NCBI RefSeq assembly: GCF_037975245.1
Contig: NC_092575.1
Location: forward strand, 24,725,841 to 24,789,840
Source of the DNA: Apostichopus japonicus
Lineage: Eukaryota > Echinodermata > Holothuroidea > Aspidochirotida > Stichopodidae
Length of the DNA stretch: 64,000 nt
Direction: 5' to 3'
The first letter of the stretch is position 1; every line of letters begins with the position of its first letter. The position numbers and the translations under genes are program-made. Below the pieces are notes generated by a model that had not been told where the DNA came from, ran no database searches, and was given only the letters and a program-made list of their open reading frames with translations. Of the stretch, positions 1 to 64,000 are shown piece by piece.

Positions 1-155
1 GTTCAAGAGTGCTTGCATGAGGAACATTCCATCCATTAGACAAGTAAATATCTCAGTGCAAGGTAGAATAACATTTAAAGTTTGAGCATGAGCGACCATT
101 ATTACAATTCTTGGCATAGTTAGAGTTCATTAACGATCTTTAAGGAGACAAACCA

Positions 156-537
156 ATGAATATTCGCAGTGGCGGAGCTAGGGGTATTGGTCAGGGGGGT
201 CGAGAATGGTCTGTGGGGCGCTTTCCACACTATCTAAGCGGAGCGCCACCAAAGGTTGGTACGGAGGGTACAGAATTTTTTGGAGTAAAGATACTCCCTA
301 GATTGCCAGAAATTACCCTTTCCAGCCTTGCTAAATTGCAGATAAATGAAGAATAAATAGATGTCATTGCCAACAAAATGTGACAAATGTCAACTTAGGT
401 AGATGAGAGCGCAATGTAAATGTCAATAACTACGAATAAGTAAAAAGTGGCAAAAAGCTGAAAAGGGCGCCAGCAGTCCATTTGAGTCCGTCAGGGGGGG
501 CATCTGACTGTATGGACGCTCCGCCAATGAATATTCG
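156..537. mobile_element. Small non-autonomous DNA transposon (MITE-like)
   Basis: A 360 bp element (167-526) starts with CAGTGGCGGAGC and ends with GCTCCGCCA, which are inverted copies of each other. Both sides carry the same 11 bp, atgaatattcg (156-166 and 527-537), as expected for a target-site duplication. There is no transposase; the 66-codon frame inside is not protein-like. The terminus resembles hAT-superfamily ends, but hAT duplications are normally 8 bp, so the family is uncertain. Confidence 0.6.
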
Positions 538-3500
538 TGCCTCAAATGTGATCCAAATATAATTCAAGGTACTTAAAGCTGTCAATGTATTGGTCTCTGA
601 CCCTACAAGGTCATGTTGCTCCCTTCCTCACCCATCCTTTCCCTCTCTCCTTCCCAACTCTCAAACATTCGTTGTTGAAGACATAGATATCACTTAAAAT
701 TGAGAAACAATTTTTGACATGAACCATGTGACACAGGAGGGGAATTACATGATCCCCCTTTTCCCCTCTCTGCCGAAATATTCAACACTAACAATTTACT
801 ATTACACAATTTGATCAAAACAATGTAGCCTACACAGTGGTAATATCAAGTTTGTTGTCAGCTTTATGCACAGGACACCTTAAGTTCTCAGTTTTCTTAT
901 GTACAGAAGCACTATTTGGGCTGATCAACCTATAATCAATTGCTTCCTGCAACCCCCCTCCTCCCTCTTCCATACCCCTACCCGATCACACCTAGATCCA
1001 TCACTGCCATCTTGTCCAAATGGTCATATACACATATAGGGAGCATATATACATTGTTAAAAGAAATCTGATTTTAGTTCATGCTAGAAATTTTAATAAT
1101 GGTCACCTTTCTTCCTTCACAAAAACCTTTTTTTCAGCACTGATAATTGTATTTTTTATTTTTAAAACTCCTCAATGCCATATACCTGTAATAGTTGCTA
1201 ACCATTTCCACACAGGTTTAGTTTACAAACATGCGGTCAACCCTTTTGGAATGGGTGCTCTGTTCAAGCCATTTGAACGATGACAGCCTTTTGTTCATTA
1301 TGAAAACAGAGGTTAGACAATATATGTCTGGATAACTTTGGACTTTGTTATTTGTAGATGTTATTTTCTAAAGGGGAGCACTGCACTACCTTGCATACCT
1401 TCTGCTAGCATTTCTGCTGGCATGGAAGGATATCTAGTCAACAGGCTGAACAGTGTCTGACTGGTCAGAATTCACAAGATATACATAGTACTACACTACA
1501 GGTGCTAACAGAATGGAGACTGCATGGTCATTATGTCTGTTACAAATGGAATGATTGGGCTATGGTAGTTTTAAGTCCAGGTCTTTGGGTGTAACGTAGT
1601 CATACTAAATTTACACACACATGAAAGCAATTTACTGAATCTGAAAAGAGAGAACTATGCAGTGTGAAACATGGAAAATAATGAATAATGAAAAGTTATC
1701 AAACTTACCTATCAATTTTTTTTTTTCAAATGAGAAACAAATTTCACTGACATTACTGATGAACACACTGCACTTGTATAGCTAATGGGTTATCTGTAGG
1801 TGGGATATATTTATGGGTGGGATATTTGTGGGATAAGTCACAATATGCAAGTAGGGAGTGGGTTAATTGGGATTCCGTGGAGGTTAGGGGTTGGGATTTT
1901 TGTGTTCCACGTCTTTACAAAAAGAAAAAGGAATAATTAATTTTTTATTGCAAAAACAAAATTAAGCTCTGCCACCACACCACACCCCCCTCCCCCCTTT
2001 TTTTATCCTCCAACCACACCTAAGCTAACAACTGTGCAGTTTGAAAACCCAGTCTCGAAATCAACAGTCACATGAATTAATGATAGAATATCTAAAAAAA
2101 AATTAATTAATTCAGACTCTAGTATGGATACAAAACTGTGGCAATGCAGTTTGTTATATATAGTACATCTCCATGACCACTCTGTTATTTTCATCCATGC
2201 AAATATTTTATCATTGCTGTAAAGTACTCGGTTGTATCCTTCGCAGAGCTTTCAAAATTAAATTTGATGTTCATAGCAAAAACAAACAGCTTGTGCAACT
2301 AAGGTAAAAGATGGGAAATTCAATTAAATTATTATTTTCCTTTTCTTGAAAGATGAACCTACAGGCTTAATATGATCTGAGTATCACACAAGGCAGACAT
2401 AAATTAATTAACAGAGACTTGTTTTTCTTCCAGCGGATGATCAAGTTAAATCTTCCTTCTTGTATTATGAGAACCTTCATAAAGTTAATTCAGAACACAT
2501 ATGCATAAACAACATTTCAAAATTTGGTCCTTCTTTAACCTAAACTCCCTAACATGAAATAAGAAACTGTTAAAAACTATGCTTTCAGTGGAAAACTAAA
2601 TTTAAACCGAACAATTAAGTGACCTCTTGAATGTATTATCAGCATAGGCATTTAGTAGATGTTGACAAATTTATATTCTGTACCAACATTTTATATTTGA
2701 TGCAAGCTTTACCCTCCTCTCCCATGACATTGGTAGCTATACTCAAGATAAGTTAATATGCAAAAGAAATTAACAAATTTTGAAAAAGTGTTCAAAACCA
2801 TTTTGAGAAGAATCCATTTTTTATTGTATCATGAGGTAAGGAGGCTTAGATTTAAATTACAGTAATACTATCAACTCCATTGTTTTAAAATAGTACATTT
2901 GTTTAGTATATGAGTATTCATTTTAAGATGTGTAATATCAAAAAAAGGCCATTGGTCAGAAATTTACTTTATATACATCCATGTCTGTCGGTTAATTGTT
3001 TATTAATCTAAATGTTTTCCAGTTGCACAATGTAAGGCATATACTGATTAGCATATATCTTTCAAAGAGTTCACAAACACAAACTGGATAAATACATGCA
3101 CACTTTATGCACAAAGGCTGACCTAGTCATACTCTAATACATTACTTAGCAAACTCATATGCCTAGGGTTGTTTATTATAACAGCAGGTGCATGTTTTTG
3201 ATTGTATTCTCCAATCCATGCCCCCTGGTAATCCCAATCTATCCCCCCCCCTTCCCCTATCTTAACGTTTCACCATCCTGTTTTGTAGGCCATACACACA
3301 ATTTTTTGTAGTGTGAAACAGTTATACGTACGTAGATGATACCGAAATACCCATCTTATGCTTAATTTTCTCAAGTTCTATCTGCACTGTCCCTCCCACC
3401 CCCTTACCATCCTTCCAGATCCAGATTGTGGCCAATTTGACTAGCCTAGGCTAAATTCATCTAGCCAACGTGTATAGTAAATTTGTAGCCAAGTCTAATC

Positions 3501-6500
3501 ATTACTGCAATTGATTATATAGTTACCGTTTCTGATTATACTACAGGCTTATAGTTTTATCATAAGTCCATGTGAAGGCATACATCTTAATTGAACGTAA
3601 ATGGTGGCCATCAAAGTACAAAAGTACAAGCCTGGGCCTAAAAGTAGGCCTTTAAATTCAAGCTAGCCATAATTGTTTGCAAACTGAGTAAGTTCAATAA
3701 TGTACTTGTAGGCTATTCTGTTGACCAGTATCTATCCAAAACTACCATTAAACGAAACTTTTACTTAAATGCATCATGTACGAACATACCTTCTGTGAGA
3801 AATGAAACTACGAAACGATTCCAAAGGGTCTGAATTTTCTAACCTCAGTCAATAAAACAACTTTACCTACTAAACGGTAGTAGCTAAGCCTAACCATGCA
3901 TTAATTGCTGGACAGTACTTTAATAACTAAACGAACGTGCACAAAACTGTAGTCTGCTACAATACCTATAGTGAATCAATGCAACTTCTCTTCCCTTCGT
4001 ATCCCTTTACGTGAAGGACGAAACAAACAAAATATGTTGTGTCAGATAAAATCTAATAATAGACCGACAAATAAACATGGATTATGGACTGTAAAGATAA
4101 AAGGAACATACGATTAGGCATGTTTTGTTTATTTACCTGCTTTTTGCTTTACAGCACCAGTTTTTGCCAAACCAAGAGTTGTTGGACGTGCGGTCTTAAT
4201 CGATACCGTTTCTATCTCGAGTATCCACTGAATCGTCAACCTCAACGTCAACGTGCAGGTAACCTGCCTCGTCTCCGATGATAACATTAATAACTGTATT
4301 CAAAAAGACCTTATTGGGTGAGATCAAAGCTTTTGTAAACTCCTTTCCCAAGTTCACGTTGGCTTCATAACACTCGGGTTTAAAAATCAAACGCAACTTG
4401 TAGGGTATAAAATTTGTCGGACGGTCTATTCAAATTTTTCTGGAAGAAATTTATCCGCAAGACTGCATATCAATTATATGATTAGCCCATTAGAAAATAT
4501 TGTAGCTTTACCCTACTTTTTGTATCTATCTCTCTGTTCCTATCACGCTTTCTCCTTGGTTAGCCTAGTACTTGTTAAAGATGGGAAAATTAAAACTGTG
4601 ATATTGAAAACCCCGACAGAGCGAACCTTTTTAACTGTTATTTTAGCAATTTTAACAACCAGGGAGAGATGCACGGTACGAAAACTGATGCAGTGTAACT
4701 GTCTAAATTCTTCCGACCTCCTCTACTGCTTCGCACTTCAGATAACAAAAGTATTTCTCCCGTTTTACTCTTCGGTTGGAGAATAAATAGAATACCAACT
4801 CAGACTAGCTCTCTCGTTCGCCTTACAAGCGAATAAACGATGTAGTTGGATGTATCATGTCTACAACATCGCGTGGCCGCGCTGTCAATTATCAAACGGT
4901 CGACCTAATTGCGAGATGTATATAGAGAGACGATTGTATTCATACGGAACAAATGCGATAAGCCTTGGTGGTATCTCATTAGGTGGTTCAACAGTCTGAT
5001 TGACAGATATTATTGCACTTACGGACAATGCACGATCGATATTTAAATCGTAATTTTGTAGCGAATCGCCACAAATCACCACTTTTCTCTTCAAATGACC
5101 TCAAATAAAACGGTAAAGATATCATACAAATGTAGATACTAAATCTCCATATGATGTAGGCCTACCTGTAAATTTGAAATGAAGGTAATTATTATACCAC
5201 CCGAATTATTGCATGGTATAATCACTACACCGATATTTTTATAGCAAGAAACGATGAATCAATTGTTACAGAGGTAAAGAAAAAAAGTTTAAAGTGTATA
5301 TAAAGACCCAATCATTAGTCATGCCCATGATGCAAGAAAATATACGTATTCTTTCAATAAAGGAGAGGTGATATTTCTGTCATAACTTCGACCCATAACT
5401 AACGGTGTCAAAGAGAGAATTTTTACTGGTCTAGGAAGGATAAGCGAATATACGGTATATTTTTAAATCATATGCATATTAAAAATGCACACACAAAATA
5501 CGAGGAATTTACATAGAAAAAAAGCTAGATGCTAGGACATTGAGAATAATTTCACATTAAAACTGGCTTCTATAAGATTTGTAATTCTATTTTTAAAACT
5601 CGATAATATACTTGGAATATAACTTTTTTTTTTTTATACAGTTAAAGGAAAATAGCTTATCGATACGTGACTTCATAGAGTACGTGGTCCGGGTTCATTA
5701 GCAACGTCTCTCGCAAGGATGGCTGGGGTGTGATAAGGAATCGGACCTTTTTCACCAAGGTTTCAGGCCGTCATAAATTTTGCTTTTTTGCATGTGTGTG
5801 ATTAATATCACATTAAAAAGTGTCTGGTTACGAAATTATTGGAATGGTAAATAAAGGTTATATTCGTTATTATTATACGCGTCATGCCTGGATAGAAAAA
5901 AAAAACACTGAAAATTCCTATGCAGGTGATTAATTTCAATAATACCGTACTTTTAAATGAGATTTACTTGGAAAATTATTTGTTTGCGGATATGCAATTA
6001 AACAGGAAGGAAATCCGTCGCGTTTCTTAAATACTGTTGTAAGTGTGATGTTTATTAATTACACTCGGAATTGGGCCCGCATAAATTGCTACAAGCCCTT
6101 TGGCATTGAAACAGGCAAGGTACTTTGGCGCCTGGGATGACACTGGCATTTTTCGCGACCAATAGGAGGATCGGCGCCTTCGGCGTCTTGGATAAAGCGC
6201 AGCACCGGTTCCGGAACTTCCGAGTTACCGTCAGGCCAATCCTAACCCCTGAATTTGAGCAAACGAACTTATAACGCTTCGTTGGCAACATCAACGCAAA
6301 TCTAACTAATATACAACGGCTTCATTGTGAGGTATATTATTGGGTTTGTCACAAGAGCTTTCGTCATTGAAATCACCCGAGGATAATGCGGACCAAATAG
6401 CTGTAATTTGCCTTTTTCTCCCACTTTTGGTCCCCACAATTAATCAAGTTTGAGGCCCAGCTATTACAAACAGAGGTACTTCTGACATTGATGCCATGGT

Positions 6501-7601
6501 ACACTGTATATACAGATTCTCACATCAAGATATAGTGTTTTACGTCATAGAACCGTCGCTGAAACTGCACGGCGATGTCATTTTTGCGTGTATAAAGGTA
6601 ATGTATGTATTCATCGAAATATGATGAGAAAAGCGTAACACCCCCTCTCCACAGGGTCACGGCTTTTTATAGTTACGAAAGTGAGCATACTTTATACTTT
6701 ATCCCATATTTCCCCTGTCCCGTAATTGACCACCGGGATAGGTGCTGTACCCCTCCCCTTCCATCGAACACTACTCGGGCCCCTCTCTTTATGCATGCAT
6801 ATGCTGCCGTGGTTGGGGTCGAAACCAAACCGTAGTTGTAGAATAGGTACGGGGTCTTCAAAGTTCCATTGTATCTCTTCATGAAGAAGGCTATATAGCG
6901 GGCTACATGACGAACACCGCACTGTTGAACAGTTGCGCTATCATTCCCTATGTCCATGACGTGCTTGCTATTTACGTGGTATTGTGACGTAATTCATTAT
7001 AATCATAATTACATATGTGTAAAAAGGTTGAACATATCCAATGCGATTTCTTCGTCCACCAACACAGTTTCATATATGTAATTGTATGGTACAAATTACA
7101 ATCAATCCTATATAGGTTTATATTGTACATATTACAGCAATGCTTGGATTTCCCAGTATATTTCAAAACATTCAGTTGGTTACATTAACAACTGCATGAA
7201 GACTATCTCTCCGAAACATGATCATGTCAGAAACATGTTAACGGACCGATAAAATATTGCTATTTGCCATGTTCGGAGTAATAACCCTCGTGTTTTTCGA
7301 TGACAGCTGTCGTTTCATGAAAAGATTTGTACACGATTTAGCAAGTGAGATGAAGAAATATTGTCCGGGGATCTCAAAACTGTCTTATTAATCCTGACAA
7401 GCCACACGGTTACTTCAAGTATGGTCTGTTTTCCTTCTCTTTCTCGACAATTTTACTAAATACTACGGGTGTTACCAAGGAGTATTTATTCCATGAAAAC
7501 TCCCGGGTATTACACACACAAAATCCAAACTGATCAACCATAACGAACATGCATACCTTCATACGCGTTTTTTCACAAAATGAACGTAAATTAGCAAAAA
7601 A
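538..7601. other. Intergenic, no gene recognised
   Basis: This stretch is AT-rich with short C-runs (1985-2000, 3242-3255) and A/T homopolymers. Open frames are short and have no recognisable family features. A CpG-richer patch lies at about 6080-6300 (separate entry). The left end of the window may lie upstream of, or between, genes outside the view. Confidence 0.5.
6089..6241 (-). other. CpG-rich exon-like open frame, unidentified
   Basis: On the minus strand a 51-codon frame runs from a possible acceptor (gggttag before GAT) to a TAG stop. It is clearly richer in G+C and CpG than its surroundings and includes the run PEPVLRFIQDAEGADPP. A second frame is also open across the same DNA, so this may be base composition only. 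I recognise no family. It could be a terminal exon, a promoter island or an old transposon piece. Confidence 0.2.
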
Positions 7602-8213
7602 TTAAAGGGATATTCAAGTGGGGTTGATGTTGATTGCCAAATTAAAATGATGGTATTTTTTTGGCAGTTAAAGGTCCAAACTATATACATTCTCATAGCA
7701 CTTCGATGGCAAAGATATAAACTTTTTAAATTTGGTGGTATTTTGTTAATGTTTTTGGCAACAACAGAGTGAATGATTTCATCATTGTAAATTCAGCTTA
7801 AATTGTTATTATTTTATAAATAATATTTAACTTACTTATTCACATACAAGGTAAAAATTACTAATTCTAAAACTTAATTAGAGATGTTATTATACAGAGA
7901 ACCTTGACATTAAAGCAGCTATTTCAAATGCATCAAGTTTCAAGGATAAATCAACAAATCGATATATCATAGAAAAGTAAAACATTTTGAATATACATTT
8001 GTCATTATGACGTCACATGTCACGTACTGTGATCAATTTCAGCCTGGCAGAATCGAGGGCTTAACCTGTCAATATAAGTTCCATTCTATCGACCACAATA
8101 TGAGTTAGGGACAAGCTATTGAGCTGGGGTTTTAAACTAACAGTGTGGACTATATTATTCAAGTTTTTTTCCATTTAATTGTCACATTATTTGCCACCGG
8201 AATATTCCTTTAA
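7602..8213. mobile_element. TTAA-flanked TIR element, non-autonomous
   Basis: The ends are inverted copies with a few mismatches: AGGGATATTCAAGTGG at 7606 and, on the other strand, AGGAATATTCCGGTGG ending at 8209. TTAA lies immediately outside both ends (7602-7605 and 8210-8213). TTAA target duplication is characteristic of piggyBac-type elements. The ~604 bp interior has no transposase frame. Confidence 0.55.
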
Positions 8214-10756
8214 TCGATTCATTTCATTCTAATAATGTCGTCGCCTATACACTTTAATATATTTCCCATCGTCCCTGCAACCTCAAGTGCCCCACCCCCC
8301 CCCCTGCGTCCTCCCACCACACACATCCCACATCACCACAACCTCTCTCTATTTCCAGTCTCTTGATAATTTGGATATATTTTTTGATTTGCCCAATGTC
8401 CTCAAAATTGCATTAAATATTAATAGTTATATTTGTCATGTATAGACACAATGGCTTTAATACAGGATAGACATAAATTCAGTTAACTGTCTATTGAAGT
8501 AATTACATAACCTTGCAATAGCGAGATGACGTCAGAAGAAGTGTATTGTATTTCAGTAACATAATTTAAGTCTTTGCTGAAGTTCAATATGAATTATAAT
8601 ATGAACATTAAAGGAGGTGTAGATGAGAACTAAAATAAGTCGTATTAATGTAATACAAAACAATCCGTAAGTATTGACTATAGTTAGTGTTACAAGGTTT
8701 TGTAAGTACAATTTTATGCAGTCACGATCAGGAGGTGATTTGAGGATTCCATCTTGCAACAATTTCAATATAAAACCATAAGAGGATGGTAATCAAAATT
8801 TCTCATATTCCAAAAAAGAGATGGTTGACATGAACTACTTTCTCTGTGTTTCTTTGAAACACCGCATGCATGTATCTGATCTAATTTACAAGTAATTATA
8901 TGTCTTAAATATACTTATATAAGTGTCAGAGATTGTCATAAGTTGGCGAATGAGGACTAGAAAGTCGTAGGGTTGAAGAGAACTTGAACGATTTGTCGTT
9001 AACTTAATGAGAGAATACGTTCATGGTCTCAATAACAATAGTTCTTTTTTCCTTTCTTCTCTCGGGTTTCGTCCTCGAGTGCCCTGTTTTCAGTGTGATA
9101 TGTTTTGGCCACTATTATTAGATCGACGGTCCGTGAACTATGGAACGCGGCCCAAAAGTGGATCACGAACAAAATTCGGTGGGTCGTGAGGGATTTTACA
9201 GACATTGGAAAATTGATTTACTTGCATTTTTTTTGGATCTTAGAATCGGGATGGACTAAGCTATGTAAGATTAAGATTAAATATGCTAACTGAATATCGA
9301 TTAAGAGGGGCATGTGTCTGATGGGTCATTGGCCTAAACGTTTTGCGGTCCTCTGTATCAGTCTAATACAATGGATTAGCATTAAAAATGATAATGACTG
9401 TCAGAATAGGTCATGTTAGTCAATTTCATGTAAGGCAATTCCAAAGAATATGAAATATTTCAAAAAGTTAGTCCGAAACTTTTGAAAATAACCGCAACTT
9501 ATATATTTCCTTATTTTATTTCACAATAATAATTTTAAACCAACAGGATAAAACTCAGAGTTAAAGTTTTCTTATACACAATTTTCTTTCTATCTCTTTT
9601 CTAGTTTTGTCTGCCATGATAAGTGTCTTTTTCTTCTTATTTTGCAAATCATTTGGTTCACCGGAAAAAATATAAATAAATATAAATAACCTATCATTAC
9701 TGTTTTTCTACCGTACCGGATACTTCAACATATATGGTATGAATTGTTAAAATATCACACCAACTTCAACTTTATCTTTGTGACAGGGCGCCATTAACTA
9801 CATTTATTAGAGGGCGCCCAAGTGAAATGTTAAAGGAGGAGAAAACACAATTATCATCATTACCTTTTCATGTAAGTTATTTTTAATGAACAATTCCACC
9901 CCACAAAATAACCATATTATGTCTTTGCTTTGAGAATATTATGTTTCAAGTGTTTCTTAAAGTTTTAGACTCCAGATTTGAGTAAGGCTTAAAAAATGTA
10001 TTACAGATTACATTTAAGTTTTCTTTATTCTTTTTTATTTCTTATTTTGTAGATGTGGTATTTGCAAACGTTGTCGATAAAGTATCTTAACTTACCTATA
10101 ACACTGGCATTTATGTCAACGGAAAATTGCTTACTTTACAACATGAAGATAAGAAAAGAAATACAAAAGAAACCAAGTAATATCCAAACATCCTTGTGGA
10201 TACGTAGCACTTCACTATAAGTGGATAAAATACAGCCCATTGGCATGATATTTGAGCCATAACATATATCGCAAACGGAACAAGAGGTTTCTGAGCTGTT
10301 TGTAATGGAGTTATGCCAAGTATATCTCTATCATACGCGGTGACTGAGTGCTTCACTTTTTCCCCTTCATTTGGGATAATGGAACCGACAGGAGCCTGAG
10401 GGATTGCCAGATACTTGTAGGATGACCATGGAGTGAAACGCTGCTTTGTCGAATTCAAGTTCTTGGCTGGGTGGAGAGGTTTCTCGCCAAAAGATTTTGA
10501 CAACTAATGAAACATACCGTACTGTGTTGTTTGCAAACATGGAAAGTTCGAACGTAACTTTTCTCGTTCTATCTACAGCTTTCTGATAGGGCGCCACTAA
10601 CTAATGTAGAGGACGGCAAAGTGAAACATTGGTCTCGCACCACAATTAATTGTTCTATTGACTTACACACTAAACTCGTCACTTTCGAGACCTGCCAAAG
10701 CATAGATAGAAGTTTTCAACTGGTACCCACCATATGATAGCTGAGATCTTGGCCCT
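8214..10756. other. Intergenic, no gene recognised
   Basis: AT-rich sequence with a C-run at 8291-8304. A short motif, agggcgccattaacta, recurs as a diverged direct copy near 9785 and 10587, suggesting a repeat of about 800 bp. A 130-codon minus-strand frame (10111-10503) sits between the copies, ends in two hydrophobic stretches and is followed by a possible donor, but I recognise no family and leave it uncalled. Confidence 0.4.
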
Positions 10757-11290
10757 TGGTTTTTATTGAGTTATCTGTCGTTAAACATTATGAGCTGAAT
10801 AAATTTCGCCAGATTCTTTAACGAGTCCGTAAGTTCTACAAACTTCAATCAAAATTTGCAGCCCCACCCAACAGATCATGCGCCAATCGATCCCTCTGTT
10901 TTGTTTACGACCGTTCAAGGGTCCCTTCTCTTGAATAGTATATTTCTTTCGGTCTTACCGATGTAGCTTGCGAAATTGTGTAATTTCCTTCCATTGCAAG
11001 GAATAAACAGGTGATTTCAGACGTTGACATTGGGTCCAAAAAAGTGGACGATACGAGTTTATATAGGTTACACTTGTGTAATTAATGAACATGCTGACAT
11101 GGGAGGTCGCAGTGATTTTACGGTAAATCGTTCGCGCCATAATTAAGGGCAACAGAAAAGAAAGTTCTTTCTATTGCTACAGCTTTTCTCCATTAAACCC
11201 ACCTAGTCAGGGTGGATTTAAAATAAGAAACATTGAATCTGCTTTGGAAGTTATTTTCCGAAATTCATCAGCAAATACGTATTGAGACGC
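10757..11290 (+). repeat. Interspersed repeat, copy A (inverted partner at 49.6-50.1 kb)
   Basis: About 530 bp match the reverse complement of 49594-50132 with scattered substitutions and small indels. Shared anchors include ttttattgagttatctg, acaaacttcaatcaaaattt and cagcttttctccattaaac. Neither copy has an intact coding frame, and I found no clear terminal repeats. The family is unknown. Confidence 0.65.
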
Positions 11291-11551
11291 ATTTTAATGC
11301 ATTCGATCTCAAGAGCGTGTTACTATGTTGGAATAACATATTCATACATTCATTATGGTGTACCTTTTTTTGTCACAATTTTTGGCCCATTCGCATAGAT
11401 CGAGGGACTAAGCTGGTAAATGTATTTACCTTTCACATGTAGAGAATGTAGAGTTAGGGATCGCTTATAGGTGGTCCCCGAGGTCAATTTTTTTGCCAAC
11501 CCCTTCGCTGATACTTAGCCTGATTTCAATAACGAATTGAGTAGGGAAGAG

Positions 11552-11580
11552 CAGGGAGTTGTTACCATAACAACTCCCTG
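11552..11580. other. Perfect short hairpin upstream of TMED2
   Basis: The 13-base arm cagggagttgtta is followed by the loop cca and the exact complement taacaactccctg. It lies about 210 bp before the TMED2 start codon, so it could fall in the promoter or 5' leader. No function can be assigned from sequence. Confidence 0.5.
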
Positions 11581-11599
11581 TGCAGAGTGACATGATCAC

Positions 11600-11788
11600 T
11601 GGTATATTCTTTGTCAGGACGTGTCGTCCGTCGGTAATCTTTTCTATCAGGCTCTAGTTGGGATTAACTGGTACACGCAATGCCTTTGGCATATCATCAT
11701 TTACAGTTACTAGCAGATTTTAACCTCTGGAAATGGACGTCGTTTACATTGACATCATTAAGGTTTCGTGGAACAAAAAGCAATAACG
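11600..11788 (+). promoter_or_regulatory. Likely TMED2 promoter / 5' leader
   Basis: This is the interval just before the TMED2 start. It contains ACGT-core elements (gtcaggacgtgtcgtcc near 11615 and tggacgtcg near 11733) of the kind bound by CREB/XBP1-type bZIP factors. TMED genes are secretory-pathway genes, so such sites are plausible, but the transcription start cannot be placed from sequence. Confidence 0.3.
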
Positions 11789-14262
11789 ATGGCACAAAGT
11801 TTGCGGACATTATCCGCTCTATTACTCCTATCTCTCCTCGCAGCTTGCGAAGGATACCTTGTTAAAGTTGACGCCCATGCAGAGGAATGCTTTTCGGAAG
11901 AGTTGACGAGCGGAACGACATTTTCACTTACATTTGAAGTAGCGGAAGGTGGTTTCCTTGACATTGATGTTTCGGTAATGTACATGTGGCACATTGTAAT
12001 ACAAGATACCAGTTCCACGAATTGGAACCCAAGCAGACACACGCTTTACAAATATTATATGAAAATATGCTGACTTATAGTTATATTGCTGTTATACGAA
12101 AACAAAAATATGAATGCACTGAAGTGAACCGTTTGTTAATCATACTAGTTATTCAGCTCCCATGCATATAATAAGCTGTAGACCTAGATATTCTTCGAAG
12201 TTCTGTATATGAAGCAAAAGAGGGATGAATTTTAAGGAGGGAGAAGAATATCTTTCACAGTGATTACAGAATGTGAGCATGTACCTACACGGTATACGTG
12301 GACTCAATTAAAAGTGTTACTTTATTTAGTGGAATACTTTTGAAGCTTTCTGAAAGTAAACAAATTAATTGATTTTCAATTAGGCTTGGTTTGAATTTTT
12401 TGTTAATAAATGTTGTAATATGCAGTCACTTAATGTAAATTTCATTGCAGTTTGATAGTTAATCCTTATCGTTTGGAACATAATTTTCTGTGAAAGTTAA
12501 ATTCTTCTGCTGTACAACATTTTAAGGTTCCTGTTAACTGTACCACTCCAATATCACTGTACAGCCCTTTTTTTTATAACCAGTTTGTAGATAACTGTTT
12601 AGCAGTATCTGTAGAATTGCTTCAAAATATTTGTGTGTTCAACATATGACATTGTGATTGGCTTTGTACTTGTTTTCAGATTATTGGACCCAATGAAGAA
12701 GCCATATATAGTGGAGGGAGAGAATCAAATGGAAAGTACACCTTTGCAGCTAGCATCAGCGGCAAACATAAATACTGCTTCAGTAATAAAATGTCCAGTA
12801 TGACACCTAAAATAGTAATGTTTTCAATGGATATTGGAGATGCCCCTAAAGACGGCATTGAAGATACCCAAGGTATTGATATGTTTCAATTTTCCAATCT
12901 GTTTGTGATCAGTTCTCTCGGCTGATCGAGATGCTTATATCCTCATATCATTCGTTATCCTCAACTATGTTTCCCTTCCCATAAGAATTGAGGTTTTGCT
13001 TTAATCTACTGTGTTATTTCGTTACCTAATTACTTGCCCATTTCTAATAGTCAGAATGTTACAGTGTCTGGAGAGTCTGTTCACCTGACAACGACATCGA
13101 TCTCATTACCACAAAAAACAATTCTGGTCCAAGTTTGCTTGATAGCTTCCAAGTTTTGAGTTATCACAGGATAAGTTTGCTTGATAGCTTTTTTTACTTA
13201 GGACACTCCAAGTCCAAACCAAGAAGTATCTTTCTCCAGATGGGTTTCTTTGTTGCACTACTCAAGCAAGAAATTTGGACGAAAGATTTATGGACTGTTG
13301 TCAGTATCTGCTGGGAATAACTGATTCGGTAAAGCATCCCAAAATGCAATGCAAAATGGTCAAATTACTATATGAGTTTAAAGAGGCATATCAGTGTTGA
13401 ACAGGGTACCATAGTATTTCATATGTGACAAAATTCAAAACCTTCAAAAAACTGCGAGAACACTAAATTGTTCACTAGTCTGCATTGATTGGTAATTTTT
13501 CTTTTCTTAGTTTACATAATACTGCATGACAACTTTTGGTATAATTTTTCTATAGCATAAAGGATTTATACCTACCACAGAGCAACTGCTTTAAGGGAAA
13601 TATGACACATTGAATTGCTTTGTGAATTGTTTTGCAGAGGATCACAACAACCTGGAAAAAATGATCAACCAATTATCGACAGGTTTGACTGGCATCAAGC
13701 ACGAACAGGAATACATGGAAGTCAGGGAGAGAGTCCACAGAGCAAGTAAGTATTCAACTCAAGTCAGACTTAGTTGCTATTTTTTGTAGGTACTTAAAGT
13801 TCATCTAAATTGACTTTTGAAGTCAGCCAGCAAGGCCAACATTATCATCTCATTACTAAAATATAAAATATAAAGATCTATTTTTCTGCCAGTCCTGCAG
13901 TGCTATGCCAACAAGCTCATTTTTGAAAAGATTATTCTCAAAGAAGTATCATGCAAACAAAATTCATCAGTGCAAATTGAAGATCAGTGAGTAAAGAGAG
14001 AAAACAATATTACATAGTGAGTGTGCAGTTTTGCAAAATAAGGATGTGATATTTGTTTAGCAGTCGTCGCTCATATTTATAATTGTGAATCAATCTTACA
14101 CTCGTAATCATCACCGATATCTCTGTCCATTCCACAGTTAACGATAGTACCAACTCCAGGGTCGTGCTGTGGTCGTTCTTCGAGAGTCTCATATTGGTGG
14201 CCATGACATTAGGTCAAGTTTATTATCTCAAAAGGTTCTTTGAAGTGAGGCGGGTTGTTTAA
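11789..14262 (+). CDS. TMED2: TMED2, p24 family cargo receptor (4 coding exons)
   Basis: Coding exons are 11789-11974, 12680-12872, 13638-13745 and 14138-14262; phases match and give 203 residues, against 201 in human TMED2. p24 proteins cycle between ER and cis-Golgi in COPII/COPI vesicles and help select cargo such as GPI-anchored proteins. In order: signal peptide (about 1-22), GOLD domain beginning [13 protein letters not shown] with the conserved disulfide pair C34 and C95, a coiled coil, the stretch [16 protein letters not shown], one membrane span (about 171-193) and a short cytosolic tail ending [10 protein letters not shown], with the FF and basic residues used for COPII and COPI binding. 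The chosen ATG directly precedes a typical signal peptide; an in-frame ATG at 11768 would add seven residues. The family call is secure, and the match to the TMED2 subfamily is very close. Confidence 0.97.
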
Positions 14263-14784
14263 GATTGATAAAATATTTAGTGTATTTCAGTCATCCGAGT
14301 AGCAGTTTATTCACCAAACATACTTGCACCATATGAGGCAGTCACTTGAATGTGACACACTGTGTGATGATTTCATTGCAGCAAGGTATTGCTCTAAACT
14401 ACACAGCCCACAATAAACTGGCTCAGGGTGTGTACTTCCAGTCAACTTAGAAGTCTTGTGTGTTTTCAAAACGATATTCCTCTTCTCGTAATCGGACGAC
14501 AAGAATTGAAAAACGCCTCTGCATTTAAACACACTTAGTATGAGTAAAACAACACCAGTACGTGTACAAGTAGAAATCCCCCTTGGTATTACTATGAGTA
14601 CAGGCTCTTAGCATGAGTACTTAATTTTGCTCTGAGTTACTCTATACTGTACTTGATGTACAAAATGCACAGAGTGTGACTACCAGTTAGTACAAAGCAT
14701 AAGAAGATCCTTGAGAGTTTGTATGTGAGGTGAAAGGGTTATTTTTCAATTCTTCATGATGAACTTATGAAGTGTAATATCTTG

Positions 14785-14790
14785 AATAAA
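14785..14790 (+). terminator. Candidate TMED2 poly(A) signal
   Basis: AATAAA lies about 520 bases after the TMED2 stop codon. It is the first good hexamer I see downstream, implying a 3' UTR of about 0.55 kb. Confidence 0.4.
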
Positions 14791-14799
14791 CAGTTAAGC

Positions 14800-17557
14800 T
14801 ATATACCAAACTCGTGACATTTCACTTCAAGTAAAAATGATAAAGAATGCTACAAATTTTCTTTGTGTAAAATATATGCATTTTAATAATCCTGCTGTAC
14901 AATTTACAAATGCATTACTTTGGATGAGTGAGGCACCAAGTTGGGACAATTTTTTTTTTCTATACTGTTCTGACATGTCCCGCTTCAGAGCACCCATAGT
15001 GTCAGTATGAGCAGGTATGAATATCATGTTTCTATCAAATTAAGGTCCGGAACTATTCATTCTGTCAATATGAGGGCTTTGATGCATGACATGGGAGGAC
15101 AGTTTAGAGAGGTGTTAGCATTAGGAAATTGTCCCAACTGACTGGGTGAAGGCTCTGTTATATGCTACCTTTTGACCTTTAGTTGAATTTTGTTTTTTCA
15201 TCTTTGGCTGTAAAAAGAAATTGTTTGCTTTTAATGAGTGTGCAGATTAATACTGTATAGCAGAATGTAAAGCCTATGTCAAAGGTCAAGACTGTAATAA
15301 ACACTGCAGATGATGTCGACAAAATTACACAGGAAATTGTACAAACATTATCATACAATATGTCAAACTTTAGGTTACTGAATTGTGCAACAATCAATTT
15401 GAGTTTATTACTCTATAATTACTGTAGCAGGGCTTTTTAACTCATTTTCAATGAAGGCCATAGAGAAAAATCTCACTGTACCTAGATTGAGCAATTCCCC
15501 ATCGAGATCGGTCCAATAGTGGTACTCAAGTCTTCGGTCTGAAGTCCTTGCTTACACGATTTGTCTAAGATTGTGGGCCAATTTTTTTTCTGTGGACTGA
15601 ATTGAAATCTTTCAGCTGCATTTGGTCTTCATACAACCAGTTGAGAACCCTGGCTCGGTGGGTAAAGAACTCCACACAAAAAAAAAAAAAAACTTAAAAA
15701 AAAAGTAATATCACAATTGGTTATATTGGATTGATAAAGTAATGACTTGTTAGAGAATAGCTAACTATTAAAGTTGTTAGAATTTATGAGTCTTTTTGGT
15801 TCTAAGAGTGAGAGGTTTGTGATGGGTATTTCTTGAGCTTCTAGGTGTTGTTGTAATTAGGATGCTTTTGTTTTAATGCTATATCAAATGTGCCTCATTG
15901 TGGATTACACACAATTGTATTTGTGTAAATCGATTTATCTTTTTAATTGTTTTTGTGTTGTTGTTGCTATGTTGTTAAATAAGGTGATGTTTGGGTGTGG
16001 GGGGGGGGGAGGTGGGGGTGGGGATCTTTGGTTGAGGAGTATTACAATAGCATGTTTTTAGGGGTGGTTTGTGTGTTTCAACTTGTTGATAAAAAAGAAC
16101 AGAATAAACAATTTTTATGCAATCTAAAAGATTTTTTCTTTTGGGTAAATCTATGTTTGTTTTGGTATGATGGGTTTCTCTCTGTAATAATTTCTTAAAT
16201 AAATATCACCTCTTAAAGAGGAAACATATCTATTTGCTATTGTCTCCTTATTATGAGATAAATCTGGAGGAAGGTTTTGGAGAGGAAGGTGTGGTGTGGA
16301 TGTTAGCTTGACTACGACTATTAGTTTATATTTAATGACCTATCAAATTCTCACCTATGCGTAGTTTGCAGCCACATTAGCATACCAAATGTCCAAATGG
16401 TCTCTCTCAACAGTTTTGCAAGGATCTTAGCATTGGTTTTTATACATCTAGACAAGTTAAAGGGGGGGGGGAGCTGGGGGAGGGAAGGTGGGGGGGGAGG
16501 TGGGAGGAAGTTGGATTATTATTTTACTTTGGCGTTATTTGTTAGTCACTGGAAACATCCTGGAATTGCTATACAAAGCCAGTATCATAGATCAAGAAAT
16601 TGGTGTGTTGGAGAGTGGGGGGGGGGTGGGGTGGGGGCTTGGGATGGAAATTTTGCTATGTCTTGAAGGGTAATCATGAGGGGGAGGCAAGATGAATTAT
16701 TCAAAGGTCTTTGACTATGAATTTGCTCTTTTCTGCAACATTTAAACATTTTTGTGTAAAACTTCAGCATGTATGAATTTGTAAAGTATGCCTGCTCTCC
16801 AAACAATCTGATTTTTATTGTTGAAGAGGTCAGTGTTTAAGTCCAGGCTATAGTAGGACAATAGTTTGAGAATGAAAGATATAAGATATAAAAATACACA
16901 ATTGTTTACTGTGTGACAACTAGGCTTGTGAGCAACATGCAGTTCAAACACTAAACAATTATGGAAAGGGTGTCCTGAAAAAAAGAGCCAATTTGCTCAT
17001 GCAGGGCACCGAAATATAAACACAGGGCCACTGAAATCATGTGCCCTAGCCCTGTCAATTTTGGGGAAACGTTCGGTGCAATAAAAGTGATATTCCAGCT
17101 TTTTCTGCATACCTGCCAGCTATAATGGCTTTGACAACAAGTTTTGTGATTTAATGCATGAGTGATCTCACGGTGGTTTTTCCAAATCTCGTGCAAAACT
17201 CTTTAAGCTTTAGAATGTTAAAATGAGTTTGATTTGGATTTAGAATATTTTGTAAAGTCTCCAGGCTTTAAGCACTAAGTTCATACTTTAAACCCTCAAG
17301 GTTTACATCTATGGAGGGTTGGCAGATCTGAATGGCATATTTTGTACAGTTAGGGGGGACAGTTGCCAGATTTCATGTAGACTACTGTCCCAAGAATTTT
17401 CCCGGATTTCTTGTACTGGAATATGACCTTTGGACATTTCAAGTGTACCAGAACTTTTTCCAATTTCCTTAAAATAGCCATGAATAATTTAAAGTTAGAC
17501 AAATGTTTATGGATTCATTATATGGTCATATTCCTTAAAATAGAACCACCTTTAAAG
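14800..17557. other. Intergenic with G-run clusters
   Basis: No gene is recognised. The plus strand carries long G-tracts at 15998-16025, 16461-16510 and 16616-16640, each with at least four runs of three or more G. Frames across them (for example 16397-16666) read as glycine/tryptophan strings produced by the G-runs and are not real proteins. Confidence 0.6.
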
Positions 17558-18106
17558 CATACCTGTCAACTCTCCCGGTTTAACCGGGAGACTCCCGGTT
17601 TTTACCCGAATCTCCCGGCCTCCCGGTTTCATATTCTATTCTCCCGGTTTTTGTTATGTTCTACACTTGCGACATTTCTGAAAATAGCCAACAATTAGTC
17701 CTATGCTTAGTAATTCCCCACAGTAACGCTGAACAGAGAAGGCTATTCAGTGTAGTTTGCAAGAACAAGACAGACAGTCGGTCAAGTCTCAAGCTTGATG
17801 GGACTCTATCTAGCATACTAGCCATGAAGTCACAGTACCCAGAGTCCACTGTTCCCTGTTTCAAATGGAAGCCTACTAAAGAAACCCTGTATAGAAAGCG
17901 AAGCAAGCTGCTGTAAACTACAACAAGAAACACTCATGATTCTCTCACTGTATTGCATAAGTAGACTATACTTATATAGAAGTATTTATATCATTTCAGT
18001 TGAAAATTACCAACCTCCCTATTTTCCCCTTGTTCTCCCTATTTTTTTGCCCTGAAAAATATTATTCTCCCTATTTTAATTGGGGTCAAACAGGTTGACA
18101 GGTCTG
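17558..18106 (+). mobile_element. hAT-type transposon relic
   Basis: The left end CATACCTGTCAACT and the right end (read inverted, CAGACCTGTCAACC) are imperfect inverted repeats. The flanks ctttaaag and cttaaagg resemble a decayed 8 bp target duplication, the size used by hAT elements. The interior keeps only the C-terminal end of a transposase-like frame (separate entry). At 549 bp this is an internally deleted copy. Confidence 0.6.
17656..17916 (+). pseudogene. hAT transposase C-terminal dimerisation fragment
   Basis: The frame contains VLCLVIPHSNAEQRRLFSVV, then KTDSRSSLKLDGTLSSIL and FKWKPTKETL before a stop. The order 'IPhSnAe-eR-FS ... t-R-sL' is the hallmark of the hAT family C-terminal dimerisation (hATC) domain. 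The catalytic core upstream is missing, so this is a remnant. It could have been captured by a host transcript, but no adjoining exon is evident. Confidence 0.65.
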
Positions 18107-18480
18107 CTTAAAGGTATGCTGTATTGGCCCCAAATATGCTAGATATTCAAATATGGTCACCTTTGGTCAAAATCCTTCAACTGTTTTTATTACAACCTTC
18201 AAGGAAACTTTCCTCACTGGGACATTCAGTCATCTTGTGTGTTCCTTAAATATGTCTGAGAACAATTTGGAGATTAAAGACCTCCATGAAAGTACCTTTG
18301 AATACTATCCATAGGCTATATGTTGATCATGTATCAAAGCAGGTTATAAAAGCAGAAATACATGATTCAAAATCAGCTAGAACAAGCAGAGATCATCTGC
18401 CATGTGAAATAGTTTCATTTTATGTGAAATATTAATACTCCAAGGCCTATTCATATGCAGAGCCTGATTAAGAGTTCATA
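18107..18480. other. Intergenic, no feature seen
   Basis: AT-rich spacer between the hAT relic and the CpG-richer upstream region of the RILPL1 gene. No coding or repeat structure was recognised. Confidence 0.5.
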
Positions 18481-18836
18481 GGTTGCGGTTCCAAAATAAA
18501 AAAGGACCTTCACCCACTTTGTCCAACTGTCGCATGTCGAAGTCTAATGACCGGTGGCGTGCCATACGAAGATTTCGTCTAGCCCGTTTATCGGCTAAAA
18601 TGGTCAAAACATAGAAATACGTACAGAATGTCAGCTGACTTCACGGTTGTTGTGTAGCCTCGTAGTACTAGTAGTACGAACACCACCCAGTCAGTAATAG
18701 TACACTCAATAATACCGGTTGCGTTCGTGAAGTGTCAGTATCAAACACGCACAGACCGGCAAACAGCCGCAAAATGTTGGACAAGTTCGACTGAGAAAAC
18801 GAGGGTATTAATGTATGTCATCCCGTCGATCATTGA
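18481..18836 (+). promoter_or_regulatory. Probable RILPL1 promoter and 5' non-coding exon
   Basis: CpG content rises sharply from about 18530 to 18830, followed by a consensus donor, cattga|GTAAGT, at 18837. The first coding exon has a good acceptor (ttttctgtgatag, exon from 19865) and its ATG only 26 bases later, so a spliced leader exon is expected. An upstream mini-ORF, MLDKFD, lies at 18774-18794. The transcription start is not determinable. Confidence 0.5.
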
Positions 18837-19115
18837 GTAAGTATTGAAAAAAATATGTTATCACAATATCAGTTGCCGATCAAATGAGTAATAGGGGTGG
18901 GTAGGTTAGGCCTAGTCTAACAATAATCGTATAGGGTTTTTGCTACTACATTAGCCTACATTGACGCACGCCCCTCTACATTAATTTTGTTATGTGCTAC
19001 AACATGAAGATAATACATCAGCCTAAGTGGGTCAATAACATCAGTAAGTCACTGGAACGGTGTAATCATGTTTAAAGATAGCCATATCCTGTGAGTTTAT
19101 TAAAGTTGGTACTAA

Positions 19116-19348
19116 TTTAGAATCCGTACCATCCGATATTTTTTATTTTATTTTTTTTTTATTAACTTTATTCGTAACCAGGGGTCCTGTCACTGGTAAA
19201 CCAGTGTTCTCCCCAGGATCCCTGCACATATAAAACATACAAAATATAACAAACAGAACACAGATATCCGACAAGCCGGTGCGATTATACAGTTGTTCTT
19301 CGGCCGATTCGAAGTCAGCTTGCACATTCATATGGTACGGATTCTAAA
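19116..19348. repeat. Inverted-repeat-bounded insert with LINE-like tail
   Basis: A perfect 17 bp inverted repeat, tttagaatccgtaccat at 19116-19132 and its complement at 19332-19348, bounds a 199 bp interior. The interior begins with an A/T-rich tract that, on the minus strand, would be an A-rich 3' tail preceded by 'acccctggttacgaataaa'. It may be a retroposed fragment or a fold-back element within RILPL1 intron 1. Confidence 0.45.
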
Positions 19349-19890
19349 GTCAGGCCTTAAAGTTTTAAAATCTTAGAATAAAGTGCAAAGCCTAACAGTT
19401 GTTGGTCAGTTTTAAATATGCAAATACATGTCAGGCCTCAGTTACTGTTCATGTGTTTTGGCTAATTAGTAATCATAATGAGGTAATAATTTACTGATCA
19501 TGACTTGTTTAGTATCCCTATGAATTTTCAGCATAATAAAATACTGATAGTTTCTGTTTCTTTTGTGTACAATATATGCATTTGTTCACCATTTCATGCT
19601 CTAAAATTGAAACAATTTCTTCAGTTTTCAAAAATTTCACAACATGATGATGTAGTACTACGCTTTATCTTTTCTAGAATATTAACTTTCTCCCAAGGGT
19701 CTCACGTGATAAGAATAAGAAGTTACAAGCCTGCAACTTTCAAAAACTGTAAAGTGTGAAGGGATTCTGTGTATGAAATTTTGGATGTAAGCCGGAATAC
19801 TTGACCTGATGCAGAATGTAAACCAAGTAGATTTTGGAGAAATCTTTTCGATTTTCTGTGATAGAACATTTTGAAGACACATCTTACAAA

Positions 19891-22800
19891 ATGTCTGAGA
19901 GGACAACTGAAGGTGTTCCTGCACTGAATGTTTATCAAGTTGCTGCCGATATCGGGAAAGACTTTGAAGGTTTGATTGAGAAATTTGGAAGCGATGGTTT
20001 CCGGGATATAATGCCCAAAATTATTAAGAGTCTTGAACATTTGGAGGAATCAGTTAAAAATGCCGAAACACTTCGTGAAAATGTCTGCAACTTGGAAGAA
20101 CAACTACACAGATTGGAGAAAGAATCTGAGCAAAAGGAGAAAGAAAACATCCAGTTGATTCAGGTTAGTGTAAAACAGATGTTATTGTGGTAATCCATTG
20201 TTTGATCAATGAATGTACAGTATCAAAAAAAGGCTGGATTTTTACTTTCTTGGGACCCAAAACAGGCTGTTAAGCAACCTAGGCAGCCATTGTACAGTAT
20301 TTAAATTGTAATTCAGATGAACAGTAAAATAATAATCAGTGTGTATGGAGTTTTCATGTATATTAACAGTGTGGGACATCATATAGATCTATTCATTGCT
20401 GTGTATTGATGTATAATTTGCTATATGTACAGCAGTACAGTAATTTTATGAAGATGGTTTTTAATATTTAAATCTACTGGGTCACAGTTTTCAAACAGTT
20501 TAACCTTTCCCTACCCCACCCCTTTTCCTTTCCCTTTCCCTTTCCCTTCCCCTACCCCTCCCCCATTTCTTTTCTTTCTAAGCTTATGTGCCAACTTCTT
20601 CCTCTTCCCCTTCCCTTCCCTTCCTCCTTTCTTTGCCTTCTAATTTTATGTGGGGAGGAGACTGGGCCTGGGTCCACCTGGCCGAAAGGTAAAATGTGAT
20701 CTGGTAGTTAATAACCATCCATTAGAAAATATAGAGGCCATGCATCATATACAGTATGTTTTGCATCTTCTCTGTGATATTAAATAGCCATATTGCCTTT
20801 CAAGAGTTCCATTTGATTGAGTTGTTGTGGTTTGAACTTGTAAATTCATAATATATAGAATTCATCTTTTGTGAAAGCAGAATTCTGCTGTCCGATTTAA
20901 AAAGTTCAATTTGATTTAGTTTGTCATGGTTTGAACTTGTAAATTCATAATATATAGAATTCATCTTTTGTGAAAGCAGAATTCTGCTGTCCGATTAAAT
21001 CACACACAAACTTGATGAATACATATATTTACTCTGGCAACATTTAATCAACCCTTTCAGTGCCTACAGGATTCCAATAACCTTGTTATATTGATGAAGT
21101 CTTTGAAGTATACAAAGATTGAGCATTTAATTAAAGTTTAGCTTATCAAATATTGACATGATGGACACAAGCTTGTTCTGTAAACGTAGCAAACGTCACT
21201 TTCGAGTTTGAGAGGGCCTACCTAGATCATGGACTTGCCTTTCATTTGAAATACATCTGTTTGACTTGCCCCCCTAGAGGGAATGTTTGAAGACAGTGAA
21301 TCATTGCATAAATTTACCCAACAGGAGTTTAATTTTGTCTGGGGTGTGGATGAATAAAGAGGGCAGCCTTTACCTATCTGTTGCTCCCTTGATATTTCAG
21401 ATGCCAAACCTAAATTGTACTATGGTATCATAATTTCAAAGCCTTTTTTGATTGGTTTTGGTTTGACAGGAGGCAGAAGAAGCTGCAGAAAAGAAGAGAG
21501 AGGATGATATATTTTGGATGAAAGAACTCTCTGAGTTACAGAATGAAAACTCTCTTCTCAGGGACCAATTATCAGAGAAGGACGGCATTGCTGTCAAAGA
21601 GAGAGGTTAGTTGCTCTATAATTTGTTGCTATTTGCTTGATTTTTTGTGGTCTGATTTTCTCAGCAACTGCTTTTAAAGTATATACATAGACTGTGTGCA
21701 GACTATGGATAAATGTCTACATTCTCATCAGGTAAGAGATGATTGGAAGAGGAGGGGGAGGGGGGTGGGGGGGTGGGGGATGGAAACTTTATCTTATTTG
21801 TAAACATATTGGTAAGGGCATAATTAGAGGAAATCTTCAATACATCAGTCAAACTTTCTTTCACTAAATAGGACTGTTGGGTGAGGGATCCGAAAGTAAA
21901 ACATTTTCCATAAAAGCATGACAGTACTGGCAATATAACAAAGCTGTACTTAGATTATACATTCCGTACCTCGAGAGTTGTTAAGAGGAGTAATAATAAT
22001 TATAATAAATGCAAATTTATATAGCGCCAATATCCAGAGGAAAACCAATGCTCAGTGGCGCTAGTGCTCAGGGAAGGCAGTCAAAAATAGATGGTTTTGA
22101 GTCTGTTTTTAGAAAATGTTAACGTTGGGTGCCGACTTGATGTGCAGTGGAAGTGAGTTCCAAAGAGTATGTTGGAATTGAAGAAATTTGAACAGAAATA
22201 AAAATAAAAATAATATTTCTACATATGAACAATATTTATAGATCCTGAGTCGGTCGGAGAGAAATTCTTTAATAAATTCACATTTGTTTTTGTCTGTTAA
22301 AAAGCGAAATTGAAACCGAAAGATTAGTTTGAAGCTGCTTTGACGTTTCATTTTACGACTGAGTGAACCTATGAAGTCAGCACACTTTATATGTCGGCAA
22401 ACAATCTTCAGTTTTGTTCATTTCATTTCATTTCATTTCCTCACCAGTCCAAGAACAGGAAGCAGTGAAGGTTCTGATGATCATGAGACAAACCGTTGAC
22501 AAACAACGTAATCAACTGAGAACGTTGGAAAAGGATGCTACCCAAAAAGCTGCAGACATTGATGCTGTAAGGAAACAGAGAAAACAACTATTGCTATAAG
22601 TGAACATTTGTGTAGCCATTGCAGTCATGACAGCCTGTGCTTGGTTTGGATATGTGTGTTGAACATACATTGATATATCACAAAGAAAGAAAGAAATGAC
22701 TAAAGGACATCTGTTTCATGTGGAATGCAGATGTCCGATGCATGTTGAGGTCAAGAAGCCTTGTTGTTATTGGTGGAGTTTCACCCTTTACAAGTCCTTG

Positions 22801-25800
22801 ATTATGAACATGTGTAGATCCCCTAGCAATCACCGTCCACAGTCATTGATCGGGTTATAATCCTACTGTATATCTAATCTCTCTGTATTGTATGCAATAA
22901 CTAACTCATGAATATGCATCAGTCTGCTTCTTTCAACATGGTTGGTGTTGGTTGGGTAGATTTAAATCATCTTGTATCAGTTTTCTGCAGAGACAGAACT
23001 CCAAGCCATATTTTGGCAGAATCACAGTTTCCAACATTAGAACATAAACTCTGCTACACAGGGCCAGTTATCAGGCTATCTGCCAGTTATCGGTCTATCA
23101 GCCAGCTAGCGTGTTGATCAGTGATCTTCACTGCGATTCCTTTTATGTTTATACAAAGGAGAATTCAGTTCAGTTCAATTTAATTCAATTTATTTATTTA
23201 TCAAATTCAGTGGTGCAGTACAAAATACCATGGTGGGAAATATAGTTTATTATCCAAATTGTTAATATAATAATATAAAACATAGCATGTAAGAGAATAC
23301 AGAAAGGTTACTGAAATTTAACTGAAATGATAGGAACCATAGAGGAAGGTTCAAAAAGACAGGTTGCGATGTTCCGGCTATTTAAATAAACCAACTATTG
23401 TAAACTGCCCTAGGGTTGTGCAATGTAAAGTAACAAAAACAATAAGCTTTTCAACAATTTTCTATTCTCATAAATAATACTCTTGAGATGATAATGTCAC
23501 TCACCATTGTTTGTTAATATCCATTTATAACTTTTAGGAAAATGTAGACTACTAACAAACTACTTAGGAATATGTAAAATATTGTTCTGTTTTATTTTTA
23601 TTGTTTTCTATGTGAACAGTTGCAACAGCAGGTGGACAGACTAGCTAAACTCAATCAGAACCTCCATCAGAAGAACGAACTGATCCAGTCTCACGCTCAA
23701 TCTCTGATGAAAGAAAAATCACAAATCATGACCGAGATGAAGGCCATGGAGAAGGATAATCCATCTCAAACTTTGACCTTTGATCCAAAGGAGGATCCTG
23801 CAGAAACTCAGACTCAGGTGAGAGACGAATTGCCGGCAATTGTGCTTTGCCCTTTTAAATATGTAAATTTGTTGTTCTTGTCTTTGGTGTTTCTTTTTGC
23901 TTTCTGTCAGTGTTATATTTATTCGAAGCATGTTTCTTTTGATGGCATAAAGAGAAATTTGGTAAATGTTCAAAAAAGAAGAAAAAAAAAGAAAAAGATA
24001 CAAACACAAAAACGACAAGAAAACAAGAAAAAAAAGGGGGTAAGGGGTTGCAGTTAACAAGCCAATGGATGGAAATTTATGTCACTTTATTTTTTATGCC
24101 AATCTTTCAGGATCCTAGCAGTATAAAAAATAAAATAACAGAAAGAAAGAAAATCTTTGTCAAAGATAATTTTGTTTGAGTTCATTTGATATTAACTGCT
24201 AATTATTAATTATGGGCATTGCTGCACTTTCTGTTCCTTTCTGTTGCTTAATGCATTTTCTCATACAACCAGTGGAAGGTTTGGTGGAGAGAGAGAGGGA
24301 GGGGGGTATGGGAGAGGCAGGAAGGGGGAGGGGAGGTACATTACCCATTGCTTCAAGTCCTAGTGTGTGGGATTGTGATCCTGTTACAAGCAGTCTTGCT
24401 TTATATGCAATTAAATAATTCTCAATTATTATTATAATTTTTTTCGGGTTAGGTTAATAACCAACAATCCGTAGATGGTATGATCTTGATAGACCCCAGC
24501 GATCCCAATCGCCCGAGGTTCACCCTCCATGAGCTATACCACGTTCTGGTAGAACGAGATGAACTCAAGTTGAAACTCTTCCTGATGGAGGAAGACTTGA
24601 AAAGGTGAGTGGTATGAACCAAACTTTTCTGTCGGTCTTCTAGCCTCAAATATGCTAGAGAGATTACAAAAGTGGTCACCCATGCAAATCACTCTTATCC
24701 TTGTATTTATTGCCACACAAGGGCTGCTTTACCCTCATCTTGAGATTCAGTTGTCTGATATTTTTTCATCTATTCCTTTTTTTCCAACAGCGAACAAAAA
24801 TCTAGTGACAAAGGAAAAGAGTCTCCAGCGAGTGATGAGCAAAAATCAGAATCATCTATTTCAAAATTGTGAGTATTGACCTGGGTCAAACCTTTTATCA
24901 AAGTTATATCAATAACATAAAAAAAATGATATAAATGCCTAGAATATATGCAAGACAAAAAAAAAATGCAGCGGGTAGCTTATGATGTAACAGCAGCACG
25001 TTTGTACCAGTGCACCGATACTGTGACTGTGTGTGAAATTCAAACAACTCACTTTATTTTGCAACATTTTAAAAATCCTGGACATGCTAACAATATATTT
25101 TATATTTCATTTTTTTTTTGGCCTAATACTATGCAAAATTTTGTTCTAAGTGAGTAGGATTTCAATCTGTGGATATGTAATCTATTTCTACTATGTGTGA
25201 GAGCCTTAACTCTTTTTTTTTTCAAGAACACCTCTTTTTCTGTCTTTTTCTCTGTAGTTTTTTAAGTATATTCAAAAGTTCCAAGAAGAAAGCCAAACCT
25301 ACCGTAAGAGAGAGCAGCTCTGGCTCGTCAGAAAATAACTGGGAATTTCTTGAAAAGAAGGATGCTCCGGCAGCGGCCATCTTGGATGATGATTCAGAAG
25401 AAAACGATCCCGAGAAATCTCTCGCCAGGTTTTTTGAGAAGGCAAACAACCCTAAAGACGATGAGCTCGAAATGAGAGAATTGGTGGAGGATCATTTCTC
25501 GAACGACGAAGAACTTTTATCTTCAGAGGAAGGAGAGGGAATAAATGGGAAGGATAAGGAGATGATAGAGGGCAGCACAGCGAGGAGGAAACTGTGTCTC
25601 GAAGACGAAGGAACGGATGTAGACCATAGAGATGAAAATCATAACGTGAACAATAACCAGAGTGGAGAAGAGACGGACGGACAAGGAGTTTCGACGGAGG
25701 ATGGACAGTCGAGGCAGCAGTCGTCTTCTTCTTCTTCATCTGAAGATCAGAGAGAGGAATGTCGGGAAGAAGCATCGATTCATTCGCAACAATCATCTCA

Positions 25801-25858
25801 AGATTCTAGGACAGAGGAAGGTGAAATAGAACGATCCTGTGATATAGTTGAGTTGTAA
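19891..25858 (+). CDS. RILPL1: RILP/RILPL1-type Rab effector (7 coding exons)
   Basis: Coding exons are 19891-20163, 21470-21605, 22448-22566, 23620-23817, 24453-24604, 24791-24868 and 25258-25858; all junction phases agree and give 518 residues. The RH1 domain is at the N terminus (VYQVAADIGKDFEGLIEKFG, about 14-60), followed by coiled coil to about residue 220. The RH2 domain lies around 255-293 (RPRFTLHEL then VLVERDELKLKLF). RILP-family RH2 domains bind active or LRRK2-phosphorylated Rab8/10 GTPases; the basic residues used in relatives correspond to R262/R264, R277 and K281. RH1 is used for myosin Va or dynein adaptor contacts. The C-terminal 190 residues are acidic and serine-rich and longer than in human RILPL1 (about 400 aa), which suggests fast divergence. 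This may be the single ancestor-type gene for vertebrate RILP, RILPL1 and RILPL2. ATG 19891 was chosen over 19834 because the latter lies upstream of the predicted acceptor. Confidence 0.9.
20512..20640 (+). repeat. Polypyrimidine C/T tract in RILPL1 intron 1
   Basis: About 130 bases are almost entirely C and T, with repeated ccctttc and cttccc blocks. Such mirror-like tracts can form triplexes. No splice acceptor function is needed here, because the next exon is about 0.85 kb away. Confidence 0.6.
20804..20996 (+). repeat. Recent ~99 bp tandem duplication
   Basis: Two adjacent copies have a 99 bp offset. A 69-base core (20829-20897 and 20928-20996) is identical, while the leading 25 bases differ slightly. 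It lies in RILPL1 intron 1. Confidence 0.8.
21985..22351 (-). mobile_element. LINE 3'-end fragment
   Basis: On the minus strand a frame ends FQHTLWNSLPLHIKSAP and continues, after a one-base shift, as KNRLKTIYF-stop. 'WNSLP-HI-SA' followed by 'FK-rLKT-lF' is the usual C-terminal ending of reverse transcriptases in several non-LTR clades. It is followed by a 3' tail with ggcgctatataaat and an ATT-repeat end (21992-22020). The element is truncated and frameshifted, within RILPL1 intron 2. Confidence 0.6.
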
Positions 25859-26352
25859 CGGTTTTCGTACTTGTACAGAGTTCCTTTCCTTTTTACTCTG
25901 ATTTTGTAGCATACCAAAGTTTCTCACATTAGCAATATTGATAGATAGCACCGTTTGTATTCTGTAGTAACGTAGGAATTACTGTTTAGTAATTTTTAAG
26001 AGGGTAACTAGTGTAATGGATAAACATGGGACTATCTTTTCTAGTATGGTGTGTTTCTAGTATGCAGGGTTAGTGCTAGAAGCGGTGCTTCTGGGACAAG
26101 GGTTTTTTCCAGTAGTGTGAGGTAAATGTTGTTCCTGTTTGCTCAAAGGATGAGATGTTCTTGTTATAGGTCTTCTCAAATATTGGGTATTTCTACTGTA
26201 GCATTTCTACCAGTATGAGGTATTTTGGGTATGCTACTTTTACTTTTTGAAAAGAACCATTTGCTGTATTTACTCTGTTGTGTTTAAAATAGTTTACTCC
26301 ATATTCCCTGGTCATGATTGATATTAATTTAGACAACCTCCTTACAAGCCCG

Positions 26353-26573
26353 AATAAACCGTTATTTCATTTCAAATGAATGACAATTGCATGTTTCGTC
26401 TTGGTCTGTAGGATTTAACGATGACATTTTGAAACTGGTTTTGCAATGTCTGTTTTGAAGAAAGTGCCTCATTTTGTATAAAACAAGAAACAATAATCTA
26501 AGTTGTCTAACTGTAAAGGGAATAGAAAACTCATACCTCAGAAGGAAACTCTAGAATAATTATAAGCAATAAA
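26353..26573 (+). terminator. Candidate RILPL1 poly(A) signals
   Basis: Two AATAAA hexamers occur after the RILPL1 stop, at 26353-26358 and 26568-26573, giving predicted 3' UTRs of about 0.5 to 0.7 kb. Confidence 0.4.
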
Positions 26574-29160
26574 AGTGTTTTAAACTGGACGGTACGTTAG
26601 TTAGGTAAAGCATTCTTCATGTTTTCAACATAAACTTTCATGTTTTTGACTTTCAATTTGTACAAATGGTTATTTTGAAATGTGACTTGGAAAAAAAAAA
26701 ATGTCTGAAAAACTGGTATAACGTTCTTATATTTTTGTATCAGTTCATTGAAGATATTACCCCGGTACTTTGGTCAGTGGTTTATATATTAAAGGAAAAT
26801 TTAATAATTTAATTTGCAGTAGGTTATATGTATTTTAATGTAAGAATTTGTTGGAATGCAATTATTTGGGTATTTTATATTTTATTTTCGAACTGTACAT
26901 TTTAATATTTCTTTTTGTGTTACTTGAGTATATGTGTTAGACATATGCATTTTGTTTTCAGCAATTTGTGTAATTGTGTTTAAAGAATCATATTTATGAA
27001 GCATGGTTATTAATATTTAGTAAAGTTATGCAAAAATGCAAAATTTTGTACATTTTCAATCAGGATCGTACAATGTACTGTACTTTCTGAAATAAGTCAA
27101 TTTTGTACCAATTTTTTACTGACGTTTCAATTTCTGAAACCTGCACATGAAACACTTCATGTAGAGAAAATATTTGAGTTGAATTTAATTGTAAACACTT
27201 TTGAGGGCTAGAGCAAAAATATTTCTTGGTAGAAGTGAGGTCTCAAGCTATGAACCTAGAATAAAATGTACCCATGTCCCACCAAACAGTACCAAGCAGA
27301 CTTTAACTGAGTCCTGACTTGTACTCATATTTCACTTGCCTGTACTCATTCTCTGTGATTTGAATTCATTGTGTGGGTGTGTTTGAAATCTAGTTGAGAC
27401 ATTAGTGCAATTAGAGTAGTAACTTTCACCAGGGCCGTACTTAGTTTGCGGGGGCGGGGGGGTGGGAGCTGCCCCCTGAGATTTCCACTTCCTGAAATGA
27501 AAGTAGGGAACCGCCTGGAGAGTGTGCACTATTTGAGTAAGTTTCAGCGAAATGTTCATATCATTTCATCTGATTTCATTACTTAGTAGTGTACAACCTC
27601 AAGATTCTAGGCAGGTGTTGTAGGAATGGTGTTATGCTTCTCCCCCACCCCCACCCCAAGGGATTCTACCCAGACTACAGCCCTGTTGTACTCACTCACC
27701 CATAGATCTGTGTACATACTCTTACCAAACTGAATTCTACTTGTATCGAAACTGTTGTACTTGTACTGAAGGTTTAGTACATGTTAAACAAACTTCTTGT
27801 TACAGTACTAGACGTAAACCAAGTCTAAAGGTCACTGGGATATACCATTTACCGGTTCATATTTCATTTGGTCTCAAAATGTCAGTTACTGCAGGACCAG
27901 TAAATTTGTGTACCTGGTTAAACGATGTTACTATACATTGTGTCTAAAAAATGGTTCTAGATTTTAACATTTCTGAAATATCTGGTCTTCCAACTTTTGC
28001 TCCAGTCAAAACCTCTTTTTTTTTTGATTCACTTTTTGAACGAGCCAATTTGTTAGATTCTAAAAAGTTTTTAAAAAAGTACTTTCTTTTTCTCTAACAT
28101 TGTGTTCATTCTTCATGTACTATATGTACACAGTACTGTTTTGTACATTATATTTGTTATATATATATATATACTTTTGAAACCTCAAGAACTCTATTTT
28201 CAGGGTCATCAGAAATGTTCCCAAATATGGCAGAAATGTCACTTAAAGGCATTGAAGACTCGCCCCAAACCGTGTGCGGCCATCTGAAAAAGTTAACTTT
28301 CTGTTGCTTGCAAGTGACGTTTTGTTCTTGTGGCTACAAAATGCAGACATTAATGAAACGTGATACCTTAATTTTTATCTTTAGCTGGACCTGAGATGTC
28401 CATCGCTGTATCGTTTGTATACTGTGTTGTGGGTATTGACCGCAGCTGTATGTACTGACTGTACACTAGTGTCTATAATTACCGACGGTAGCAAGCTGTG
28501 TGTGTATTTTCTGGGATCGATGGTAGTGTTTAACACTTCTGTTACACCTCATTCGAAACTAGGTCAAATTACCGGCATTAGACGTTTCTTTTTGCGCGAG
28601 TCTTCACACACTTTAACAAGCATTTGACAGCCATTTTGTAAAATTGAGTTGATCCATACTCCAGGAAAGTACTTTGAAAACTAGCAATTTTGGTGTGCTG
28701 AACTTTGGGGCTAATACTGATTGACCTTTCACACTCTTAAAGTGCACTCCAATGCCAGAAACCACCGTTTTAACTCGCAAATAATATGATCAATATTTAT
28801 CTTGTGCCTGTACATAAATATTTAATACAATACTGTATAAATAGAAACTCCAAGAGTGTGTAAGTATTAAATTTTAGGCATTTCAGAAGATATTTACTGT
28901 CTCAGAAACCGACCCTTCAGCCAGATTGCAAAGAAATTTAGAATCAGTATAATTAGTGCACAGGACACTCCTGTGCAAGCAGTGTGTGTTTGGAGTGTCA
29001 AGCCCAGAATGGAGGTGCATTGATTGGCAGTGCAATCCAGGGTTCTTTTCTAGAACAATTCAGATCTCAAAATAATTTTTACTGTTTGCAAATTGTAAAA
29101 TTTCCATGCAGATGCTTCCTTTGCACGTAAAAATATGCATTCAGTAGTGAGTTAGCTTCT

Positions 29161-29568
29161 TTATTTGAGGAAAATAATGTTAGGTTATATGCAAAGTAGG
29201 TTAGGCCTGTTGTCAAGCTATTGTAGTCATAGGTTAAGTCCATAGTTGTAATACCAAATTACCAAGATACGCATTCTTCAGACGAAATGTATTCTTCAGG
29301 CGAAAAGCTCAAAAGTTTTTGAGCTTGATGTTTACATGGTTAGAGAGAACTTGTTGCAAATACAGCAAAGTTATTTGAGGAAAATAATGTTAGGTTATAT
29401 GCAAATTTGGTTAGGCCTGTTGTCAAGCTATTGTAGGCATAGGTTAAATCTATAGTTGTCATACCAACTGACCAAGACTCACTTTTCTTCTGTCAAACTG
29501 AGTTTTTGAGCTAAAGTTTTACATGGTTAGAGAGAAATTATTGTTGCAAATGCTGTAAATTTATTGCA
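29161..29568 (+). repeat. Imperfect tandem duplication, 210 bp period
   Basis: Two copies both begin ttatttgaggaaaataatgt (29161 and 29371) and share ggttaggcctgttgtcaagc and acatggttagagagaa. They differ by substitutions and small indels, so the duplication is not recent. Confidence 0.75.
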
Positions 29569-30059
29569 AGATTTAAAAATTCAAGAATAATTCCACATAT
29601 TGATTAGATTTCAATTTCCCAAAGGAAAATGTTTTCTCCTGAGGTCATCATGCGGGAAGTAAAGTGCCAGAAATTAATAGACCCAAACAAAATATTATAG
29701 TTATCAAATAACTAATAAATATTTTTCAGTGCAATAAATTTGTGATTTAAGCAATAGTAGTATTAAGTTAACATATTTAATAGCCTCCGTGAATAATTTT
29801 TAGCATGACCCTAGTAAGAATCTTTCTTTGAATAGAAAGACTGTACACATTTCATTTTTAATATACTTTTTATATTTTCTTTCTTTTGCCTAAGATGCTG
29901 ATACTGGTAGCATCACAGTTACTCTGAAAGAGAAAATGTACATAAACTATCAGCAAATCTTGGAATTTTGTCTCACTTCATTTCAATGTCATCTCATTAA
30001 AAATTACACCCTCCCTAAGCACTCCCCATCCCCTCCTCCAATCATGCTCATTAAAATTC

Positions 30060-30395
30060 AAGAGTCAACAAGAAACAATAGGCTTCTTGTACTGAACGTT
30101 TCACAACTACATTCTAAATATGAGATTGGTCCAAGCTTCCTTTCTTGAGATATATCGTGTTTACAAGGTTTTCACAATTTGACCCCTGGTGACCCCAAAT
30201 GACCTTTGATCTCCACCAAGAACTATAGGCTTCTTGTACTCAATGTGGAACTTCTACACACCAAATATGAAGTCTGCCCAAGTTCCCTTCTGGAGATACC
30301 ATGTTTACAAGGTCCATCCTTCCATGTCTCCTTCAGATATCATGTTTACAAGCTTGGCATCACAAACGCACACACCTACATACATACGCCATCAT
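30060..30395 (+). repeat. Dispersed 'gacctttgacc' repeat, two units
   Basis: Two diverged units of about 160 bp share ataggcttcttgtact, aaatatga and catgtttacaagg, separated by 'gaccccaaatgacctttgatc'. A third, more diverged copy lies at 44275-44395 in a POR intron. I believe similar sequences are frequent in marine invertebrate genomes, but cannot check this here. Confidence 0.55.
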
Positions 30396-33300
30396 AGTGT
30401 TCTAATTACAGGCTCATTACTGGAAGACCCAATATTGCATAGACCTTACTGTAAGTTCCCAGCAGTAAGGAGCTTAACATAGTGTTCTAATTACAGGGTC
30501 ATCAATGTAAGGCTCAAACTATTGCCCTTTATATGTAAGGTCTTTAGTACATGGCCCTATGTAATCTGTAAGGTCCGTACTGTTATGTCCCTGTTACAGA
30601 GTCCAAAATGGAAAGCTCTTACTGTCTGGTCCTTCATGTGATTGTAAGAGAGTGTGCCTCATGTTTATTCAGTGTGTGAGGTCATGCCTTCTGTTCTACC
30701 ATGAGTATTTTACTGTAATTTAAGAAGCAGCAATATCACAGACAAAAAAAGAAAAGGGATTTATTAATGAGACCACCTTTTGTGCCCTTGCAACTCAGAA
30801 ACAAAATATTACACAGAAATAAACAGCTACATTTCAGCGCATGTAAACCTACAAACCGAACCTTAACGATATGTTTAACATGACCAACATGGAGTAGCCA
30901 TTGAATCAGTTGGGCGAGTATTTACTTGGTTAAAAGCCATCTCAATACTATCTGGAATAAGGGAATATACATATTTGTCGATTTCAATAATTCTTTTTGG
31001 GCCAATTACAAAGTATTTGGCATAAAAGAGTTAAAGGTGGTACCTTGCATTATGATATTATAGCTCACAGGGCAAAGTGGCCTCTCAATACATTCCTCCC
31101 CCCTACCAAATAAAGATTGGAGGAGGGGCAAGAGCAAAGAAAACATTTCTTCAGTGAAAAAAAAATAGTCCTTTTAATAACCACATTTTTATACTGATCA
31201 ATTTATTTGGTATCTCAGAATAAGAAATCACACAAAATTTGAAAATGTTGGTGAAGGTTTGCAAACGTTCTAAGTTCACAATTTATGTGAAGCTGTGAAG
31301 TAATACTAGATTTGCTGCTTTGGACAAAAAGAAGTTGTAATGCCACAAATACATTTACTGTTATTAGAAAGTTACATTAAGAGACATGACAAATTGTAGA
31401 ATTACAGTATATTCCTTTGTTTTTTAATTAAATTGTTAATTGCAGAGGTAAATGATTAATTTTTACACATAGATTTGTAATATTGAAATCATTAATTTTT
31501 TTGGAATCCTATTTGATAAATTGATGGAAAAAAAAACTGTAAAAAATATGAAATTAACAGTTTAGTATTGATTTTCATATTCATAACAGAGAAAACACAA
31601 AACCAAAAGAAAAAAACTGCTGTGCTTCGCTACCTGTGCCAAATATATTTAATATAATTTTGAAGATCACGAGTATTGGCCCAAACAAAAATTGGCCCAG
31701 AAAAGGTTGCAAAAGTATATTTTCTTTAGATTGGCATTTCATACATAATTTCAAGATAATATTCACAAAAGATATCTGAGGCAATTGTGGGGGGGGGGGT
31801 GAGGGAGTGGGGCAAGGAGCTTTGAGGGGTGGTGGTGAATACTATTTGAAATATGAATGTGATTGTTCGACCAATACAGATGCTCTTACCAAAATTGACT
31901 CATATACTACTATACATAAACACATACTATACAAATTTAACACCAATTTGTGCATGCTACTATAAAAATTGCAGTCTATTTCGAGAACCTATATACCCAA
32001 ACATTTAGCCCAAAATACTGATTTCATTAAAAATATGATGAATGTAGCAAAAAATTGGCTAAGGTCATAATCTTAGTAATACCATTTTTCACAAACTTAA
32101 ATGTCATGTGACCTGTGATTTGAGGAAAAAAATGCCATTTGCAAAATAAATCTGTTCATGACATTGTCTGCTCATCGTTATTATAAAATACTTTTCAACA
32201 ACTTCCATCCATATATCACACATTGTGGATATTTCTGGTATAAAATTCTTCTCAGACATAAATTTCATATCAATATTCATAATTTTGATGTAGAAGAGAG
32301 TTGGCTTTAGACATCACAACAATTTTTAGTAACCGCCGCGTTTTTTTCTTGCAATTTGTTTCTCTTCTTCGATCATGTGTTCTCATAGTTCACACAGTGA
32401 AATTAGTATGCGAACAGATGACCTTTCACCTTTAGTCAAACTAACGTATATACAAGGCACATATAAATGCATAAACAGCTCTGAACAAAACTCTGCCTGT
32501 ATTACTTTAACATTTTATAGCAGAAACTGTACATTTTAGCAAATTTTGCACGAATAAAACTGCTAAAGAAAGAAACACTTTGTAAAATTGTCACGATGAG
32601 TCTCATTCATTGGTATCATTGACCAAAGCTTTCTGATGAAACAAAATCATCGACTGCCAAATAAAAATAAACATCACATCCGGTTTATACTTTGTTCAAT
32701 TACATGTATTGAGAATTCAGATCACTCTCTCTTAAACACTTCTGGGATAACAAGGACCACATAACAAATAAAGTGTAAAAAATGTCTTTGAGCTGTGTAC
32801 ACCCTGTATTTAAGACCACCTTGCACTTGGCTGATCTCAAGAGGTAGCCAAATAGCCTCAAATTCTAGCTTGTGCTAATAGATTAACTATACTACCACCA
32901 GATTCAGTGTTCGCACTGGCAATCTCTCTCTCATCAGCAACAATAACTGTTGCTGTATATTGCGACTAAGGCTTACACAAGTCGTTCTAAGCAATTGCTA
33001 CAAATGATTTTACTTCACTATGAACATTTGTTTACAACTTGATGAATAATATACAAATTCTTCAAATCTTTAAGAAAGGCAGCTTTCACAACAAAAGGAA
33101 CAAGTACTTGAGGAGAGAGCAAGAAAAAAAGGCACAGAAAAGAGAGACAAGCTTTCATACCATAATTTTTTTAATTTTCATTTTTTTAGTTGGATGATCT
33201 GGTAATTGGTGAAAAAGAATCACACACATTTTATCTTAATTTAATTAGAGAGAAAGATGTGAAAATTTATATAGAAAAATACGGTGATCAAAGATTTATA

Positions 33301-34263
33301 ATTACAAGTTGGTTCATTACCATTATTAGCAAACTTACACAATCTGTGTGCACTACAAAGTGGATCCACAATATTGTCTATAACATGCTCTTGGGGGGGT
33401 CTTAATATTCCAGTCAGTTGCGATAAAATGTTTCTTCTCGTTCCGACAATAGGCTGGTATGTAAGCAAGTAAGTTTTATGCAGACGGGCTTGGGCAGATA
33501 CTATTAACGTGTTGACAGTAAACTGTCCTGCTCTATGACCCCCCCCAACAAAAAAAAAACTTTTTGAGATAGTGGTTCCTTAATTTCCTATCCTAAGAAA
33601 TGGAAATGATTAATCAAAATACGATAATTGATCAATCAGAGAAGCATGAAACGATATCTGAAAACAAGGGAAAGCAGGATGGTGAAGTCCTGCTTTCTCA
33701 GGAAACAAGAGCTGATGCAGGAAATAAGAATTTATGAAAGATGATACGTATCAAATTAGGTGGAAAAAGCCCAAAGAATACAGTAAGTACACCTTCCCAC
33801 CCCAGGAAGGAAGACAATAAAAGACACGAAAGTGTGCCACAAAAATGACAATCAAAACCATATAAAGTAACTATTATCCAAAGTCATAAATCTAGAGGTT
33901 TCTAGTGGTTTCTAGTATGCTCCAGCAGGCTTTTACCAGACCGCAACCATTCTAGAACCATAAGAGGTAATAATGGCCGGCGTTATAATTGTATTAAGAT
34001 CTCTTCGCTAGAGCGACGAGTGGTTTCCAGTTTTGTGTGAATACTTCATGACTTGATTTCAAGTTACTATCCACACTCAAACACAGTCAACTCGTTGACT
34101 GAGGAAACTTTAACAATTTGATACAAATATAGGGATCCCCATTCACCACCTCCTACTGCCCCCCCCCCCCCTGCCCTAACCCACACCCTTTTCTCTGTAA
34201 TTCAGCTAGCCATCCTTTCCTTATCCTGGACAAATAGTTGTAACACATCACTGATGTACACTA

Positions 34264-34269
34264 TTTATT
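34264..34269 (-). terminator. Candidate POR poly(A) signal
   Basis: Minus-strand AATAAA is about 1.3 kb downstream of the POR stop. It is the nearest hexamer I could find, so the 3' UTR would be about 1.35 kb. Confidence 0.35.
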
Positions 34270-35600
34270 CAGTTGTCTTGTGACATGGTACTCACATTAG
34301 AAAACCAATCGAATTATACAAACTCATTTAAATAACCAATAACCAATTCCACCACCTGACCAGGGACAAAACAAGAACAACAAAGAAATAAGAAAGGACT
34401 GAATAAAAAGAGTGAGGTAAATGCAAAATTAAAGCCATATATTTACCATTGCCTCACTTTACTTTAAACCACAACCAGAATGCCATATTATTAAAGTTAT
34501 AATTTTTGTGCTCAATTGGATCCCATACGATGATTATGCGATCAAATTTCAAATTCATTCCGTACTTATGTTCCATACAGAGCTTATCCAATGGTAGGAG
34601 AGAATAATAACAAAAACTGGATTGTCCACCACTTAGAAAACTGTTAAAGATAGGCCAAGAATAATAATTGCATAACAAGCTACCATACTACATAACCAAT
34701 TTTTGTAATGTTTGTATCCAAAGGTAGTCATGTGAGCAAGAACCTTTATATACTCTGTGCCATAGTTTACTGAGAGATAGTTGAGACAATATTTCACAGA
34801 CTTCAGGGTCTAAACGGGTGAAATTTGATGAGAGCTGGTACGAGGAGGAATTAGAAAATGGAAACACGAATGTTTGTTGTAGAGAAATAAAAAATGCGAC
34901 ATGACTCCACCAATGAGACAAAAACCAATGACCAACACAACACCAAAGTTGCTAGAGCGCAAAGCTTCAACACTTTGCTCTCGCGTAAACCGATGAAGCC
35001 CAATGTGAGTGTGACTAGCATAAGACATTTTATATAGTTAGACAGATAAGCCGAGATCCAATCACCCACCATTCACACATAAACAAGGATATGGCAAAAT
35101 GATTTTTTGGTCACTTATCCCTTTAACTTACGGCAGTGATACAATTAATAACCCTAATCATGAAAATGTACATGATTCTGTAACCATAGTTGCATGATTG
35201 TTGGAACAAATAATTAACGTTACGATGGCCACCTATATTTAAAACTCTAAAAAAAGTTTGCAACATGTAAACCCTGTATCATGGTACACACACAAAAAAA
35301 AACGAGAATCATTTTCTTAGAGGTAAGAACTGTATCACTTTCATGCTTTAGATGGTTGATTTTCTCACTGTGACTGAAGACAGTTACTCTAGTAACTTTG
35401 GAGCTGTATATGTCATTGGCGACAACAGAGAACATCAAAGAAGGTTGAGATACTCAAGAATTTCTCATGTTTGTCATATTAAGCATAGTAATGTATGTAA
35501 TTAATATGCAACAAGTCGAGCCTTAAACGATGACAGAATCTTCTGAGAATGTCTTCAAATTCGCTTCCAACTTCCAAATCTTTGTCTCAGAGTGCTCGAC

Positions 35601-38600
35601 TTAGGACCAAACGTCACAGGCATACCGTCCCTTGGTCTGCATTTTCTTAATGTAATCTTGTGCTTCTGTGTCAGAGTGGCCTCCTTTCTCACAGATAATG
35701 GTGTGCAGCATCTTTTGAACGTCGGGCGCCATGTTACGGGCATCGCTGAAAGACAAGCGTGTTCCTTATACGTTACGGAATTGGCAACAAATTCAGATCA
35801 TATAGTTCATGATTTGTTAGGATGGAAAGAATACAGAATATTCCATGTCAGTTCTACAGTAAACAAGTATTTTAATACATTTCTACTGCATCAAGTAGTT
35901 TCCATCAATTCTGTAGCTACTATTCGAACAGTGCAAAATTTTGAATGCATACAATTTTGCTTAGCCTTAATCTCCTATCCTGATTCTAACATACATAGTA
36001 ACCTGCAACCATCTCCATGGTATAATGTGGCATTCATCTTTTAGTAATAATAGCAGCAGCAACTGCATGATCTATGATGTTACCAGCCTCAGATCCGATA
36101 ATACTTGTTCTCTTATTAAGTACTTTGGCTTCAAGTGTACTAAACTGCAATACATTTGCCCATTTTGTACGGCACTTTGCGATGACATGCTGGGTAAGTT
36201 TATTTCCTGTTCGGCTCTAGACGTCTAGGTTTGCATGTTGAAGTGTTACCCTCAAATGTCACAGATTTTCTTAATGACTTGTTTGACATAACTGCTTTGA
36301 TCTTAAGAACTATCTTGAGTGGCCTTCCAAGCCACCAGCCTTCACGTAGCAAACATATATAAGTAGCTGCTTTTGTAAGCTAATAAAGCTATAATCTGAC
36401 GGATGCAATCAGATACGATGTCTGTCTCTCTCTCATGATGAGTTTCTTTCAAATGGCAAATAAGTCTGTTGGCAGGTTGATTTAATTGATTATTCTATGA
36501 CCCAAGATATTGTTACAAAATGTCTCTGCCAGTTATATCATCGTACGCTGCACAAATGAGGTTTTAGTGATGGAATGAAGTCGTTGTACTGTTTTTAACC
36601 TTTTGATAGGAAATGGAATAGGAGAGCAAAAAAAAAACCAACAGCACAAAAATCACTGTTGATAAGATCAATGATCGCGTGGTAGCCGTGCGAGTCTACT
36701 GCTTCCACCGAAGGTCAAGCTCTCCTTCAGAATATTTATTTTTAAACTCTAAATACTCACCCGCAGACATATATATGGCCGCCATCTTCTAGAATCTTCC
36801 ATATCGTGTCCTTGTGTTCTTCCATAATATGCTGCACGTAGACTTTCTTCTCTTGGTCGCGAGAGTACGCTACAAACATCTGCGAGAGCGTCTTGTTCTC
36901 AAGGTAATTCATGAGCTCATCTTGGTAGATGAAATCCTCGTCCTTCTTCCTGCATCCGAAAAAGAGGACAGTATCTCCCAAGGTTTTACCTAAAAGAAAA
37001 AAAAGAAAAAGAGAACATGAATAAAAAACATGACCCTATAAATAAATACAAATCATAATGTGCCCACCCGATTATCCACACCTTCATTAGGAAATATCCA
37101 TAGGAAATTGTTCTCTTGCTTGTGAAGGATGTATGCTCACTGTGATAATTCGATGATCTGTGCCATATAGAAGATACCTGAAATAAAACCATGCATATTC
37201 ATGTCTTTTCTCATCAATTTCTAAAGTTAAAACTAGTATGTGTAGCACCAACTTTCAACACCATATAACACGGACAGTTGATGTTATATTACCAAATGGT
37301 TAGGCTAGTTAATTATGTGTAATGGTAGGTTGGCCTGACGTTTCAATCCTAGCAGGATCTTCTTCAAAGGCTAAATGACAAGTGGTCATTTAGTCACTTG
37401 TCATTCACTTGTCATTTAGCCTTTGAAGAAGATCCTGCTAGGATCGAAACGTCAGGCCAACTTACTTTTATACATTCTCCTACACAGGCTCTCTAGTGGA
37501 TAAGCAGTTTGCTAACAGTTTTATTTTATTTTAGTTAATAATGTGTAGGTCTAAGCTAGTTGGTTTGTTTTGCAGCTTTCTTGAGATCCTAAACATCTAT
37601 TTTGACATTCAAGGTGTGATGAATCAAATGATTTTATAAAGAGATGACACAAACCATGTATATTCATAGGTATGTATTACACCAAATGCATGCCAATGAT
37701 ACAGCATTCACTTGCATCCACAAGACACCTTACACAGATGTCAACACATGACTTTCGTATATATATATTTCTTTTGCCTCTAATTCTAATTTCTGGATGT
37801 TTTTCACATTTATTTGGGACACAAAAGATTTGTGAAAAACAACCCCAAAAAACTTAAGACAACATTTTTTGGACCCACCATCTTCTTTGGCGTGGTGACG
37901 TTCTTGAATGAAGCCACGGAAGGGAGCCAGGCCGGTACCGGGTCCAACCATGATGACGGGTGTCGAGGGTCTGAACGGAAGACGGAACTGGGACTTCCTG
38001 ACGTAGATTGGCACCCTGGGAACATTGTCTGGTCCGTTGGGAATCTTGTCCTGTAACCAACTGGTGGCAACACCCTTGGCCTTACGACCCACTCTGGTGG
38101 TGTACTCGACCAAGACAGCGGTGATGTGAATGCTATTAGGGTACAGCTGAAGGGAAGGAAGGATATCACCAGGGTTAAAAAACAACTTTGTAAGGGACTG
38201 ACCTGATCAATTTGCGTTGTGATACTCTCACGGTATTAATCTACCCTCCCTCCATTTTATCGCCTGTGACAAAGAACATAGGGCACTATTTCTTTCATTC
38301 GACAAAGCAAACGTTAGAAGTTATGTATGAAACCCCTGATGGTTGATTGAACCATGCCACATGCCACAATGTGATATGCCACAAATGTGACATCAGTTCT
38401 TGTGATAGAGATGCCGGATAAGTAAGTTTGAAGGTAAATAAAAATACTAATATCTTCTCTGGAGAATCAAGAGTAAGGGGGACGTTCTGTTGGTTTGGCA
38501 AGAAGTTTCACCGTGTCATCCGAGACTGCCATCACCATTTTTGTCGGTGGACGCCACCCATTGGGCCACGCCCACACCTTCAGGTGTCTCATACCCAGCT

Positions 38601-41350
38601 CGTCTCAATAATGGACAAAATATCTGACCACGACGCGGTCGGGCCACTTACCTTCGGTGACGATGAAATGGAATAGTACCGAGCCTGTAACTTGGGTAGA
38701 AGCTCCAACAGATGGTCCAGCGGTGGCTTACAGGACGGTAGATCCTCCAAGACGGCTACGATGTTACGGCTGTCTTTGATCACCCACTCATTGTATTCAT
38801 TCTAGACAGACGGACAGACAGACAGACAGACAGAAAAAAGAATGAAGAAGTGACCTTGGATTGTTTGAATGAAATAGAAGAACAAATTACAAATTGCTGC
38901 CATTTTGAACATTCACACATTAAAAATAAAACAAATCGTAAAGTGACAAGATCTGTCAAAATACACAAGTCCTTCAAAACGAGAGAGAATGGCCAATACA
39001 TAACAATTATTAGGCTCCAGCAGAAACAAGTTTTCCGACAACCGGTCCAGATTTTAAGTTACAGCAACTTGAGCAAAGTAATTCCGTATTAATTTTCAGA
39101 GATGGAGATTTTCTTGCCTTAGTCTGCACCATCAACTTGTCCTTTCAAACATTTGGTTTTTTTTTTTGGGGGGGGGGGGTAGGGGGAGGCCCTATTATCA
39201 CCAGATGATGAGCTAAACTATTGGTGCTCGACCCGATCCTAGTCGATGGGCTAAATCTTACCCTGCCTTCAGGAGAGGACGAGGAGAGTAATTGGAGTTG
39301 GTCTTTGTCCTTCTGTTCTGTAGCGTAGTCCATGATGTCCTTCAGGACATTTGTACGAGGGTTGGACGTAATGTCCACGTAGAATGACAGAGCTGTCCTG
39401 TAGGTGGTGGGACATGGGAATGGATGCTTCTTGCTAGCCTCTTCTGTAACAGAAATAAAGCAAAACCTTACTTGATTTTCTTCATTTATGAAAAAAGGTC
39501 ATCGTAGGCAGGGACTAATTTATCTGGTATTTGCATATGAAATGTTATAACAAAATATGCAAATTACTACACACATGCATAGATTTATAAGCTGTATTAC
39601 AAACACCGAAGCATGGCAACTTTGGTGTTTTATAAGAACCAGATAGGTAACAAAGATATGTCACATTGAAATTAAATAAACACACTTAAAAGAGTTACAA
39701 TAAATGCAAAAACATAGTTTAATTCTCGAGTTTTACCTTTGTAGTTATAAACAGAAATTCTGGCCCTTGCAGGCTACATTGACAAAATGACAGGTTTCAA
39801 TATTCGTACTATTTTCATGTTCTACTGCTACACTTTAGGTCATGCCCTCTTTTTATTTTTTTTAAACTACTTATATAAAACATTTACCACAGTAGTATTG
39901 GCAAGATTTCCATTCCCACACTTACCGTCAACATTCTTCAAGGAGAATACGGTATCCAAGTCAACTTCTAATAGTTTTCCTATCCTCTCCACCAAACCCT
40001 GGTCATTCATTGGATAAACAGCCACATGATCACCAGCCTCGTACCTGAACAGAGACAACAACAAAAATAACAAGAGTAAAGACAGATTGTTTTAAATTGA
40101 AAGACAAAATAAAACAAAACAACCAGTAAGAATTAAATGCTTCTTTCGTGGAAACGTAAATAGTTCCCATTTGGTCGATAGGAAGAATTGACACCTTCTA
40201 ACAAGGGGGGGGAGGGGGTCTCCTGTCATGTCCGAAATTCATAGAGGGCGCTGCCATATCAGTCCGTTCTATTTCTGTGAAAACTTGACAAGTTGCAGTC
40301 TATGACTGCAGATCATAAGTGAACCATGAGTTGATCGATACTAGAATATACAATTTCATTCATAATTATTGAAGACAAGATTTGTTGACACATAATTTTG
40401 AAAGTTCAAGTCGTATTACTTGTTTTTCAGCACTTAAAGTTGTATTTTCTAAATTGCACTGTAGGTAGAACCTTGAACTGGTAAATCGCCCAGTGCATCG
40501 GTATGCAAGTTCGTCGGGGCATGTTCGCAGCTTGTCAGAGCTGTTCACTTACACAGTACGGACGACGGACGTGAGGACCGGTATAACAACGCCCTCCATT
40601 AAACCAGAGAGAGCCCCATTTCCCAACAACCCTGGACATTGCACTGCATCAACGGCTACATGACGACCCATTACTGACCGAAGGAGCAGCTGATTGGCTT
40701 AAAACTGATATGCAATTGACAATTGTATTAACAATTGTATTAAGCATTTACACTGAATTGATTAAGAATTGATGATGAACTCACCTGAGTTTGGAATCTG
40801 TGATGTTGAATTCAATATGCATGCAGGAACGGTCTCCTCCTTTGTGAAGCTCACGGTTAACCTGGATGGGGGCTAGGAAAGGGTTCCTCGCATCATATGG
40901 TCTATCAATGAGTATAAAGAAGTACAACAGAACCCACAGATCAACACACTGTTCTTGATTGGTTACTCGTCTGGATGCTCCACAACGCTTAGATTACAAT
41001 AGCGATATAGCATACTTACAAATATGAAAAAGGATCGTAAAATAGGTAAATACAGACTTGATTGAGTGAGTGTGGGTCAATTTATCAACTATATCATGTG
41101 AACTATTGCTAGAGATATCATTAGTTTCATCTAGATGTTGAAACTGATGTACAATACTTGAACATATGACCCTCATTTTGTACTTATATTTATATGGCAT
41201 TTAGTTTTGTACATGACAGGAGTAAATAACATATTTTTAACCAGCCATGTGATCTACCATTAAAGTAAACAAATTTTGACAGTTCTCAAAATACAGTAAA
41301 ACAGACATGTCTTATACTATGGCCATGATAAATATCCAGGCGTATATGTA

Positions 41351-41393
<43 letters not shown>

Positions 41394-44300
41394 AAAGATA
41401 TATGTGGATTATCATCTTCTGCAGCAAATGCGATCATGTGGGCATTGATAAGCTTAGGCACTTATCTTCTCTATAAAATTATGTGTTAGGCTAGGTAAAC
41501 ACCACTACCATTGGACTCAATGGGAGGACTTGGCTTATTTGTCATACTGACAGTTAAGAACTATACACCTGAGTTTCTGGGTATAAACATCAAACAAATA
41601 AAAAAAATGTTTGCATTGATCTGAAGATACAACTAACACCCATATGCAAGAACATAAAAAATATTTCCCACTGCATTTGACAAAACCCATAATTTGTAAT
41701 GCAGTTCAATCTCATGTTAAAGTGAGAAAAATTGACGTACGGTTTTTGATTATTGAATGAGCCAAGTCTAGCAGCTTCTCCAGAGAAGACCTTCTCCTTG
41801 AGTATTTCTTCTCCGTGGAAGACAGGAGAATACTGACGTATACTGAAAGATAAAATACGATAGAGAATAAAAAGTTATACAAAGCAGGTGTGGACCCATG
41901 GAAGGGGGTGGGGTGTGTAGACTCATCTTTTCAACCCCACACAACAAATTCTAATAGTTACTAGCATAACCTTGTGTGTAGACCTATTTATGGACCTAAG
42001 CTATAGCCTAACGGTACCTCAGAAAGGCTAAGAATGCACCATTTCATGTCTAAAAATTATTTTTTTCATTAGAGTCAGCTTCAAGGACCTCCGAGCAACA
42101 CCCCTTTTCTTATATAATTCCTGAATCTGTCCTTGCAACTTTGTTAACTAAAATTTTTGTAAGTCATGTCTGGGCTGGTCATGAACAATCACAAGAACAC
42201 CCCTCCCAACACTTAACCCCCCCAACACTTAACCTCCCAACACTTAACCCCCAAACACTAAACCCCTCAACACTTGACCCCCCAACACTTACCCCCCCTT
42301 GAAACCAAAGTACTCAGTTTGATTCCAACAGCCTCTATCAAACTCTACACGATTGCACCAATTCACATTCTTCGAGAGGAGAGTATTCACAAATACAGAA
42401 GACAGTACCTGGGTTTTCAGTGAGTCTTGCGACCTCATCAATACACAATTTGGCCATGGGCCCACTGATATATGCACATTCTTGGTTTCAGAAAGTGTTT
42501 CTGTACAATTTCAGTGGTAAACAAAATTCACATTTCTTACAAAATTCCGACAAAATTCTAACACAGCAACTCGTAATCATTGGTCGTACCACCAATGTTT
42601 TCAGTTGTTGGTAACACAAGCTAAAGCCACAATATTGACCTAGTTTGGTAGTGATCAAACTATCATGCAATCCTGAGTTATCTAAAATTCTCTTCATTAC
42701 AAAACCAATGGGAAGTTGTTGCAAGGTGTAATGGTAACATTTATATAACACTGTCTTAAGGCACTGGTATTGAGAAGTAATGTAACCGAGCATCTGGGAA
42801 GTCATCGTTTTAGTTTTGGTTGAAATGGCCTAGTTACTTTGTAAGGTAAACAGAAAGGAATTGGGAACGTTAACAAACGTCCTCATCGTAGACAAATTCA
42901 AAAACAACATCAACAACTGGAACGTTGAATGCCGCTCTTATAAAGCACTGGTCTTAAAGCATTCTCACATTGTGTGCTATGGTGCAGTGGGTTAAAGGTG
43001 GTGGCCTTAGAAACCTAGCAATTGGGAGGTCGTAGGTTCAGTTCCTGGCATGTCAAAATAGAATAGACTTTTCATCCAGGAAATATCCGAGCTTTTGACA
43101 TCTCAAATAGTCTCTCAAACAGTAAAAAAAAAACATGTTGCAAAATTTCAGATTTTCAGCTGTAAATTTGATATTAGTTATTAACTAAGTATAAACTATT
43201 TGGCATTTTGCCTTCTCCCACATACACATTTGGCTGCTTAGCATCTTAAAAAAAACCTGTCTTCCCCAGGACGATATTATCGACCCCCCTTGCTCACCTT
43301 GATTCATCTCCTGTGGCTTCAACACCAAAGTTTTCACAGACGGCTGGCCAAAATTTCTCCCTCCAAGTGACAAAATCTTCCTCTATACTGTAAGGGAAAA
43401 CAAGATGGCCGAGTGATTAAAAAAGTACGGGAAAATATTAACAAAACAACTTTTTCTATCGGTAATATTGACTTTTACTTTACCCTTCTAGTCAATGCCA
43501 GAGGTGTGTTTGGTGCAGTATTTATTAATACCTCTTGTGCAGGATTTTATCTCTCACAAGTGAGAGATGCTAGCAAACATGAGTTTGCGAACATCTTTAT
43601 CGATAGATTCAAAACTAAATACCTTATAGAGTGAAATAAATGTGTTTCGATGGGTGTTGTGAAAAATAGGTTAGAACAAATCTGGTGATTTAAACTGAAA
43701 ATAAAACTACCTGGTACCGCTTTTGAAATAACGTGATGGAAAAAATAGTTCAAGGATAAGAAAAAAATGTGACAAACATCTCAAAAATTTGAAGGTGCCT
43801 TTACAGATAATTAAACAAGTATTCCAAATAAACAAAGACCCTCTCTACTGTCACTTAAATTCTCAAAAAGGAAATCCGAGTGAAGATACTTAAACCCGGC
43901 TACTTGCCGCCAAAAAGGAAATAGATGATAATGTAGAAGCTTCAAGAAGGTTCAAACTCTTGAAAAAACCACCTACCACAGCTACCTGACAGAATCTCTC
44001 AGCACTTGTGTAGCAAAGGTTGTCAGAGAAAATGTTGCTGGTATGTTAATCAATTCTGAAGGCACTATTCACTGGGCTTAACTTGAAACTGAACAAAAAG
44101 CAAATGCAGAGAGATCTACTGTAGTTTACCCTGCAGAATCTTGAGACATTATGTGTTTTCAAGGGTTTCAGATTGAAACTGAGTTTAAATGCACAATATT
44201 GCCCTAATCTACCATGCTAATATGAAGTCCTGTCAATGCTCAGGTTCTAGAGATTACACAAGGGTTTTCCCATTCTCAAACTTTCAGCTTTGCTGACCCT

Positions 44301-47300
44301 TAGTGACCTTTGACCTCGGTCAAAACTATAGGAACCTTGCACTCAATTCGTGGAAGCCACATACTAAGTACGAGATCCCACACGCATATTCTTAATACTT
44401 ACTTGGCATCATCATCTCCGAGACCTAGTTCAAAGATCCGCTCAGCTCCAAGCACTTCCAACTTCTTGTCTACAAACACGCCCATTTCGTTGTAATGTTC
44501 ATAAGTTTTGTTACCTAATCCAAATACCTGAGCAGGAAAAAAAATTAAATAAAAACTTGTTTAGACAAATATTAACTGCATTGCAAATCCGACTAAAGTA
44601 AAATTGGAAAAGATTGTTTTAATAAGTGATCTATGCTTTCTAACTTTGCACAGCCACTCATATCAAGTAAACTTATTAGATTGTACTTACAGCATATTTG
44701 ACCCCTGTCAGGTCAACTGACCCTTCCTGCAGCCACTCATATCATACTATTCTGACTGTACTTACAGCATATTTGACCCCTGTCAGGTCAACTGACCCTT
44801 CCTGCAGCCACTCATATCATACTATATGATTGTACTTACAGCATATTTGACCCGTCAGGTCAACTGACCCTTCCTGCAGCCACTCATATCATACTACCTG
44901 ACTGTACTTACAGCATATTTGACCCGTGTCAGGTCAACTGACCCTTCCTACAGCCACTCATATCATACTATTCTGACTGTACTTACAGCATATTTGACCC
45001 CTGTCAGGTCAACTGATCATTCCTGCAGCCACACATATCTGACTGTACTTATAGCATATTTGACCCCAGTCAGGTCAACTGACCCTTCCTGCAACCACTC
45101 ATATCACACTATCTGATTGTACTTACAGCATATTTGACCCCTGTCAGGTCAACTGACCCTTCCTGCAGCCACTCATATCATACTATCTGTACTGTACTTA
45201 CAGCATATTTGACCCCAGTCAGGTCAACTGACCCTTCCTGCAGCCACTCATATCATACTATTCTGACTGTACTTACAGCATATTTGACCCGTCAGGTCAA
45301 CTGACCCTTCCTGCAACCACTCATAACACACTATCTGACTGTACTTACAGCATATTTGACCCCTGTCAGGTCAACTGACCCTTCCTGCAACCACTCATAT
45401 CACACTATCTGATTGTACTTACAGCATATTTGACCCCAGTCAGGTCAACTGACCCTTCCTGCAGCCACTCATATCATACTATTCTGACTGTACTTACAGC
45501 ATATTTGACCCGTCAGGTCAACTGACCCTTCCTGCAACCACTCATAACACACTATCTGATTGTACTTACAGCATATTTGACCCGTCAGGTCAACTGACCC
45601 TTCCTGCAGCCACTCATATCATACTACCTGACTGTACTTACAGCATATTTGACCCGTGTCAGGTCAACTGACCCTTCCTACAGCCACTCATATCATACTA
45701 TTCTGACTGTACTTACAGCATATTTGACCCCTGTCAGGTCAACTGATCATTCCTGCAGCCACACATATCTGACTGTACTTATAGCATATTTGACCCCAGT
45801 CAGGTCAACTGACCCTTCCTGCAGCCACTCATTTTATACTATTCTGACTGTACTTACAGCATATTTGACCCCTGTCGGGTCAACTGACCCTACCTGCAGC
45901 CACTCATATTATACTATTCTGACTGTATTTACAGCTATTTGACCCCTGTTAGGTCAACTGACCCTTCCTGCAACCACTCATATCACACTATCTGACTGTA
46001 CTTACAGCATATTTGACCCCTGTCAGGTCAACTGACCCTTCCTGCAACCACTCATAACACACTATCTGACTGTACTTACAGCATATTTGACCCCTGTCAG
46101 GTCAACTGACCCTTCCTGCAACCACTCATATCACACTATCTGATTGTACTTACAGTATATTTTGACCCCTGTCAGGTCAACTGACCCTTCCTGCAGCCAC
46201 TCATATCATACTATATGATTGTACTTACAGCATATTTGACCCGTCAGGTCAACTGACCCTTCCTGCAGCCACTCATATCATACTACCTGACTGTACTTAC
46301 AGCATATTTGACCCGTGTCAGGTCAACTGACCCTTCCTACAGCCACTCATATCATACTATTCTGACTGTACTTACAGCATATTTGACCCCTGTCAGGTCA
46401 ACTGATCATTCCTGCAGCCACACATATCTGACTGTACTTACAGCATATTTGACCCCAGTCAGGTCAACTGACCCTTCCTGCAGCCACTCATATCATACTA
46501 TTCTGACTGTACTTACAGCATATTTGACCCCTGTCGGGTCAACTGACCCTACCTGCAGCCACTCATATTATACTATTCTGACTGTATTTACAGCTATTTG
46601 ACCCCTGTCAGGTCAACTGACCCTTCTTGCAACCACTCATATCACACTATCTGACTGTACTTACAGCATATTTGACCCCTGTCAGGTCAACTGACCCTTC
46701 CTGCAACCACTCATAACACACTATCTGACTGTACTTACAGCATATTTGACCCCTGTCAGGTCAACTGACCGTTACTGCAACCACTCATATCACACTATCT
46801 GACTGTACTTACAGCATATTTGACCCCTGTCAGGTCAACTGACCCTTTCTGCAACCACTCATATCACACTATCTGATTGTACTTACAGCATATTTGACCC
46901 CTGTCAGGTCAACTGACCCTTCCTGCAGCCACTCATATCATACTATCTGTACTGTACTTACAGCATATTTGACCCCAGTCAGGTCAACTGACCCTTCCTG
47001 CAGCCACTCATATCATACTATTCTGACTGTACTTACAGCATATTTGACCCGTCAGGTCAACTGACCCTTCCTGCAACCACTCATAACACACTATCTGACT
47101 GTACTTACAGCATATTTGACCCCTGTTAGGTCAACTGACCCTTCCTGCAACCACTCATATCACACTATCTGATTGTACTTACAGCATATTTGACACCAGT
47201 CAGGTCAACTGACCCTTCCTGCAGCCACTCATATCATACTATTCTGACTGTACTTACAGCATATTTGACCCGTCAGGTCAACTGACCCTTCCTGCAACCA

Positions 47301-50300
47301 CTCATAACACACTATCTGATTGTACTTACAGCATATTTGACCCCAGTCAGGTCAACTGACCCTTCCTGCAGCCACTCATATCATACTATTCTGACTGTAC
47401 TTACAGCATATTTGACCCGTCAGGTCAACTGACCCTTCCTGCAACCACTCATAACACACTATCTGACTGTACTTACAGCATATTTGACCCCTGTCAGGTC
47501 AACTGACCGTTACTGCAACCACTCATATCACACTATCTGACTGTACTTACAGCATATTTGACCCCTGTCAGGTCAACTGACCCTTCCTGCAACCACTCAT
47601 AACACACTATCTGACTGTACTTACAGCATATTTGACCCCAGTCAGGTCAACTGACCCTTCCTGCAGCCACTCATATCATACTATTCTGACTGTACTTACA
47701 GCATATTTGACCCCAGTCAGGTCAACTGACCCTTCCTGCAGCCACTCATATCATACTATTCTGACTGTACTTACAGCATATTTGACCCCTGTCGGGTCAA
47801 CTGACCCTACCTGCAGCCACCCCTCTTATACTATTCTGACTGTATTTACAGCTATTTGACCCCTGTTAGGTCAACTGACCCTTCTTGCAACCACTCATAT
47901 CACACTATCTGACTGTACTTACAGCATATTTGAACCCTGTCAGGTCAACTGACCCTTCCTGCAACCACTCATAACACACTATCTGACTGTACTTACAGCA
48001 TATTTGACCCCTGTCAGGTCAACTGACCGTTACTGCAACCACTCATATCACACTATCTGACTGTACTTACAGCATATTTGACCCCAGTCAGGTCAACCGA
48101 CCCTTCCTGCAGCCACTCATATTATACTATTCTGACTGTATTTACAGCTATTTGACCCCTGTCATGTCAACTGACCCTTCCTGCAACCACTCATATCACA
48201 CTACCTGACTGTACTTACAGCATATTTGACCCCTGTCAGGTCAACTGACCCTTCCTGCAACCACTCATATCATACTATCTGACTGTACTTACAGCATATT
48301 TGACCCCCGTCAGGTCAACTGACCCTTCCTGCAGCCATTCATAGAATTCCTGAGAGTTGTCTGTAGGGTCCCCTTCGCCGTAGGTCGCCATACAGAAGAT
48401 AGCCATAGAATTCTCGATCTCACTCAGTTGGGGTAAGTCTTCCTGTTGGTTGAAAATAGACACAAGAAAGTTTCAATCCCTATATTTAGGTACAGATGCT
48501 TCATACCTTCATTACTATGAAAGCCTTTATTGATTGTATCCATTGTAAGGGGTGGGAGTTGGTGGTGGGGGGGTAGTGTTATAGGTCTTATATGTTAAGG
48601 TTATCTATTTTTTTGGGGGGTGGAGGGGTAACTCTTTTATAGGTGTTAAGGTTATCTACTTTCTTTGATGGGAGTACTCTATTCGATTAAGCCCAAAAGG
48701 GTTTCTTAGTTTACTTCCTTTCACATTTTTTACTTATTTGCAGTTATATTGTCTTGTTCACCTTGTTATACTATGTGATAAAACAAATAATAGTAATAAT
48801 CCTTTACTCTGATAAGCTTAGACTTCTACTATGATCAAGGCCTTAGACATCACATATTTGATGACCTCTAGAACTTGGCTTGTTCACACCTTATTGAAGC
48901 AATTCTAAACAAGGAAGAATTTTTGAATTCTTCTCAAAGGGAAGTATACTGTAGGTGAGCCAACAGTGGCAGAGAAATGAAGGATGGGAGGGGAGGGGAG
49001 GAGGGAGGGGGACTGATAAGGAATGTGCAAGTCTGGAACTCTGGATGAGTCACTTGAATAACCCACCAGAACCAGCAAGTTTTTGCTTCGGAAAATGTGA
49101 AAAGATTGTGAACATTTTAAAGCTCCGGGTGATTGAATACCCACAACACACAAAACAAAGCAAAATTTATTGATGATATGAAGGTTCACCTGTCAGACAT
49201 TCTTTGCTTAAACTGAAGTTGAACTATTCAAAGATACCAATACCTCAATAGTGTCTGATGTCTCTAGTGTGTGAAAACAAAAAAAGGATCGGACAACTGC
49301 CAAAAAATTCAACCTTTTACCAATGAGTCTTTGTCTAACCCTTTGAAATGGTAAAAGTCACTTGTGAAATATTTATGTAATGAAATTACATTCCAAGTGG
49401 TATTTACTTAAATATAAGTCAGGCTTTTAAATAAATGTTTGTAAATGTATTTTTCTACTTTGAAAAACTAAGTGCACAGCAAACATGTGAGGTAAGTCCT
49501 TGTAAAACTAGAAACACTGCATCTGCAATGCAAGTACTGTCATTAAAGCCTGGTGTTCTGGTGCATATATACAACACTAGTGCAACTTGAAAGTCTCAAT
49601 ACCTGTTTGCTGATCAATTTCGGAAAAACAAACTTCCGAAGCAGATCATTTAATGTTTCTTATTCTAAATGCACTCTGACCAGGTGCGTTTAATGGAGAA
49701 AAGCTGTCACAATCGAAAGAAATTTATTTTCTGTTGCCCTTATGGTGCGAAAAGATTTACCGTAAAATGACTGCGGCCGCCCATATCAACATGTTCATTT
49801 ACATAAATGTAACCTATGTAAATACTTGTATCGTCCACTTTTTTTACCCAATTTCACAAAGGACACATCTGAAAACACCTGTTTATTCCTTCCTTAGACC
49901 AAAAGAAAGATATTATTCAAGAGAATGGACCAGACTAGCCACGAAAGTGAAAGTAAGTCCTATAGGCCTTATGGTCATAAACAAAACAGAGAGATTTGAT
50001 TGGCACATGATCTGTTGGGGCAGGGCTTGCAAATTTTGATTGAAGTTTGTAGAATCCGGGACTCGTTAAAAAAACTGGCAAATTTTATTCAGCTCAAAAT
50101 GTTTACCTTCAGATAACTCAATAAAAATAATGATTGTTCATATGAAAATAGCATAGAACGGTGTTATTTTCACACTGAGCTTTTAGGGCAGTGAGCTGGA
50201 AAAGTCAAAGTTAAAATTTGGCAAACACACATTGAGACACATTGAGTTAATAGTAGTCCCACAGTGTGGCACACTGGGCTAGGGAGTCACACCTATACAA

Positions 50301-53300
50301 CACTAGTGTCTCCATAGCGAACACTGGAGAAAGCAAATTAAAAAGATTCAATGCAAACATCTGCCAATAACTGGTCGAGCAGCACCGTTCAGTAAGATTT
50401 CCCACTGTTGACTGCGCAACAGTAAGGTATATTGGGATGTCCATTGGGACAAATACATATGAGCAATGCGAGTGCAAATAAACAGCGCCATGCATGAAGG
50501 AAAAAACAGAGTAAATCTTATAATCGCAGCTAGTTGTTGTTACCGGGCTTCAATTAATGAACAAACTCTAAAATTAAAATTAAGAAACATGCTTGATCAA
50601 TTAATTATCTTACTACTTACATCCCCACTTGCGTACCCAGAGCGAAAGAAACGACGACATATATTTCATGTTAATGGAACAGGTCCTTATGATGTGGTGA
50701 AGGGAGTTAAAAACCCTATCAACAAATTTGTAGTGTATTAATACCATAGTTTTATTACTAATTAACAGGTAAACTTAACAGAGAAACAATAAGCTTTTTC
50801 AAAAATTCCTTCAACATTTGTCATAAATAATATGAACAACTCTTTTCAAGATTTCCCCCTCCCCACCCCACCCCCCCCCCAATGCTTTGGAGTGGTTACT
50901 CATTTTAAAAGATATATTACCTGTCTCTCCAGGAATAGCTTAGAAGAAACCTATATTTTCTGAGCGCTGCAATGAAGAAACATTATCTTTGCATGCTGCT
51001 ATAATTTGCAATCATTCCTATTTTCCTTTTCACCAAACATGCTAATAATGTGAAAACTTTCTCGTCTCCACTTGTTTGGACTAAATGATATTCTGTTGAA
51101 TTCAGAGTCAGCTCTTGGCTGAATAACAACTAACTCTGATTGGTCAATTACCATTTCTACTTCCTCCGGATCGACAGCCATTCCTTTCATACCATATCGT
51201 TGGCAGTCCTTCGCCAGTCGTCCGGCAAATTCTTCTGCCGTTCCCGTTTGCGAGCCATAAAATACCACTACATTACGACCCTGCAAGAAAAAGAAAAACG
51301 ACGATTACAAATAAAGTTGCAAATTTTGCAAAATAAATCAGAAAATTGTGATTTGCTCATTTGCATAAAAGTAGGACTACTTTTAACTTATACAACCATA
51401 AGCAGATTGTCATACAAAATACATTCACAAGTTGTAAATCTATTCTTTATTTTTCTTAATTAGTTGAAACTTTTTATCAGTTGATATTGTTAAGAATTTT
51501 TGAACATTAAGGGGTGGAATATTTATAAATAATTTAAAGTGTAGTTTATAGGTACAGTTCTCACCGATGTTTTCATTTTCTCGATTAAACCTGCGCTAGA
51601 ACTGGAACTGGTGGTATTTGGCCTGTTGAAGGTAAAAACACATACAAAATGAGGCAAACTTAATTAGAGTACATACAGTTTAGGTGGAGAAAGTATTGAA
51701 GAGAGTAAGGTAAATTCGCCACCAACATGCGGACAATTGTACCTAAATGAACAAATATAAACAGGCCTAGAAATTCAGGCTATTAACTGACAACGTGCCA
51801 GAGAGGTTTGCCATTTACCAGGAGAAAAGGAAAAGGCACCAGCATTTTCCTGCCAAAAGACATTAAAAACAAATATACATATGATTAACCAGTTAAGAGT
51901 TATTAAAGCATTTAAGTAAGATTTCGGCATCTACTTGAAGCTGAGTAATTCTTTTTATTACCAGCAAATATTTTGCACTTGCTTTCAAAAGCTTGTGCAG
52001 TTGCTGACGTGTGTCACGATTCAGGAAAAAAGCCTGCGAGAAATTGATTTATGTCATTAGATTTTTTTTAAGCACACAAAGTTTTCAGCAAGTGGCTATC
52101 ATAAAATTTGTAACATTCTAGGCCTGAAAAAGATCGTATTAGAATAGTAATGTCAGGCCTTCTAACATTTAAATATTTTACGGTCTACATAAGCTTTGTG
52201 AAGCTTCTTTTTTTCTGCTTTCGTTGACTATAAGGTCTCTTTGTTGATTTTCCTTTCTTTTGTTTTAGACTTTCAAGAATTGATAAAACCAATGTGAGAT
52301 TGTTAATTGCTTTCATGTTTTCTTATTCCTCCTTTCTTTCATCCGGTTTTCCGGCCGAAGCAGAACATCTGACCTACAGTATAGTTATGTATTTTACAGT
52401 TTGAGAACTTGAGAGAACTTAAAGAAGTTTTAGAAAATGTAAGACACCAAATCAAACACTGAAATGTATAATTATGTATAGTAATAGCGGATGTACTGTA
52501 CAGTTGAGTTGTACAGAGCAAATACATCTTTTTCTATTAAGGGTGGTGTACAGTGTATGCACTTAATACAGAGTCATGTAAGTAAGTGTATAGATGCCAT
52601 CACTTCAAACTAGATAAAAATAACTCTGCCAACTGCTGAAAGATGTGTCTTGAGTTCTTTCTCTACAGAGTGTTGCAGTGCCCCCCTCCCCCGTAGAGGG
52701 TCACTGAGGGTCGTAGTGCAAAAATGTGAACAGTTGTTACAGGCTAGGTAGATAGGGGGCCACACTGTATGGTATGGACATAGGAGATATAGGTTAAGTA
52801 AAGAATGGTTCATTATAAGTAATTCAATAGTCACTTAATACAAACATGCACACACATTTTGTGTCACCCTGACCTATTTCAATGCCCTCCCAGTTACTGT
52901 ACACGTATGCACCAGCATGCACTAGTTAAACCTCTTTCTCATTCCCACTTTTGTAACAAGTTACCAATGATCTCTAAGTTTCAACAGGGCAAAGATTTTG
53001 TAATCATTGTCTTCAAAGTCTCGCTTTAAGTTGAAAAAACGTGTGTGTGTGTCTCAAGTGCACTCGTCATACAGTACACAGTTCATGGATCCATGGTTTC
53101 AATTAAGTGAATAAATACTAAACATTACAAAAATATGTCACCATGCATGGCATGCATGATAAGGTAATGTACAGTGTACAGTACTACAATATACAGTACA
53201 TACTTTAAATTAATATGATTATTAGCAGCTCTTAGAATTTGCATAAAGTATAATTAGGGCTTTGCAGTAATGTACATATATACTGTACATACATGTATAC

Positions 53301-56300
53301 ATGTACCGACACTAGACTGCTATGTATCAACTTTTTGCATCAAATGAGTTTGGAAAAAGAAAAGAACTCTTTCTGATGTTAAAAACCAACAATAAATAAC
53401 GATCCAGACACTTTGGATGGTAGAATGAGAAGGAAGGGCGGTGACCGGTGGAGCTGGTCAAAGAGGGCGTACAGTGTTAAAAGGTTACCAGGACATTCTA
53501 GGCACGGTAGAATGAGGGTGCTAAGGTTGTGGGGAGACAGGTAAGCCAGGAACGAAGTAAGTTACTGTAATACAGTGCTTCATTACTATAGCCTGCCTTG
53601 TGACATGAGAAAGGTACACTCAAAAGTTAAAAAAAAAATTAGTGCTAAAATTTATGTTAAGTTTTATTTACGTATGTGATAATTACGTATGTGATATTTA
53701 CGTATGTGATAATCATTATCAAGTAGTTATGAGAAAGGTCTGTGCAATAGATATATACTGTATGCATACATGTCACAATACAAACTTAACCCATAAACAC
53801 AACCCAAAACACTTGTCCATCCTCTCAGCCCTTGTAACCCACCCAAGACGACAGTATTTGCACACAATTGCTCCCATTATGATCACTGAAGTACTGTATA
53901 TCCCCCCACCAAGAAAATTAACCTAGTGCTCTAAATTAGCTTCTGACCAATACTGATTTGGACTGGAACTTTACCTGTAAATTACGCAAGGGTTGACATC
54001 GAACCGATAGTGGGTCGATGTAACAATGACATAACAAAGTTGGCAAGAGCAGGTGAATGCCGATTTGAGTGCACACTGTACGACAGTACATTACAGCATG
54101 TTCATTGGAGGAGACAGGCTATGAATGACAGATTGTTTTAACTGCTATGTTACAAATGTGGATTCACTTGTCACCTAAAAAACTTGTTCTGTCAGGTAAC
54201 TATGAGCAATGACACTGACCTGTTTCCAGTCATCACATACATACTCTACTTCAAACAACATAAAAATGATAACATTTTATCACTCAAACAGTTTATAGTA
54301 CTTACTTAGGCTTAACATTTGACACAAGAACAGATCCAAATTTATACAAACCTTGATTCCGAGCTCTTGGTGACATTTTTCATCCATGATTTGAAACGAT
54401 TCAGCACGGACATGATGTTCGTGTCTGTTACACTCTCGGTAAAAAATTTACAAATGCCAATTTACGGAATTGTGAAATATGTCACAAAATGTGTCAGTTT
54501 GACTCAACAGCTCGACTTCTTTATTCAAAAGCGTTAAATATATGTTAATCGGTATCTTCGTTACCAAATTCCACACTATCAAACCCAGTTGAAGTTTTGA
54601 CTTTCACCACAGAACTCCATCCACAACTGAAATATGAATGCGACCCATACATATAATATTCCATGTACAAATGCCTCCTCTCTATGCCTTTGAATATTGG
54701 AATACTAACTTACAGTACAACTCATTCTTAAGGTCGAAACAGATCCTTTACATACTGTAACATTTTGCAAACTTCACTGCAGTGTTACACACTAAATGGT
54801 TTCAAGTACTGTACTGTATTGAACTAAAACAGACAGACACAGCGGTCAATAAGTAAGAATTTGTTGTTTCCGACCACTGAGAACAGAAAAATGCCAAAAT
54901 TAAGCCACAAGTACAATCCTGGACGATAATTTGTAATTAAACATTCCGATCAATTGTTAACGAAACCAGTCAGGGGTGGCGCAGGGGGAACGAGAGAGGG
55001 TACAAATTTGTACCTCACTGTGTTGCATTTACAAGCTACCCTTCGCTTCTTGTCTTAACCTGTCAACAAAGTGTGAAAAGTGATACATTTCAATATCATA
55101 ACTTATGCTTATCAATGTAAAGCAGTAAACACAGATGATAAGACTTGGGCTCTGAGAAATGTATCCTTGGATGCAGGAGGTACAGAAATGGTGAGAGAGA
55201 AGAAATTTGCAGACAGGAGGATATTTGATCAGTAGTCTGAGCTATAAAGTCAACAGAGGGGGGGGGGGGGGAATTGAGGTTCTTTTGAAATTTTGGAGGA
55301 GATATTCTACCATACACCTTAAAGACAGTTCTTTACGTAAATGTGAAAGATTAATCTTTTTTTTTTTAACAATAAACTTATCAAACACATCAACCTTTTA
55401 TCTTCATGATCATATCCATCAACTGTTGAGTTTTAAAGTGATTTTCTTGTAAAAAACTAAAATAATTTTTCATACATTCATAGCTTAGTTTGGAACAGTA
55501 AAGTATAACCAAGTGGAAAGCTTTTCTAGTTTCCTGATTTGATCTGGAACATATGATTTGATCATTTATCTTATCCATGGATAATATATATGAACACATA
55601 TTTCATAGCTAGACTCTTCCATTGGTAAAACGCCTGGTATTAAAAATGATTAAGTGCATTCAATCTATTTAAAATAAATTTGAAAGGCACATCCGATTGG
55701 AAGGACACCAAACAGTTAATTCCCTCGGAATGCTGAAATAAATCTGTTTATAGGAAGAAGAATGCAAGCTTTGGACAGCTGTGCTGGGACTGCACATCAT
55801 AGTGTTTTGAACAAATCGATGTCAGATGGCATTTGAAACAAATCTAAATCCACCGTTTTGGAGACATCTAGAGGTACAAAAAAGGTAGCAGAGATGAATA
55901 AAAAAAATCCAAGTACTTTATAACTCAATTACCAAGTCAAAAATGAGTAATATAGAAGAATCCAAGATGGAGACTAAATACCATAAAAATAGCCTCTTTT
56001 TCCAAAATTTGTGCCATTAAGGAAATATTGAATTTAAAAAGACAGACATGAAAAAGAAAAAGAAAACGCAATCCAAGGAGCCAGTGATCTGTAACAGATG
56101 AATTCCACTCATGCCAGCAATGATCCACAGAAAAAGTTTCCAAAACATTACTTTTCTTCAAATACTAAACATTCTTTGACAGGATGCAGAATGGCTTTGT
56201 TGAAAATATCCATGTGAGGTATGCATACATGTACAGTACAGAAAAGGTATACCGAGCAACAGAACAGATAATGAGCGAGCGAGCAATTTTAAGCAATACT

Positions 56301-58517
56301 GTACGCACTACACTGTACATCTACACACTAAGGTACAGTACTATTGCACGACAATAAATTTAGGTCCATTAGTCCAACAAGAATCTGTGCTATGATGTTG
56401 AAGTACGATGAATAGCATCACAAACTTACAGAAAATAGCTCTATACTGTGCATGCCGTGTGAAGAGAACTTTTGAAGGAAAGGTAAACAACCCAGTCCTC
56501 CCACCTAGCCTTAAACTATCAATCAATCAACACAACCAGTTACAGTTTTAAGGTCTGGGTTGTTAATAACATAGATTTCCTTACTTGGCAACTGATGAAT
56601 TGCATCCATGGAGTGGACAGTTGTTATTGTCACAGACAATTTAATCTTGGGGTAATTAACTTAAGCCTGTCAGGTCTGAAACATGAGTAACTTCACTTTG
56701 AATCATCTCATTTCATACATTTTGATTGCACAGTATATTATAATCTGCAGTAAAATTACATTTGTCAGACTTCCACTTTCACACATAAATACCATACACT
56801 ATGACAACTGTATTACTTATTGGATTTCCTCCCTAGATTAGTTACATTACCAAATTACATTACCATACTTCCACTAACCCAATTCATGATGACTAGTATA
56901 ACAAACTATGACAACTGATCACTTACAGATATCCTCCCCAGATAAGTTTTCACCTAGTCTTGCGTATATATGTAGTACAAGATTCTTTGGTGAGGAGGTG
57001 GGGGGAGGGGGATGGGTGAGGGGGATGGGTGAGGGGCATGAATGAGAAGGTGGGTGAGGGGATATGGAGTAAGAGATATTACCTGATCAAGACACAAAAT
57101 GTTAGATTCATCAGGCAATACTGTATACTGTATGCAATAGGAATACTGTAATTGGTTTTTAAGCTCAAAATGTGTGGTTGAGTTCATTAATGTATGACAT
57201 TCACTTCTGGTACTAGTCTTTTGTAAAGTACAGTACTTTACTGAATCAAGTTTCAGTTCTCACCAAACCCACTCAAAATAACTTGAAGGATAAACCATGC
57301 AAAGTCTATGCAGCTCTTTGGGTCTTACCAAAAAAAATAACCCCAAAAACCAACAATGCAAAATCGGTGTTGAAGTCTCTTTGTTTGAAACATTATGTAA
57401 ATAAGGTCTTCAGGATTTTGCATAACGAAACCCAGTTCTGCTTCTTGCATGCAGATCACTAGTACATAAGGCTACTAGACTTTGCACAGGTCTATAGGTT
57501 CTATTAACTGGTTGTACAGTAGATTTTCACAGTAGGAATGTTTTTTAATTTTTTATCCATTTCATAAATTTTTGGTAATTTCTGAGGATAGTGAATTGAT
57601 GCTGTATTGTAAGGAACATTCTTTTCTTAACATTGAAATTGTATAAATACTGTTAAGAATATTAAAATTCAAATCCCTGATTGAGTCAGTACATATAGTA
57701 CAATACTACTACATGTTATGAACAGTAACATGCACAGCATATAGCTACATGACATGCTGACAACCCCTCCATGAGTTTACCTGAGAACAGAGACCATATT
57801 GATTAATAATAATTATACGGTCTGCTACTGTATACTAGATAACAATAAGTCAAACCTAACTATGTCCTCACCTAAGTATTAATAATCCGATAGTATGAGA
57901 ATTTCATTACTGCTATAAAGTATAGGTTCAATACATCTTAACACCGTCCAAGGACATAACTTTGATACAGAAGAACGTGTACAAAAACCTTTAGAGTTGG
58001 TTTGAAATGCTGCGACATGTGTATTAAAACTTTACCTGCAGGTTAGTCCATGATCATGATACATCACACATAGATGATCTTCAGATTTCTTTGTAATCCC
58101 ATTAACTTGTTAGAGTTATAAAATTCTAATAAACAGTTATTATTCTCTCTATTCAGGTCATAATCGTTGTAAATTTTAACTTCTACTTTTTGATTCAATT
58201 GCAACTATGACCTGTGACATACTGCACATTTGCCTGGCTTCTACCTGGCTTTAAGAGCAGTAACGTACAGACACGTCACAAGCTCTCGACTACAAGCTAA
58301 GCTGGGCGCAAACTTACGTTACTTTCAGGGCTCCTATATCGATTGAGTTCTGCTCGTTTCTCCCTCTGATGAAGAACCAATAGACGCCGATGGTGAGGCT
58401 GATACCCAGCAGGAATATGTCCATCGTCCCTATCAGTGGCTCTGAGGTACCCATGTCTTCAACGACTTCTGCCGGCGGTGGAACAACAGAATCTGCAGAT
58501 ACTCCCAAGATGTTCAT
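35601..58517 (-). CDS. POR: NADPH-cytochrome P450 reductase (15 coding exons)
   Basis: Exons from start to stop are 58517-58318, 54432-54352, 51622-51565, 51280-51152, 48442-48293, 44527-44403, 43387-43298, 41842-41741, 40901-40785, 40044-39926, 39443-39262, 38801-38652, 38146-37879, 36989-36761 and 35745-35601. Every junction is GT-AG and in phase; the product is 714 residues. POR is an ER-membrane diflavin enzyme passing electrons from NADPH through FAD and FMN to microsomal P450s. Visible landmarks are the N-terminal membrane anchor (about 32-50), FMN loop YGSQTGTAEEF (from 121), MATYGEGDPTDN (174-185), FGLGNKTYEHYN, FAD motifs RYYSISSS (492-499) and GVAT (526-529), the NADPH loop GPGTGLAPF (569-577), YVCGDARNMA and terminal DVWS with the FAD-stacking Trp (713). 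The anchor-to-FMN linker is longer than in human (680 aa total) and uses two tiny exons, the least certain part. The intron after exon 5 holds a tandem array copied from that exon's end. Confidence 0.96.
37325..37465. repeat. Near-perfect 60 bp fold-back (hairpin) element
   Basis: The left arm 37325-37384 and right arm 37406-37465 are inverted copies matching at 58 of 60 positions, with a 21-base loop that itself repeats part of the arm (gtcattt, cacttgtcatt). The arm contains ctagcaggatcttcttcaaa. It lies in the intron before the last-but-one POR exon. Such near-identity suggests recent insertion or ongoing arm correction. No coding capacity. Confidence 0.8.
38805..38834. repeat. (GACA)n microsatellite abutting a POR splice acceptor
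   Basis: On the transcribed (minus) strand this is a TGTC repeat running straight into gtctgtctag, the acceptor of the POR exon 38801-38652. The repeat therefore serves as the polypyrimidine tract of this exon. Confidence 0.8.
41350..41392 (+). repeat. (TGTC)n microsatellite
   Basis: About ten uninterrupted tgtc units, ending in ctatctata, inside a POR intron and well away from any splice site. Confidence 0.85.
42201..42298 (+). repeat. ~15 bp C-rich tandem repeat
   Basis: Six degenerate units of the type CCCCAACACTTAAC occur in succession within a POR intron. The spacing varies by one or two C residues. Confidence 0.75.
42976..43133 (+). mobile_element. tRNA-derived SINE
   Basis: A pol III A-box-like start (tatggtgcagtgggttaa, 42979-42996) is followed about 55 bases later by a B-box-like GGTTCAGTTCC (43035-43045). 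The unit ends in an A-tract (43123-43133). This is the architecture of a tRNA-related SINE head, unrelated body and A-tail. It lies in a POR intron on the strand opposite to POR. No target duplication is evident. Confidence 0.55.
44651..48343 (-). repeat. 50-copy minisatellite built from a POR exon end plus its 5' splice site
   Basis: The average unit is 74 bp. On the POR sense strand each unit reads as codons for YEWLQEGSVDLTGVKYA (residues 190-206), then GTAAGTACAG and about 15 more intron bases. The rightmost copy is the genuine end of POR exon 48442-48293; 49 further copies follow downstream in the intron. By counting the motif at the donor I find 44 units with intact GTAAGTAC, four with GTAAATAC (near 45934, 46592, 47851, 48147) and two with GT changed to AT (near 45053 and 45783). 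At least eight copies lack two bases in the former coding part. The intronic part gives an in-frame stop soon after the donor. Confidence 0.93.
49594..50132 (-). repeat. Interspersed repeat, copy B (inverted relative to 10.8-11.3 kb)
   Basis: The reverse complement aligns with 10757-11290 along nearly its full length, with several small indels. It sits in the POR intron between exons 51152-51280 and 48293-48442. The 101-codon plus-strand frame inside it is similar to the frame in copy A but is broken differently, so neither is a likely gene. Confidence 0.65.
53668..53714 (+). repeat. Three-copy 16 bp tandem repeat
   Basis: Three units of tttacgtatgtgataa with minor differences lie in a POR intron. 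The surrounding DNA (about 52.5-60 kb) is unusually rich in tacagta/tactgta words. Confidence 0.7.
56996..57062 (+). repeat. G-rich tandem tract in POR intron 1
   Basis: Repeated ggggatgggtga units with several runs of three to six G form a plausible G-quadruplex on the strand opposite the POR transcript. Confidence 0.6.
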
Positions 58518-59250
58518 ATTACGACCTGGGTGGAACACAACACAGCAGATTCACAAGATCAACAAACATGGCTAACATAATGTACATGTATGCATTAAGA
58601 CTAGAAAACTTACATCTATAAGTACTTCACCAGATTGATTTCCTTAAAGGGATATATTTACCAACTGGCAGACAAACGTGACAATTCAATGGAAAAGAAC
58701 AAGAATTCCATACTAGTAACTACATAGTAAAAAGGGATGTAAAGAGATGGTTGATTGTATGGACCTTATTTTGACTGGTTTACCCTCCAATTCTTCCGTT
58801 GTGAGTACATCAGAGTAGGTCACGTTTCCTGAAATTTATGTTCTTCAAAAGCTTCAATTTTTTTTCTTTTTTGGTTTCTTATAATTTCACTATTTTAATC
58901 TTTGCAGTACGTTATTACATCAAGGACTGATGAAAAGATCGGACTTCGAGAATCCAGTTTTGCGTATCACAACTTGCTGCTGGTTGGTTTATGAAATATT
59001 TTAAACACGATGCACGATACAGTTTGCTAATTTTGGCTAGACTGAGTTGTTGGCATAGCTGGCTATAGGTAGGACATTTAATTTCCACTCAAATTTGACC
59101 CAAAAAAATTCAATAAACCAAATATTACCTTTAGAAGGTCCTAAGATTTATACTGTAATTAGCATCCACTGTATTATGAAGATGAAGCTATCGAGGAAAC
59201 TCACAGCATTTAGCACATGTATGTACATGTACAGTATGTATAGACTGTAA

Positions 59251-59649
59251 TTGGGTTACAAAGTTTCAATGAGAACTCCTCCAGGTTTATACAAACCATC
59301 TGTAAGATGGATTAGACAAATTTTAAAGATACCTCCACATAGCCACAGGCTTTTGGCAACATTGGAAGGACATAGGAAGGACTGTGAGCTAAGTGGTGAG
59401 AACTTGAGACAAATAGACGAGAAGAGCCTCTGCCACGAACACAGCAAAGCACCAGCAGATTATATCCAACATCAAGTGCAGGGACAAGTGGGAATAGGAC
59501 AAGGTCAAGACAAAGACAGAGTAGTCACAGCTGAAATAACCATTGTAAAGAAAATCTTTGAATGGAATTCTCAACATACAGGCAACCCAGCATTCATGTA
59601 TTCACTAATTCCGATTGGTGAACAGACATTGCCCTTGTTGCACTCATAA
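59251..59649 (+). other. 132-codon open frame in POR first intron, unidentified
   Basis: This frame is long for AT-rich intron DNA, runs antisense to POR and includes the stretch GLYKPSVRWIRQILKIPPHS. The DNA is bounded by similar short words, taattgggtta, on both sides (59250 and 59647), hinting at an inserted unit. I recognise no protein family. It may be chance or a decayed element. Confidence 0.2.
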
Positions 59650-60154
59650 TTGGGTTATCAGGGGCACAGGTACACATTTGTACTGCTTGCTTGCTTCTCT
59701 AATGCCCTGAAGTAATCCCAAGCCAGCACACTGTATTAATCTGTGTAGCACTACTGTTATCAACTAATATTGTGCACAGTACAGTAAATGATGGAGTTGC
59801 TTGGTGCAGGTTAATAATGCCATCTGTAAACACCTTGTGCAGTACTGTCTGTATAGGGTAGTTGATGGGGTTACTAGACAATAGGGAGTGTCTATAGTGC
59901 TAAAGTGTATAGTGTAAAGTACTACACCTTTATGATTGAGCTAAGATTCTTGGGACACCAAATCCATCAAGTTTGGCAAATTTATCAATGAAAATACAAG
60001 AGTATTGAGATCAGATATTAAACAGCAATAATGTCATGCCTGCTCAAACAATACCTGTTTCCATGGTGATTACTGTAACCATTGACAAAACTCTGGCAGG
60101 ACTTTAATTGGTAACATTTCAACTAAACATCATATCATGAGCCCCTACAATGTT

Positions 60155-60200
60155 GGGGGGGGGGGGAGTGGGGGTGCAAACAGTTCGAGTGGGGGTGGAA
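60155..60200 (+). repeat. Poly-G / G-rich tract
   Basis: A run of eleven or more G is followed by gtgggggtg and a second gtgggggtgg block. A similar tract occurs at 61129-61155. Both lie in the probable POR first intron. Confidence 0.6.
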
Positions 60201-63200
60201 GTTTTGTGTATGACCAGTTCGGTTATTTTAGGTACTTTTGCAAATATGCCCCATTCCCAAACACTTGAAACCATGGTAACGGTACTGTTGTGAATGTTTC
60301 ATTACTCAAGTTGAACAGTTTATTGAACAGTTCCATCCAAACCAACCGAAAGGCCAGTTGGCTTTGTGATTCCTTGCCATACAATTTGCTCAAAACTCCA
60401 CATTGACTAATGTAAAGCAAGTGAGTTAAATTTGTCCAATAATTATGTGAGAAGCAGAAAAGATCACAGAGACTTCCATCTCTTATTTGTAGCACTCTTT
60501 TGAGGGCATCAACCACAATTACATTCACCGGTAAGGATTTTACAGTACAGAATGTTTATTCCAAAATGTATACTGAAAATATCTAGAAACAGATTTACTA
60601 TGTGAAATATGGACACATAGATGTGTAAGCAAATGGATATTTTCTTTTACCAATTTTGAGTCAATGGGAAAATCTTGCCTAACCATCTGTTTGCTAAAAA
60701 AAAAAAATCACACTTTGCGTAGGATTCAGGTAATAAATTAGGAACCGGGTAGTATTGCATGGGTTGGATACCAGGATACCCAGTGCAAACACTATGTAAG
60801 TCAATGGGAACAATTAATTGTGGTGTGACACCTACAGTTTAATGATCAGATTTTAATTATAAAATCTGTCATGGTGACCTTTGACCGGAGTTACTAAGCT
60901 TGTAGGCAAGTGCACTTATATCCTCTACAACAGTGCTTAATAGCTAAAAATTGCAGGTATGCAGGGTATTCTGATTGGTTTCACTTCCTATTCATCACTT
61001 AGAAGCAATTTATACCCAGTCTATTCAAATGTACATTCCTAGAAAATCAAAGTCCTACTCTGGGAACATGAGAAAGATATTCTGATGGCTGATTTACAGT
61101 GTACTACATATCCAAGCCGTGGCAATGGGGAGGGGGGGGGGAGGGAAGGGAGGGTTGCACCTGGGTAATGCTCTGCCACACTAATTTTAGTGGAAAACCT
61201 CCAAAGAGGCTTTTTTTATAAATTAGAAGTGCCAGCTTTTGCAAATGATATCGAGTTTCCTTTTTTTTGTGGAAAAGACAAAGTGTCCTTCTGTTACTTA
61301 AAATGTGCCCTATCGTTCAAAGATAAAACACACTTGCAACCTGGAAAGTTTGCTTGAAAAACACTCAAATACTGGAAAATTGTGCTACAGAATGCAAGAG
61401 GCATAAAGTATTTTCTAGCGGCTGAAATTGATTGCATAGCGAAACTGTTGAAAATTGTTGGCATCTGGAGGCAAAAACCACATCTTCATAGCAGTCCATG
61501 AGGGTATCTAGTCGTATCTCAACTTTTTCTTCTTCACATTTTGTTAGTGCATCTGCACATGGCTACATCAGAACTAACTGATGTCATCATGGTACTTCAA
61601 CTGAAAAAGCCTTTGTTTTGCTTGTACCATTTGAATTACATTTTCCTGATGGAAAGAATATTTCTAAAAAGAAGAAGAATTTTTATGAAATTCACAACAC
61701 ATTGACAGCTAAGAAAACTTTCTAAATGTACCATCATGGAGACAACAAAGAATCAACAGGCTTTTGAAGAGCATTTTCCCAAATGACATTTATATATCAC
61801 CTACTGTACTGTACATTATCCAACTTCCTTGCGTACAGTTGTTAAAGAAAGATTTTGCCTGTCAGAATCGGTCACATTCAATTAACCATATCACGTTTGG
61901 GGCAAGATATTGAGATATATGGAATATTTTTCTCTATTACAGTTATGCATCATTGTTTACCATCAACATATCCCTTTAAGTCTATATGTATGAATTCATA
62001 ATTCATGCATAAAGTAATAATTTAAGGCACTAGATAAGGTTGATTTAAAAGATAAACATTAAACCAGCATTGCACTCCTGCCTGAATCAATGACCACTTT
62101 TCACAGAAATTGCAGAAAGGCAGGGCTCAACTATAGGGTAAACTATATTTACTTTTGTGATGTCATGTATGTTTCATTCACATGAGGGTCCATAACTCAG
62201 AATAAGCTTCTTGCTCATCAATAACACTATGGTCATAATTATACACCAAACATATTGTAAAGCAATTTTTTAAGTGTAAACAACAGATCTAACGCAACAT
62301 CCCAATAATGGCCCGGAAGACTAGTAATGCAGTAATTTTACCATCTGGATGCAAAAGCCACCGGTCTCGTACCAGTGGGATAGCGGTTACGTCGAGCCCT
62401 GATATGCATGAACAAATAATTGTGATTTTCCTGAAAATTCATGGGAGAATATTTTTGACAATTAGTTATTTCCCTAATTTTAACTAATATACATTACTCT
62501 ATCCTAGGCTTTGTGTTTATGAAAAAAATTACAAAGATTATGTTTCTTGTATTAAGATCCATGCTTCATTACTCTATATGTAATGTGCTCAAATGGTTTT
62601 AACTGGATCATGTCCTAAATGGTTATCATTTATTAAAAGTTTCCTCTAACAAGTAACAGACTAAGCTATAATGACTTTTGGGCTAATATGCTAGGAATCT
62701 GCCTGGCCGTTCATAGTGTTTCACTTCCAGATTCAACTTCACTATTGTCTGATTGACATCTGAAACAAATCAACTATAGTAATATCACCACCTTCAAATA
62801 CTGGTAGTACGGTGTAATTTAAGTAAGCAGGCCTAATATATTTAGTTTCACATTGTTGGAAATGAGAGTCATGACAGGTTAAGATTAATACATGTAAGGA
62901 GTAGAAAGATGGTTAAGTCTCGGCCTAGCCAAATGTAACATTTTTAATATAAGTGAAGTTGAACTTACGAGTTCAGTTCTTAGTCTACACCCCCTAATGC
63001 TAACATTTTAAGAGACGTTTGATCCTAAATCTAGTTTGTAACTAAATGTAACAGATACAATTACTTGTTGATTATAATACTAGGCATATTTAGTATTTTA
63101 GATAGTTAAGCTGAGCTAGACGTAGTATTACTAGTAGTCTAGTACTGTACTAGTAGCTTAACACTTAAACTTAGAGAGTAACACTAACAGTTACTTTATA

Positions 63201-63334
63201 ACCTAGCCTAACGTTAGGCCCTTAATTTTGACTAAGCTTTGTAACTGGTCTAACTGATGTTGTTAACCATCCGTACTAAAACAGTTCCGATTAATTTTAA
63301 GCTCAATAAAGTCGCATTGATATCGTAAACATAC

Positions 63335-63697
63335 CTTCCTCAGATCTATAAGGTTCTTCTTGAACAAACGAAGAAAGTGGATGTGTGATGCTTCGTTTGT
63401 CGTCCAAGATCCGCATATACTGTACCGATTGATATCAATCTCACATGTACAGACCAATGTGTATTCGTCCGTTGCACGCACGTAGGCAAATCGTACACTG
63501 TGTAAGCAGTGAGCTGTCAAAGTTGGAAGGTCAAACGACTTATTCAAGTATGTTTCGCAACAGTTTGTCCTTGCGTAATAGATGTCCTGCCAAAAGAGCA
63601 TGTCAATGAATGACCCAATTAATTCATTCGGATCTTTTTCTTCTTTTAAAATAAAAAGTAAACACATATACTTATAATCAGTAGAAAAGTACATCAT
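63335..63697 (-). other. Possible POR 5' non-coding exon / unidentified 144-codon frame
   Basis: On the minus strand this region is CpG-richer than its surroundings and ends in a good donor, GAGGAAG|GTATGT (63334). The first coding exon of POR begins with a strong acceptor (tgttgtgttccacccag before 58525) only eight bases before the ATG, so an upstream leader exon is required. A 144-codon frame (63263-63697) and another open frame upstream (about 63694-63990) also cover it, without known motifs. It could instead be the 3' part of another minus-strand gene. Confidence 0.35.
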
Positions 63698-64000
63698 TGT
63701 ATTTGATTTCTCTTACACCGGAAAAACCATTTGAAACAGTATTGTTTTCTCATTTTGTCTTCGGTCATGATCCGATATTGTGAAATAGAGGTCTTGCATT
63801 TCAAATACACACACAAGAGTTGGCTGAAGACACACTGGTACTTGGTAAATTTATCGGTTACATCATATAGTAAATAATTACTCATGAACACGTTTAAAGA
63901 TGTGATGCCCGTTGGTAAAGGATAAACGTAAGTAGGGTAAATAGCAAACAGTCCACAGTCGGACTTGGGCTCATGAACCAGGGAGTTTACCTATATTACC

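Follow-up and report, generated by a model that had tools for sequence, protein, structure and literature searches.

In the sea cucumber Apostichopus japonicus, an intron of the POR gene is almost filled by tandem copies of the exon-intron junction at its own 5' end: downstream of the 74-nt POR junction lie 49 copies of it, arranged head to tail, and then a 12-nt partial unit ending at 44651 (coordinates refer to the window, that is, the whole stretch of 64,000 nucleotides that was analysed). The array lies far beyond chance; although genuine, it is an unremarkable case of repeat expansion, of an already described kind. It probably represents a minisatellite of the type called "mirage", devoid of a selected function, which would have originated from a duplication between chance repeats, expanded by blocks, and would be spliced out at the first donor.

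The host gene and the geometry of the array

The host gene is POR, as the protein joined from its exons matches PDB 9ef0 (E = 5e-273), with exon matches spanning 51280 to 35604. The coding sequence is found over its length on the minus strand, approximately from a proposed first ATG at 58517 to a stop codon at 35603-35601 (35601..58517); the gene is otherwise intact, and the authentic boundary constitutes one end of the array. Specifically, the founding exon (48293..48442, minus strand, 150 nt, phase 0, EDLPQLSEIENSMAIFCMATYGEGDPTDNSQEFYEWLQEGSVDLTGVKYA), whose 3' end gave the array, lies in a region with a Flavodoxin_1 match (48293-48445, E 5.5e-8) and is followed on the same strand by the host intron (44528..48292, 3765 nt), of which the array occupies 3642 nt (~97%), and by the next exon (44403..44527, 125 nt, not a multiple of three, VFGLGNKTYEHYNEMGVFVDKKLEVLGAERIFELGLGDDDA).

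TRF reports the tandem array at 44682-48343, with a period of 74, 49.8 copies, 91% matches and a score of 5926, while a unit-by-unit segmentation of the one available haplotype resolves 50 units, namely the real exon end (48343-48270) and 49 intronic copies. The reference unit (48270..48343, minus strand) comprises 51 nt of exon (17 codons, YEWLQEGSVDLTGVKYA) and the first 23 intron bases, consisting of GTAAGTAC and 15 more, with the authentic donor GTAAGTAC at 48292-48285. The 49 copies (44663..48269, minus strand) are 66-75 nt long, except for the last one of 79 nt, and the array terminates with the partial unit TATGAGTGGCTG (44651..44662, minus strand), which is proposed to be the remnant of a chance intronic near-repeat (11/12) of the exonic TATGAATGGCTG. 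The segmentation agrees to the base with the array limits (44651..48343) and the 49 intronic copies given by the first-pass annotation, and equally bears out its view that the unit arose by amplification of the end of a POR exon together with the adjoining 5' splice site. The donor that it had placed at 48293 is the right site, but the GT sits at 48292-48291, 48293 being the last exon base.

Identity between the copies and the exon unit ranges from 84 to 96% (mean 92%), and 34 distinct sequences occur among the 50 units. Tandem arrays are a classic assembly hazard, but this diversity, together with the source reads of the published assembly (64x HiFi, mean 14.7 kb, longer than the 3.7-kb array; PMC10344927), makes a misassembly unlikely and leaves scant room for an array that was invented or miscounted. 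As to the species, a 16,099-bp contig of the assembly shows, within its first 10 kb, long open frames under the echinoderm mitochondrial code, and cytochrome b primers fit it at 18 of 18 and 19 of 20 bases, ~140 bp apart; a beta-actin primer string that occurs in papers on A. japonicus finds no exact match in the genome. With searches that score the best candidates only, all 50 matches listed for the unit in the whole 671.6-Mb assembly fall in the POR-intron array, and those listed for the exon number 23, one being its own position and the other 22 lying within the array. Among the 12 POR exons compared by BLAST with the window, a set without the N-terminal exons at about 58.5 and 51.6 kb, only the exon at 48442-48293 has an amplified end; with one of 12 exons amplified, a general tendency of POR exon ends to amplify was rejected. 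The other extra matches in this comparison were a TGTC microsatellite and a 16-nt match.

The copied donors and their coding consequences

At positions +1 to +8, 43 of the 49 copied donors are exactly GTAAGTAC, four are GTAAATAC and two are ATAAGTAC, the last variant being without GT. The real exon end is thus followed by a field of near-identical donors, as first annotated, and the functions suggested for this field fare differently. The reading that copies are kept in order to bind U1, for competition, telescripting or splicing control, may draw on the 44 occurrences of GTAAGTAC in the array stretch (real donor included), but it is highly improbable on several grounds. The donor hexamer, with two inferred substitutions in six sites, is no better kept than much of the unit, since 29 of the 69 six-base windows (donor hexamer counted) are as low or lower and, by a cruder measure of diversity, 20 of the 73 nine-column windows are as low as the donor window, itself counted; donor-specific conservation was therefore rejected. 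Telescripting inside the array was likewise rejected, as neither AATAAA nor ATTAAA occurs there: the host intron holds no AATAAA and a single ATTAAA, which lies beyond the array, at 44623. Lastly, donor-rich arrays also arise elsewhere in the genome. Minisatellites with a period of 30-300 bp number 17 in 20 random 10-kb stretches, covering 7.7% of the bases, and inspection for donor motifs found one of the 17 to be rich (L031, with 28 GTRAGT in ~17 units). Comparable minisatellites are so common that arrays spanning a junction are expected without selection. No selection for a donor field is visible in the sequence, although competition for U1 and a minor effect of the copied donors on splicing are possible.

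A coding function of the copies was also rejected. Nine of the 49 intronic copies contain stops and 13 are frameshifted, and the inferred events in the exon-derived part are distributed as 13, 4 and 12 over codon positions 1, 2 and 3, with no excess of the third position over the first. Variation is lower in the exon-derived part (29 events in 51 sites) than in the intronic sequence that follows the donor (17 in 17). This difference, along with the low share of second-position changes (4/29), could reflect either weak constraint or conversion by the exon, a point against the neutral reading. The alternative exon ends envisaged earlier find no support as productive ones, as all 49 copied donors lead to a stop after V-S-T-V-R, five codons in. 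Alternatively, the donor is preceded by (T/C)TGCAG in most units, which makes cassette mini-exons conceivable: 36-nt pieces coding EGSVDLTGVKYA would then join the FMN domain in frame. A TGCAG...GTAAGTAC pair is present in 40 of the 49 copies, and 25 of the 49 offer an open, in-frame mini-exon of 36 nt. Conversely, the 44 (T/C)TGCAG sites are without a pyrimidine tract (fraction at -20 to -5 of 0.31-0.50, mean 0.45; five POR acceptors, of which two are misplaced by one or two bases, have 0.69-1.0), six of the 36-nt pieces contain stops, and eight copies would give 34-nt and one a 37-nt frameshifting mini-exon, which renders such cassettes exceedingly improbable.

Origin, growth and splicing of the array

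The favoured reading, a mirage-type minisatellite, would start from an ancestral short intron that carried by chance TATGAGTGGCTG some 74-79 nt downstream of the exonic TATGAATGGCTG; slippage or unequal exchange between the two may then have duplicated the exon end with its donor. At unit position 6, all 49 copies have G, as in the terminal partial unit, followed by exon-type sequence, while A is found in the exon only; these are hybrid junctions, as the duplication model predicts. When the flank was shuffled 400 times, a near-repeat of 11/12 arose in four cases, and none of the eight other exon ends tested has one. Two points count against this origin: the terminal TATGAGTGGCTG may represent no more than a copy cut short, instead of the ancestral repeat, and the tail of the last unit is unlike those of the other units. 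Subsequently, the duplicate would have grown, partly through duplication of multi-unit blocks, to 49 copies, which later diverged; the block pattern is visible in the array itself. Specifically, units 13-19 match units 37-43 at at least 97%, so that a seven-unit block is repeated, identical units are present, and neighbouring units are as alike (0.911) as average pairs (0.911), which together indicate growth by blocks.

As for the transcript, the spliceosome would mostly pair the first donor (48292) with the acceptor upstream of it, in which case the array would be removed together with the intron, giving a normal mRNA; this removal is proposed to be the reason why the copies are tolerated. 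A little leakage of splicing to the nearest of the copied donors would add ~74n nt with an in-frame stop, leading to nonsense-mediated decay.

That such a leak may matter is suggested by the human ABCA7 intron-18 VNTR, a polymorphic repeat with a 25-bp unit in a C-rich region, which repeats the splice donor from the exon's donor onwards (PMC5954066). There, an isoform keeping one repeat unit amounts to ~2%, longer VNTRs show more skipping of exon 19 (a 3.2-fold difference from one extreme of length to the other) and are correlated with reduced expression (PMC5954066). As repeat length in ABCA7 associates with next-exon splicing and expression, a neutral reading with no effect at all may be wrong for POR. 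By analogy, the array might mildly lower POR output in proportion to copy number, without selection for it, through leak to copied donors (stop, decay) and skipping of the next 125-nt exon (frameshift). Consistent with this effect, 43 of the 49 copied donors match the real one exactly from +1 to +8, and every alternative donor brings a stop. In the same source, however, retention of a single unit is independent of length (PMC5954066), and exon skipping is tentatively ascribed to factor motifs contained in the sequence of the ABCA7 VNTR itself, which leaves the effect unlikely, if worth consideration. Rather less probable is the stronger version, in which POR output is partly set by a copy-number-variable donor field, copied donors and skipping of the 125-nt exon sending a length-dependent share of transcripts to decay. 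If true, it would entail inherited variation in P450 capacity, and the array would naturally titrate the spliceosome's choice among dozens of identical donors.

Relation to known exon-boundary repeats

An echinoderm case of an exon-boundary minisatellite was not found in the literature searched; with the POR array, such repeats, described in lancelets and in one human gene, are now seen in an echinoderm and in a core enzyme gene. Since 43 copied donors equal the real one, it constitutes a natural test of 5' splice site choice beyond donor sequence, with transcription order and closeness to the acceptor as candidate selectors. Should copy number vary in farmed stock, the array would be a ready marker.

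The layout itself is not new, contrary to the first-pass annotation, which knew of no described case: amphioxus mirages (PMC3087553, PMC3902484) and the ABCA7 VNTR (PMC5954066) share it. A case of a new intron made by duplication is similar in that a tandem duplication over an intron-exon boundary copies splice signals, whereas in POR the copies are contained in a single intron, with no sign of a new one. As to the ABCA7 VNTR, units carrying the exon's donor, a trait of this type, are also found in POR (43 of 49 exact), both arrays start at the exon's donor, and use of the copied donor one unit further on shifts the reading frame of the transcript, a prediction in the case of POR. Unlike the POR unit, that of ABCA7 has the donor GT as its first bases and, by its description, includes no exon sequence; the effects of the VNTR on splicing and expression have been measured.

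Among the closest known systems are also the amphioxus mirages, described as minisatellites of exon-intron boundaries in Adh3, globins and troponin C, with PGBD5 repeats likened to them (PMC3087553, PMC3902484). Adh3 units are 10-72 bp long, the globin BflGb6 has 3 and 6 units of 150-160 bp in two haplotypes, and RT-PCR and Adh3 data suggest normal splicing (PMC3087553, PMC3902484). The POR array likewise consists of tandem exon-intron boundary copies, many of which keep their splice signals, and it displays these traits of the class: a unit spanning the boundary, an authentic boundary at the array end in an otherwise intact gene, and block turnover of units. Mirages are further marked by undisturbed splicing and by instability of length between alleles or tissues. 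The reported mirages are from lancelets, a taxon not taken as defining here; in contrast to them, the POR array, as known from genome sequence, belongs to a sea cucumber, in another phylum, and reaches 49 copies of 74 nt.

Structure of the array within the POR gene

The host gene encodes NADPH-cytochrome P450 reductase (POR), with exon matches extending from 51280 to 35604 when human POR is used as the probe, and further N-terminal and linker exons located by inspecting reading frames. The joined protein aligns with POR structures over nearly its full length (9ef0, residues 19-682 of 682; E = 5e-273). On the minus strand, the exon at 48442-48293 is the source of the array and is followed by the host intron (48292-44528; 3765 nt) and the next POR exon (44527-44403). 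TRF detects a single array in this intron region (44682-48343; period 74, 49.8 copies, 91% matches), which, divided at an internal anchor, resolves into 50 units, namely unit 0, which is the authentic end of the exon together with its donor, and intronic units 1-49, with a 12-nt partial unit closing the array at 44651. The repeat unit comprises 51 exon bases and 23 intron bases; identity of the copies with unit 0 ranges over 84-96% and averages 92%, 34 distinct sequences occur among the 50 units, and the 49 copied donors read GTAAGTAC in 43 cases, GTAAATAC in four and ATAAGTAC in two. Both TRF and the unit segmentation bear out the description and coordinates in the first-pass annotation, which reported 49 tandem intronic copies of this exon end. 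On the coding strand the array has a strong G-over-C skew (0.41), and motifs resembling nuclear-receptor half-sites (GGGTCA, AGGTCA, TGACCT, TGACCC) are matched 140 times at 44660-48343; both features accompany the copied sequence.

The amplification is confined to this place among the matches listed from the whole assembly (671,581,487 bases, 35 contigs; best candidates scored): the 23 matches of the exon comprise its own position and 22 in the array, and all 50 matches of the repeat unit fall within the array. When 12 POR exons were compared with the window, an amplified end was seen for 48442-48293 alone. False creation of the array by assembly is unlikely, since the 64x HiFi reads reported for the A. 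japonicus assembly, which has 23 chromosomes and 11 unplaced scaffolds, have a mean length of 14.7 kb (PMC10344927), four times that of the array. A 16,099-bp contig shows, over its first 10 kb, long open frames when read with the echinoderm mitochondrial code, and a pair of cytochrome b primers matches it at 18 of 18 and 19 of 20 bases; a beta-actin primer string used in A. japonicus papers has no exact match in the assembly. Elsewhere in the gene, a downstream POR exon (start ~38801) has as its polypyrimidine tract a (TGTC)n microsatellite (38804-38834) that reaches the acceptor TCTAG, and the length of this microsatellite could thus influence the adjoining splice site. A RILP homology 1 domain (E 1.7e-21) in a reading frame on the plus strand (19831-20193) marks a neighbouring RILP-like gene, and downstream of that gene's exon lies a 99-bp tandem duplication (20798-20996; two copies, 93%).

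Origin and growth of the array

The exon carries TATGAATGGCTGCAGG and the intron past the last donor carries TATGAGTGGCTGTGCA, while unit position 6 is G in 49/49 copies, matching the intronic motif, with exon-type sequence continuing thereafter. This order of exon repeat, hybrids and intronic repeat is the one predicted by a duplication between two short repeats, which would be the founding event. The 11-of-12 match between the two motifs is reached in 4 of 400 flank shuffles and at none of the eight other exon ends tested. Alternatively, the 12-nt terminal partial may be simply a truncated copy, with no ancestral repeat. Later growth proceeded at least partly by blocks: the match of units 13-19 to units 37-43 is no lower than 97%, and the similarity of adjacent units (0.911) does not exceed that of average unit pairs (0.911).

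A sample of 20 random stretches of 10 kb from this genome contains 17 arrays with a period of 30-300 bp and at least three copies, which occupy 7.7% of its bases, including a 34-bp minisatellite of ~142 copies (L022:297-5158) that exceeds the POR array in length and a 60-bp one of ~17 units (L031:1938-2934), the one among the 17 that is also rich in donor motifs, one of its strands carrying 28 GTRAGT. Scaled from these 17, roughly 57,000 such arrays are expected genome-wide. With 19,828 genes (PMC10344927) and an assumed eight introns per gene, a founding unit placed blindly would span an exon boundary in approximately 3% of cases, and hundreds to a couple of thousand boundary arrays would thus arise before selection, as a rough estimate rather than a count.

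Functional potential of the copied donors

When substitutions are counted on a tree of units, the donor hexamer shows two in six sites, and 29 of 69 six-base windows, the hexamer included, are as low or lower; the same holds for 24 of 66 windows for the nine-base donor. Of the 49 copies, nine contain stops, 13 are frameshifted, 21 retain the exact peptide and six are missense. At the sequence level, the copies have decayed without special preservation of donor or coding capacity. However, the exon-derived part, with 29 events in 51 sites, varies less than the post-donor tail, with 17 events in 17 sites, and second codon positions are the least changed (13/4/12 changes at positions 1/2/3; 4 of 29 events), both of which lean the other way.

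Among spliced products joined in turn from all 50 donors, that of the real donor is open and the other 49/49 meet a stop after V-S-T-V-R; hence, alternative exon ends from copied donors, a possible consequence named in the first-pass annotation, would be unproductive. The U1 telescripting proposed there also has little to act on locally, since no AATAAA was found in the host intron and a lone ATTAAA (44623) lies beyond the array. In 25 of the 49 copies a 36-nt mini-exon (EGSVDLTGVKYA or a near variant) would be open and keep the frame, but the mean pyrimidine fraction at the array's 44 acceptor-like sites is 0.45, versus 0.69-1.0 at five POR acceptors.

Relation to known boundary repeats

The analysis establishes the anatomy of the array, its block growth and the stop awaiting every alternative donor. 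The POR array is a real, clean mirage-type minisatellite, and its kind is known: the view that no such case had been described gives way to the amphioxus mirages (PMC3087553, PMC3902484) and the human ABCA7 VNTR (PMC5954066). No echinoderm case of the mirage type was found among titles and starts of abstracts in the open-licence literature. Tolerance of the array is probably due to splicing from the first donor, at 48292, which the spliceosome would choose; products of minor splicing to copied donors would undergo decay. In potato, intron gain is reported through a duplication spanning an intron-exon boundary (PMC4974935). Mirages are tandem repeats across exon-intron boundaries, so named in amphioxus Adh3 and also present in other genes, with splicing inferred to be normal despite splice signals in many units (PMC3087553; PMC3902484). 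The ABCA7 VNTR starts at the donor of exon 18, and its 25-bp unit opens with the GT of that donor. Retention of a single unit is reported in ~2% of transcripts, constant with length, and longer VNTRs are associated with more exon-19 skipping and lower expression (PMC5954066).
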